A stretch of 64,000 nt of DNA from Symbiodinium sp. CCMP2592 (lineage: Eukaryota; Sar; Dinophyceae; Suessiales; Symbiodiniaceae): positions 2,159,894-2,223,893 of the forward strand of contig CAJNDT010000001.1 in assembly GCA_905221615.1 (NCBI GenBank), given 5' to 3'. The notes below the pieces were generated by a model, which ran no database searches, was not told the origin of the DNA, and worked only from the letters and a program-made list of their open reading frames with translations. Position numbers and translations under genes: made by a program. Shown here piece by piece: positions 1 to 64,000 of this stretch (positions within the stretch are counted from its first letter, which is position 1; each line of letters opens with the position of its first letter).

Positions 1-2
1 GC

Positions 3-3000
3 GGGATTCCTCAGTTTGTGTGCGCAGTGCATTCCATTGACATGTTGGTGCACGACTCAGAAGCTCATGAGATCATCCTTGACAGTGGAGCAGACATGAG
101 TTGCCTGCCACTTTGCTATGCCACGCATGGCACCAGTCAGGGCGCCGGAGGCTTGGCATTGAAAGATGCACAGGGCGAGCCACTTGCTGTGAACGATTTG
201 AGAGAAGTTGATTTCGTTTTGCAGAGTGAAGAAGGTGAGCCGATTGTGTGGCGAGAAGTTTGCGCGATTGCACCTGTCACTCAGCCTCTCTTGTGCAAGG
301 GCAAGCTCATGCGTGCTGGGTGGTGGCCACAGCGCAGGCCCACCATGTGTCTTGAGCATGACAGTGGCATCCGAGTGCCGATGAGCTTCAAGGGCAATTC
401 GCTATGCATCAAAGCTGCCATTTACCGTGTCGGTGAGCAGTCTGTGAATCCTGCACTCCATGTCAGGTTTGTTCAAGCAACGATTGATGCAAGCATGATT
501 GATGCACCGTTTGGATGGCAGATGTCAGAGCAGGGTGATATGTTCTTCCGCGGCCGAGGGTCGCACTTCATCGATCCTTCCATCGTTGCCCCTGTTGGGT
601 GGCCATGCAGAACCACGCTTGTGAAGCCGTGCCGAGACGGCTACGACCACTGGCTCCTGCTTGAACACTGTGTGAGCTGGGGCGAGCTTCAGGAGTTGTC
701 TGCTGTGCTACCGCACGGGGAATGCGATGTTGTGTGTGTGCTCACGACTGATCGAACACCGCTTGAGGACATGATGATCGTGCCAAGCAGGTCAGTCAAG
801 GATTACATCAGTTGGAGCGGGCCGCAGCCAGCAGATCCCAATGCAGGGGAGCTTGATGAATATGAGCCCAGTGATGATGGAATGGCAGAGGCTTTCGAGC
901 CCGCCGAGGTGAGTGTGTCTCCCTTGCCTGATGTTGAAGTTGCAGATGCGCCGATGCCGGAGCGCAAGAGTGAGCGAGATGTTCTGGTGTATGATGGTGT
1001 CGAGTTGTCTTTGGCATCGACCTTGAATGTCATCAGAGCTTCGTGCAAGGCTGCTGGTCTCTCCCAGTCTGGGAGCAAGCAGCGCTGTCTTGACAGGTTG
1101 AAGTGTTATCTTGAGAAGCAGGACATTGCTCTGAAGAGTGAGGTTGCTCAAGCAGTCGAAGGAGACAGCACGCGTGTTGCAAAAGGTCAGGCAATGAACA
1201 AAGAGCCATCGAAGGCCGAGCGTGATTTGCACAATCTCACGCACTGGCCTTTCCAAGGCTGGTGTGATCACTGCTTGTCCATGCGCGGGCTTGAGGACCG
1301 GCACCAGTCGATCCCAGACAGTCCCGACCGGGACACTCCAATTGTAAGCTTCGACTTCTGTTACACTTCCGTGACCACAGATGATTCAGACCTTCAGCAC
1401 CACAAGCTCACAATTTTAGTAGCGCACGATACAGCGACAGGTTCAGTTTTTGGACTTCCGGTTGCAAGCAAGGGTAAAGATGATTTGAAATTTGCAGCGA
1501 TCGAACTGACCAGATTTGTGCAGTCGCTGGGGCATAACACGATTGCCCTCCAGACCGACAATGAGCCGAGCACTGTCGCGCTGCAAAACTTGATCATCGG
1601 TGTCCGAACAAGATTGAACTTCAAAACCGTTGTGCGCAATGCTGCTGTCGAGTCCCATGCCTCCAAAGGGTATGTGGAAAAGACGGTTGATCTGCTGCGA
1701 GGGCTTTCCAATGTTTTCCTTGACCAGGCCCGTGCCAAGTTCGGTTTAGGCCCTGATGACCTAGGACCCAGTCACCCCTTGATGGCATGGAGTTACGTGC
1801 ATGCAGCTTTCATCCTTAACAGGTTTGCTGTCAGAGGAGGTGCCACCGCTTTTGAGCGAGCAACCGGGTTCAGGTATTCAGGCAAGCTTGGAATGTATGC
1901 CGAGCCCGTCTGGGGCTACCGAAAAGGGAAGCACAAAGGCGACCGCCGATGGCACAGAGCCCTCATGCTGACTAAGAGTCCAAGCAATGACATGTATGTG
2001 TTGTGCAACTCTGCAGGAGTGTGGCTCACCAAGTCAATCAGGCGAAATGACAAGCCGTGGGAGTCCGAGCAGAGTCTGGCGATTGATGCCAAAGGATTTC
2101 CTTGGGATTATCAGCTTGGTTTGCTTGGCACAAAGGTTGTTCCACAGGCTAGGCATCGCGTGCCCAAGCCAGCTGACAAGGGTGAGCCCGATGCTCCCCA
2201 AGGTGAGGTTCAGGTTGAGGCGCCAAGAATGCCAGACATGCCGGCCATGGCGGGGATCCCTCCTGCACCTGTGCCAGCTGAGTCAGTGCAACCGCCAAGC
2301 GTTGCGGCGGGGACCCCAGCGCCTTCTTCGAGAGCCACGCTTCTTCTTGACCGGTCTGATCGTGCTCCGACAAGTGTTGTTGAGCCTGCTGCAGCCCCAG
2401 CGCCGCTTGAATCACCAATGGAAGTTGCTGCTTCTGATCCGCCGTCTCCTGAAGGCGGAACGCCGGTGATACCGATGACAGATGATGATCTTCTCATCGA
2501 TGTTGCAAAGCGGGCGCAAGATGCTATCGATTTGCAGCCCAGTGGGCAGGCATCCAAGTACCAGCGCATCGCCAGGGTTGGCGCTGAGGAGCTTCCCATC
2601 AATGATGAGGTTCTTGAATCAGCCCCTGAGTGGGAGGATGCTGAAAGGTATCTTGAGGTGTCAGATGAGGCTGCAGCTGAATGGGATGTGACCAACACTG
2701 AGGACAGCCATGCCCTTGACAACGAAGAGTGTCTTTGGTATGATTCGATCCCTGATTTGTCCGAGCAACAGCAAGAGGAGCTTGATCGAATCGCTGATTC
2801 TTTCGAGGTGCAGCGCTTGCTTCGCAAAGGCGTCCTTGAGGAGATCGGGGATGAAGTGGACACGTCGGACCACAAGGAATTGTCTTCGAAGTTCGTGAGG
2901 ACATGGCGTAAGAAACTGCACAAAGACAAGATGATGTACTTTAGACGGTCCAGGCTGGTAGCTCGCGAGTACCGGTGGCTGGAGCGGGACAGAGAGGATC

Positions 3001-5234
3001 TTTATGCACCAGCAACGTCAGCCATCACCACCAAGCTTTTGCCGTGGCTGTATTGCGAGCTCAGCCGGCGAGCCAGAGAGTCTCCTGATGAGACCGACCG
3101 CATAGGAGTGATCCCGCTTGATGTGCGTGACGCTTTTCTTAACGTCCCTCAGGAGCGTCCCATGCTGGCCAAGATCCCTGGGTTTGCAAGCCGAATGCGG
3201 TTTCTCAAGATGCTCCCTGGACAGCGGGACGGGACAGCCCGATGGCATCAATTCATCATGAACTACATCCGCGAGGAGCACAAGCTCACAAGCTGTGCTG
3301 AGTGCCCATCGGTGTATAAGATCGTTGATCCCAAGGGCCGTGTAAACCCCGGGTTGATACATGTAGATGACTTGTGCCTGGTTGGGTTTGTCCAGTGGCT
3401 TCTTAAAGAGCTAGTCCCAAGCTTTGAGAAAACCTTTGAAGTGTCCTACGAGGTAGCCTGCATGCCTGGAGACAGCTTCAAGTTTCTTAAAAGAGAGCAC
3501 ATAATTCTTGATGATGGGATCTTGATAAAGCCACTTGCGGACCATGCTGTGAATATGGCAAACCTTCTTGATGTGCCGTTGCATCGGAAGTTCCCTACGC
3601 CGTGTACCAAGGAGCTTCTCATGCCGGATGGAAGCAAGGAGCTGGACTCTGCTCGAGCAGCCAAGTACCGCAGCGCCGTTGGGATAGGCATGTATGTGTC
3701 ACATGATCGGAGTGACATTGCTTTCACGGTGAGGGTGTTAGCCCAGAACCTTAAAGCACCGACCGAGCGCGGCTGGCAGTTTGCGCAACGCCTTGCAGGG
3801 TATCTTGTTGGAACGGCCGGCTACGCAAGCAAGGTGCATGCCAAGGGCGATCGAGCAAGCATTCTTGAGCCACCTGATGCCGAGGAGTGTCTTGATGGCG
3901 TTCGGCTAGAGGTGTTCTGTGATGCAGACTGGAGCGGCAACAAGCAGACTCGCCGGTCGATGAGCAGCAGCTCGTTCTTTTTGAACAGCTGCTGCGTCTA
4001 TACTTCCTGTAAGAGCCAACGGTGCGTAAGCCTCAGTAGTTCGGAAAGCGAATTTTACGCCCTGGTGTCCGCGGCGTGCGACGGCATCTACCTGAAAAGG
4101 GTTCTTGAATACCTGCTTGAACTACCGGTAGATCTTCTGATGAGGACTGATAACAGCTCCTGTCGCCAGATATCTTTGAAGCAGGGTGTATCAAAGATCA
4201 GGCATCTTGATGGAAGGTTTCTCTGGATACAGGAGAAGACAGCCGATCGCACACTCCGCGTGCAGCCGGTCGATGGGAGGAGGAACCCATCGGATCTGGG
4301 AACCAAGGTGCCGTGCTCAGGATCCCGCCTACGTGCTTTGTTGTGCATGCATGACTTTGTGTACTGTGCGGGTGACTGCATAGAGGAGGTAGGCCGTGCA
4401 GAGCATGATGCGTTGTTGGAGCAGTTGCAGCGTGAGCGTGAAACACAGAGGGTTCGCAGACTTGTGTGTAAGACGCTAAAGAGCAACGGGATGCAGAGCT
4501 TCAACGCTGCAATGATGGTGATGATGCTATCGCTTGTGCAAGGTGCCGAGAGCAGTGGTACCAGGCGTGAGGTCGGTGTGCAGACCGATGATGATGCACG
4601 GTGGGCGCAGTCGCTGGCCGTCTTGGTGATTTGCACATGTGCTATCCTTCTTGCCTTGAAATCTTTGAGCCTTGGGCGGCTATGGACCACAGAGGGCAAT
4701 GAAGATGACATCACCTTGAACGTGAGCAGTGCCAGCACTTCCACCGAAGAAGTGTACGAGCAGGAAACCGGTTGGTGGAATTGGGTTCCATTGACTTTCA
4801 CCTGCAGCCTTTCAGCGTTCTGCCTGGCAATCATGATGTGCCTGCGACGGGTGCGAGCCGCACTGCATGCCGCTGAGCAGGAGAACGAGCGCTTGAGCAG
4901 ATTGATCGCTGAAATGAACTACGACCGTATCGCTTGGGGAGAATACCACGAGGCGAAAGATCGAACAAGAGAGAGAACGCTGCCAACGCCAGAGCCGAAC
5001 CGTGCTATCTTCATAGATGGCGATGCCGCACGGGGTTCCAACGATGTGATCCAGCATGTGCCTGAGTTGCATGTTTATTGCACTTTGAGACGAGGCAAGT
5101 CGTACCACAAAAGCAGGAATTGCACTTGTCTTAACAATGCTGATGAGATCGTGAAGCTTGGAATCGCCACAGCCCGTGAGCGAGGTTACAAGCCGTGCGG
5201 AAGTTGCTTTGGTGGCAGCAAGAAACAAAAGTGA
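3..5234 (+). CDS. Copia-type Pol polyprotein with membrane and zinc-ligand C-terminal tail (5'-partial)
   Basis: Numbering starts at the GTG at 18, which is not a real start, as the frame is open upstream. A retropepsin box ILDSGAD has its catalytic Asp at residue 22. A SAP-like segment lies at about 333-370 (GLSQSGSK at 347-354). The integrase zinc motif is H405-x3-H409-x6-C416-x2-C419, and the integrase core carries D446, D514 and E554. A Pro-rich linker precedes RT, with LDVRDAF (D1035) and HVDDL (1115-1119). RNase H has CDADW (D1302, D1304), SSSESEF and a TDNSS box. After RNase H come two hydrophobic segments (about 1529-1552 and 1589-1611), a coiled-coil-like stretch, and a Cys/His cluster (C1688, H1697, C1702, C1704, C1727, C1730) ending GYKPCGSC. 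Family assignment is firm; the roles of the SAP-like and C-terminal parts are inference. The protein would be processed by its own protease and carry out reverse transcription and integration. Confidence 0.9.
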   Translation, partial: GIPQFVCAVHSIDMLVHDSEAHEIILDSGADMSCLPLCYATHGTSQGAGGLALKDAQGEPLAVNDLREVDFVLQSEEGEPIVWREVCAIAPVTQPLLCKGKLMRAGWWPQRRPTMCLEHDSGIRVPMSFKGNSLCIKAAIYRVGEQSVNPALHVRFVQATIDASMIDAPFGWQMSEQGDMFFRGRGSHFIDPSIVAPVGWPCRTTLVKPCRDGYDHWLLLEHCVSWGELQELSAVLPHGECDVVCVLTTDRTPLEDMMIVPSRSVKDYISWSGPQPADPNAGELDEYEPSDDGMAEAFEPAEVSVSPLPDVEVADAPMPERKSERDVLVYDGVELSLASTLNVIRASCKAAGLSQSGSKQRCLDRLKCYLEKQDIALKSEVAQAVEGDSTRVAKGQAMNKEPSKAERDLHNLTHWPFQGWCDHCLSMRGLEDRHQSIPDSPDRDTPIVSFDFCYTSVTTDDSDLQHHKLTILVAHDTATGSVFGLPVASKGKDDLKFAAIELTRFVQSLGHNTIALQTDNEPSTVALQNLIIGVRTRLNFKTVVRNAAVESHASKGYVEKTVDLLRGLSNVFLDQARAKFGLGPDDLGPSHPLMAWSYVHAAFILNRFAVRGGATAFERATGFRYSGKLGMYAEPVWGYRKGKHKGDRRWHRALMLTKSPSNDMYVLCNSAGVWLTKSIRRNDKPWESEQSLAIDAKGFPWDYQLGLLGTKVVPQARHRVPKPADKGEPDAPQGEVQVEAPRMPDMPAMAGIPPAPVPAESVQPPSVAAGTPAPSSRATLLLDRSDRAPTSVVEPAAAPAPLESPMEVAASDPPSPEGGTPVIPMTDDDLLIDVAKRAQDAIDLQPSGQASKYQRIARVGAEELPINDEVLESAPEWEDAERYLEVSDEAAAEWDVTNTEDSHALDNEECLWYDSIPDLSEQQQEELDRIADSFEVQRLLRKGVLEEIGDEVDTSDHKELSSKFVRTWRKKLHKDKMMYFRRSRLVAREYRWLERDREDLYAPATSAITTKLLPWLYCELSRRARESPDETDRIGVIPLDVRDAFLNVPQERPMLAKIPGFASRMRFLKMLPGQRDGTARWHQFIMNYIREEHKLTSCAECPSVYKIVDPKGRVNPGLIHVDDLCLVGFVQWLLKELVPSFEKTFEVSYEVACMPGDSFKFLKREHIILDDGILIKPLADHAVNMANLLDVPLHRKFPTPCTKELLMPDGSKELDSARAAKYRSAVGIGMYVSHDRSDIAFTVRVLAQNLKAPTERGWQFAQRLAGYLVGTAGYASKVHAKGDRASILEPPDAEECLDGVRLEVFCDADWSGNKQTRRSMSSSSFFLNSCCVYTSCKSQRCVSLSSSESEFYALVSAACDGIYLKRVLEYLLELPVDLLMRTDNSSCRQISLKQGVSKIRHLDGRFLWIQEKTADRTLRVQPVDGRRNPSDLGTKVPCSGSRLRALLCMHDFVYCAGDCIEEVGRAEHDALLEQLQRERETQRVRRLVCKTLKSNGMQSFNAAMMVMMLSLVQGAESSGTRREVGVQTDDDARWAQSLAVLVICTCAILLALKSLSLGRLWTTEGNEDDITLNVSSASTSTEEVYEQETGWWNWVPLTFTCSLSAFCLAIMMCLRRVRAALHAAEQENERLSRLIAEMNYDRIAWGEYHEAKDRTRERTLPTPEPNRAIFIDGDAARGSNDVIQHVPELHVYCTLRRGKSYHKSRNCTCLNNADEIVKLGIATARERGYKPCGSCFGGSKKQK

Positions 5235-5800
5235 TGATCCTTGGATTGCATGTCGCAACACACTTGGGTCTTGAATGCTCATGATGCTGATGCATTGGTC
5301 ATCTGTACATAGTCAGTGGCACTACCTTTGTGTGTGTGTCATTGACGACCAGCGACGACTGTACATAGTCTTGTGTTTGAGCAGAAACTGACAGGACTTT
5401 GGAAACAGCATTTTGCTGTCAATCTTGATTCACTTACCAACACCTTTGGCAGCTGTGGAGCAGCTGCGAGTCCGAATGAGTAGGCTCACGAGCCACTCGA
5501 TGCAATTAGGCATCGCAATCCTTGTGCTGATTCCTTAGGAATCATGCTTTGTCGCAGTGGGGCAGCCCAGAGCTGCATGGAGCCCACTTGAACCGCCTAC
5601 GCTTGGGTGAGTCAAGCTTGCATTTCGTCATAGGCTGTCCAAGCCTTTGATGGAGTGCGCGTAGTGTATAGACGACTTTAGATCGTAGCTACGCTGACTT
5701 GTTGAGCCTTGTACTGTAGTCAGAAGTGGTCGCTACTGTGATGTATCGTACGCTGTATGTTGATGCGAACATCTTCCAGTCTAAGTTACTGGGGATGTCC
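5235..5800 (+). other. 3' untranslated region of element 1
   Basis: This stretch between the pol stop and the G-rich candidate polypurine tract has no sizeable open frame. It contains two copies of TGTACATA (5304-5311 and 5360-5367), inside a repeated 12-mer CTGTACATAGTC. TGTAnATA is the known Pumilio/PUF recognition core. Whether dinoflagellate PUF proteins act here is unknown. Confidence 0.5.
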
Positions 5801-5899
5801 GGGCGGGGTGATCAACATTTTCCCCTATGCCCTGTACTCTTATTTTGCTAGAACAGTTTTGTAGCTTTTGACCACTCGTGTAGTTTTCTACTTTGATCA
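5801..5899 (+). repeat. Candidate polypurine tract and very short 3' LTR of element 1
   Basis: GGGCGGGG at 5801-5808 is followed by a segment starting TGATCAAC (5809) and ending TTGATCA (5899), so the ends form a short inverted repeat with the TG...CA termini expected of an LTR. At 91 bp it would be unusually short, and the 5' partner is outside the window, so identity cannot be tested here. The following bases belong to a LINE-type endonuclease read on the other strand, which supports a junction near 5899/5900. The alternative is a longer LTR or an unrelated boundary. Confidence 0.3.
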
Positions 5900-6968
5900 T
5901 GCGAAGCATGTACGATCGACGTAACATTCAGGCTCAGAGTACTTGCAAAAGTCCGAAGTTTGTTCACTTTGGCATTGCCACCAGCAGAGACCTCCCTCGT
6001 GAGCACAAAGTCAATCTGAGTGCGCGTTTCCCCTTGCCGAAATGTATGTGTCGGCTGAGGCCTCCACGTGTTGAGAGCAACTACTGTAAGCGATGATTGA
6101 GTAGAAAGTTGGTTAGCTCTGGCTCGTCGGGCCTCGGTTCTTGTGGGCAGATGGTCCCGGGACCTACCAACCTAGGCTGCTTTTGTAAGGAGCTATTGAA
6201 GTCTCCTGCCAGGATGAGCGTGTCTCTGTGCGGCACTCGCTGCACAGAGCCTTCAGGACGTGCGCTCTGTCCTGACGGTTAGTCTGCACCTGCTTGGCCG
6301 GGGACCAAACGTGTTGGTAGACAGCAACTAGCGTCACGGGGGCCCCATGCCAGTCAAACCTGACTTCCAGGGCTCTGCCTATGACATGTTCCTGCCAGCG
6401 CACACTCTTGGGCAGGATGTGTGGGGACAGGAAGACCATGACCCGTCCGCGCGAGTTGTTGAGGGCTCCTTGCGGGGTGGGGTCGTCTTATCGTCAGTAG
6501 GCATTGCCTCTGCAGGTGGCTGTTTGTGGGCCTTGCCCCCGCGTTGCTTTCGCCTAGAGGCTTTCGGATCAGCCGCCGATGCAGACGAGACGCAATACCA
6601 GCCTGCAACACTAAATTCGGCCGTGGCTTGCCAGTGTGTCTCCTGCAGGACTAACACATCGCAGACGAGTTTGGCCTGGAGAGCCATGACTTGACTTCCG
6701 ACCATTGTTGCTGGCTAAGATGGCCGGCATTCCAGGACAGTACTCGGAGGGGCCTGGTGGCCTGACCTGCCCGAGATCGTGGTGCAAAAGACCGCTTGGG
6801 GCCAGGCTGTGGCGGGCAATTGCCCATCCGCCTAAGAAGAGCCGGGGTCAGAACCTGACCTCGGTAAGAGACAGGCTGCTGGCTGGCAGCCACCTGTCGG
6901 CAAACGTGCTTGAAAGAATTCTTCCTGATCTGAGAATAATTGTGTAAGTGCACTGGGAGCAGCGCCAT
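5900..6968 (-). pseudogene. Frameshifted LINE-type endonuclease (exonuclease/endonuclease/phosphatase fold)
   Basis: Read on the minus strand, the fragments fit an apurinic-like endonuclease of a non-LTR retrotransposon. They are, in order: an N-terminal strand LRVLSWNAGHL (about 6751-6719), VLVLQETHW (QETHW near 6631-6648), a middle segment with VTLVAVYQHVW, LILAGDFNSSL (GDFN at 6196-6207), and the C-terminal signature TRTQIDFVLTRE (IDFVL near 6001-6018). These are the SWN, QET, GDFN and (S/T)xIDF boxes of the EEP family. The reading frame changes at least twice (about 6660-6700 and about 6238) and an in-frame stop occurs, so the copy is dead. No LINE reverse transcriptase follows; the fragment ends where element 1 begins. 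The region 6752-6968 may be the upstream part of the same ORF. Confidence 0.75.
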
Positions 6969-7560
6969 CCGCTATTTCGTCACAAGGCAAGCCTAGTGAC
7001 TCCCTCCACCACGCGGCTAGTGGAAACTCTACCGCCTACCCAGTGGGCCCGTGTTGAGACAGGGTACTGGGTCCAGGAATTGGGACCTGGCGGCTTAGAT
7101 GCAAACAGTTGGCACATGGCACATGGCTCAGCGTAAGGCACCAACCCTTAGTCGTTCAGAGAGAGGCCTGTTTGAGACCTCTAGCAATGAAGAGTTGGAG
7201 TCCAGAGCCTGTTCGAAAGCCAGCGCCAAACTTCCAAAACGTCTGAGCCGTGGCGGCTACTACTACTTACCGCACGAGGGTCGCGCAATGGGCTAAAGCT
7301 CATGCATAGCTGCCACACGGCTGGGTTGTAGACACTGCTGTGGTGCAAATCGAGAGACCAAACAAGGAAAATGGCACATGGCGCACGTCCCGGACAACTT
7401 GTCAAAGCAAGAGTGACAATTAGCAGAAACCACGGAACCAAAAATCACAATACCTTCTCACCTTTCTTGCTGGCCACTGCTCTCAGAAAGAGGACGTAGT
7501 CTGGCGAGGATACTGTCCGTCTCCTCAACAGTAGTCGTACAGTCATTTCCATTGATCTAG
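6969..7560. other. Unassigned sequence
   Basis: No recognisable coding, RNA or repeat signal was seen between the LINE fragment and the A-tract array. Open frames are short on both strands and none carries a known motif. Confidence 0.5.
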
Positions 7561-7568
7561 GCCGGCTG

Positions 7569-8318
7569 GTCTTTTTCTAGACCCCAAAATGTCTTTTTCC
7601 AGGCCGTGTGATCTTTTTCCTTTTTGCTCGACATCCGGGGTCCAGAAAAAGACTTGGATCTTTTTTTCGGCCCCAAGCAGAGGCCAGAAAAAAGACAAGT
7701 TGGGCCGGAAAAAAGATCCTTTGTCGTGTGTGTGTTTTCAATTTCCTTTATTCATTCATTTTTCTTTGCTTTTGCACCCTAAAGCGATATCGTGTGGCTT
7801 CTCCTTTCTTTGTGTTGGAAAACTTTTTTTTTGATAGTTTTTTCGATGACACAGTTTGATTTCTTGCGTTCGCTTTCAGCCCCTAAAGCGATTTCGTGCT
7901 TCTTCTTCTTTTCGTGTCTTTGAGAAGATGTTGGTTTGAAGATAGTATGGTTAAGTTAGTTTTGTGCAGTTTGCGTTGCACAAATTCATATTGTAGCGCT
8001 TTTTGTTGTGTTGTTTGATATGTCATGTGTGCGTGCTTCTATCTTTGCAGAGGTCAGAAAAAAGACATTAGAGGCCCAGAAAAAGATCCACCGGGGTCCG
8101 AAAAAAGACACCGGGTCAGTTACGAGATGTTTCGGGGCCGCGAAAAAGACGGCTTAAATCGTAGAGTGGTGGTCGAAAAAAAGATCATAATCTTTTTCTT
8201 GACCTCGTCGCGGGGCTGAAAAAAAGATGGAGGTTGGAAAAAAGACATGCCGGGGTCGAAGTCAAGATGGACCAAGCGCGCGGTCTGAAAAAAGATATTT
8301 CGGGGTCGAAAAAAAGAG
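7569..8318. repeat. Phased A-tract repeat array, motif GGYC(N)GAAAAA(A)GAY, about 21-bp spacing
   Basis: At least twelve copies of a G/C-rich box followed by GAAAAA(A)GAC or GAT lie on the + strand, starting near 7645, 7687, 7707, 8057, 8079, 8100, 8142, 8175, 8218, 8237, 8287 and 8308. Inverted copies (GTCTTTTTC/ATCTTTTTC) lie at 7569, 7591, 7611, 7657 and 8190. Spacings are mostly 19-22 or 42-43 bp, close to two or four helical turns. The middle part (about 7735-8040) lacks the motif and instead contains an imperfect duplication: CCCTAAAGCGAT at 7777 and 7881, with similar flanks. Phased A-tracts of 5-7 bp are known to bend DNA. No coding signal explains the pattern; small Lys/Phe-rich frames here are by-products. 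Confidence 0.8.
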
Positions 8319-8403
8319 CAGCCCGATCTAGGCAATGACTCCCAACATCCCACATGGCGCTTTGCCATCTCTTCGGAACACGGAACTGCTCCGCGCCACC
8401 TGA

Positions 8404-8826
8404 TGTAAAATCAGCTGGCTAGAAGATCAAGACACCTTACTCTTTAGTAGGCAAGTCTGTGTACTACTACAAAGTTTGCCACTTTGGAGTACGCTTCTCA
8501 GTATTACTGGTGCAACGCACAGACAGTCTTCTACTCAGATGAATACACGCACTACTTTGCGACTTTCCACATCGATTATGGCTCACGTGGACGACTTTCT
8601 CGCTTTAGACAAAGATGTGGCAGTACTCATAGTCGCATTACTATCAGCATTGAACACGCCCATTAGCTGGAAGAAGACACAGTTCTCTAAGGAAGTCACG
8701 CGGTGTGGCTGGACACCGCGCGCCGACGCAGAGACCATTCAGCTCCACGAGCTCAAGTTGCAAAAGCTCCGCGAGCAGCTTGTGTCATTGCACGACGTGA
8801 ACAACGCAAAGAACTGGAGAGAGTAG
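8404..8826 (+). pseudogene. Reverse transcriptase fragment, frameshifted
   Basis: Three frame-shifted pieces in order read like part of an RT palm: VGKSVYYYKVCHFGVRF (about 8450-8500), a Y/F-rich stretch ending TFHIDYG (to about 8580), then AHVDDFLAL with the catalytic Asp pair at about 8590-8595, followed by ISWKKTQFSKEV and CGW. The frame change after HIDY and the lack of flanking domains mark it as a decayed remnant ending in a stop at 8826. The class (DIRS-like, LTR or other) is not clear. It is distinct from the copia RTs of elements 1 and 2. Confidence 0.6.
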
Positions 8827-9080
8827 CAGGCGATCGTTCCATAATGACGTTGTCTTCAGCATGAGTACCCGTGTGGGCCATGGCGCGGCTCCAGAGGAGA
8901 CAACCTGCAAACTGAAACAGAGTGGCGGAGGAAGGAGGAAACAGATGAACAGACTATAGCGAGTAGACCGAGAGGAATTAGAGCGTTTGATGCTTGCAAG
9001 TCATTATGTTTCACGAGTGCACGGGACCAAAGACGCCCGCAAAGCGCAGAGCACGTTCGTGCAGCGTTCAATGGAAATAG

Positions 9081-9095
9081 CAGTAGTTGTAGTAA

Positions 9096-9150
<55 letters not shown>

Positions 9151-9193
9151 TGTCGGAGGAGTAGTAGTAGTAGTAATAGTAGTAGTAGTAGTC

Positions 9194-9258
<65 letters not shown>

Positions 9259-9262
9259 CGTA

Positions 9263-9348
<86 letters not shown>

Positions 9349-9379
9349 ATAGTAGTAGTAGTAGTAGTAGTAGTAGTAG

Positions 9380-9431
<52 letters not shown>
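9081..9431. repeat. GTA/TAC trinucleotide microsatellite, about 350 bp
   Basis: An almost continuous (GTA)n run, interrupted by a few changes such as TGTCGGAG near 9151 and single-base slips near 9260, 9350 and 9380. It creates long artificial frames of poly-Val (+) and poly-Leu, poly-Tyr or poly-Thr (-) that should not be annotated as proteins. Confidence 0.97.
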
Positions 9432-9433
<2 letters not shown>

Positions 9434-11791
9434 GGGCCTTGGTTCCATTTTCAGCCATTGCGTGACCCAAGAAAGTGGAACCCAGAATTTCGGGAAGTGG
9501 GGCAGGTCGACATACGTCGACGAGTCTCTCCACTGCCGATGGCCTTGGACTTTGGACTTGTAGAATTTTTGGCGTGCACGATCGGGACATAACAGAACCT
9601 CGGGGCCGACCGTTGTTCAACGGAACGGCGGCTGGAGCCTTGACTTGGGCTTCACTGACGGTCTTGGGCAACTTTGGGCAACGGCCCTCTGTTGTCGTGG
9701 AACGATCGCTGAGGACCCGTAGCAAGTGCTGAACGGCCAACCCAGGCAAGGCTTGGGCACAGCCAGCTCCGCCCTCTCTAATTAAGTATCCTGTTTCACC
9801 GCTGTTTTTGTTGGTTTGATCGTTTGTTCGTTTGTAGAGACCGAGTGCTACAGCCGTAGTCGACGAGGCCGCATAAGCCCAAAAAACGATTGTTGCCAGC
9901 CTTCTCCTCTTGATTCGACTTCCACAGAATGGTTGGTCGACAAATTGCCTGGTGTAAGGAAAGTGAGAATCTTCAGTAAAAAAAGAAAGGAAAAGCTGTT
10001 GGATCTTTTTGTGTCTGAAAAGTCGTCTGGTGAAATACCGTTCCAAACATGACATCATTGCTCAGGATTTGATGCAATTTTGTGGAAAGGTTGTTTTTGT
10101 CAACTTGATGGAGCACATGAAAAACAAATCAAAGCTTCCTGCGCTTATGGATGTGTACAGGTGGTTTTGGCCGCTTCATTTTCCTTTTTGACTTTTCTGC
10201 CCGACGTGCCGCTTCAGCATCCACAAACAAGAGCACTGCGTTTTGTCCATGGCATTGTACTAGTTACTAGTAGATGTTGCAGCAATGTTGCATGTGCAGG
10301 TTTGAAGTTGGAAATCTTTTTGGCAACATCCTTGAATGCCTAGTGTCCCATCACAATTGAATCCTGAACATTTGAGTATGGAAGAGGAATGTCACACTGT
10401 GAAGCAGAAGCTCCACATTTGATATGATGTGAGTTTCCCGCATGAAGCAGTGCCTCTTGAGAAATTTTCGCAACCATTTCCTTGGTCTTGTTGGCTCAAG
10501 CGTTTGCAAGCCGGCTTGCGTTTCAAATGGTCGTGCCAGAAATGTTTCGATATTTACATGTCATGTCAGATTGACCATGGTTTGGGTTCGAGTTTGGTGT
10601 ATTCAACTGTTGCAGAAACTCCGAGCAGTAGTTTTTTCAAATTTCGTGAGCAGTAGTTGCTGCAAATGAAGTTGCACTGCCAAAACAGTTGTCATCAGTC
10701 ATGTCAAACATCATGAAATGGTGCTTGTGGACGTAGTCATGTAGCGATGATGGCATGGCAACGATGGTGTTGTTCAGCGGGGAGGCTAGATGTGTGCTTG
10801 GGAGCAGGTTTCCAACATGCCCGAAGGCAACTTGCTGACAGGTGTAGTTAAGTTCTCCGAGTGATCACGGTAATGCGATGGAGTTTTTCTGGTGCTGCTG
10901 CCTGTAGGAGCCCCCTCCGGCAGCTGCGAAACCCGAGACCGCACGCTTGGTCGAAGGCAATTCCATTGAAGTTCAGCTGAATCGTAAGGCATGGTACGCA
11001 TGATGCATGTCATGCATGTGCCCTTTGCAGTCTTGTTGTATGTACAATAGTGAGGCAGAACTCATGCTGCTTGGTAAAGCTTTTGTTGCCGTTCGTGGAA
11101 GCCGAGGAAGTTGTGGGATGGAGGATGCTTGACAACAGCCAGCCAAGGCCTCAGCCCAAAGGCAACCGGCACGGTGCGAAAAAGTTTTTCTGTTGGAATT
11201 CTGTGTCGACGTCCTGCAGTGCCTTTGATCTGAAGGAGATGGCAGTATGTCTTTGTTTTCCCAATGGACTTCAAGAGTGACTACTGGTCCTCTCCAGCTT
11301 CTGAGCCCAATGAAGCGTGGGACAGGACAGAAGCGGTGCGCTGTGATCCCCAACTCTGTCATGTGGGTTGAAACTCCCGGGCAGGATCTTTACCCGCTTG
11401 GATGGAACTGCGAAGATGACCTTCTCAACAGGAACTACAAACAGACAGTTTCATCAAGCCGCTTCTTGGTCGCGCTTGCAAAGTCAGACATTGCTTGAGT
11501 AGCAGCAGTCGTTAGCAGTCAGTTACAGCGAACGAAAGTGGACACTTGTACCTCGACGAGGTATTAGATGAGCTCGCCCGTGCCTCCGCATTCCTTCGTG
11601 CCTGTGATGCTTGTAGCTGACACCGTGTGCAAAGAACATGTTCGACATGAAGATGACCGAGGTCAAAATTCTGACCGGGCCATGGTGCGGCTTCGAAGTT
11701 GGCAAGTACAGGTGCGGCATAGCAGCTAATGGCAAGTCAGTTGTCGCATGTCTCGCCTGGACCTGCTCGCCGACAATGTCTTTGCATGTAA
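9432..11791. other. Unassigned sequence between microsatellite and exon-like frame
   Basis: No recognised domain was found. A small + frame at 10009-10191 (containing FCGKVVFVNLMEHMKN) has protein-like composition and could be an exon, but has no known match. TTGGCTCAAG at 10491-10500 resembles the end of the spliced leader but is too short to rely on. The rest looks like intergenic or intronic DNA. Confidence 0.4.
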
Positions 11792-12049
11792 GGGCTCACG
11801 TCACATGAAAGGACCATCGACGAGGACGAGCTTTTCCTTCTTGTGAGCTTGGAGGATGAAGAGGCATCGCACATTGACGTAGTTAAAGAAGAGTCTGCAA
11901 ACATAGGCATCTCTCCAACTCTGAAGCCGTCATCTTGGAACATCTTTGGTTTTTTCGCGAAGCGAAGCAGCGAACCTGGCACGCATGCCGAGTCCCAGAC
12001 GAGACCTGCAATGAACCAGATGCAACGAAGATTAGCTCACATGTTCTGA
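11792..12049 (+). CDS. Exon-like open frame, acidic hypothetical protein
   Basis: The frame is open from the stop at 11789 to 12049 (85 codons). It contains acidic stretches such as TIDEDELFLLVSLEDEEA followed by SSWNIFGFFAKR, a composition more like a protein than a random frame. There is no family match, signal peptide or clear splice site, and no neighbouring exon could be joined with confidence. It may be one exon of an unrecognised + strand gene, or chance. Confidence 0.25.
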   Translation, partial: GLTSHERTIDEDELFLLVSLEDEEASHIDVVKEESANIGISPTLKPSSWNIFGFFAKRSSEPGTHAESQTRPAMNQMQRRLAHMF

Positions 12050-13982
12050 AAGATCATATGAAGCACGGCTAGCTCTTGTTCATTGGCTTTCGTGCAACTG
12101 GCTAGTCCGCTACTGGACAACTTGTAACTATCTCGAACAGGCAAGGGCAGTTGTCGAAAGCCGTTGTAGAGAATTTTCAATGCAAGACATCAAGTGCTTT
12201 TCTTCTTGCCACAACGTTTTGTGACCATTGTGTTGGCGACAGGCCATCAAAGCCATTGCCGAGAAGGAGGAGTTTCCTGCATCTGGGCAGCATTTGGGCC
12301 CACGACACAGCGCGTGTATTTGAATCAAGCTTCCGGAGGCCATGCTCCGCCATGATGTCGTTTACAAAGATCTGACTTGTGCGACAGACGAGTCGACAGG
12401 CATGTGGTGCAATCTGTCTTCGTGACTGTGACTCAATGACACCTCAACGTAACAGCAATTCGTCATGGACGAACCTGTAGAGGTTGCTGTTCAGGTTCGT
12501 CAAGGGACAGTAGTGCCCTAGTAGGAGCTGGTGGAAAGGTGGCTGGCCAAGTTCTTTTCCCTCGTATCAGGCGACCATAATTTTGATCTTAAGCCTCGTC
12601 GGTTGCATATCAGTCATGTTTGGTTCCATGCCTGAGGGTCTTACACGCAGGGCCAGACATGAGCACGGCAAGTCAACAACCAGGAAGGTTCCTGTAGCTG
12701 CTGGTAGGGTGGGGTTCCACTTGCACTTCTTTCTGACAGCCCTGTATTGCTCACAGCACACATTTCACGGAACCCCTCTCCAAGTACATTCCTAGTGCAC
12801 AAACATCTATGAATAGAGTGATTGTGTCTCATGCTACAGCAGCATGCTTTTTTGAGTCGCGGCCAGGCCGAGATAGATTCCGGGTCCGTGACTTCGGTGA
12901 GCCTTGGCAGAAAAGCCGAGATGCGGAGCTGCAAATGCGAGGATCCAGTCAGAGTTTCTGTAGCTGTGAAAGACCTACCTTTCAACTCAAGGAGTTCCTC
13001 GATGGCAAGAGGCATACAAACAGATATCCTGGTCATGCCACTTGTCAGATACCCTCTGGAGGAAAAGCAGAGCAACATTGGCCCGCTCTCAGCCTGTTGC
13101 TATAGGTTAGATATACTGCCGAAGTGGACGAGGTCTGTGAGGCGCTCGAGGGTGTGAGAAGGGGGAAAGCGTATGCTGCGTGAGCGAGAAACAGTCGTTC
13201 AGCAGGACTTCTATACGGCTGATCATATACGCCTTGCGCGGCATCGCATCCGCAGATTCGTGCGCTTGCAATCGCTGGTCTCGGTGCCTAGTACGATTTG
13301 GTCGGAGCAGCAGATGCCAGTGTTCCACTCTGGCACTTTCCGGGTTTCGCTTTGCTGGTGTGAGGAAGGCGTGGTGAACCAGTACTTCTGTGTCCATCAG
13401 TGGACAGACTTGCAATTCTTCTATGAGGTGCAGCGCTGGAATGAGTCTTTTCAGCAACGCGAATCGCGCCGCGGACAGATGCCTCATTTGCTATAATGAA
13501 TGTGTCTTGCATGAACCGAATGTCAAGGATCCTTGCAACCTCCTGCAATGGCCGGCAGAGCACCTCCCTGACAGCACCTGTGATCATCACTGTCACTATA
13601 AGTCCACAAATGAAGGCTGTCCACGCAGAACCGAAAGTGCAGGCAGCAGGTGTTGCTTTCGCGTTTCAGCACGTGCAGAAGAGGTGTGACAACGGCAGCT
13701 AAGGTATTCAGCAGTACTTCGGAGCAGACCTGTCATTCTTTTTTCATTGGTTCAACGCCTACACGTCGCGCAGCTGCAGTATGTTCAGTTTCCATGAGCT
13801 GACCCAGCCTTTTAGCAGGTTTGCCCGTGGCAATGCTTGGTGTTCGACCTTTCAACCTGCCTGAGGCGGTTTCTGTTCTGGCCTGCTCTGCTGTCCACGC
13901 CGATCCTGGCTCAGGATTTCTTTTTCAAAGAGCATCTTGGATACAGGTTGGTACTCGTAGCGAGCCGGTTTGCTTGTGCTTG
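12050..13982. other. Unassigned sequence upstream of element 2
   Basis: Both strands carry open frames over 13107-13496 (+ frame of 107 codons from ATG 13173, minus frame of 126 codons). Neither has a known motif and the strand cannot be decided. No RNA gene or repeat was seen. This is the left flank into which element 2 inserted. Confidence 0.4.
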
Positions 13983-13987
13983 AAGCA
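13983..13987. other. Target-site duplication, left copy (AAGCA)
   Basis: AAGCA precedes the 5' LTR and recurs at 23391-23395 immediately after the 3' LTR. The match extends to TGAAGCA (13981-13987 and 23389-23395) if the terminal TG of the LTR is counted as target, so the exact boundary has a two-base ambiguity. Five bases is the usual copia length. Confidence 0.85.
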
Positions 13988-14207
13988 GTTGAAGAATTGC
14001 GTACAACCTCCATGTAAAGTAATGTTACCTGACTGTGCAACTTCTGTGACATGGTTAATGCCAACTTCTTTTGGCTCAAGATGAAAAGAGGCGCACTGAG
14101 TCGTGTTTCTTCGTTCAGGGCCGGGGTTCCTTTTGGGGTTTCCCTTCCCTTTCCTTCTTGTTCCTACCCTAACATAGTGGCTTCTGTGTTTGGGGTCGGA
14201 ATAACTG
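13988..14207 (+). repeat. 5' LTR of element 2
   Basis: 220 bp, GTTGAAG...ATAACTG, identical to 23171-23390 at all but two positions (G14083 vs T23266, T14106 vs C23289). The LTR lacks the usual TG...CA ends; with GTT...AAC as termini the last two bases would belong to the primer-binding site. It must hold the promoter and polyadenylation signals, but no TATA box is obvious, as is usual in dinoflagellates. Confidence 0.95.
14069..14080 (+). other. Spliced-leader relic inside the 5' LTR (TTTTGGCTCAAG)
   Basis: The 12 bases equal the 3' end of the 22-nt dinoflagellate spliced leader (DinoSL), which is trans-spliced onto nuclear mRNAs. The same 12 bases lie at 23252-23263 in the 3' LTR. Just upstream is GCCA, another leader piece, separated by five bases. 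In dinoflagellates, leader remnants mark DNA that passed through a trans-spliced mRNA and was reverse-transcribed. A chance match is possible but unlikely at this length. Confidence 0.65.
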
Positions 14208-14215
14208 GTTATCAG
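14206..14215 (+). promoter_or_regulatory. Primer-binding site candidate
   Basis: TGGTTATCAG starts at the last two bases of the 5' LTR. It begins with TGG, complementary to the CCA end of a tRNA, and resembles the initiator-Met type site TGGTATCAGAG of many copia elements with one extra T. The priming tRNA cannot be verified from the window. Confidence 0.55.
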
Positions 14216-14274
14216 CCGTAGTGTTCGTTCTTCCCTTTAGGTTTGGTGAAGTCCTTCAGCGCGTAGGTCGCTCC

Positions 14275-15611
14275 ATGGATGCACCGGACCCAGATCGTGG
14301 CCCAGAGATCCTTCCGAGGCCACGTGGGATCCGAGCTGGGAAAAGTGCGGTACGTAAGTGTAAAGCGTACCAGCAGTACCAGTTGAATCTTCAACCATTC
14401 CGATATACTTCCTTAGACGACGTGCCAGTCCGTCACCAAGACGGCAGTCAGCGGCCGCTTTATACAAAGCCGGGTTGGCGACCCATCTTTGAATTCGACA
14501 GCGAGCCCGAGGAAGAATTGGTTGAGGTTGAGGTAGAAGCAGAGGAGCCGCCACTCATTCCAAAGGCGTCAGGGGCAGTGCCGGGATATCACAGGATCCG
14601 CACGCCACCTGCTCCTCCTGCGCCGCCTGTGCGGCCGTCGTCTTCGTCATCGGCGAGTTCAGTGGCGAAAGCACCTTCTCAGGGTCCGTCGGCGAAAGCA
14701 TCTCTTCCAGTGCCTTCCGTTACAGCTTCAGTTTCTGGACAACGGTTGGCCCCTACGCCGAAGGTGAGGATTACTCCCGCAGATTCCCGCAGCGAAGACT
14801 GCGGCGGTGCCTAAGGCCTAAGGTGTCTGTTCCGACTCCGCCGGCATTTCCTCCTGATCCCAAGATTACAGCTCCGAAGACTCCTCCCAAGAATCCACCG
14901 AAGCCTCCAGCGTCGAAGCAGAGCCAGGAGAGTCAGGCTGCAGTGATCCCTAAGGTGCCGCCAAAGTCAGCCCTCACTTCAGACCCTATCGTTGACCTAC
15001 CGAGGAGCATCTTGTTGTATTCACCAGACACTTTTAACAGGTGCAACTTCAGAGTCGAAGATAGCCAGCGGCTTGAGGGCAAGGTCATCGTATTTGACTT
15101 TCACAACGTGATTGACCGATATTATTGGGCACCTCGCGTTGGACAGCGGAAGCAGCAGTATAAGATCCCTTACCCGAACGAGGCACCGGAGTTGCTCTCG
15201 GACGTTCAGGGTCTTCTCAGGCGTGTCCACAGAGCTGCAGAGGAGGCGGGAGCATTGGTGGTGATTTGCTCCCACATTTCGGAGGGATCCAGGAGCATCG
15301 AGGATTGGGCCTTGGACACCCTTCGAAACACCTTTATACAATCTGTTGGTCAACGTCAAGCTGATTTAGTCATCATCACTCGATCCCGTACAGGACGCCT
15401 CGGAAAGCTTGACATCTGTCGACGCCTCTTCCAACGGCCATCGTTGTTGATAATAGACGATAACACGGGGATCTGTGAGGAGTGGAACAGATCGGCTAAC
15501 GCTGCTGCGTTTCACATCCAATTGCCTCGGCGGGATCTGCCGTCGATTGGTCGGTCCTTTTCCTCGATTTTCGAGGCGGAACCTTCCATTTTGAATTGGA
15601 TCTCAGGCTGA
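14275..15611 (+). pseudogene. Element 2 ORF1: HAD-phosphatase-like protein with Pro/Ser/Ala-rich N-terminal half (frameshifted)
   Basis: The first ATG after the LTR is at 14275, 35 bases after a pyrimidine-rich TTCTTCCCTTTAG that looks like a splice acceptor. The first half (to 14814) is acidic and Pro/Ser-rich. The frame then shifts twice, near 14780 and 14818, as if two single bases were inserted. The second half (to 15611) carries HAD-superfamily landmarks: motif I VIVFDFHNVID (D92 counted from 14823; the usual second Asp is His94), motif II VVICSH, a Lys-containing LGKLDICRR, and motif IV LLIIDDN (D212, D213). HAD enzymes use the first Asp as nucleophile, so phosphatase activity is possible, though the second Asp (general acid) is missing. 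Its position between LTR and gag suggests a captured host gene. It could also be a nucleic-acid end-processing factor; that is inference. Confidence 0.65.
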
Positions 15612-15712
15612 AGTGCTCAGCGTGTGCATTCGGACTCGGTGTGAAAGGCTGCCTCGCGCCACCACCTTGTCCTGGGCAGTTTGGTTTAAGGTTACTTTCA
15701 GGCTTCAGGGTA

Positions 15713-15793
15713 TATCTGTGTGGTCTGTTAGGCGCATTGCGCCACTGACCGGGGGTATCCGTGTGGTCTGATCGGCGCATTGCGCCACTGACC
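15713..15793 (+). repeat. 38-bp tandem repeat with palindromic core upstream of gag
   Basis: Two 38-bp units (15713-15750 and 15756-15793), separated by GGGGG, share the core GGCGCATTGCGCC, a 13-base hairpin-forming palindrome. They lie in the 211-bp gap between ORF1 and the gag ATG at 15823. A role in translation re-initiation, packaging or dimerisation of element RNA is possible but is inference only. Confidence 0.8.
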
Positions 15794-15822
15794 TGCCTTC
15801 CTGCTAGCGCACTTCCGTCATC

Positions 15823-17549
15823 ATGTCGCAATCTCAATCAACCCCAACTGATCCAAGCTCCTTGCTTGACATCTCCAGTGCTTCAGCAGCTGCGGTTCCG
15901 GGTATGAGGGATTCCTCTTGTGCTTCGGGTGGTTCAGAGAGTAGCTCAGCCTTAGTTGAACGCGAACGCTCACCTCCTGCCAACCGAAGAGCTTTAGCCC
16001 GGACTCCCAGGAAAGCTTCAGCTCCTTACCCAGCTGTCAATGTTCCTTTCGATGAGTCTGGTGTTCCTACTGTTGTTCACAACCAGATGCTCAACATAGG
16101 AGCAACGCCTCAGCAAGTCCTTGCTGCTCAGCAATTTGCTGCTGGTGAAGCTGCCAATCGAGTCGCCGCTCAGGCGGAGCTGCTACACCAGGCCTCTATC
16201 AGTGAGGTACAAGGCCAAGTCAGGGACGTGTTGACAGAAGCAGGGTCTGCTGTTGATCAGCTTCGGGAACAGCTTACAGTAAGCTTTCGGAGATTAGATG
16301 TGGGGAATTGTTTGAGTACGGTCAATATGTTGAACGTCATCTTGCGGAGGCAAAGGCGGAGTTGAATATGTTGAATTTTCAGCTAAATCAAGTCCGAGTC
16401 GAGTGCCAGATCAAGGAGAGAGAGATTCAGAGGCTTCGGTCGGCTGCTCCATGCGCCTCGACCTCCGGATCTCCTCCTAAGCCACCAAAACCCCATGCTC
16501 CGCTAGTCGGTTCTGGGTCTGGTGTTAGTGAAGCGTCATGGACTCACCTTGAAGCTTCCGAACCTCCCACTCAGAATCTGCTGTACTCGGGTACCTTTGC
16601 TCCTCCGCCCGCACCATCATGTCCTGCTCCTTCTCAACCTACGTCGCCTGTAACAGACCCCCGCGTGGATCAGCTGATTGAGGTGGTTCAACAGTTGGTC
16701 CAACAGGTCGGTCAAAATGCTACGGGTACTGTTGAGACCAATGAAGATGATGAGGTTGAAGATCAAGAGGCTGTCAAAGAGCTTCGGGAAAAGGACATTG
16801 TTGATCAAAGGGCTCTCTTGCATCTTAAGCTTGAACCTGTTCCTTCAGATGCGGCAAGTTTCCGAACTTGGAAGAACGGTTTCAAAGTTCAGTTGTCCAA
16901 GCTTGACACTTCGGGTCAAGGTCTCGTGTTGGCTTGGGTTTCTAGAGGCTTTGATGCTGAGAGAGCTGACTTGCAAGATTCAGAGCTCCTTCCTCGTCTT
17001 GATGCATGGATAGCTGGTGAGCTGTCGTCAGGGCGTGTGCTGACGCAATCATCTGAGCTTGAACAAGACATCACTGCTTACATTGAAAGATGTAGTCAGC
17101 TTGGCCAATCACCCAAGGGTCGAGTGATGTTGTCTATCATCGCAAGGCATTACGACCTCGATCGGGTAAGAGGTTCTGTTCTGACTGCATCAACGTTGTT
17201 TCAAATCGAGCTTGGTGGAAGTTCCATAAAGGACTTGAGAGACTTTGTGAATCGTATTCGCCTCGTTCTCAGTGCAATTCCGGTCGGGCAACGGCCTGAT
17301 GATCGCCTCACCGGTGAATGGCTCTTCCATCGAGTGAAACACGTTCGCAAGCTTGAGCGCGTTATTGAGGACATCAGGGAATCTGGGGCAACTTCGTATA
17401 GGCGTGAGTGGTCTTACTTGTGGGATAAGATTCAGGATCTGATCGTGCAGGACCGTGAGGATTCCAACGCGCAGTCTGTGTTGAAGTCTCTGCAATCTGC
17501 CTGCTCCGAAAACGAAGGCTGTTCCTGCTGTAGATGGAGGGAATGGTAA
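15823..17549 (+). pseudogene. Element 2 Gag (frame-broken)
   Basis: ATG 15823 opens a Ser/Ala-rich N-terminus and a coiled-coil-like stretch (GEAANRVAAQAELLHQ). This frame ends at 16365. The protein sense continues in another frame from about 16300 (LFEYGQYVERHLAEAKAEL) to 17549, covering the capsid-like core with FRTWKNGF, DLRDFVNRIR and WLFHRVKHVRKLE. The sense then returns to the first frame around 17485-17510 and runs through a Pro/Lys/Ala linker into the Pol frame. The two shifts compensate, so the ancestor was probably one Gag-Pol frame from 15823 to 22914. They could be a one-base loss and a one-base gain, assembly errors, or, for the second, a programmed +1 shift in the 60-base overlap. 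Gag would package the element RNA. Confidence 0.75.
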
Positions 17550-20500
17550 GCCGAAAGCTCCACCACCTGCTGCACCTCCTAAAGGTGCTCCGCCCAAAGC
17601 AGATTCTCCTCCTCCAATTGCACCTGGCGCCCCAGCGCCCAATGCAAATGCGAAAGCCAAATCAAAGGCTAAGGCTAAGGCGAAAGCTATGACTGATGCT
17701 GAGAGAGCCAAGACACCTTGCATTCTCTTCCAGATGCCGTCGGGTTGCATTCATGGAGATAACTGTAAGTTTAGTCACAAAGCTGCTCCGCCGAAGTCGA
17801 AAGCCAAAGCCAAAGATGGAGCCAAGAGCAAACCTGGAGCAGTAGCCAAAGCTGTTGTCGCGCTTGTTGCTGCCTCTAGCTTATGTACTCCTGTTATCTC
17901 TGCTGGTCCGTCCTATGCTGTTGAATGGGCCGCTGACACTGCTGCTGGTCGTCACTTAGGTTCGGCCAAAGCTTTGTTTGACCAAGGGATTCCGCGTGAC
18001 GCCTTTGATCGGTTCTTAGGTGCGTCTAAGTCTCCCGTGACGTTTCATACCGGCGGTGGTCCCCAACCTGGTGTACAGACCCTTGGTTTCGAGTCTGACA
18101 ACATGGATCTTGCAAATCATTACATGTTAGACAGTTGCCCTTTGGTCAGAAGCACAGGGATTGATGTTGATTCTGGGAAGGCCTTCATCTGGCTGCCCGG
18201 TAGTTTGCCTTTCTTCGTCAGCGAGATTTCGCAACTCGTTGTTCAATGCCCTGAGAAGTACAGACATTATGCAACTCGTGTTGAAGAGAATGTTCCGATT
18301 TTCACCAGTCAGGTGAGGTTTACTCATGGGGCACCAAACCCTGTAAGTGACCTTTCAGGGGGGCTCGAGAGCGAGGGTCCGGCTGCTATCCCAAGCGCCA
18401 TCCAATGCTCAGAGCACCATCCTGCTGAATTACGAGCCCGGCAAATGTTGAGCTCTGGCGGCAACATCAGCTGTCGTGCGGTTCGCAATTTGTTTGGTTT
18501 AGTCGACAAGGAACCTGCTGCTAGAGGTGATCATGGGGAATCGTTCTCAACTGGACTTTATCGGTTGGGCGGAAATCTTGGACTTAGGACTTCAGCCCAC
18601 CGGTTTCCTTTGGTTACCCAAGCTCTCAACAAGTTTGCATGTTCGAAGCTTCCCGGCTTTGGATACACGACCCTTTGTATTTTCAGCAACGTTACGACGG
18701 GTCCTCACAAAGACTTCCACAATGCCAACCTTGATAATGCCGTCATCTCCTTAGGTGGATTCTCAGGAGGAGGCGTATGGGTTGAAGAATCAGGGGGGAC
18801 AACTCCGTGTCCTGGTGATCCTGACAAGCTTGGAAAGGTTCTTAACTTCAAGAACGGGGTCATTCGATTCCGAGCTAAGAGCTGCATCCATGCCACGATG
18901 CCGTGGAAAGGCGATCACGTTGTGGTTGTCTTGTTCTCTGCAAAGCATCCTTCAGAGGTCAAAGGTTCGCACTGTGAAGAGCTCCGTGCTCTGGGCTTCC
19001 CAATCGACTCTTGCGAAGAGCCCCTGCCAGCATATGCTGCTGAGGCTCCCGAGGGTTCGGCTGCTGATGCGCCACCCGAAGGGCCTGGCGCTGATGCATC
19101 TGCGGAAGGCGTAGGTGAAGTTGAACAGGATGATGGAGCAGAGGATAAGGTTCCCGAGAGGATTCGGAAGCTTAGAGATCAGGCAATGTCGCTTGAGCAC
19201 AGGTTGTTTCACTTCCCGAAGAATCCTTTCTGTGATATATGTAATCAAGCTCGCATGCTTTCAAGGCGTGTGCGCGGAAAGCCTCGTGACACCGAGGAAG
19301 AACCAGATCCGTTCGAAGCTTCAGAGTTTGGAGAAGTCATTGCCGCTGATCACATTCACGTGTTTAGATCGCCAGACGACTCCGATGCTCCGGACAAGTC
19401 CTACGTTGTGTTGTGCCTGAGGGACAAGTACACTGGTCTGTTTGCGGCGTACCCTGGGAATGATCGTTCAACCAGCGCCGTTGTGACTGCCCTGAGAAAG
19501 TTTGTTGGACGTAGAATTTGCTCAAAGCCTGTGACCTTAGTGTCTGATGCAGCTGATGAATTCGAAGCCGCAGCGGAAGAAATGGGATGGATCTCTTCGC
19601 CATCCTTGCCTAATCGCTTTCCCCACAACGCTCAACTTGAGCGGGAGATTAGGACCTTCCAAGAAGGCGTGAGATCATGGTTCCTTGAAGCTGGGTTTTC
19701 GATCCGTCCTGAGTTGTGGCCCGCTGCTTGTCGTTACGGTGCCATCGCCTTGAATCTGACGTTGCCTTCACCGCAAGATGAGTCGCTCTGTAGGTGGGAT
19801 TTCAACATTGAGGATTCAGGCAGGGATGAAGTTTGCATCAGAAAGCTGATTCTTGGCCAGCTTGTGTTTTACCGACATAAGCATGAAAGCAAGTTCGGTC
19901 CGAACGCTGCTCCAGGCGTGTTCGCAGGATGGCGATTGGAACCAGGTGGCATCTATCGTTCTGTGACCCTTGTGCTTGACTTAGAAAAGCTTCGTTCCAA
20001 GATTGGTGCTTGGACTGAGCCGATCAGCGTTCCGGAGGCTGAGCTTTATGTTCGGTCCGGTGATCCTGTGTTTCCCCTTCGCAACGCTGCAGAGCATGCA
20101 TTGCTGACGTTTGCTGATGAAGGCGATGTGCCTGCACAAGAACCTCTTCCGATTCCTTTCACGCCGCATGTGTTCACAGAACAGGGCGAGAGGAAGAAGC
20201 TTCGTAGGATTTACATTACGTATGCTAGATTTCGTAAGATAGGTCCCACACCTGGGTGCTATGCTTGCGACAACGACAAAAGCAATCACAATGCTGAGTG
20301 TATTGCAAGGTTTGAGAAGGCATTCGGTCGAGAAGCTAAAGCTCCCGAGACTCCAGTTCCCAAAGATTTCTTGTCGTACGAAGAGCTCCAGCTGCCTAGG
20401 CCTCCTGCCCGTCCCGATGGAGATCATCTCTCCGATTATGAACCGTCTGAAACTGGCCTTGAAGATCCTCTTGCATTACCTGCGATGTTTCGACACCAAA

Positions 20501-22914
20501 AGCCCGGAGCTCTTGTGTTGTTTGAGATCGCGTCCCATTCGCCTTCCAATCTTGCCGACATTGCCAAAGGATCAGGCGTTCAAGTTGTCTCGATATCATG
20601 TGACCGTGTTGATCTGTCTGATCCGGTTGTCATCGATCAGCTCATCAGCCAAGTTTCTGCTGTGCCGGGATGCTGTCTAGTTGGTTCTCTGTTAGGTGAC
20701 GGATGGGGAGCTAGATACTCTGGGTGCGTTCACTGGAAGGCTCAGAGGACTTTGCTGGGTTTTCTTCAGGTTGCGCCAGTCATCGTTTCCAATGGTGGCG
20801 AAGTTTCTCTCGAATGGCCACAAGACTCCACGTGTTGGTTGCTTCCCGAAGTTCAAGCCTTCGAGGATCAATTCAGCCTTCGTAGAGTTTCGTTCAAGGG
20901 CTGTTCTCTAGGTATGGTTTCGACATCAGGAGCTCCTTTTGACGCTCCATGGCAAATCATGTCTTCGAGCAAACGGCTAGTCGAAAACTTCAAACCTTTC
21001 AAATGCACTCACGCCTCACATGTTAAGCATTGCTCATCGAGTACGCTTTGGCCACGGGTAGCCTTCTATCCTGAGGCATTTCACAAAGTGCTGCTCATGT
21101 CTCTATTCCCTTTTGCCGAGGCGTTCCAGACGCCAGCGCTCCCATGCGTTCCTTCCTTGCCACAGTTCCATCGTGAAAAGGATTCTAAACCCAAGGTTCC
21201 TCTTGATGTTCTTATGCATGAGTCAGGGATGAAAGAGGTTAAGCTTCCGGGTTTAGTTCACCGCCTTCTCGATAGAAAAGAATGGTCGGGGCAACCAGGA
21301 GCCTACGAGGCAATAAAGAAAGAGAAAGATGGCCTTGTTGATGTTGGGACGTGGCTTGAAAATGAGATAGTGTCCAAAAAGGATGTTCTTGCGTGGGCTA
21401 CTAGGACTTCTAATGTGATCCACTTCGGAAATTTGATGGTCATTTTATCCGTAAAAGGATCTGAGCTGAGTCCTGATCAGTGGCGTCTCAAGGCAAGAAT
21501 AGTCTTCAGGGGTGATGATATCAGGGACCAATCCGGCATGTCTGCTGTATTTGAAGAGCTGTTTGCATCATCCCCATCTTCACTTGAAGGATTGAACACA
21601 GCGGTTGCTGGTGTGACTACCAGCGACGCAGTACGAGCTTACACACAAGCCAAGCTCAAGACGAAGCACCGCACGTACGTCCTCCTACCTCCAGAGCTAG
21701 TCCCACCCGACAAGAAGCACGTCTTCCAACCATGCGCGCCCCTGCACAAAGCGTTGTATGGGCACCCCGAAAGTTCCGCCTATTGGCAGCAACATCTCCA
21801 TGAGATTCTGGTTAAGCTAGGCGGGGTTGAGTTTCCAAACCTTCCTTCGGTTTATTACTTCAAGTCATTCAAGTCCCTAGGATTAGTCTTGTGCATCTAC
21901 GTAGACGACTTGACTTTGTCTGGACGTCGGTCCCTGCATGACGACTTCTGGCGCTCCCTCTCCAAGGAGGTTGAGCTCGAGCCGTACGCAGCCCTTTCAA
22001 GGGTACTTGGAAGATGCCACAGATTCGTGTGCTGGCAAGAAAAGAAAGCACTAGCACTTGAATCAACGGATTTCGCAAAACAGTGTGTTCAATTGTACGA
22101 GACTGTATGTTCGCTTAAGGTTAAACCTCAGCTTACTCCCCATCTCGACATTAGCACACTACCTGCAGCAGACGACGATTGCCGCGGGCAACTTACCGAA
22201 GTTGCCGCGAAAATCTTAATGAAGGTGTTATGGCTTGCAAGGTTAAGTCGGCCCGACTTGATTGTGGCAGTCACAACGCTTGCTTCGCATGTCTGCAGCT
22301 GGTCCAAGAACGATGACCGTCGAGTTCATCGATTGATCGGTTATATTCTTCATTCAGTCGATTACGCATTGATTTTGTGCATCAGCGATTCTCCTTCGGA
22401 TTTACGGTTGTCCCTCTACTGTGATTCCGACTTCGCCGGCTGCATTGACACGTCCCGATCTACCAGCGGATACGTGTTGGCTATCGAAGGCCCAGGAAGC
22501 TTCGCTTTGTTGTCATGGTCGAGTAAACGTCAAAAGGTCGTATCTCGGTCAAGTACTGAAGCAGAGTTCGTTTCACTAAGTGGAGTTCTGTACAACGATG
22601 CAATTCCCTTACATGAAGTCTGGGAGGCCCTCATCCCCGGGATCTGCTTGCATATCTACGAGGATAATCAGGCTTGCATTGCAATCGTCAGAAAAGGATT
22701 CAGTTCCAAACTCCGCCATTTAGGCAAAACTCACCGTGTGAACGTGTCATCGACTTGTGAATATGTCAATGACAGCTCCAATGTCATTCTGGAGTATATC
22801 CACACGAGTGAGCAGAGAGGTGACCCTCTCACCAAAGCGTTGGCAGTCCAGAAATGGTCTCATGCGCTCGAGCTGTTGACAATGTCAACTTCCATTCTAC
22901 CCTCATATAGCTAA
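17485..22914 (+). CDS. Element 2 Pol polyprotein with CCCH finger and inserted 2OG-oxygenase-like and methyltransferase-like segments
   Basis: Numbered from ATG 17689 (1741 aa; the frame is open from 17485). A CCCH finger C-x8-C-x5-C-x3-H lies at about residues 10-29. The protease box is ADTAAGRHL, with Ala in place of the usual Gly after Asp-Thr. At about 285-435 is a double-stranded beta-helix-like segment with H340-x-D342 (GPHKDFH), GGFSGGGVWVEE and a distal H401 (SCIHATMPW). The integrase has H504-x3-H508-x6-C515-x2-C518 and core D554, D620, E651. A Rossmann-like segment at about 938-1150 runs from GALVLFEIASHS to EVSLEWPQDSTCW. RT has D1313 and YVDDL (1404-1408); RNase H has CDSDFAG (D1579, D1581), RSSTEAEF and EDNQA. 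The copia core is certain; the two inserted enzyme-like segments are inferred from motif pattern and may be inactive. Confidence 0.92.
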   Translation, partial: SLCNLPAPKTKAVPAVDGGNGKPKAPPPAAPPKGAPPKADSPPPIAPGAPAPNANAKAKSKAKAKAKAMTDAERAKTPCILFQMPSGCIHGDNCKFSHKAAPPKSKAKAKDGAKSKPGAVAKAVVALVAASSLCTPVISAGPSYAVEWAADTAAGRHLGSAKALFDQGIPRDAFDRFLGASKSPVTFHTGGGPQPGVQTLGFESDNMDLANHYMLDSCPLVRSTGIDVDSGKAFIWLPGSLPFFVSEISQLVVQCPEKYRHYATRVEENVPIFTSQVRFTHGAPNPVSDLSGGLESEGPAAIPSAIQCSEHHPAELRARQMLSSGGNISCRAVRNLFGLVDKEPAARGDHGESFSTGLYRLGGNLGLRTSAHRFPLVTQALNKFACSKLPGFGYTTLCIFSNVTTGPHKDFHNANLDNAVISLGGFSGGGVWVEESGGTTPCPGDPDKLGKVLNFKNGVIRFRAKSCIHATMPWKGDHVVVVLFSAKHPSEVKGSHCEELRALGFPIDSCEEPLPAYAAEAPEGSAADAPPEGPGADASAEGVGEVEQDDGAEDKVPERIRKLRDQAMSLEHRLFHFPKNPFCDICNQARMLSRRVRGKPRDTEEEPDPFEASEFGEVIAADHIHVFRSPDDSDAPDKSYVVLCLRDKYTGLFAAYPGNDRSTSAVVTALRKFVGRRICSKPVTLVSDAADEFEAAAEEMGWISSPSLPNRFPHNAQLEREIRTFQEGVRSWFLEAGFSIRPELWPAACRYGAIALNLTLPSPQDESLCRWDFNIEDSGRDEVCIRKLILGQLVFYRHKHESKFGPNAAPGVFAGWRLEPGGIYRSVTLVLDLEKLRSKIGAWTEPISVPEAELYVRSGDPVFPLRNAAEHALLTFADEGDVPAQEPLPIPFTPHVFTEQGERKKLRRIYITYARFRKIGPTPGCYACDNDKSNHNAECIARFEKAFGREAKAPETPVPKDFLSYEELQLPRPPARPDGDHLSDYEPSETGLEDPLALPAMFRHQKPGALVLFEIASHSPSNLADIAKGSGVQVVSISCDRVDLSDPVVIDQLISQVSAVPGCCLVGSLLGDGWGARYSGCVHWKAQRTLLGFLQVAPVIVSNGGEVSLEWPQDSTCWLLPEVQAFEDQFSLRRVSFKGCSLGMVSTSGAPFDAPWQIMSSSKRLVENFKPFKCTHASHVKHCSSSTLWPRVAFYPEAFHKVLLMSLFPFAEAFQTPALPCVPSLPQFHREKDSKPKVPLDVLMHESGMKEVKLPGLVHRLLDRKEWSGQPGAYEAIKKEKDGLVDVGTWLENEIVSKKDVLAWATRTSNVIHFGNLMVILSVKGSELSPDQWRLKARIVFRGDDIRDQSGMSAVFEELFASSPSSLEGLNTAVAGVTTSDAVRAYTQAKLKTKHRTYVLLPPELVPPDKKHVFQPCAPLHKALYGHPESSAYWQQHLHEILVKLGGVEFPNLPSVYYFKSFKSLGLVLCIYVDDLTLSGRRSLHDDFWRSLSKEVELEPYAALSRVLGRCHRFVCWQEKKALALESTDFAKQCVQLYETVCSLKVKPQLTPHLDISTLPAADDDCRGQLTEVAAKILMKVLWLARLSRPDLIVAVTTLASHVCSWSKNDDRRVHRLIGYILHSVDYALILCISDSPSDLRLSLYCDSDFAGCIDTSRSTSGYVLAIEGPGSFALLSWSSKRQKVVSRSSTEAEFVSLSGVLYNDAIPLHEVWEALIPGICLHIYEDNQACIAIVRKGFSSKLRHLGKTHRVNVSSTCEYVNDSSNVILEYIHTSEQRGDPLTKALAVQKWSHALELLTMSTSILPSYS

Positions 22915-23160
22915 GCTTGGGTTGGATTGGATGTTAAATCGGGTTATGATGCTGAGCACTTTATGCCCTCGAAGCTAAGCTTCACTTGTCAAGACCTCCT
23001 GGTTGTTTGGCTGCTCCTTGCGCCACATCAGGGTGGTCATGGAATCAACCGTCACTGACCGTGTCGTGACACATCGGTCAAGAAATCAACGGCAGGTTGT
23101 TTTCCCCAGTTCGTTAATTAAATGGATCCATTTGCATTGATGTACAGATTTTCCAAGTCA
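22915..23160 (+). other. 3' untranslated region of element 2
   Basis: Non-coding sequence between the Pol stop and the polypurine tract. No further ORF is seen. It includes a short AT-rich stretch (TTAATTAAATGGATCC, about 23115-23130). Confidence 0.7.
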
Positions 23161-23171
23161 GGAGGGGGGAG
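23161..23171 (+). promoter_or_regulatory. Polypurine tract of element 2
   Basis: GGAGGGGGGAG immediately before the 3' LTR, in the position and composition expected for the RNase H-resistant plus-strand primer. Confidence 0.85.
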
Positions 23172-23390
23172 TTGAAGAATTGCGTACAACCTCCATGTAA
23201 AGTAATGTTACCTGACTGTGCAACTTCTGTGACATGGTTAATGCCAACTTCTTTTGGCTCAAGATTAAAAGAGGCGCACTGAGTCGTGCTTCTTCGTTCA
23301 GGGCCGGGGTTCCTTTTGGGGTTTCCCTTCCCTTTCCTTCTTGTTCCTACCCTAACATAGTGGCTTCTGTGTTTGGGGTCGGAATAACTG
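23171..23390 (+). repeat. 3' LTR of element 2
   Basis: 220 bp, 218 of 220 positions identical to 13988-14207. It contains the same spliced-leader relic at 23252-23263 and is followed by the target-site copy AAGCA. Confidence 0.95.
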
Positions 23391-23395
23391 AAGCA
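23391..23395. other. Target-site duplication, right copy (AAGCA)
   Basis: Matches 13983-13987; see the left copy for the two-base ambiguity. Confidence 0.85.
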
Positions 23396-26300
23396 TGCCG
23401 CGTGCGGCCGTCATAGCAAAAGCTAGTCTCAAGGTCGATCCCAGTCTCTCGGCTTTGTTCAGACAAATCTCCAGAGCATGAACTTTCCTGGCAAAGTCTC
23501 GGATTTGCAGGATTCTCTCCCGACATCACGCAAAAAAGCTCGAAATAGTTGTTGCTGCTTGCTCGGATGCTTTCGTGAACTGAGAGCTGAGGAGACGGTT
23601 CGCTGGGGAGAGCAGCTTGGACTGGTAATGACTCATCCGGAGGAGTCGGGATCTGCAGAATCTAAAGATTGAGATGCTTTCCGACGCTTCCTTTCTGTCG
23701 CCCTTCTGAAAGCGGATGCGAGGTATGTGGCATTCTCCATCTTTCTGGGAGTCTGGTCCACCACCTTCCTGGCAAGGTGGGCTCGGATCCTTGGGGATCC
23801 TCGAGGGGTGCCGGGGAGCTTCGGGTGCCTGGCGACAGGTACAAGCATATGAAGAACCTGAAGGCCGGGGCCGGGCGGGCCGGGCCGATGCTTTTGGGGA
23901 CGAGCTCGAAATCCGAGAAATCGCTCTGCTTGGCGACTGATTTGGAGAATGTTCCTGGAATGGCACGCCCCTTTTCGAAAATCTCGCCCCGACTTGAAGA
24001 GCAAGTTTCTGGAACCGGGACATGCCGGGAAACAGCGACACTGACTGCGATGCTTAGAGTTAAGACAAGAGACAGCACAGATGTTGGCACAGTTTCTGCT
24101 GCAGGTCCTCAAGTGGGGCATGAAGCACCACGATCGAGAATTTGCCGAAATCCGCAGGTTCAGGGTGTGGGCATGCAGATTCAAGTCGCGATCACATGCA
24201 TGATGCTGCAGTGATTGACTCAGTCCTTTTCGTCATGTCTTCATCACTGGCCAGGCAGTTTCGCGACGACTACAGAGACAGCTGGGGAGAGTATTTTCAA
24301 CAACTCTTGCACTGGACCGCTTCGGGGCACGCAGTGTGATTTGCAAGACGCGTGCGACATGTTTCAAATTTTAACACAGTTCCAATGTCGATGACGAGAG
24401 CCCATATCGCAGAGAGTGAGGCAACGCGTAACGAAACCAAACATATGCCGAGCCCCAACACTCATTCCGTATCCGAGCCCGAGGGTCTGCCGGAATGCAG
24501 GAAGTCTGCCATTACATGCTCCCGCACCGGTGAAAGCGGCACCAACTCAGACCAGGGGAAGCTCGGTTTCCTAAGTACCATGTCGCTGTGAATGTAAAAG
24601 TTAACCCTTGTCACAAGAAAAGGACGGAGGAAACGCTTCATGGTTCGATTTCTTCGGCTCGAAACTGGATTCCGTTCACTGCATCGAACATTTTGCTATC
24701 TCAATCCACTCGCGGGAGGGAGTGGACTGCAGATCACATCGCCCAAGCAACACCCCTGATCCTGCACCAGAGCCGACACAGAAGAAGTATGGATGCATGA
24801 GTGTGCTGGTTTGGTACATCAGGAGAGCCACCCGTCAGATCGGCAGTCAACTGCACAGTACTGCGTCGGTCGGTTTCTTTCTCAATGTGGAGGCTCTTTC
24901 TATTCCTTGTACTGTCACTTCAGTGACGATCATGTAGGCATTGGTGATCATTCCACTCAGCACCTCTTATGTAGTATGCAATCAACGAGACTTCTTGTCC
25001 AATCACATTTCATGCAAAAGTTGCTATTCTTGCTATTCGCAATTACTTCTCAGCTTTAAAGCAGCAGCTGCCGTGATCTTGCTGCAGCGGTCAGTTTTAC
25101 ATGACTACGACTTCTCTGGTCATCACCAAGACCATTGCTGCTTCTATATACATGGCATAGCAATGTACTTGCAGTCTTCGTGCTTTTCTAGATTGCTCGC
25201 AGGTGCTGTCGCCGTGTCGACCGAAATGCTGCGACTTGCTGATGTGCTGTAGGATCAAGGTTAGTATTTGTTACAGCACCGATGGAAACACGTGTCTTCG
25301 TACCCAAACTACATGGAGAGCATCATGGAGTCAATGAGGGTTTGTCATTGACAAGTATTTGAAGGAGTTCAGCTGGCAGACTGATGCCGTCGCTGGAAAG
25401 CAGTCGCCGCTGTAAACTCGTTATTTCGACAAAGCTGTTATGTTACTTATGTTTGTACCGGAATGCATGTCGCACCATGTCCATCTACATTGTGACCCGG
25501 GTTCGTGCACAAACGAACCTGCAAACAAGACAGAAGCTTCTTGCCCAAGAGCATACATACACTGCCGGGGAAGCATCAGGCAGACAGCCCAGAAGCACTG
25601 TCTGCCAGGATTCTCTGTGCCGCCTTCATGGCCGAAACAGTTTTCTTCACGCTATTTGCAACTCGTTTGCACAGTACCGTCGCGAATTTTCGTAATGGTT
25701 CCTGGGCGTGGTCGCCTCTCCGCATTGTCACTAGTCGTTACCGTCTTCAAGGTCAGCCAGCTGCGGATAAAAGCTCGGGTAGATCCGATGGGGCGATCCT
25801 ACGGAATCCGGTATCTGGGCAGTGATGGGTTTTGAAGCAAGTGTCGAGACAGTCGCTGTGGCCGCGAGGCACCAACACCTACAGGCATACGGAAAGTGTC
25901 TTGAATGCAGACTGAGCGAGCAGGGTATTGCGCTCGTCTCGAGCTGCGGCGTACCATAAGAAGGTACATGATCACTGCCAACATCAAGATTGTCGACTAT
26001 CTCTGGACATCCCTGTCCACATACCTGTCCAAGAACGAAAATTGGAGGACGGCTTCGCGGGCTTCGCTCTCTGTAACGCGGGGGTGCTTGAAGGACGCCA
26101 GGAGAGCTGCGCAACAAGGCCTCGGAGAAGCTGTTTGCTGTCAAGCGTCTCGGAAAGCCACCAGCATCCCCTTCAGGTATTCTTGACGTTTCCGGCAGAA
26201 TGTCCGCTTCTCCACTGAATCTCAGGTTCGTTGTTTACTACTACCCCTTCCTCTACACGAAGCTTCGCCACAATCAGCTTCTGTTGTCCGGCACGGGTTG

Positions 26301-27935
26301 GAAATGATGATGCTGTGCCTGACGTCAGCCGGATTGCGTCCAGGATCTTCATCAAACCTGCAATTTATGACATCGACATCCAGCCATGCTTCAAGGCAAG
26401 TCGATCCTTGTACCCTTCGATATGAAGTCGGACACTGCAGCCGGGTGCCATTGTCAACGCGCAAGAGGCATTGAGCAGCGATCTACGACTGTTTTTCTTC
26501 ACGCAGATTGCTATGGAGGCCGTTAGACCAGGATCAATCATTGGGTGCGACCGCTCCATTGTTGTCTTCTGTCATATGCTACCGCACCACAAACGGCAGG
26601 TCATATTTCTCTTTGTGTCTTTGCTTACTTCCTGGCTCAAGGTGGGCACAGTCTTGTTCCCACTGAAACGAATCAGCGGCTTGTTGATTGCTTGACCATG
26701 CACCCATCGTGGGCACTGCGTGAGCATTCGACGCAGGTTGCTTCCGAACGAAGGCGCTTCGCCAACAAGGAGTATTCGTACTTAGCTCCTTGAGTGAACT
26801 AGCTGCTGGCCCCTGCAACCTTGCATGTACTCCTGGGCAGCTGAGGAATACCAGGCCAAATGTCCTGAATATTCAGATGAAGACGCTTGGACTGAGAGTT
26901 GGAGAGAGACCAGGTCTGGAGTCTTCTTGTCAGATGCGTGCACAAATGCCGAGGACTTGATGTCGGATGTGCAGCTTCAGGTGATCAACTACGGGTTCTT
27001 AGTGATGTTGCTTGGCTTAGTGCAGTGGTGAGAAATGCCCAGCATGCGGAGTTTGTGCTAGTGAACGGCCGTTGAGGTTTGGAGTCTGCTTGCCATACGT
27101 GCACTTGACTTAGCTTCTTCTCGACGTGGAGAGCGCTAGCTGTTCTGTCCACACTGACGGTCAGGTGCTGCATCTGCTTCTGTGTGAACTTTCTGCACGG
27201 GCCTGAAACGAAGACCGGGGGGTCCATTTTCCATGCATGACAGCTTTCGACTATGTGCTTGCATCGAGGTTCAAGCGCATCCTTGCGTGCGCCTGCAGTG
27301 TGTGGGAGGTATTGTGCAAAACCTTAAGGCTTCGTTCGTCTAGCAGTTCTGATTCCCAAAATTTGTGCAGTTCCTGCAAATGACAGGAAATTCAAGTGCG
27401 TTCTATGCACGGCCCCTCGCAGAATGCAAGAGCATGCCCTCCAATCCCGCATGCATTGAGGCATAACATGCATGCATTGACGCATAGCACGCATCATGGG
27501 CATGCACGGCTTGAGCAGCAGAATGCCATGCCCCGAACCTCACAGAAGATACCATCTGACTGAAACAGGATGTTAGGCTCTGGAGTTGAGGAGTGTTGGT
27601 CAGAAGGCATCTTCCGGTCAAGTGACGTTAACAGTTGCGGCGTTGCTGCAAGGCTTTCGGGTGTTGTGTGGCCGCCGACCACCTAAGTTCTAATTGCCCC
27701 GAGCCACAGCTTGACACTTCCAAAGGTGCAGGCTTGCTGTGGCATTGTTGCGTTCAGTTGCAGGTACAAGGTCTCGTACATCTACCAAAGGCCGAGCCCT
27801 TTCGGAGCTGAAGGATTTGGCGCTGAGGACAGAGTTTCTGTACTGCCTACTGTAACAGCTGCCTAGCATGTAGCTTGGGGGGCCGTGGGCCTGTGAGGAG
27901 ACTGGCACGCTCCACTTATCTGTTCTGCAATTCAG
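23396..27935. other. Unassigned sequence right of element 2
   Basis: No domain was recognised. Three overlapping minus-strand frames and several + frames are open over 23526-24214. One minus frame (ATG near 24088) starts with a signal-peptide-like hydrophobic run, but the strand cannot be decided. The rest has only short frames and is probably intergenic or intronic. Confidence 0.4.
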
Positions 27936-28373
27936 GACATCATAACCCTTCTGTCGTGGATCGGTGTGATCTTCAACACCTTCTTGGTGGCTTGGCTTGA
28001 AACGCAGAATAGCACAACGAGTGGCAGTCACGAAGACCTTTCCATTCAGGTGATCTTTGTGTCGCCGCTATGCGGTGACATGAGCTTGCCCCCGAGCTCT
28101 TCTTCAAGCGGTACTCTTGCGAAGCTCTAGGGATGTCTGTGTGTTGCTTGAATTCCGACGGAGAAGCCTCGACCTCCCACCTGCGGCAAAGAGCCCACGA
28201 TGTGAACTTGGAGTCGCTTTTCCTGAGGTTTCGAGCGCAAGCTGCTAATTTTCATATCTGCTGCATCCTCAGGTTCTGAGAGCAGTGCAGACAGGCAGCA
28301 GATCAGTAATCTGCTGCAGGTTGAGAACGCAATCCTTGTGCTCAAGACTCTCATAGACACGGTCCGGCACTAA
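27936..28373 (+). CDS. Putative exons of an unrecognised membrane protein
   Basis: After an acceptor-like TGCAATTCAG, 27936-28049 encodes 38 codons with one membrane-spanning-like segment (IITLLSWIGVIFNTFLVAW) and ends CAG before GTGATC, a GT donor. Downstream, a frame from about 28133 to C28232 (RQRAHDVNLESLFLRF) can be joined through a GA...AG intron (28233-28272) to 28273-28373 (QQISNLLQVENAILVLK, amphipathic helix) and a stop. The link between the membrane exon and the two later ones is not established. There is no family match. Upstream exons must exist if real. Confidence 0.4.
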
Positions 28374-31300
28374 CAGCCCTGTGTAGCTTGCGGCTGCTAG
28401 CGGCTGCACAGCTGCATCGCTTTCGCAGGCAATCGGTCCCAGCAGCACAGCGCAGCGAAGGATCGAAGAGCTTCTTGGTTACAGTTCACACAGGTGGCAG
28501 TTTCTGACAGCACGACATGCCCCCCTGTGCCTCGGTGCTCGGATATTCGAGGCATCAGGCGAAGGTGATCCCAAAGATCCTGCCCCTTGGTTTGCAAGTC
28601 TTCGCAAGTGGCCATCGTGCGCAGTCCAGTTCCCTCTCCCTACTTAGGCAGGAGCACAATCCAACAAGCTGGAGCGTGCTTGTGTTGCCAGCTTGATTGG
28701 CGCATAGAACTCGTGCAAGCCTCCTATTGGTGTTTTGCCAGGCAAAGAGAGCTTCAAGCCTTGCGTTGCCGAACGGACGAAGCAGCTTGTGCTGAACTTC
28801 AGTGTGGCGAAACTTGCCGAGCCGCGACATCTGATGCACTTGCATCATGCCAAAAAATTCCACGGTCATGACAAGGGCAGAGTGGAGCTGGCATTGAGCC
28901 TTGGGGTCATCCTGTACAATCTTGGATGGTGCAATCTCTTGCATCGCTACACCTCCGGGTCGAAGTGCATCTGACAGTGCCGTTGCGTGTGCAGGTATTG
29001 GGGAGATGCTCCGATGCACCTAGGAGTCCAGTCACAATCGATGGAAGATGTAGCTTGGTGTGCTGATGTGAAGCAGGGAAGCAGACTACAGACACAGAAG
29101 AACACAGAGAAACCGGGTAGACGAGAGTAGGGAGAGAATGTCCATCAGCATCCCCGGCTTCTGCCGCAGACTTGCAATGCCAAGCCAGCGGTCAGTGCTA
29201 CAGAGTGCATGGACTTCAAGACGAAGTCTTGCCCCACAGCCAAAGTCTGTGTAGATAAAGGGCTGGCAAAATTCTGCCCTGGCCTTGTATGTATGGATAG
29301 ATTGCAGAGTCAGCGCGACTTTGCGAAGTAGGCAAGCTGTTCGATGCAACCGGATCTCATGTGGATTCAAGCAGTGGTCGGACGGGCTAACACTCCTTTG
29401 CTGCATGGGAGTATTCCCTGCGAGCATGTTTTCAAGACCCCGGCGTCGTCCAGGAAAATGGAGCGGTCGAACAAGACACCGAGACACCTGTGAGAGCGGC
29501 TGAGTGTGAAAGAGGCCCAAAGCTCTTCTCTGCTCGCAGCTGTTTCAACGTAGCAGCCAGGCAGGGTGCCCGGGGGGGTTACCTGCCTGTGCACAGGCCG
29601 GTCTCCGCTGGAATCGTCCACTCTCACAGTACACGTTTCATTTGGTGCTGCTGCGACGATAATGGCCACCCCTGTGGCAGATGCGGCTGTATGGAGCCTG
29701 GAAGCTGCTTCCTCTGCTGCCATGGGCGTTGCTTGTCTTCAGAGCCTTTTGCCCGACGCGTGCGCTTTCTCTTCTGCTGCCTCGGGTGCGGATTTTCAGG
29801 CGGGCATTGCTCAGCCGCAGGGCCGAAGCTGGTGTGGGCCTCATGCGAGGTTGTAGGGCCGGCGGGATCCTCCAAAGTTGCAGTTCCACTTAGTCAGCCT
29901 AGGGCCTAGCATGTTGGGCCCTGGTGACCACCTGGTGATCACGAGAACGGTCAACTCGCCCGCTTAAAGCGCAAAGCCGGCAGGCCTAGCCTCCTTGGCG
30001 GCCTCTGAAGAGGGAGAGGCAAAGGGCAAGCGTTGGCACATCACTATAGTGCTCCTGAAGCCTATATTCGCTGAGGCCCGGCAGAGTTCGGACTTGATCT
30101 TAGAGGCGTGCATGCAGCAGGACCAGTGGCATCGTCCGGCTCCCATGACCAGATGCCCTGACATGATTAGCAGATGTCCATGTGCCGCACACCAAGGCGT
30201 TTTGCTTCGCAGCCGGCTAAAGGGCGTTTGCATGGAGATGTGCCATGCACCTAGTTGCCTTCGTCGAGGTTTACGCAATAGATGCCGCCTTGAATCACAA
30301 AACTTAAAACCTCCAGGATGCTATGGACTCTAGTTCGGGCATTGGTATATTCCAAGGGGTTATTGCGATTGACTGAGGCAAGACCGCACGGCTCCGAGAA
30401 TTTTATCTGTGGCAAGTCCACCACAGCAGAGTTCGCTTTCGAGTAGTGTACACAGAGCAAATCCAAGCAGCCTGATGACACCTTGCGAGGTTGGGCTGTA
30501 TCCAAACTGTCCACAATGTGGCAGTGGGTCGGCATCCGCTGCTGCTGGGCATCCGGGCGACGTCGCAATCCCAGGGCCGTCTACCGAAGCCTCGCCAGGT
30601 GCCCAGTGGCTCTGCTGCTTTCTTCCCTCTGGGTGTTGAAATTCTCACCGGCTCCAATCGCCTGGATAGTTCCCTCATTTAGTGACCCCGTCTCACATGA
30701 CAGCAATCCCTGGCTGTGCCTTTCCGAGTGCTTTTGCAATTGTATGATGCGCTCGGAAGCTGCCACTTGAATCGTTTTCTGTCCGAGGACCTGGGATAGC
30801 ATTCTCTTTCACATGGAACAGATGGGCCAGTGGGGAAGGGACATGATCAGGCGGGAAACTCAGCAGCGGAGGGTGTTTTTGAGAATCTTGTACGATGTTG
30901 CAAGGCACTGGGAGAATCCCGAGAAAACTTCTCAATTACAACTGTAGGGGGCCTTGGAAGTGACTTTGCCTCTCGCATTGAGAGCATGCAGCAGCTTGAA
31001 TGAAGGTCTGCGCGTACTTCCGCCAACAGCACGCTGCAGACAGAAATGAACGCATCCAGCTGCGTTGCTGCAGATGCCACGTGCGGGTGCCTGGTTTATG
31101 TAGTTCTGCTGGCTTTTCTCGTCCTGATGGACAGTGCCCTTCGCCGAGGCGACGGAAAGAGCTTCAAGGCGAGGTGCTCCTGGGATTGTGAAGCACTTCT
31201 CCAGTTCTGTTGGGGTGGCAGCCAGCAGAGTATGGCTTCAATCAGCTCTGGCCGAGAAAGAGCCCTGCAGCTCAGGAAGGCTAAGTAGAAGTCAGAATCA

Positions 31301-32453
31301 ATTGTGCCGGCGTGCATCACCGAAAAGTGGTAGAGCGGTAGGACAGCCATGACGACCAAGACAACCACCCGCAGCAGAACCACCAACCACCAGGATCACC
31401 ACAACGACCACTGAGACCAGGAATGACCAGGACGCGCTCAACCAAAACTCAGGAGACCCAGCAGGAGACCACAGACCAGCAGCTCACCAGGACACTGTAC
31501 TAGATTCGGCCGAAATGCTTCCTCGAAGCGATTTCGAGGCCAAAAGAGGCGTAGGATGTGAGTGCCATTGAGCGCCAAATATGCACCACACCACAGCGGG
31601 AGACACGTGGGAACGGTTCTTCCCTGCGCACTGCGGCCTCACCAGCCACCAATTTTCTTATTCTGAAGCTGAGAACCCCATATTCTACACCACACACTGC
31701 TTGGCAAAATCCAGGAAGCCTTGTCTTCCAGCCCCCCGAAGAAAGCAGGCTTCACAGCCTGCCTCGCAGGAAGGATCCTGGCAACCTGCGCCGACATCTG
31801 TTCGGGACTCAGTGTTTCAGCATGTTTCAGCGCTTGCACACACTGAGTCCGATGATCCTTGAGGCCATGGTCCCACTTGCAAGGAGTGTTCGCAAACTTT
31901 CGCCGACTCCTCACAGCTCCAGCAGAGAGAGCTCCCTGAAAGAAGCATGTTGGCTTGCGTAAGGCAGTGCGAGAGACAAGTTGGTCCTTGCTCATGAAGC
32001 AGGCAATCATCCTCTCGCAGCTGCCATGCTGACTTCTGCTGCCTCACACCTGCTGATCTAGCTGCGCTTGATCAACTGGGGGCATGACGGCACTGCCAGC
32101 CATGCGGCTCAAGATGACCACATTATCGAGAGTGTACGATCGAGAGTCAACAAAGGAATTCCTGAGGTGGCATCACCTGCCCTACGTAAAGAATATTACA
32201 GAACCATGAAGCTCGAGCAGTCTGAATGCGTTCAGATCCTAGAGTTTCGATTTTGGATCACCTTGGCTTCCAATGAGTCGGTGGTGGCCCTTTCGCCAGA
32301 GCCAGGACTTGAGTTGCGGTTTTCGGTCTCCGCTCTTTCCTTGGACACTTTGCTCCTCCTGCGCGATATGTATGCGATGCTTCAGGATCTGGCAGATGCT
32401 TCCCAGACCAATGCCTTCCGTCTTGTTAACGAGTGGCGTAAAGCTGTGTAGCC
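28374..32453. other. Unassigned sequence
   Basis: No recognised gene. Over 28555-29019 both strands are open: a + frame 28735-28974 (TKQLVLNFSVAKLAEPRH) has protein-like composition, opposed by a longer minus frame. Ala-rich + frames lie at 29566-29856, and another + frame at 32068-32451 (LDTLLLLRDMYAMLQDL). These may be isolated exons; none could be linked. Confidence 0.35.
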
Positions 32454-32771
32454 ATGAGCCATGAGCAGACACGACTTGTTGCGATTGCAGCGTTTTGGGC
32501 ATTTTGCGGCATACTTCTGCTTGGTCCCCCTGCATCTGAGGCCGCGGCTGCCTCCTCTTCAACGCGTAGCTGGCTTCCGACCTTTGCCGGAGGCCCTTGG
32601 GCCTCCGCCCGCGCTTGCCTTTGCGCTGCCTTGGGCTCCCCAGGGCGAGACTCCAACCGGGACATCGAGTCGCAGCCGAGCGGCGTGAGCTTGCCGTCGA
32701 TACGCTCCTTAGGCCCGGGGGAGGCCCGTGCGCCCTGGGACTCAGCAGCGCTCTCTTTGCAGGAGGCATAA
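32454..32771 (+). CDS. Putative first exon with signal-peptide-like N-terminus
   Basis: From ATG 32454 the frame gives a short polar start, a hydrophobic stretch (RLVAIAAFWAFCGILLLG) and a small-residue region (ASEAAAASSS), the pattern of a secretory or plastid-targeting leader. A Ser/Pro-rich stretch follows to the stop at 32771. A splice donor may lie near the end (TTGCAG/GAGGC). The mature part is not recognised. A 212-codon minus frame overlaps, so the strand is not certain. Confidence 0.35.
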   Translation: MSHEQTRLVAIAAFWAFCGILLLGPPASEAAAASSSTRSWLPTFAGGPWASARACLCAALGSPGRDSNRDIESQPSGVSLPSIRSLGPGEARAPWDSAALSLQEA

Positions 32772-35700
32772 GCATGAACGAGGCCGAGGAGGCCTTGACT
32801 ACGAAGTTGAGATGCCTGTGCCAAGTCTTTGGGCGTAGGATTTGCTTCCAGGCTCTCACAGCAAACTCGGATGTCATGTGCCCATCGATGCGACCCAGCT
32901 GCAGCCTGCAGCCTGCAGCCCTTCAAGTCTTGAAGCTGCTCCCAGTTGGTGTCGATTCGAGGACAATCAAGCAGCGGATTATTGGCTGGCTGTCATGCAC
33001 CCTGGCTGGCCCATCTGCTTTGTCTTGTGCCGGACGCTGGCTTTGCGGTGCTAGGCACTTAAAGCGAGGCTTGGGGTCTCTTTTTCAACCTGAGGGTTCT
33101 TCCTCTCATAGTGTTTGCTCTTTCCTCTTGCCTCTTCACTCTTTGTTCCGACCTTGCGGCTGGAGTCGTTGTTGCCGCACTGCTAAATAGTAGATCCGTC
33201 GGAAGAATGCCAACATCACTACATGGTTTCACATGTTCCACAGTGAACGAATGTAGCATCGTGTGTGAAGCCTGATCCATAGCACCGTGGTCAATCAGCA
33301 CCTCGCCTAGTTCCTCAGGACCTCCCTTTGCTCCTTTGCACAAACACGCCGATTCAACATGCCGCTTCTGTCTGATTTTTTTCACGAAAATCATATTCTT
33401 CCCGTGTTTTGCATGTGCATGCTTTGGTTTCCCAATCTCCAGCAGGTTTGGCGTCCATCATTCATGTGTTGTGTGTTCACCTGGTCACTCTTCGCCAATA
33501 CGCTGAGTTGTCAAACGGTCGGGGCGTGTGACCCCAACAACAATACAGTGCACACAGGGGCCCCGAGAAAACTACAAGACAACAGACACGACACGCGAGG
33601 TCAAAAACAAAGACATTGAAGGTTAGGATGAAGACGTTCGAAGACAAGTCGAAGCCATCCAAGGTCAACAAGGATTCCAGGTCGTTGGTTTATCGTCTTT
33701 TTTCAGACAATCCAAAAAGACAGGTGCTACAATCAGGGTCTAGTCTGGCTACACATTGTCGCAGACCGCGACGCCCGAATATCACTCAATCAGCTGGAGC
33801 CCCGTCCGGTCGTGTTGGGGGGAGGCTTGAATCTGATTTCGGCCACAGACTCACAGAGTCAGAACCATAAGAAATACAGTGCCAAGCGGAATCGGCAATG
33901 AATCAACCATGGCTAGCATTTGTTGCGCTCACACGACGGCTTGTTTTTTTCTGCACTCACAGCGCAAGAGCAGCCGTCGCAGTCCGCCTGCGCACTGAAG
34001 CCATGAAGGAAGCATTGCTACACTGGCAATCAGCAGTCATGCCCGCCTGTCGTGCGAATGCAGTGACGAAGACATGAATGCCGGCGGAATTGCTTTCTCT
34101 TGTTGGCAGTCTTGACCTCCCGTTTCCAAGGCTTCCTCTCCCCATATACGATGTCTGTGCAACCACACAGTACACAGCTGTACATACTGGACCATGGGGC
34201 ACAAAAGCAAAGCAACTCGCAAGCGTGTTGCGCATCTGCGGGCATTCCTGGTAACGCAGTCGTGGCACTGAGCCTGAACCAAAAGCTTTCCACGGCACGC
34301 TAGGTAGTAGGATTACAGGTGTGCAGCAAGTCCACAGAGTCAGTGTTGACTTATTTTTGTGAATTTTAACTGCGCTTGTCCATGGCTTGCCCTAGAAGTC
34401 ATCCGGGCTACCGTGAGGTCTGGCGCTGGGCTTGGTTTTGGAGTTCAGCGGAATGGGCCGCGGGGTCCGTGCAGTAGTGGGAGGCGAAAAAGCGGCAGAG
34501 CGAACTTTGACCGCAGGGAGAGCCACCAGTTTAAAGTTCAGATGCCCCGACTCAGAGTTGCCTTGGCTGTTTGGTGGGTCACCGAGGATTTGCCATCTTG
34601 TACAGCGTGGGAAACTTGATCGCTTTGATGGGGACCTTCTTCCTTGCAGGGCCTATGAGGCTACAGAATTCCACTTGCTGTGCCAGTGCCGGTTTCACGA
34701 GCGGTTGCTGAAGCTTTGACGCGAAGGCAGATTCGCCGAATGGGCCGCGAGCACCGATGGGCGGTCTCTCTTTGCTTTCTGGTGTCCATGGTGCTGACTT
34801 TGGTCGCTGCTCAGGCTGCAGTGAGACATGGCATGGCAGGCGATGGACTCACTGCCTTGGGCACGAGCGTGGCTTGGGCACATCTCAGGTGGCCATGCTC
34901 CCGGGCAATTGGCACGGACGAACGTTGATCCTGCTTATACTCACGCTCATTCAGTGGGCCTCATTGGCTCCTCGCTCCAATTAGCATGTGGCGAGCTTTG
35001 CGAACTTTTGCATCTTTTGTGCCAAAGTCTCAGCTGAGGTTTGGTACACGTCTCCTGGCTGCAACGGGAACAGAAGCTGGTTCGGGGTGCCACGACGACG
35101 AGCCCAGGCTTTCCTACATCCCTTTGGGCCGACGCACAGCGCTGGCAGCTATGAGGAGCTGCTGGAGACGCTGTGTGGGAGAGTGAGGACTCTTCCAGGG
35201 CACCCGTTAATGACCCGCAGAATTTGTACAGCTTCTATCCGGCATCCAAGATGCCCGGCGTCCCCTAGCGGCAGCGGTCTGCCGCAGAGCCCAGCCGTAG
35301 CCTAGCTCTGACACACAGAGGGCTGGGATTCGCACGGGGCACAGGGAGCAGAAACGGCTTCTGCCAAAGTTTGTCTTCTTCCGCACAGATGCAGGTGGAC
35401 CTTCTCGGGCATGCCTTCAAGCGGGCGGTCCAGGAGCTCGGAGTCAAGAATACTGTCAGAAGCAGCATGACAGTGATCTCGCTGTTCACCTGCCTTTCAG
35501 CAAACCCAACCTGCTTTCCTCGTGTTTGCTGCACCTTCCTGCTCATTTATCATTCGCATTGACCTCCTCAATGGCCGCGCACTGTTGCAGGAAGCTCGCG
35601 AGGATGCGTTGGACAAGCAGGAGGCCAGCATCTTTTCCAAACGAAGCTGATCCTGCCCCCTGGAAATACAGTCGCGCAACCACTCCTAAACTCCTGACCG

Positions 35701-36419
35701 GAATACAGCGCGAGCACAGCCATGCCCCACACATCACTGTACCACTGCAGGAGAAGCTCTCAATTTTTTGCTTTGCTTGGACGCCTCGGCGAGACTATGA
35801 TGAGAATATGTTAGCTGAGACCCGAAAGCAGCAGCCTTGCAGCATTCTCGTAGTCAGTCCGAGTAGCCGTTGCTGTCGGTTCCTATGTCTTCCTTGATTG
35901 GAAACGCAGGGGAAAAGTTTGTTTTGGCTGCAAGGTATCGAAAGTGTGACGGCCACATCTTCTACACGGACCATGCTGCTCCTGGAAAACAGAAGGCCCC
36001 AGCTCAGAAGTTGTTTCCAAACTTCCACACCCTAACCCGAACAGGAGACTGACTTCATGAGGGTCGTCGTGCCTCCACAGAGCGTGGACCGCAACGATGA
36101 CAACTGGCTATATCACAGGACAAGTCTACCCGAAAGCATACTGATTTGATGGGGTGCGATGGGAACTTCTCGCCACGACTTGGCCCGTTGGACCATTTGT
36201 GCTTCGTCAGATGTTTTTGACAGGAACATGGTCGGCCTTATGCCGTCGTGGAACCATCTGATCCGAGCCTCGCATTGCACTGGTCCATGATGTTCGGAGT
36301 TATCGGAGCGCTTCAAGCGCTTCAACCTATCGGAGCTCAGATTCGAACTTCGTGAACGAGCATGACTGGTTCATCAACTCCGAATTGGATCACTTCCTCA
36401 GCCCTGCCTGGTACCGAAT
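32772..36419. other. Unassigned sequence
   Basis: Scattered short frames. One + frame near 34690-34860 holds a membrane-like run (AVSLCFLVSMVLTLVAAQAAV). Another begins after an acceptor-like CCGCACAG at 35388 (MQVDLLGHAFKRAVQELGV). No family could be assigned. Confidence 0.35.
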
Positions 36420-36665
36420 GTTACGCCTCTGCCGCAAGCGATTCAAGCTGGAGCGCCTGAGGCCCGAGCCAGACAGACGATTGCCGAGTACCTGCGTGGA
36501 CTCCGCGATGGCTCCGAGGAAGAGCAGGACGCTGCCTGCGGAACGCGGAGTGCGCTCTCTTTCTGTCTCCCCGGATATCTGGAAGGCAAGCCTGGATGGG
36601 CCGATCATGCTGATGTGGGGAAATGCTTTCGCCAGTGGCTCAGAGCGGCTCTGCTCATCGCCTAA
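36420..36665 (+). CDS. Exon-like frame of an unrecognised protein
   Basis: 81 codons open to a stop at 36663, with regular protein-like composition (QTIAEYLRGLRDGSEEE, KCFRQWLRAALLIA). No start codon is needed if this is an internal exon. About 20 bases downstream another + frame (36675-36944, RALQVFNRKFMQVMKQHW) has similar character and may be the next exon. Further frames at 37440-37759 (KGLVLGERSAFRELGAG) may belong as well. No known family. Confidence 0.35.
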   Translation, partial: VTPLPQAIQAGAPEARARQTIAEYLRGLRDGSEEEQDAACGTRSALSFCLPGYLEGKPGWADHADVGKCFRQWLRAALLIA

Positions 36666-38620
36666 ACGACCAGCGTGGTTCGTGTCAGAGCTTTGCAGGT
36701 CTTCAACAGGAAATTCATGCAGGTCATGAAGCAGCACTGGGGCAAGCTAGGCCGAGTCTGTGAGAAGTCCTTGCGGCCAAATGCTGCTGCTTGCGCCTGG
36801 CTTGGGACAGGCCGGACGGCCCGGCCAGGAGGCCCCGGCGATGAGGCGGCAGCCGTTGGCTGTCCCATGCACACCACTCAGAGTAGATGCCCCGCGTCTG
36901 CGAACATCCATGCCCAAGTCCCCCAAGTCCCAATGCTAAAGTGATGTCAAAGACATCAGGTTCATGGACGACACGGCCGAGTGGCCTCACAGCTGCTCCC
37001 AGGACGTTGTCTACCCGCATTTGGCCCCAGGCTCAGAGGAGGATTCGGGCTTTGTATCTCATTGTTCCTCCATGTTGTGGATGCCAGGCGAGCGTCACTT
37101 TGCCCCGGCACTTTGGTGTGACTGTGGCAAAGCCTGGATCTGCCGGCTGTGGCGCCGGTTCGGTCAATGGCAAGCACAAGGCTTCCTGAGTCCTGAGGGC
37201 CATGCGAACGTCCGCAAAGTGTCTGGGCTGTCCATGCCTTCCGCAGGCATACCCTTTGGGCTGCTGGGAGCTGCATCTCAATCCCATCCACGGTGGGCAG
37301 CAGGCAGCTCTGAAAGCGATCAAGGCGCGAGGGGCCGGGGCCGGACGCAAACCTTCAAGTCTTTGACAGTAGTGCTTGTATGTGACCTTGAGCAGATGTC
37401 CAGAGCGCTCCGTTCCCCGCGATGTAGCGCTTTTAAATTGACGGCTACTTGTCGAGACTCCCAAGGGACTCGTTCTAGGTGAGCGTAGTGCATTTCGAGA
37501 GCTCGGTGCCGGGCAGGAGCTTGCAGAAATGAACCGCTTCAAGGCCAGCCTGCATCTGAGTCTAAGGCCTCAGTTCAGGAAGATTCAAGACGGGCATGGG
37601 GCAGCGTATGTGGAAAGGCTGTGCTTCTGGAAAGTCTTCTTGGTTTTGGTTCATGCACCTGTCCTGGCTAGGATCCCAAGAAGGCTACCGAATACTGTGG
37701 CCTGGATGCATTTGTGCTTCGCAGCGGAAAGATCAGCCCACTTCGCCTTTCACCAATGAAGGTCAAAGACACAAGCTGGATGCCGTGCGGAACAACTGCA
37801 TGCGCTTCTGGGACGGCAGGACCTGGGGAACATCCATGTTGCGACGTGACTTAGACGGTGACGGATCGCAGATAGCGTGAAGATCACCGGAACCATCACA
37901 CACACAGTGTTGAAAACCGTGCGCTTGGAGGAACGTGCCACTCATTCACCACTTGCACAGCGTGCTTGGTCCTTGCATCCCGTATTCGATCTGGTTGAGT
38001 CCCGAAATGCTTCCATGCGCAAGACACGAGTCTGCACTGAGGTCTGAGCAGCAGCTGGCCCGGCAGCTACTTGACCACGACTCATCCCCGTGATGTGCAG
38101 CCACACAAACAGCACCGGCCAAAGCAATGCTGGCAAAACGAGATCTGTGTCCGGGGACCGCGGGCCTTGCGCTGTCATGGAAGCGAACTGTTAAGTCAGA
38201 GCGGAAAACATACCAGCACTGGTGATTATCTGGTGATTAGTCATTAGTCGTATTCTTCGTGCCTTTGATACTCGATTCAGAGCATTCGCAACAAGGCTGG
38301 TGGTAAGAACTACTTTTGTCAACATGGTGTAGGCTTTGAGGTGCTCGATGCCGCAAGACCAAGACCTAAAGCTCAATTTACCGCTTGATGTGGTGATCAA
38401 GATCGGTCTGCAAGGAATTTCGGCCCAGCGCATCCACATAGCCCAGAGTTATGTGTCAGTTACAGGAGCTTGCTGTTGTGAGAGATGCACAATCTGACGA
38501 AATCGAATGGGCAGATGTTGCTCAAATCGGTTTTCCATTTATCTTTCCCACCCGCCCTCACCCGTTATTTACCAGTGGAGGGGGTTTTCTGATATCGGTT
38601 TCCGATGCGAGGATGTAAAG
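36666..38620. other. Unassigned sequence with possible exons
   Basis: Besides the frames noted at 36675-36944 and 37440-37759, a + frame ending at 37880 finishes RRDLDGDGSQ, which looks like half an EF-hand loop but cannot be completed. Long minus frames (for example 37033-37542) overlap and are most likely shadows. Confidence 0.35.
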
Positions 38621-38755
38621 TCCTGGTGTGCTGGGCACTTTACCAGACCTTTTCTCATATCCTGGGTCGGTGTATCAGCACTCCTGTTGTTGCTGCATCT
38701 CCCCATCGAAGCTTGCAGCTACTGGTGGCAAAAGGCTGGTGGCATCTGGGCTCAG
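38621..38755 (+). CDS. Putative membrane-protein exon (possibly transporter)
   Basis: 45 codons between an acceptor-like GATGTAAAG and a donor-like CAG/GTTTAC, phase 0 at both ends. The sequence (HFTRPFLISWVGVSALLLLL, then HLPIEACSYWW) has one clear hydrophobic segment. It loosely resembles the start of drug/metabolite-transporter (SLC35F-like) proteins, where a PF-x-T/S-W pattern precedes a helix. No neighbouring exon of that family was found, so the identification is weak. Confidence 0.3.
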
Positions 38756-39550
38756 GTTTACTCTTCAGTGGCATTTTGGGTGGTGCTTGAGATTTTGGGA
38801 GGATTGTGCGAGGTACCAGCAAGTATCTCGCCAGTCTCGATGACAACCTCCAGCGCAGAACCACCTTCCGTAATTGCGAGCGCTTGCTAATGGTAGTTTG
38901 CGACGATCGGCAACCTCGAGGGACTCAACTAGTGCCACAGCCCCGACCGCTTCCAGAAGCTTGTACGCGAAGGTTTCCTCCACGCATCTGGCCTCACAGT
39001 GTCATAGAGCACAAAAGCTACACCTGGCGCCTGAGCATGCAGTTGCCCCGCCTTACTCCAGATCAAACAGGCACGATGAGAGCGCATGGCCTGTCGTGGA
39101 CTACATAAGTACGCAGAAAGGTATTTGAAGTATTTCGATCAGGACGGCATCGTTTTCTCTGAGTCACGAGATGCTTCCTGGAGTGCCCCCAGTCCACGAT
39201 GTTCCAGAGCCTCTTTCGTGGTGACGGCTTTTGTCTTGGAGCCCAGAGGGCCATTCTGACGAGACCGCCTATGGTCGAACCGGCAACGATTCTGACCCAC
39301 GGCCTGTGCGGCCTGTGGTTTGGCTGCTGCACTGGTCGGCAACTTGCCATGTGGTGGCCGTCTTGCCGAAGGAAGGCATGCTTTGTCCGAACTTCTTGCA
39401 GGCAGATCTTGAGTGGCAGGGACCTCTCAGACGGTGATGCACATTCCAGGCAGGGTGTTCCAGACAATCGCGTGACAGGGAGGTGTTTCCGGATCACTGG
39501 CGGTCTGGACTACCTCGGCAAAGCAACTGTCTGGCACCGCGGCAAGGTTC

Positions 39551-39582
39551 GAACGTATGCATGCATGAACGTATGCATGCAT
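39551..39582. repeat. Two tandem copies of GAACGTATGCATGCAT
   Basis: Two perfect 16-bp units, followed by a further ATGCAT-rich stretch to 39594. The ATGCATGCAT core is self-complementary. No function is apparent. Confidence 0.9.
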
Positions 39583-42500
39583 GATCATGCATGGGTAAAT
39601 GCAAGCCTTTGTGGAAGGGATTGCGGAGGCTTGGTTGGAGCCGCGCTCTGGTCTCGGGGTACAACTTGGATTTTGACATCGGTGCCTTTCGTGCTGAAGC
39701 CAATGATTGCTGGGCTGAGATTGCTCAATCAACCGGTCCATCTTCGTGAGGTAGGTGGTGTTGCCCACGTAAGCACAGAACCTGTAGCACGATGCTGCCA
39801 GTAAAACCGCATGGGGGAGAAAAACCTTGCATCCTTAAGGGCAGTCCTACAAGACCGTCAGCGACACTTTGCTCTTGGCCACCGGAAATGTGAACGATAG
39901 AGAGCTCTTGCGGGTGGCTTGCTGACTTTGGTCGTTCTGGTCTCCTGTGGGTTCAAGCAATGTGGATGAATGGATGACAGGAGATAGTCAGGAGATGGCT
40001 GTGTCAGTCGTATAACAGCCAACATGGTTTCGATATTTCCGCCTGATCTGCTAAGCCGTGCACCCACAGCTCGCATGTTGATCTCACGCCATCCTATTCC
40101 CATGCACATATCCACAGACTTGAAGAACAATCTGCGATTTGATATGCTGCCGATACTGCAGTAGCCCCGACGATGTTCAGTCGGCCTGTTGCCTGAGCCA
40201 CGGCCTCGGTCGCGGGAAGTTGTCTTGCTTTGCCGTAGCTTAGCGCTTTGGGGGATCGCGGATGGGGTGCTCTTTCGTGCGTCTCTGGAGGGAGCAACGT
40301 GTAATGGCGGCGGGGTTGTGGCCTCAGCCGAAACAGCATGTTGCGAGCTGCAAGGGTTTGCGATATCCTGTCGAGGATGGATCTCGTGCCCGTGCTGGTC
40401 TTCGAGGACGGAGTGCCACTCACACTACGCGAAAAGCTCAAGGGTTCGACACCAGTTGATAAGCAAGAACACCTCGAGTGATGCATTACCCTCCCTCCCT
40501 CCCGCGCTGGCTCACGCGCGCCCAAAGTCACTCACAACTTGAAGAGCTGTCGAAGATCATAGAAGCATCCTTCCAACTTATGTAGAAAATGAAGTGTCCT
40601 GCACCCTCAGCGTCAAGCGGCGTGCAGGAGCCAGCAAAGGTGCCCCGCCGGACCAGCAAGAAGCTGCTTCAAGGCCTTCAGTGCCGCTGCTTCTGTCGTG
40701 CAATGACAGTCGTTGCTCGCAGGACTGAGAAGATACCAGGACAGCTTTCCGCAGGCCCGATACCTGCTGAAGCCGCGTTGTGGAACGTGTCATAGCACGG
40801 GGAGTTCGGACGAGCTGCTCGTGTCGCCATCTGTCATTCTTGAAAACCGGTACGGTAGTCCTGTTTTTCCTGTATCTCGTCGTAAAGCTACTCTGAGCAT
40901 GCCCTCGACGTGCAGTGTGCGTGGCACCGCGACAGAATTGAGTTCCAGAGACGAAGCTGCATGTAAGCTCGGCGAGGTCGCCGTTCTTAATGGCTTGGCT
41001 GTGTCAGGGATCTGAAGAAAGGGCATGAGGAGTTTTTGACAGCTTGATGCTCTAAGGCTGCGCTCTTGAACTCCTGTGTGTCTGTGATATTCGGAGGCGA
41101 GCAACTTTCTGCTATGGCTGCTGTGTCTGCGACTGAGACTGGGCAATGTGCGTGCGGCGCTGCAAGAAGCTGCTCTTTGAATGCAGGCCTTCTGGTGATT
41201 TCCTCGGCGCCTTTCAATGCCTTCGACGAGGCTACAGTAGCCTTGGCCCTCAGAGAGCGAGCCTCGCTGCCTTCGCTTTCGGGCTTTGGCCAGGCCATGC
41301 TTGGCTTGGGTCACGGCGCTGCCACGTGCCTCGGCTCTGTGCGATGCTTCAGGGTCTCGTGTTGTCAGGTCTTCAGCATTCGCTGTCGCAGACTGGCAGA
41401 TTCTGATGTCAATTGGCACCCCCCGCACAAGGCTCTGTGTGATGGCGGTGGTCTTCGCATGTGGACCTCGTTTAGGCCACGGACTTTGGCTGTGTATTTG
41501 TTCTGGTGGTAGTCTGCTAAACATGCCTGCGGTGTAGTGACGGCCCTGGGAAGGTCTAGGTGACTTCCGGCACTTCCTGACAGTGTTAGCGCTGCTGCTG
41601 TGGTCATGAGCTCGGCTAGCAGGTCGTGTTAGGTTCTGCCGTTTCAGATTCCCAGGCCCCGTAGCGAGCAGCGGTGGTGCCGAGCAATGTTGAAGGCGGA
41701 AGATAAGACCGTCAGCAAAACACTCAGCAGGGATGCGGGCCCTGTCAGGCCGGCCAGTCCCCGGCTGAGGTGCTGGCACCACGTGCAGCACTAGGCCTGG
41801 TGGCCTAGCCTGTTTTCCGAAGTGAGCTGAAGCTTACGGCAGCGTGCCTTGCAGGTTTCGTGTTGCTGGATGATCTGCTGCGTGTTGTGCTCCGGTACTT
41901 CGAGGGCGAGCCCGCAGAGGCAAAACGGGGCATTTTGTCGTTGGATGTTTTGCTTCCATGCAGCCGTTATCAACCCGCCGAACTTCTGGGGCCTTCCTCT
42001 CGGGGCTCAGAATCGAAGTCATCAGCGGGCAGTTTGCTTTGTCCCCTCTTGGTCTTTGACCTGAACTGATGGGAGCAGCTTTTAACACCACAGCTTTGTA
42101 GGTCGTCGCAGATGCGAAAAAAGCCCCCTTTGGAGCAATTTTTGTTGTTGGGACCGGAGGCCTGGCCCTTTGCACTCACGAGCCGCGGCCTCTACCAGCT
42201 CTGGAGCCAAGACGAAGAGCAGCGAGCTGAGAGCTTTTTCGAAGCCCGCTTGTCTTTTTTGTTTTACGAGCTTCTGCTTCTTCTCTTTCTCTTTACTTCT
42301 CTTCCCTTTCTTCTCTTTCTGAGGTGGTGGGAGGCTTGCTACCGAGGCGCTGCTTGGCACAGGCGGGGCGGCAGCCTTCGTCTTCGTCTCCTCACGGCCG
42401 GTCCCATGTCTTTCGGAGGCTTCCTGTTAGACTCGCACCGCCGAGCATCAATCGGCTGATGAAGGAGGCGGTCACACCAGAGCACTTGATGTCACGGGCA

Positions 42501-43279
42501 GAGGACACTGTTCATGTCAGTCCTTCTGGCTTAGCTGAAGGCCATGCTTCTGGCCTCCATGATGGCGGAGACATTCGGGTCTGCCTGGCTATTGGCTTGT
42601 TGACGACGAATCCGTACGAACTCCCTTCGAAAACGCGTCTTTCGTCGGGCTAGATTGAGCAATGAGGTGGCCTTCCTACCCAACTTTGTGGGTCCGGAGT
42701 CCATGTTCCACCCTGCAGTCATGGATTCGCACTCGTAGTGGGGGACAAGGCATGCTACAACTCCTTTCTAGCAAAGTCAATCGTCGAAGGTACGAATGTG
42801 TAAGCTAGGGAACATCGAAGGTGCTTCCGCTGTTTGACAAATGGAGAGGACAAAGGATCCGTGGCCTTTCGGCATGAACCTTTCCCCCAACCTAGTTGTT
42901 GCCAGTGGACTTGAAGGCTTCCCAGTGCGAAGCATTTTCATGACTCATGTGAAGATTTGAGCTTTCTTGGCCATCCGCAAGGGATGAAGATGGGACCCAC
43001 ACTTGTTTATCCACTGGATGCACTTATCGTAAGGAATGGGGCCAGCAACATACTCCAGATGTGCGCCCGGTCGCCGGTCTCGTGGCCCGCGTTCCGGTTT
43101 GATGCGGTCGGTGCGGTCCACGAGCATGCAGTCGCGGGCTGTGCACTTTCTCGCGACCGCATGCAAACGCGGCCGTGGCCGTGCCTTCCTTTAGGGCCCC
43201 ACTGTAGGGTCTGCGTTTTGAAAGAGAGGTTTGCCAAACTGTCTCTCCTTCTTACGGCTGGTTGAAAACATCCTCGTTA

Positions 43280-43620
43280 AGGCTCAGACCCTCCTTCGAG
43301 GGCTTTGGGGTTTGCTCGGAAACAACATCTTCGTTTAGGGGTTGGGGCCGGGGTTTGCAAGCCACAGTTTTCTTTCACGATTTAGATTTAGCTTTTCGGG
43401 TGTGGGGTTTGCCAAGCAACATCTCCTCTCGCCAACATTTCATGATAGGGTTTCGAATCTCGCCTTGCCACAGCTCTTTAGACTTTTTCAGGGTTTGTGA
43501 TTGCAACCAACGGCTTTTTTGGGGTATGGGTATGGGTTTGGCAACCACCATCCCTTTTAGGGTTTGGGGTTTACCAGTTTACCAGTTTACCAGTCAGCTC
43601 TTGTTTGGGTTTGTGCTTTT
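43280..43620. repeat. Degenerate interstitial telomere-like repeats
   Basis: Dispersed TTTAGGG/TTTGGGG-like words (GGGCTTTGGGGTTT, TTTAGGGGTTGGGG, TAGGGTTT, TTTTAGGGTTTGGGGTTT) and a perfect (TTTACCAG)3 at 43570-43593. TTTAGGG is the dinoflagellate and plant telomere unit. The G-rich strand is always the + strand. Confidence 0.55.
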
Positions 43621-45267
43621 CCATCTTTCGCCGGTCCTTGGCCAGCGGACAGGACACGGCAAAAGAGCACCTGTACTATGCCCAGAATCGCAAGTAAGGG
43701 CGGCGGAACAAGGGATATTATATGGAAGCATGAAGGAAGCTACAAGTATTCGAAAACGGGTGGCCAAATTGTCAGTCCGCAAAGGAACCCCTGCAAGGTT
43801 TTTGGCTCAGTTGTGGATGTCTTGCTGCCAGGATGATGGTGCTGCTTCAGAATTCCAGCACCGCTGCATCTTGGGCAGCTGCGCCCTGCATAGCCGAATC
43901 CCCAGTCAGAGGTTGCTTTCCTGCGGTTCCTGAGATCCTCGAAGCCTTCGCCTCAGGCCGTGATGACCCAAAAAAGCCCGAACCAATACGAGTAAAGCAC
44001 ATCCAGTGTCACCAGCCATCTCTGCATATTACATCACGGACTATGTCCAAAACCTGCCACCCCAAGTGTCAGTGTCATGAGATCGAAGATGAGTCGAGGT
44101 CCTATGAAACAGACGATTCATCCCGACCTCACGCCCATGCCAGTAGGGTCACAGCAGCTCACGACCCTGCGTGAAACCTTATATCCAACAGTACCTCGCA
44201 AGGCTGCATTCCATTTACTCAGGCTTCAACCCTCCTGGTGGTCTCATGCTCACCGTGGCTGCCAAGGCAGGGTTCTTTGTGTCAGCTCCAAATCGCAATC
44301 GATGTGGGCTTTCAGGCAGTCTGACCTAGTGCTCGTCGAGATGTCGAGACTCCTCAGCCTCGTGAGCAAGTTCGCCGTCTATGTGCAGGCGCTTGGAGAG
44401 AGAGAGGGCGCCTGAAGTGTCCCCGAAGTCTTCTTCCTCCGCTTTGAAACTGCTCAGACTTTGCTTCTCCTCCTGTCCCTGGTGGCTCAGCCGCAGTCCC
44501 CGCTGCGCTGCAGTCTACACCAGGAGCCTCTCTTTGAGCTGCACCACAAGAAAAGCGAAGCGCCGTAGGGCAGAAAGTCTCAGGACGCAGAGGGGCTGAC
44601 AGGCGCGTTTTTCTATCTGGAGACGGCGTCTCTGGTGGTTCGGGCTCTTGGACACCGATGGTCAGGGCGACAGGGCGACACTTGAGCAGAGCTGAGGTCC
44701 TGTGCACCTTGGTCACGTATCAACTCCTAGTCGGGGCCTCGGAGCCCGGAGCCCTTCCGACGCAGCTCTCGTTTCCCACTCCGCTGGCTGGCCTCCTGCA
44801 AGGCTGTGGTGGCTCGGTGCCGTGCCGCCTCGCCTCTCTATGCAGTGCCCGCGGAGGAGCACCATGCAAGACGAAGTCGGGAGGAGCAGGGGATGCAGAG
44901 GAGGCACGACCACATCACAGGAGGTGGTGACCGAGCACGCCAGCCATCGCAGCAAGCGAGATGCTTGGTTCATGCGGTGCAGCAGAGCCAAATTCAGCTG
45001 AACGGAATCGATGCTTGCCTGCTGCTTTGGGTTCAAGAGCTGAGATGACAAATGAAACCGACCCACATCCCAGACCACCTTCAACAACGCTCCAAGAGCG
45101 TCTTCCACACACGTCAGACCCCACGCTTTACTCCACCTGATTGCTTAGCTTGGCTCTCGCACGGACGTTGCTGCGACGAGGTGCCGTGGTCGCTGAAGTG
45201 TCGGCTTCATGTCACTCTGCTTCATCTCTCCGAAACCCCGCAGTACTGTGACATTCTCTTGGTTCAG

Positions 45268-46049
45268 ATGGCATCTGGTCGGACTCTGGTCTTCGGTGGC
45301 CGCGGCTTTGTGGGCGCGGCGACTGGGCGCAAGTTCCTCTTTGTGCCACTTCCACAGCAGTGACGGCGTTGTGTCAGTGTGGAATCCAGGCGATCTGCAA
45401 GGAGCTCGCCAAAAGAGGCGCGGTGTGACGGTACGCAAGGTGCGGCATTGCTGAGAGCCTCGTATCGTGCGGATTTCCGCGCAGGACTGACTCCGGTGCT
45501 AAGTCTGAGCCGCTCTCAGCCAGCGCAATCCGAGGGCTCCACAATTCAGGCTGGGGACAGGGGACCTGGACTTCAACTTCTCTACTCCTTCACAATTCTT
45601 TCGGCTTTCTGCCAGGAAGTGGGTGGCGTTGATGCTCTGAAGCCAGAGACATTCGAGTCTCTTCTTCCAGATGCACGGGCTGTCGTGATGCTCAGCAGCA
45701 AATGGTCAGATGTCGGGCTTGCAAGCAGAGATGAAACAGACGTCCAGGATAGCCATCGGCGAGCCCCCATGGGTGACGGACAAAGAGCGTGCGATGAGGT
45801 GCAACGGCTTCAGTCGCCTCGGGCCGGTGGCAAATCCTGTAATCTCTTGAAGGTCGAATGGAACGACCAACATCACCATTATGCAGACGGCTGCGAAGCA
45901 CAAGGACAAACCCGTTGTCATGCTTCCGTTGACCGGGATCACATCACGGAAAACAACAGGTCCCTCGTGTGGTGCTCGTCAACGCCACGATGCCAAGCTG
46001 GGGTGTCATAGTCGCTTGGCTGAAACAGATCGGAGGCGGTCTTCACCTC
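45268..46049 (+). CDS. Atypical short-chain dehydrogenase/reductase-like NAD(P)-binding protein, 3' part not resolved
   Basis: Six short exons join in frame. 45268-45315 (ATG; TLVFGGRGFVG, the GGxGFxG dinucleotide-binding loop) is followed by a GC-AG intron. 45390-45417 (AICKELAKR) is followed by another GC-AG intron. 45485-45686 (LTPVLSLSRS, then DALKPETFESLLPDARAVV) is followed by a GA-AG intron. 45748-45798 (AIGEPPWVTDKERAMR) is followed by a GT-AG intron. 45853-45904 (SNGTTNITIMQTAAKHK) is followed by a GA-AG intron. Exon 6 begins at 45960 (VPRVVLVNATMPSWG) and ends near a GTGAGC donor at about 46049. The order glycine loop, D/SRS strand end, GDAL-PET-like strand, AVV, NG-x-N helix and VxR-x-V-x-V strand is that of atypical SDRs related to NDUFA9. 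Substrate and compartment are unknown. Downstream exons were not found. Confidence 0.8.
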
Positions 46050-47620
46050 TGTGAGCAATGATCATGCAAGTCTCCATAGCTTCTTAGTGTCCTGGAAAGC
46101 AGAACCCTTCGCCAGGCTGGATACCGTGAGGGAAAGTTGGCCGCGGAGCGAGAGGCCTTAAGCTATCCAGCGGGCAGCTCAGCCGACTTCACATGAACTC
46201 TGATTTGCTTCGGGCTTAGCAATGGAGGCGAGCCCCATGTTTCCACAGCTCTACTTGTAGAAGCTCTGTTTGGGTTGACCATCAAGGCTTAACAGAGTTT
46301 CGGGTTTTCGTTCCACAGTTCAACATGGAGGCTTCGGGGCTCAGGGCTTACAGGTCATCGTCGACGTCGTCCCGGGACTACTCAAGACTTCATGTGGATG
46401 ATAAACTTGAATCACTGCATGAGAGATGCCTGAATCTCGAAGAGAGTCTCGTCGTGAAGCTTTCGCGTTGATAAGTTCTTGCTGTGGAAATTCCTTTAGA
46501 TGAAGCCCGAACAGGGCTTGGAAAAGAAACCATGCCTTTCCTGCTGCCGTTGTTTGTGTATCAATTTGCGGTTTCTGGGCTGGAAAGTTTCGGGAGCTTA
46601 TGAATGTTACGATGCCTGCCAAAAAGTTATGCAAAGCACTCTTTGTTTCACGCATCTCGGTTCTGCGGAGTATGGCTAGGCTGCGGCTTTGGGTGGAGCT
46701 GCTGGGGTTGAATGGTCACGGTCAATTGCATGCTGAGCCATGGCTGGGGAAGATGTCTCGCCTCTCAGGAGAAGTGCGACTCTCCTTGCAGCGTCCTCGT
46801 GCCGGGCTTGGGCAAGTCTTTATCCCTTCCGTTCTCGGCAAAGCCCTTTCATGAGGTCCCCTCGCCCCCCCATCCAGCCCGCTTGAAGCCAAGCGCACGT
46901 GCATTTTCAGGGTGACCTTGGAAAGCTGCACACGGGATGCCACCAGCTCGCGGTTGCCAGGGATGTAAGCGTAGGTTGAGGCTTACTTCGCTCTTCATGG
47001 GAGTTCCCGACGGATGCCGAAGGTCCTGGATTCCCAAACCACATTGGAATCAGTAGAATCGTAGGTGCTGTGATTACTTCGGTAGAGGAAGAGTAGCACC
47101 AGCAAGCTGCCCTGAGCGACTCTGAGGTGATCAAGCCGGGAGCCATCTCCGGCACGCGCCAGGAGGGTTGCTTTCAAGTGCCGTTGCGGCCTTGGGAGCT
47201 CCCCTGTCCTCCATCTCATCCTTGCGGCTCGTTTCATGAAATGTGAGGTTGTGGCTGCTGCTGGAACCAATGCGCTTGGTCATGTCGGCCTTGTCAGGGC
47301 TCCGCCCTCAATCGACACGCGCATCGAGTCTCTCCGGGGAGCAACGGGGTTGGCGCACATTTGAGGCCCTGTGAGGCCATCGAGAGATGCTTCCCCAGCC
47401 TGTTTGGAGGCCGAGAGAGGGCTGCAACAATCTCGTGAACAATCTGCTGCTGCTTGGCAGTTGCAACACCCCCCTGAAGGCGTGTTGCGGCCGCCGGTGC
47501 GGGTGGAGGCGCACGCCACCTCGCTGGCTGTTGGAACCACACGGCTTGTGCGCATACTGTATGGTTATGGAAGGAAATTGCGATGGCAGCAGCGGATGTT
47601 GTTGAGGACTCCTCGTTGCT

Positions 47621-47697
47621 TTCGACTCTTTCTCTTTCTCTTGCTCTCTCGCTTTCCCTTCCTCTTCCTCTTTCCCTTTTTCTTTCGCCCTCTTTCG
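47621..47697. repeat. Polypyrimidine (CTTT/CTCT) tract
   Basis: Almost pure C/T on the + strand over about 77 bases. The Ser/Leu-rich frame it creates is low-complexity. It may be intronic. Confidence 0.8.
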
Positions 47698-50600
47698 TGG
47701 AGACGCCGCATGTGTTAACCTGTGCCGAATCAGCCGAGCCACGTCAGACGCTGTGGTCTGATGGCCATATCGCATCGCCACTGGCGCGGAGGACACGTCT
47801 TTCAAGGGCATCCGCGAGATCGGCACGAAGGAGCTCGTTGGTTATACGAGCTTCTGGGTGGCATGAGGACTGCTTCTGTCTTGCTTCGAAGCTGCCTCCT
47901 ACTCAGGTGCCGGCTCCCAGAAGAAAGACTGAAGCCCAGTGCAAAGCTGGAAGTGAGCGGATGATCGGCTCCCACCAAAAAGCGGAGTCGTGAAAATGAC
48001 AGTTGGGCTTTTCCAGGGCACTCGAAGAGAAGGCCTTGCCTCGGCGTTTGCCAATTTTCGATTCGCGGCAACAGACCGCGTCTGTACTCCAACAAATGGC
48101 AAAGGCGCTCTTCTCTTGCGCTGCTTCTTGATGCCGAAGGTTCTGAGACTTACAGTGAGGTCACCTCTGGATGCTCTGCACACATCTCGTCTTACCATCC
48201 CCGTGCCTCGCTGCAGGCCCCTGTACTTGGGAGCTACATTGGGGTCTTTCGCTCCGACGCAGCTCTGCGCTTGGGAGGACCACCCTGCGCTGTCATGCAT
48301 AGACCGTCCGAAAGCTCATGTGGCTGGAACCGTTGTTTCTCGATGCTCCATGGCTCGAAACAGCCCTAGGCCGCTGAGTAAGATGAGGCTATCAAAAGCC
48401 CCAGTGCCAGATGCCGAACACGCAGCAGCCCAGCATTAAGCACTCGAGAAGTGTTGCCTAAGTCGCGGATTGCTTATTCGTTTCTCCGCCGTGTGGGCGC
48501 TTGACTGAGCATTGCCCCTCGCTTGAAGTTGGTGCCTCTCTCGATGAGCGTCTTTGCTGCACCTGCCTCAGGGCCATGTCAAACTGCTTGAAGGGCATCG
48601 GTACCTTTTGCAGCCGTGGCAAGAAGGAGGAGGTGTCGTCGGAGCGCACAGTGCAGAGAGCTTTGCCCCAAAGCCTTGCTAGACAGGCCCAGCCCCTCGC
48701 TGACCAGGCCTTCGCAAGGATAGTAGGAGATTCCATGTTTTGTACGGCTGTTGTGGTGGCTCGGTCAGTGCATGCCTTTGCATGCAGAGCATGCTCGCAC
48801 CGTTCCAGGCCGCTTCGACCGCCTCTGCCAAGCCCGGTCCTCACGGATGGTTCGCTGACAGCATCTGCCCTAATGTCATGAGTCATGGTACAATTGGATG
48901 TGGCAGCGTTCGCACTCTTTTGGGCCATGAAGAAGAACCGGCCTGAAAGTTTCGGCCCGCTGTAGTGGCGACCGGGATGTACAGCGAGATGCGAAGCTCT
49001 GGGCAAAGGATGGGGGCTGGATAATTGCGAAGAGTGGTCGGGCTGTTGGCAAGTTGGGCATGTTGCAGAACAGAGCGGCTTTCGGCCTATCGCCAAAGGC
49101 TGTGCAATAGCGGACCAAGATGGATTGCATCTCATGTGTTCGTCAAAGTTGTTTGTGAACTGTGTCGTAAGCGTGTGCATCATGAGACAAGATTCTTGCA
49201 TCGCTTGCCCCGACCGCGCAGGCAAGCACCCTTTCAGGTGGGGCTTCCATTGCGGGTCATGACATGCGTGTGGGCTTTCTTCGTTTACTCCGAGACTGGG
49301 GAGAGACAGGTAACCACGTCGGATGGTACACAGGCCAAGCAAACGCCCAAGACGGCGGAGGCCGCAATAAGATCAGGGTTGCTTGTTCACCTCACGTATG
49401 CTCCTCCTTGTCAGGCTCCGGCCTCCACGAAAGCACCAGAGGCCACGGCCCCCACTGGGCCCCCACCCCCCCCCCCGGTGGCTGGCGGCTGGCCTCCTCT
49501 TCTCTGAGCATCTGAAGGTCGCGGTCTGCGAGAAGGCGAAGCAGGGGGAGACCAAGCCCGGCGGCCCCGGCGGCACGCCCGCTCCCGCGGCTCCCGCGGC
49601 GGCCTGCGGCCCGGAGACCGGAGGTTCTGGGAGCTTTGAGTGACTGTCGATTCTTTCCGGAGGCAGCTGCTCCGAAGGCCAGGGGGGGCCCAGAGGGGCC
49701 GAGGGGCCGAGGTTGCGGACTCCGGGTTATGGCTTATGCTCCCTGCGAGGCTGCCTCCAGCCAGGCCAGCTTGCTCTTGTGTGAGCATGCCCGAATGTCC
49801 ACGAACTTCTTAGCGTAAGGCTCAGAAGCCCGAGAGACGCCGGGCACCGGATGGCCGAGCGTACACCTACTCCGACTTTGTCAAGTGCCCCCGCCATGCC
49901 CGCCACGCTCGTTCTGCTCCGGTCGAAGCTGCCACAGCTCACGGTCGTGTCTGCACGAGGTATTTCGGCAAGAAGCAGGGTGAGATGCAGTGGACGTATG
50001 CTCGCAGAGTCTAGACCTCTAGACACCCGGACTCCATCACCGGGTTTCTGCAGCACTTTAGTCATCCGCAGTTGAGCAAACTGGAGCCGTCGTCAGCTTG
50101 GTTGATTCTCTTCGGGTATGCAGCTGGGGTTCAGAGTTTGTTCATTTTCGGGCCTTGAAGGCCGAGAACGCGGGTGGCCTAAGTTTCGTCAAATGCGTCT
50201 ATGTTTCTGTTGGTGTTCCCTGGTAGCTCCGGCAAGATTGCCGTAGTATGCAAGGGAAGGGTCCGCTCGTGAGCGGTTCCACTGCAACTTGATTTCAATG
50301 TGCAAACACATTTTGCCAGCCTTGCCTGATGGAAGAAGTGCTGTCGCCAGATGGTAGTGATAGACTCATGACTCATGATATCGGCAGCTGCGTCCATTTT
50401 CGAGACATGAACGGGCTCATCTTCATCAGATGGCTTTTCTCCATCAGCGAACTTTTGACGATGGCGGGCTTGCCACAGTTTGATTGGCCATCATGGTGTC
50501 CTGTCCCCGCACTGAAAGACTGTTGAACAGCAACGTGCTCGAGAATGCAGGGCACAGGCAGGTTCAACAGTTCGCATTTCGAATAGGGGCACTCATTGTT

Positions 50601-51860
50601 TGGCTGCAGTGGAGTCTATGGACAGCTGCATTGATACGGAGAAGCTCACAAAAGTCTGATGCCAAGTCACGTGCAACCTTCGGACTTTGGCGACCAAGCA
50701 GGGCGATTTTCGACGAAGACGCTGCTCGTTGTCCTTGCAGCAGAAGCTGATGTTACGAGGGTTCACAGGCCATTCCGGATATCCCCTTCGTCTGTTTCTG
50801 TCTTATCGAGGACCTTCGAAATGCGGTTGGAGCTCGCCAGCGTGTCTTTGCGGCAGACATCTGAAGCAGAGCTGGCTGGGCTGTTCTTTCTCTTCTTTTC
50901 TGTTGTTCTGCTTGAGCCGTTGCCGGCATGGTCGCATACTCTACAAGTTTTATGAGCACCTGCTACCTGCTACTGTAGGCTTTGTGCTGCGTCGTTGCGG
51001 AGAGATGTTGGTTTCCAGAGAGGCCTGCGGCCAGTTGAAAGTGCAGAAAGCTTCTCAGACTCGTAGACCCGTTGTAGGAAAATCCGGCAAAGCAGCAGAG
51101 AACGGCAAGTTTGAGTTTGAAGCGGCCTATACAGCTTGCTGCCAGGCTCACCTCTTGTCGCACCTCGAGGCACTACATGTTCGGATTGAGGAGGCGCCGG
51201 GCCTTCGCCAGAAATCTGTGCTGGGATATAGGATAATCGGACCCTTGCAGCAGGTGGAAAAACGGAGGAACGGAGGAAGTTCCGCCCAGGAGCTCCGGGC
51301 CTTTGGTTGCGCAGAAGTCTCTGCTTTGACCTGCAGTGTCGGGTGCCCGGAAGGGCTCGCAACGACTCGCCCTCCCCGGTCTGCTCGCCACAGGCCCGGA
51401 ACAGGGTCTGCTTGGAGGGTCGGGTTTGGTGGAGTCTCCGTCTTGAGCGCCCCTAAATCAGAGGTGGAGAACGGTCACGGCCACCAGGCTAGATTCAGAA
51501 AACCAAGGAAAACAGAACTAAAACCAGGAAAATATACAAAAAAAAACCAGAAAAATAGACAAAATAAATACTCGCTCCCTAAATTTTCGTACAGGCCTTT
51601 GGACCAGCCTCTTGTGCGTCTTTGCTGTGAGTGCGGGGGCGTCAGATGCCACGTGCCAGGGTACACAGGCTAGGATGGCGTCTCACACTTGTTAGAATAT
51701 CTCGGCTCACTCAGATTGGACCATCCTCGGATGGCGAAAACTCATTGTTGCTCCAGGCGCGGGGCAGTGGCGATTCTTTGTTGCATCTCGGATGTAACTT
51801 GTCCGATATTTTGCTCTGTGGCATTCTTGAAGTGCTGATGACAGGAGCCGTGCTGGTTTG

Positions 51861-51894
51861 AGTGTGAGTGTGTGTGTGTGTGTGTGCGTGTGTA
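51861..51894. repeat. TG dinucleotide microsatellite
   Basis: AGTGTGAG(TG)n with a single C interruption; about 34 bases. Confidence 0.9.
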
Positions 51895-53865
51895 TCGCGC
51901 GTGTCAGAGCTTCATGGTATCTGCCGCAGGCACTACTTTGTGTCCTGCTGCTCGCACGCTTGGCGTACAGCTGGTGACCGCGTTGCAAGAGCGATAAGGT
52001 TGCCTACAACCGTAACCGTTGCAGCATGCAGCGGCTCCTGACGAGTGAAGAGTTCAGGTACCAGGTCTATCTGCGCAAGATGCGCGGTTTCCGGACAGCG
52101 GAGCACTCCGAAGAGTTCGAGGCTACATGTCTAGCTTTGCATGCCTTCGCGACGGGATTCTCACTCCAAGACTTTTGTGGAGGTCCGAGACCTGCGTCAC
52201 CGGACGTGCTCTTTGCACAGGCAGCTCGCAGAAACGTCAGGAGCTGAGAATCTGCAAATTATGACAACCTTTTGAGATCCCTGACGATTTGCTGCGGGCG
52301 CAGCCGCAGGCAAAACATGATTCTCCAGCTCGAGGACTCTGCACGAGATCACAGCTTGGCTACGCTGTGTTGACCTTCGCCTTCTTCTGGTCGGATGCAC
52401 GAGCAACCCAACGCTACACAGCGGTCCACGTTTGGCTCGGACCATGTCTCACGCAGTCTGCTAAGACAGCCTAGTGAGAGAGAGACCGTTTCTTGGTGGA
52501 TGCTTAGGCTAGGCTCCCCAATCCCCAGCACCTCCAGCGACCGTGCTTCGTTTCGCTGTTGCAAGCACGCGGCTCTTACTTGATGTCTGCTGCCGTGCTC
52601 TTTGCTGGCCAGACACCTGTGGCTTGGGTGGCATGGCGGCCCCTGAACAAGAAAGCACGAGCTGGCTCGCTGTGGCCGGGACGGCGTTCGGCCCCGCCAA
52701 TCAATGTCCACACCTCGATGCTAAGTACCGGTCTCAGCATGCAAGCGCAGCGAACATCTGCACCGGTACGACAATGAGTTGTGCTACCTACCCAAGTTGA
52801 TTTCAATGTTGGCAGAGGCCGCAGGGGATTGAATTGCAAGATACTGCAAGTCAGACTATCCAGTAACACGTCAAGGACTGGGCAGGTGCCCACGACGAGC
52901 AGCACTACCATCTCCTGAGATGTTTCTGGTTCCCACCGTGGCCGTGGCAGTGCCGCAGCTGCAAGCAGTAGACGTACAAGGGCTGATCAGGTCTCGCGAA
53001 CCTTGGCGGTTGCCTGTTATCAGACCATTACGTGGAGAGGTTCGACATTCCGTTGGGCTCTTTTGCAGCTCAAGTCCTGCAGTTGCTCTGGATGAGCAAG
53101 ACAAATTCACAACGCATGCTCTCCTGTCCTCGTTTCATGTCTTTCCGCATCTGTGCGCGACGCAGTATAGCGTGGCTGAAAAGGCTCGCTTTCAGTTTGT
53201 TCAAAGGCAGAAGTGTTTTGTTGGTCAGGCCGAGCCTCGACTTTTGGCAGGTCCTTTGATCCTTTTCCTTGCAGGGGGTGCTACGACGGCTCAGGTGGCA
53301 GCGCTTGCACTGATGCAGCTGCGGTCCGATGAGTCCACTGTCGCTTGACTGCATCTTGCAGTCGTAGCCATGCGAAGTCTGCCAGCACCGGGCTTTTCAG
53401 AGGTATCAAAAAGGCAGCTACAGCAACCATGCGCCCCTGCTAGAGATTGGCGAGCGAAGCTTGGCAACTCGCTTCGGTTTCATGTTATATCGTTATCACC
53501 ACAAGCGCATGCCCTTGTGCCTTGTGCCCTGTCTCCGTGAGCCTATGCCTGTGCCATCAGGACAGTTCCAGGTGGTCGCCCTGCCTGGCAAAGGCCGGGC
53601 TTGGCCTTTGAGTGTAATTCGGTTTCCAAGCCGTGGCCTCGATGATCTGACCGCTCCAACAGAAGCGCCCTCTTTCGTCTCGAGAGCCTCCCAGCACTGA
53701 GCATGGGATGGCTGTCGAAACAATCTACATCTGTACTTCAACCCTGTTCATGTGTTTACATTGCCTGCCTATCGGCTGTCCTTACTCTGACTGGGCACTC
53801 GGCCACGCCTCTGCTCGCGTTTCCAGTGCAGTAGGACCTGGGATGCACTAGTTTTACGTGGCATC

Positions 53866-56400
53866 GTGCGAGGCCTGGGTGCGGTGGCCCTCTGCCGCTT
53901 CCAGCCCGGGGATCTGGTCGCTGAGGAGGTACCGCTGTGGCCCGGCTGGCATTCTGCGAAGAAGATCCTCTTGGCGTGAGCTTGGTGACGAGGCTGCAGC
54001 TCACCCAGAGTGGATCGCCCGCGGAGCAGTTCCAGCTACTAAGCCTCGAAGTCTGCGGCAAGCAGCCCAGTGCTGGCCCGTTGCTGGCCGAGGTCTCTTT
54101 CAGTGGAGGCCCGGCAGCGTATCCTGAACCTGAGCGATTTCGCTGCCGAGCCATGGCCAGATGTTCCACAATTCAGTCACACCTTTCCTTCCCGGAAGCA
54201 TCGTGGTCAAGGGTTTTCCGTGGAGACGGTCTGGATGGCAGAATGTGCTGATGTCGATATAGCTTAGTTGTCGTGAGGTTGCAAAGCATGGTTCCGGTCT
54301 GAGACGTTGGCCCTTAGGTTTTCGTGAGGTTGCCTCTTATCGATTAATCCTAGATGAAATCCCTGTGTGCACGGTCATGGACAGCGAGAGTCGCCGCGCA
54401 TCGATGCACTTGGCAAGTGGCGCCGCGCTTGTTTTTTCTAGTCACGATGAGTGTTCGAAATTGGAAACCCTCCTGGAGCTCCGGAAAACGCGATCCAACG
54501 CAAATTGCACTGCATTGGGTTCACTTTGGTCTCGACAAGACAAACCCCTCGGTGGACCTGCCGTGACCGCACCCTCCGGTAAACATCGGTAAACGCCAAC
54601 CACTGTAAACTCACGTTTGTCTCGAACAGTCACTGCGCACGGCCCGCGTAAGACAAGCAACAGGAGGAAGTGTTATAGAAGAGTATATGGAAAGGCGGCA
54701 AAGGATTTATGGATGAGTTCATAGGTTTCTAGAAGGGTTGATGGATGGATAACTGGATGCATGGGTGTATAAACAGCTGAACGCATCAACGGATCGATGG
54801 AGGGACGGATGGATGGCTTGATGGCTGGATTGCTGGATGCCCGGATGGCCGGATGGCCGGATGGCGGCATAGCTGGATGGCTGGATGGCTGGATGGCTGG
54901 ATGGCTGGATGGCTGGATGGCTGGATGGCTGGATGGGTGGATGGCTGGCTGGATGACTGGCTGGATGGATGGATGGATGGACGGACGGACGGACGGATGG
55001 ATGGATGGAGCGGATGGAGTGGATACATGAGTGGATGAAAAGATGCATGGCTGAATGAATGGCTGGCTGGTTGGCTGGATGGATAAAGGGAGTGGATGCA
55101 TGGGTGGATGAATGGACTGCTTGGATGAATGGATGGCTGCTTGGAGGAAACAGTCTGGATGAGATGATATTCGGTGTTGCCTCGCCGCTCTTAGTCTTAG
55201 CTCCTGCAGGACACTTGTTCTCTAGGTAGATGAGGCGATTTCTGCCGCTCGTTTATTGTGTCTGACGAGGAAATGGGGAAACACTGGGGTCACAACGAAG
55301 AGGTATGGAAGCAAAGCGAGGAGCAGGCAAAAGGCACGCATGCAGGTGCAAGCTTTGCGCGAGCTTGTTGGTCACGTTGGTGCAGTTCGCCACTCCTCCA
55401 CGTCTCAGGAGAAGACCGTGCAGGGCATTCTTGACACGAACTGCTTCCAGAAAGGTTTGGGGTCTGCAGACCGGGTCCTGTGTCCTACGCTGGCTCGCTT
55501 CAACCACTCCTGTGTCCCAAACTGCGCCTCGGGTGCAAGTCGGGGCGGCCAGCCAGGCCCGGCCATCTGCTGGATCATGTGGTAAGGCCAACATGTCTGG
55601 GACGACGATGCGAAAGTGATGCGCATCCTGGCCGCGACAGAAGTCGTAGCTGGCTGGTGCCCCAGCTGGCCAGGGCAGCCATGGATCCATAACCCAACAC
55701 CCGTGAGTCAGGCGAGGAGCTCAGCGTAGACTACATCGACATCCGTCAGAGCCGTGAGCAGCGGCAAGCTCTGCTGAGCAAGATGCCCAGGAAGTCGCCG
55801 GAAATGCCGAAGTTCATCAAAAGCTTTTGGGGTTGCGGTCCGTAAGGCCGCAAGTACGGCTTCAAGTGCACCTGCGCCTCATGCCAGAGTGCAGATGAGG
55901 AGAGTGACCGGAGGAGGCCTCAGTGCTGCTCTGCATTGCTCTGTTGCAGTGACAAATGTCAGAAGCAATAGGAAAGTCTATGTATATGCGCTGCAATGCG
56001 CAGCCGCAGCCTCGTTGGCAGGTTGAGCATGGCCCGCATTGATGCCGAGATCGGAAGTGCTTCCGCAGAAGAAGTCCTCAGGTCGCCCTGGGTTCAGAGT
56101 GCCCCAAGAGGGCGTGGCAGCTGTTCGCGAAGCTGCTGCGTCATCCCAGAAAGTGGCCACTGGTCAGGTTGGCACAGCGACTGCTGCGCCTCTATGACGA
56201 CGAAGGGCTCCATCTTCAAGCCCTACGAGGTCGGAACAAGCAGCTTTTCTCCGAAGAGAGCCCGCTGATCATCCACAAACTGGGCTTTTGCAGGGCGCGC
56301 GGCCCTCGACGCCTGCACGGCATGCGCCCGGCGAGGGGACGCTCAGGCGACCGCCGCTTGGGCCTCCATGGCGGCCGAGAGCTACGCCCGTGGTCTAGGC
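53866..56400 (+). CDS. SET-domain protein, SMYD-like, with helical C-terminal region
   Basis: Exons were recognised by protein sense. 53866-53940 gives [20 protein letters not shown], the SET N-terminus. About 55409-55532 gives [11 protein letters not shown] and [10 protein letters not shown], the NHSC catalytic/pseudoknot motif, ending at a GT-AG intron (55533-55586). 55587-55648 gives [13 protein letters not shown], followed by a GC-AG intron (55649-55707). 55708 onward gives [11 protein letters not shown], then [10 protein letters not shown], the post-SET cysteines. About 56100-56260 gives [12 protein letters not shown] and [16 protein letters not shown]. About 56294-56400 gives [20 protein letters not shown], a TPR-like helical tail. 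A TAA at 55843 between the SET end and post-SET cysteines is not removed by an obvious intron, so this part may be mis-spliced here or the gene may be decaying. The family methylates Lys in histones or other proteins. The first and last exons are not fixed. Confidence 0.78.
54738..55142. repeat. GGAT-based minisatellite, probably intronic in the SET gene
   Basis: Runs of GGAT and GGCTGGAT units, with eight perfect GCTGGATG octamers at 54872-54935. It lies between the first and second recognised SET exons. It creates artificial Trp/Gly/Asp (+) and Ile/His/Pro/Ser (-) repeat frames that should not be annotated. Confidence 0.95.
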
Positions 56401-58551
56401 CGGCCGCTTTAGAGGTGCACACTCCGTGCTCGGCTCGCTTTTGCACAAACTCAAGTTCTTGCCTCAGGGCATCTGTAATTTGTAACCTGCAGGCAACCTA
56501 CGACATTCCTTTCTCTCACGTAGTCTTCAACAGGTTGGGATGTTTAGATAGTACTCATCTTCGGTGCTCTATCTTCGCGATGCTTCGATGCCAAGAGCCA
56601 CTCGTCCTGAAACTAGTGCAAACTCTGCCGGGTTCTTCCCATGGCAAGCTTTCACTGCTGACGTCTTCTTTTCCTGGCCACGCATCTGTTTGCTTGGCTG
56701 AGTTTGCGGCATATCATTGTGTTTTGTTTGTAATGATTTCCTTATGCACAAGCAGATCACAAATTTCGGTTCCCCTGCGTGCTCGTCCGATTGCGTCGAC
56801 GGGCATTGGCGGACCTGTACTGTAGCTATTCCTGCGAGGAAGCTCGGAAGAGAATTCTAGCTAGTGTACGTAGCTAACAAAGGGCTTTGAAGGCCTGGCC
56901 TTCCGCTCAAAACGAGTGGTGCTTGATTGTTGCACAGATGACCTTCGTCTGCCAAGCTGTCTTGTGGTTGTGCCTGGAGGTCCTGGACACGAGCTGGTGT
57001 GCCTCGGAGCTGTTCGGATTCGGCTGACAGGCCAAACTACGATCACTTTCGCTTTGGTCCCTGAGGCGCAGAGCACTTGGCTACGCAGCCAGCCCTGAGA
57101 GCCATCGAAGTTGGCGAAGATGAGAAAAAGCGCTCGCACTCGTACTGGTGCCAGTTATTTGCATCATCGAAACGGCCCTTCCCGTCCAGTGACACTAGCC
57201 TTTGCGCTGCTTAGCGAGGACCGCATTCAGAACGTCAATGTGGCCATACCTCGCAGGCAGCGAGAGCGCCCGGAACCTGGCTTCCAGTCGCGTGCTCGCC
57301 TGTGCTCAGCTGTGGGCTGTGGCTTTCGGGCAGGTCTGGGCCCGGAGCTCGTAAGCATGAGCGCACCGCTCTCAGAGCAAAGCATAGCAGAGCAAAGCAG
57401 AGCCTGTCCCCGGGGCCAGGGGCCAGGGGCCAGGGAATCTGACTCTGACGCTTGTCGGGCTCAATGCAGTTCAGCAGCATCCAAGACACGCGGAGTCTAG
57501 AATCGCATTCTGTGCCCCGAACTTGGATCACCAGAGCGCCACAACAGCCGCAATGGGTTGTGAAGAATCCAAGCCAGATCAGACCCAGGAGTACTCCCGT
57601 CCTGTTTTCAAGCAGGGCAGGCTTTCTGGCTGCTGTCTGAAGACAAGCGGTAAGAAGAGGGAGAGTGTCAACGGTAGTGCGTGGACTGCCGTCCCATGAA
57701 TGTCAGGTGGACGGAGGCACAACCAGCGGAGGCGTCTCATCTTGGTGTTTCGGGTCTGTTGCGCTCTTTGCAGCTCTCCGCCCCGAACCAGCAATCTTCA
57801 CTGCATGGCACAGTGCTTCTGTGGACTTGAGCTCAGTGTCTGCCTGTTCAGGGCGGACGACGCATAGAAGTGCCTTGGCCATATGCTAGAGCTGCGAGAA
57901 GGGTATCATGCCCTGCGCAGCCCTGGCATATCCCATAGGTCAACAGACCGAGTCAGACCACCGACATCGTCGAGTTAAGTTCACATCACATCTTCAACTC
58001 CGCAGGTTGCAGCTGGGCTAGGATACATCAGGAAAATGCAGAAGATAGCTCCCGGTGGACTCATCCCTCACGTTTGCACATGATGCTTGCCACCTTGCTG
58101 ATTCCAATGCGTATCCCAACGCCAGACAGCTAGAGGCCAACTCAGTTTCATCGGGTCCATCTGCCAAAGCAGTCTGGTGCAGACTCTCCTGCACTAGTCA
58201 CTAGTCTCCGATGCCATGACCAATGACCAGAGAACAAGAAAAAACAATGAATCAGCATTCCCAGCTGCCGAGGTCAAGAGTCCTGTGTTCCGAGGTGCTA
58301 ATTCCAGACGGAGCCGTTGCAGGAGCTCAACTTGATTTCAAGAGCCCTGATGGAGTGTGGATGAAGGTGCCGTGAGTTCGATGCTGCTATCCTGATCAGC
58401 CCTCCAACCTCCTGTGCACATGGGGCGAAGGCAACGGTACCAGAAGGGTATAACCCTGGCGACAAGTGTTGCTTGCAAGCTTGTTGGCTTTTCGCTTGGC
58501 TCTGCGATGTGTGGATGCTAAACTGCGCCAGGATATCCGTACTGGTTCCAG
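56401..58551. other. Unassigned sequence between the SET and EF-hand/PARP genes
   Basis: No known domain. A + frame around 56916-57098 (RLPSCLVVVPGGPGHELVCL) has protein-like composition and may be an exon. The first exon(s) of the EF-hand/PARP gene are expected somewhere before 58552, because its first recognised exon starts mid-codon. Confidence 0.35.
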
Positions 58552-61500
58552 AGGAAGCCCCGAAGAAGGAGACCCAGTCACATGTGCCGAAGCCAGCAGC
58601 GACGAGCAGTTGCCAGGAGAAGAAGTTCAAGTCTCTGCACCAGGAAACGTTCGGAGCCAGCAGAGTATGCTATGTTTGTTGGGCACGGAAAGAGGCCTTC
58701 CAGTACATGGACAAGAAGTTTACCGGCTATATCACGGATCACAGCCTGTTCGCTGAGGTAAGACACCCGCCATAGTCAAGCTCGCATTAGAAGCGCTGTG
58801 CAGCTGTCACCAGCAAAGGTTGCCAAAGACCTTCTCGGCCTTGAAGGCACCACTGAGGAGGCGGGGGGGAAAGGGTGCCTACAACAACGTGTTGTTTCGT
58901 CAAGCTTCGTGCGCTTGGCTTCGTGCATGTCATGCTCAGATTTGGAGCACCCTCGACCAGGACAGTCCTGCTGTGCTTTTCGCTTTGCTGGGAGTCTGTG
59001 AGGTCTTGGATACACGGCTCCCTAGATCCATGTCGGAAGGATGGCAACGGGCAGGTGAACTGGCCAGAGTTTGTGGAGTGGGCGGAGGCCCCCTGCCATC
59101 AGGGTCCGCTCCACGGCGCGACATGCCGGCGTGGCAGCGGGGATCAAAACATACTCATGGTTCGCTCAAGCTCGAGCTCCTTTCGAACAGCTCTCACAGG
59201 CGAATCACGTGGAGCTGGAGCTAGGCCAGGGCGCCAGGGCGGTAGTGGGACGAGGAGTTCGAGCCCATCGCAGCCTGATGCAGGTGCTCCAGGTTTGGGT
59301 GCCGACGGTGCCGTGGCGTTCCCTCCCCTCTGGACGCTCAGCTTAGAGTTTCCAGGGATTTTCTGAGCGCAGAGACCGCTTCTGAGCCTCTCGTCTGAGA
59401 GCTGGCAGAAGTTCAGGCAGGGACCAAAAGACGATCCATCCTTCGTCGGGCCTGGGCCCCTTTTTCGCCTCTGGATGCGACGGAGCAGAGCTCTCTTTCT
59501 CGATTGGATGAGGCAGTATGACGTCGAAGACGATGACCATTTCAAGGAGCTCATTGAGCTGGTGCGAAAGTGATGCCCCAAGACCTATGCGCCTTCCACA
59601 TTGCTCATAGACCCTGCTTGCCATTACATGATCTTAGGACCTACAAGAAGGTCTGGACAAGAGATCGTAAGAAGACGGGGTCGGACAAAGTTCCGTCGAG
59701 CTTTGAGCTTGTGAAGGCCTTGCTTTGCCGAGCAGGGCTTGCCTGGATCTTGTTTGTGACACTCGGAGAGGCAAAACGCTGCGAGAACTTGAAAGACTGG
59801 TTCGGCCCTTGGGGCTGTTGGCCGTCATGACTTCATCGAAGGCCGAAGAGAATGACCCGATATGACTCGATATCTTTCCTTGCCCGAGGAAGCGCTACTA
59901 CTTTCGCCGGCACCAGTCTGGAGCTCGGCATTCCTAGGGAAGCTTTTTGTTTGATTCTGAGATGACAGCCCAGGATCGCCCATGCCTGCAGCCACAAGAC
60001 TGGCTTCATGAAGAGACCAGTCCTGACAAGTGAGGCATGATGGTTTCCATCTAGCCCTCAAGCAAAACATGCTAATCATCTCCTTGGCCAGGCGAAGAAG
60101 TTATCCAAGCGGCAAGGGCTGCGAGGTCACTGCAACGAGCAGTGGTCCTAGCTGAGCCCAGTCTCCTGGCACGGTCTCAGCGCGAGCATTCACTAAGGTG
60201 GTTCCTTTTCCACGGAACCAGTCCTGAAGCTGCAAAGTCCATCCTCTCCGGATGTGCGCCCCGCAATGTCTTGCTTGTAACTCGAAGTAGCAGAGAAGCG
60301 GAATCTTGGATGAAGAGAGCAAACAGAGAGTGGACCTGTGGTCTCCAGAAGCGACTCAACCAAAACAGCCTTGTCCTTTCAGCTGGCGATTTCACCATCA
60401 GCCTGGCCGGGTCGGCGAGGGCCCCGGTGCTAGTGCAGCTTCTTGAGATTTTTCACTTTCCGTGCAGCCTCTGTCTGCACAAAGCAGCCATCGACTAAGC
60501 GATCCAAGGCAACTGGCACGCTCTATGGTCCGAGACTCGAGTGCCTTTTGCCGATGGTGAGTCGCAGGAGGGATCAGTCGCTTCACAGGAAAGACCGGCT
60601 TCTATTTCTCTTTGCAGTATCGTCCCACTCGTCCCTTGCCGAGGCAGAGGCACGTACTTTGCAGAGTCCATCACGAAGGCGCTTCGTACACGAGGATCCA
60701 GAGTATGGGATTTCACACTCGCAACGTTTTCCGAGTAGTTCTCGGGACAGCAAGTCGGAGTGGGCCCCAGGCCGATGAATATGCGAAAGAAGATGATGAC
60801 GGCCTTTGCTGCGTGTTGGTGTGTGGGCGGCTAAGATGTGGACGTGCGAGGGCCAAATGCAGTTGACACATGGACATCGTCGGACGTCGGTCGACCCTAC
60901 TACAAAGTATTGAAACTCGGACACCAGAGGCAGAAGGTGTGGAGCCCACAAGTCCCACTGACGCCGCAGAGATTTGGCCAATCTCTTTGCTGGGACCCTC
61001 CTGGATCCTCGGGGCGAGGGGGGGGAAGGGGCCATTTTCGTACATGGAGAAGAATAGGTTGGTGTTGGTCCAGCAAGCATGGTCAGATGTGAGAGACATA
61101 GCAGCCTAGCATAAATGAGACCGCCTGCAAGAGCATCTCTATGCGGCGCATGCAAGTCTCACTGTGGCACCGTTTGCCTTTGCTGCTGAGGCCGAGTGGC
61201 TGCAGGGCATGTCCTTTACAACGATGAGGCTCCAGCTTCGGTGGCTTGCTGCATCGATTTGCGAGGGGTCTGCTTGGAGTCACGGGCAGGTCACCCCAGA
61301 TGCTGACAAGCGAGTGCCAAAGCTTTTTCCACGGCTGTTGTGTCACCTTTTTCACCTGTGGGCGTGCAGGAAAGCAGAAGAACAGTTGTCATGCAATCTG
61401 TTGTCTGCCAAGGCTGCAGCAGAGCTGCATCTCTGGAGAAACCCATAGCATTCTTGGCGACCGCGAGAAGTGCCGAGGCACCTTCAAGGACAGGGACTTC

Positions 61501-61722
61501 CGATGCCGCCGCGTGTTGGCGTTGACAATTCTCACACGTCTGGCGTGCATGGGCATTTCTCCCGACCGATTTTCCGAGGAGTTCGTTATCTTCGATGCAG
61601 ATCAAGCTTCCTGCTCAGTGGTGTCATTGAAGTTGGTCATAGCAGTCTAAAGCCGGCTCATGTCATGGGCAGTCAAGGTCTATGTCGAGTACGCCTTGTT
61701 CTACCGACGGAAGTACCATTGA
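58552..61722 (+). CDS. EF-hand / poly(ADP-ribose) polymerase catalytic domain fusion protein, multi-exon
   Basis: Micro-exons join in frame. 58552-58757 (AFQYMDKKFTGYITDHSLFA, degenerate EF-hand), 58819-58860, 58940-58960 and 59040-59335 together restore a canonical EF loop DQDGNGQVNWPEF, followed by a Ser/Gly linker and AFPPLWT. Then come 59513-59569 (DDDHFKELIELVRK) and 59638 to about 59720 (TYKKVWTRDRKKTGSDKVP). The PARP domain follows: about 60187-60250 (WFLFHGTSPEAAKSIL), 60383-60414 (GDFTISLAG), 60509-60527, 60644-60678 (GRGTYFAESITK), 60771 onward (DEYAKEDDDGLCCVLVCGRL), about 61412-61488 (HSILGDREKCRGTFK), 61579-61605 (EFVIFDADQ) and 61678-61722 (VYVEYALFYRRKYH, stop). The H-Y-E triad is present: His in FHGT, Tyr in TYFAES, Glu in VYVEY. 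That favours polymer-type activity using NAD+. Exons for 60840-61411 are not fully resolved. The EF-hand suggests calcium control, which is inference. Confidence 0.85.
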
Positions 61723-64000
61723 GGCATGAGTCGGTGGAGGTCCCACTCCCTGAAGGGGCGTGAACCTCCGAAGAGGGCGTGGCTTTGTACATTGTATGGT
61801 CTGTATACCCAAGAGATGCAATCCGCAGCCTCCCTTGTTTCCTGATTGTTTCTGTTTCCTTGTCCTGACACGTTTGGGCTGCCATGCGTCGTGGAGAGGC
61901 CTGGTAATCGGCCTACAAGTACTGAAGCGGTTACTAGAATCGTTCACGACTTGCGATCTTCCTCAGTTGATGACCAATGTTGGGACCATGGCCATGCCCC
62001 ACTCGAGGAGTGTGACCGCCTACGTTAGCAGAATTGCTCGTGGTGTTCACTCCCGTTCCGTTTGACCACGAGCATGTGGCTTGGGCAAGACTGCCCTGAG
62101 CAAAGCCGCTCCGAGTTTTGCAGTCTGCCCGTGCTGGCATGTGATGCAACCTCGTGCTCCGTCCGTCGTGCACTGTGGAGGAAGAGTCCTGCCCCAACTT
62201 TGTTGCCTGTAGGCGACGATGATATCCTGTGGAAAGGCTGCTTGCGTTGCTGCCTGTGAGCCTGATCTGAGGTGATCCTATTGGGCTGGGTTGGATGTTC
62301 TTGCACACTGGCCGCGGTCTCAGGTCGCAGACATCCGCAGGCATCCATAGTCAGGCAGCCGTGGAATCAGCCTGGACCAGCTGCGACACACAGCCCTCAC
62401 CGGAAGATCTTGTATGCCGGCCTTGTACCCGAAACCGAACGCCCCCAAAAGCAATGACCCGGAGCCCCATCTAAAGTCACTTTGAGGTCTTCCTCTGGCC
62501 GAGATGCTTCGAAACGTTTCACCTTTGATTGCAAACGCAGCCCGTGTACAGTGCCAGCGTGAGGCCGCACTTGCAGCTCAAAAAAGTGCTTCGGGTTCTT
62601 TGGGGTTTAAGGATGTATGGGTTCGGGGTTTGGGGTTCTGTACTGAAGGGTTTAGGGTTTAGGGCTACAAGGTTTGAGCTTTTACGGTTGAAGGGCTTTC
62701 GGGTTGAACGGTCTGTCGGCTTTGGAGTTGGATGTTGAACTGAATTGGGTGCTGCGCCACCTCGCCATGAAGCTGCGCCAGGTGGCCAACAGGGAGGGTA
62801 GCAAGCTTGAGGAGAACATGACGATCTCAAGCGCATACTCATATCTTTGGAAGGTTCCTTCCCTTTGACGGGTTGCCATTCCGGAGTTGGGGAACTTTCA
62901 GCAACATGGTAACATGGCCAATGGAGCAATGGGCTTGGACAGAAGTTGTATCTAGGAGGATTCGAAAGCTCCTCTTACACCTACACACTGTTTTAAGCGT
63001 CATCCACATCTTCAACTAGTAACTAGTACCCACATCTGATGATGCGAAATGCGCTTTGGTGGCCATGTTTCCAGGCTCGTGCTCCGTGTGCTCATGCTTG
63101 CACCTGGCTCGCGACCGTCGGAACACGCACGGAGGTCCCGGGAGAAAGGTGCCCTGGTGTGTGGTGCCCTCACACCGTGTTGGAACCTTCTCCCTGGGTG
63201 TGAGCCTCAGGATGCAATCATGCATGCTGCTTAAGCTCACGCGTTTTGGATCATGTTCGATGCCAGCTCTGCGATGCATGGTTTCCAGGCATGGGAGTCA
63301 ATGAAGCTTTGGCCATCATCCAGAAGATGGGAAGTCCGTGCCCTACGTTTTCGCGAGTTTTCGAAAGTCTACCTCTACATACCCCGAACCCGCCACTCGC
63401 AGGTGGTGTGGCAATCCTTTCTGGATGTGAAGATTGATATTGAGCATGTATCCCCAACACTTGTCTCTGCTGCAAGAAATCCGGCTGCTCACTCTCTCGA
63501 CTTTGGCCTGTCTTTATCTCCTTCGCTGTTTGAGACATCTTGTTCTCTGCGACGGCCTGTCCGATGGACAGGCCAAGACTGTACGCCTCGGACAACAGCC
63601 CAAAGTCGCATGATACGAAATCCGTCCTCGTCGCATGTCACGTTTGCCGGGAGTCTGCTGCAGAGGTGGATGATAGGGAGAAGGACTGACAACCACTGTG
63701 TGATTTGGCTATCCTGCTTGGTTTCCCGCCTTCTCATGCGTGTCCCTTCGATCACTGGTCGCCCTTTTCCGGCTTGTCTGTCCTCCGCAGAGACAAACTG
63801 GAAGCTCGTGGTCAATTTGACATCAGTCGGAACCAGACACCTTTCAGATCTTCAGTGCAATGGCCCGGGGCACTCGACGGTCTGTCGGCTCGGTCAGCTG
63901 TCCATCGTTTCGCAGGCATGATGCTCTGAAGCAAGTCTGCGAGCGTCCTCAGTGAACTCTTCCCTAACGCGTAAGGCATCACTTGTCGTCGTGCAGCACC
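61723..64000. other. Unassigned sequence to the window end
   Basis: Possible isolated + exons at about 62727-62866 (LRHLAMKLRQVANREGSKL) and 63246-63437 (CQLCDAWFPGMGVNEALAII, with a C-x2-C pair). No family could be assigned and no end of a transcription unit was recognised. Confidence 0.35.
62585..62725. repeat. Short interstitial telomere-like repeats
   Basis: GGGTTTAGGGTTTAGGG at 62648-62664, with flanking degenerate GGGGTTT and GGGTTC words from 62590. Same strand polarity as the 43.3-43.6 kb cluster. Confidence 0.6.

Follow-up and report, generated by a model that had tools for sequence, protein, structure and literature searches.

A copia retrotransposon lineage of Symbiodinium with three additional modules, among them a putative TET/JBP-like domain within Pol

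A 64,000-nucleotide stretch of the genome of Symbiodinium sp. CCMP2592 (hereafter the window) harbors at positions 13988-23389 an LTR retrotransposon with a copia-type reverse transcriptase (RT), which contains an open reading frame preceding gag (ORF1, 14275-15611) and two inserts in pol, one located between protease (PR) and integrase (IN, insert at residues ~246-446) and the other between integrase and RT (residues ~935-1160). Judged from sequence comparisons within the host genome and beyond, these three segments are lasting parts of a Symbiodinium copia lineage. For the first of the two inserts, we lean with modest confidence towards a role of this Pol-borne, TET/JBP-like domain in the oxidation of methyl groups of pyrimidines in DNA.

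The organization of the element is summarized in the table. The repeats, target-site duplication and polypurine tract that the initial annotation described as enclosing it were all found in place, with a 221-nt direct repeat detected at 99% identity, of which 219 nt constitute the LTR proper, and with the same 6 bp duplicated on both sides. The match of pol to the Pfam family RVT_2 (37.5 bits) exceeds the cut-off of this model (31.6 bits). Protease and integrase were recognized solely from motif and position, the latter by its HHCC and D,D,E motifs in the expected place, while Pfam rve gave no match in pol. Instead of the usual protease motif D-S/T-G, the window copy contains ADTAAG. The protease region shares 72-87% identity with five relatives (P0001-P0004 and P0018) and 20% with P0005, and the RNase H region is 76-79% identical in P0003 and P0004 and 68% identical in P0018.

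Features of the copia element in the window (positions refer to the window)
Feature	Position	Strand	Evidence or remark
Target-site duplication, left, GAAGCA	13982..13987	.	read from sequence
5' LTR, 219 nt	13988..14206	+	2 differences to 3' LTR
Primer-binding-site-like stretch, directly 3' of 5' LTR	14207..14218	+	position only
ORF1, N-terminal part, low complexity, frame differs from remainder	14275..14781	+	92% match to relative P0006
ORF1, C-terminal part with HAD-like domain	14817..15611	+	97% match to P0006; 8-row alignment
HAD-like motif I DFH from 15096; Ser, Lys and DD motifs further downstream	ORF1	+	
gag region, split over frames	15823..17549	+	a single ORF of P0004 is matched by 15823-16275 and 16287-17501
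pol ORF, 1741 aa from first ATG	17689..22914	+	frame open from 17485
CCCH zinc finger, C-x8-C-x5-C-x3-H, gag-pol junction	17719..17778	+	Pfam zf-CCCH_9, E 5.4e-4, below cut-off
Protease region, ADTAAG motif	17911..18288	+	motif by eye; identity to relatives
2OG-Fe(II)-oxygenase-like (TET/JBP-like) domain, HKDFHN ... GGGVW ... HATMPW	18424..19026	+	Pfam and alignments
Integrase region	19189..20358	+	HHCC and D,D,E motifs by eye
Rossmann-like segment	20491..21168	+	alignments, weak model
Copia-type reverse transcriptase (YVDD)	21196..22128	+	RVT_2, E 2.7e-9
RNase H region	22186..22893	+	motifs by eye; identity to relatives
Polypurine tract	23160..23170	+	read from sequence
3' LTR	23171..23389	+	repeat comparison
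Target-site duplication, right, GAAGCA	23390..23395	.	read from sequence

The near-identity of its LTRs characterizes the window copy as recent. The youth proposed initially is thus retained, but the copy is not intact, since the match of ORF1 to its 436-aa relative P0006 is spread over two frames and that of gag-pol to the single 2382-aa gag-pol ORF of P0004 is broken into three pieces. In addition, the 2OG domain, which has kept the His-x-Asp...His iron triad, contains a His at the 2OG-site position where an Arg is found in 49 of the 52 readable copies. By eye, the RT displays a short in-frame gap and is a few residues shorter than in relatives. Inserted recently, the copy appears to be dead by now in light of its broken frames and the lost Arg, a fate that concerns this one copy and not the lineage.

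The abundance of related copies became evident in a search of the 1.098-Gb host genome, where 44 matches to ORF1 define 36 places after the merging of fragments. At 19 of these 36 places, all three modules follow each other in order on the same strand, with the 2OG segment situated 3.2-3.7 kb past ORF1 in 18 of the 19, and at four further places one of the 2OG and Rossmann-like segments is located downstream. The 2OG segment itself yielded at least 150 matches (150 scored of 5,090 first-look candidates), and among those listed 42 are close copies or fragments of such, whereas 108 show 34-42% identity in open frames that reach 1394 aa. For the Rossmann-like segment, at least 148 matches were obtained (150 scored of 656 candidates), many of those listed with 24-34% identity in open frames of more than 2,000 aa, and a second query extends to further groups. 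Relatives are also found in other species: P0018 of S. natans contains both pol inserts, and P0017 of S. microadriaticum combines the Rossmann-like segment with a HAD-like tail. Residues that are conserved among relatives with identities of 24-98% place the three segments beyond chance. Taken by itself, the window copy would have been compatible with a chance capture of host genes by one or few copies, or with an artefact of the assembly, an explanation to which we assign next to no probability and which is ruled out by the many genome copies with the same module order and spacing and by the presence of both inserts in S. natans. The element with its three extra modules is thus confirmed as common to many copies, and the concern that the segments might occur in this copy only, with its relatives lacking them, did not hold in the host genome.

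All modules are under purifying selection, which in the three additional ones is slightly looser than in PR and RT. Median values of dN/dS, calculated pairwise by NG86 among genome copies, with pairs that are not independent, amount to 0.138 for the HAD-like region (19 pairs, restricted to the eight ORF1 copies of highest similarity), 0.105 for the 2OG domain (30 copies, 420 pairs) and 0.099 for the Rossmann-like segment (30 copies, 404 pairs), compared to 0.058 for PR (26 copies, 311 pairs), 0.090 for IN (28 copies, 366 pairs) and 0.053 for the N-terminal part of RT (28 copies, 362 pairs). The slightly elevated ratios relative to PR and RT would fit a scenario where the extra segments serve as structural spacers or catalytically dead domains in the folding and processing of Pol or in the assembly of the particle. 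The same applies to the loss of the 2OG-site Arg in the window copy and to the Rossmann-like segment, where the window lineage lacks a recognizable catalytic motif. Still, we regard this scenario as improbable, since almost every readable 2OG copy, among them relatives of 32-36% identity, has kept the metal ligands and the Arg, and since the Asp, Ser, Lys and DD of the HAD-like domain are invariant over eight rows down to 24% identity.

The insert between protease and integrase is similar to 2OG oxygenases. An alignment of 12 rows with identities to the window of 25-69% contains His101, Asp103, Asn106, His162, Trp167 and Gly169 as invariant positions and Arg171 as a residue that is absent in the window row only. 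When 60 domain matches at 52 loci are counted without gaps, the conserved residues are found as His in 50/52, Asp in 51/51, Asn in 51/52, distal His in 50/51 and Arg in 49/52 cases. In TET/JBP dioxygenases, the Arg following the distal His serves the binding of 2OG, and the Asn of the TET motif HRDxHN contacts the base, a motif that the HxDxxN of the copia domain presumably resembles. At E<=10, Tet_JBP (PF12851) is the sole Pfam family matched in a set of seven members (4/7, best E 0.002), and among 12 diverse members it is found in four (best E 0.041, window), next to one stray match to another family, while the remaining eight do not match Tet_JBP at this threshold. A search of the host genome with PF12851, which takes no account of introns and in which 150 of 155 candidates were scored, located at least four places at E<=1e-3, the best of them at 2.2e-4, and none of 14 control genomes contained a match. 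The two of the four places that were read both belong to the 2OG family of the window element (E 4.4e-62 and 4.3e-45), and one of these two, L124, matches Tet_JBP at 4.8e-7 and no other Pfam family. Neither these four places nor any other member reaches the curated cut-off of 34.9 bits, with the best score being 29.6 bits (L124) and that of the window 13.6 bits, and we thus term the domain TET/JBP-like instead of assigning it to PF12851.

For the 2OG segment, a search of PHROGs retrieved two stray matches only, and a profile search of solved structures nothing. Its AlphaFold2 model is poor (pLDDT 46), and none of the 32 fold matches listed for this model is significant; the top three correspond to a prolyl hydroxylase complex, and seven of the 32 are what we take to be 2OG oxygenases, all with E>=0.66. 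A remote member of the 2OG family is contained in P0005 (RE1 of Symbiodinium sp. CCMP2592; RVT_2 2.5e-4, below cut-off), whose polyprotein shows a different order of modules and whose 2OG piece, at 26-30% identity, matches no Pfam family. A possible counterpart of the Rossmann-like segment precedes this domain in P0005, and an hhalign comparison (P 0.16) did not confirm it. Collectively, the sequence data support the assignment of the insert as 2OG-oxygenase-like and closest to TET/JBP, with a match that is below threshold yet otherwise unrivalled, and the recurrent Tet_JBP matches and conserved ligands sharpen the initial description of a 2OG-like segment at this place.

The initial annotation also suggested that the modules could modify DNA or RNA of the element to evade or exploit host chromatin, which for the 2OG domain may reasonably be inferred. 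In the mechanism we favor, this domain would be made as part of Pol and carried in the particle, where it would oxidize the methyl group of a pyrimidine, either converting thymine to 5-hydroxymethyluracil (5-hmU) or acting on 5-methylcytosine. Its substrate would be the cDNA of the element or the DNA at the integration site, and new copies would consequently resemble the heavily modified DNA of dinoflagellates or resist silencing by virtue of this modification. The ORF1 product would most likely act as an accessory protein with phosphatase fold in the removal or binding of phosphoesters, and the Rossmann-like segment would most likely be a non-catalytic remnant or scaffold in the window lineage.

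Alternatively, the domain could be a genuine Fe(II)/2OG oxygenase that acts on RNA or protein and not on DNA bases, for example by demethylating element RNA or by hydroxylating Gag or chromatin proteins of the host. We consider this as unlikely, though as the most serious of the competing explanations. Element RNA is packaged beside Pol, the start of pol encodes a CCCH finger of a type that often binds RNA, and the non-significant top matches of the poor model are to a prolyl hydroxylase complex, as described above. On the other hand, no model of AlkB or of another 2OG family was found in Pfam at E<=10 in the sets of 7 and 12 members, where HMMER filters discard most weak matches, compared to four Tet_JBP matches in each, and the invariant HxDxxN resembles TET. 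A precedent for an activity on RNA is provided by Gypsy elements of orchids, whose AlkB-type domain was shown to have m6A RNA demethylase activity (Alvarado-Marchena 2022; PMC9289625).

The assignment of ORF1 as HAD-like is supported by its motifs. In an alignment of eight rows, in which the other seven are 24-69% identical to the window, the Asp-Phe-His of motif I, the Ser of motif II, the Gly-Lys of motif III and the Asp-Asp of motif IV are invariant, in line with the HAD signature of a nucleophilic Asp (I), Ser/Thr (II), Lys (III) and DD (IV). The second Asp of motif I (D-x-D), which in phosphatases acts as general acid/base, is absent from ORF1 and replaced by His in all eight rows (D-x-H), and the protein is thus not a standard HAD phosphatase. 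At E<=10, none of Pfam, PHROGs and NCBIfam yielded a HAD model, and only strays of single members were obtained (best E 0.0082, to a phosphofructokinase-type model of NCBIfam). A profile of ORF1 aligns with phage polynucleotide kinase phosphatases (P 0.048), and over the 126 aligned columns the motifs stay in register. Of 200 column shuffles, two score as high and none aligns over 100 columns or more, and the reversed alignment reaches a score of 18.1 compared to 18.7, over 19 columns only. As the score on its own is weak, the argument is based on the register of motifs over the full length. The HAD-like nature initially ascribed to ORF1 is thus upheld by four motifs in register but not by a match to a family model, and motif I deviates.

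A second feature of ORF1 is its apparent exchange between lineages. In eight of the 19 complete places (C2780, C660, C3335, C1391, C4290, C4745, C594 and C3358), ORF1 is only 28-41% identical to that of the window, although three of them (C660, C2780 and C3335) match the 2OG segment of the window at 97-98% identity. In C660, the values are 28% for ORF1 and 98% for the 2OG segment, and at its boundary, the one that was read, similarity to the DNA of the window begins at 15820, adjoining the ATG of gag at 15823. Together these observations suggest that ORF1 behaves as a cassette that is swapped at the start of gag.

The segment between integrase and RT is less well defined. Its alignment contains only four invariant columns over nine rows, and a weak model (pLDDT 49) displays an alternation of beta-strands and alpha-helices over the first ~140 residues. 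No identification was obtained from family libraries, profiles of solved structures or comparisons to methyltransferases, with PF00145, the family of C5 DNA methyltransferases, giving no match at E<=10 and hhalign comparisons to the dcm family resulting in P 0.53 for the segment and P 0.12 over 14 columns for its relative L101. The Pro-Cys of catalytic motif IV in C5 cytosine methyltransferases is missing in the window lineage and present in the related segments L092, L101 and L174. The segment may thus at best be described as Rossmann-like, possibly as a degenerate methyltransferase; of the initial proposal, a conserved segment at this place with a tentative beta-alpha alternation remains.

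Our literature searches found no description of a copia element with such a set of modules, nor of a copia lineage that carries a TET/JBP-like domain within Pol, which the described sequences appear to represent, whereas captured modifying enzymes in retroelements are already known. With known copia elements, the element of the window shares LTRs, the positions of primer-binding site and polypurine tract, the order gag-PR-IN-RT-RH and the copia-type RT; it differs from them by an ORF1 before gag, a TET/JBP-like domain between PR and IN and a Rossmann-like segment between IN and RT. A study on Symbiodinium describes copia as its most abundant superfamily and as devoid of any DNMT domain (De Mendoza 2018; PMC5890265). 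The SymbioLINE-Dnmt and SymbioDIRS-Dnmt3 retroelements covered there are likewise from dinoflagellates and have captured enzymes that modify nucleic acids and evolve under purifying selection, but as LINE and DIRS elements that carry cytosine methyltransferases they differ from a copia element with an oxygenase-like domain (PMC5890265). The orchid Ty3/Gypsy elements resemble the window element as LTR retrotransposons with a captured 2OG dioxygenase, which in their case is AlkB-type (PF13532) and encoded in a separate ORF and not inside Pol; this work reports its unusual domains from Gypsy elements, in contrast to Copia (PMC9289625). TET/JBP-type dioxygenases in mobile elements, proposed to counter host silencing by methylation, are described from fungi, where they are reported in DNA transposons and none in retrotransposons, in contrast to the dinoflagellate copia retrotransposon described here (Kojima 2025; PMC12730594).

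In dinoflagellate DNA, 5-hmU is reported to account for up to 70% of thymidine (PMC6723414), and in Breviolum most repeats, apart from some LINEs, are reported to be enriched in this base (PMC11071213). A TET/JBP-like domain under purifying selection inside the Pol of copia elements from a group rich in 5-hmU would thus offer a direct, testable candidate link between base modification and the mobile elements that abound in these genomes, and would represent a novel means by which retrotransposons deal with modified host DNA. It is a rather remote prospect that the copia domains are themselves the thymine hydroxylases that write 5-hmU in dinoflagellates, or share descent with these enzymes. If this were the case, abundant copia elements would carry, and perhaps have supplied, the chemistry by which a large part of host thymine is replaced. 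Both PF12851 places that were read, of the four at E<=1e-3, belong to this retroelement family, and an enzyme encoded by the host would have escaped this search only if it were split by introns or too divergent for a match. The HAD-like ORF1 with its invariant D-x-H, apparently exchanged as a cassette, would constitute a second unexplained protein family borne by these elements.

Several further observations concern the element and its surroundings. The CCCH finger at the gag-pol junction, where a CCHC knuckle is usual, is also present in P0001-P0004 and P0018, and a hydrophobic, membrane-like stretch directly preceding the protease (17839-17901) is kept in relatives as judged by eye. The primer-binding stretch does not seem to match the 3' end of the initiator Met tRNA, and by eye we take it to resemble a match to an anticodon arm, as in half-tRNA priming. 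Between ORF1 and gag, a 43-nt stretch is duplicated in tandem with 88% identity (15708-15793). Elsewhere in the window, a second copia-like pol ORF is located on the + strand at 3-5234, which the pol of P0004 matches at 26% and in which, as judged by eye, RNase H is followed by a long C-terminal extension that includes two hydrophobic stretches and ends in a piece containing Cys. A long ORF on the - strand (8856-10061) consists mostly of simple triplet repeats encoding poly-Thr and poly-Leu and looks like a microsatellite rather than a gene.
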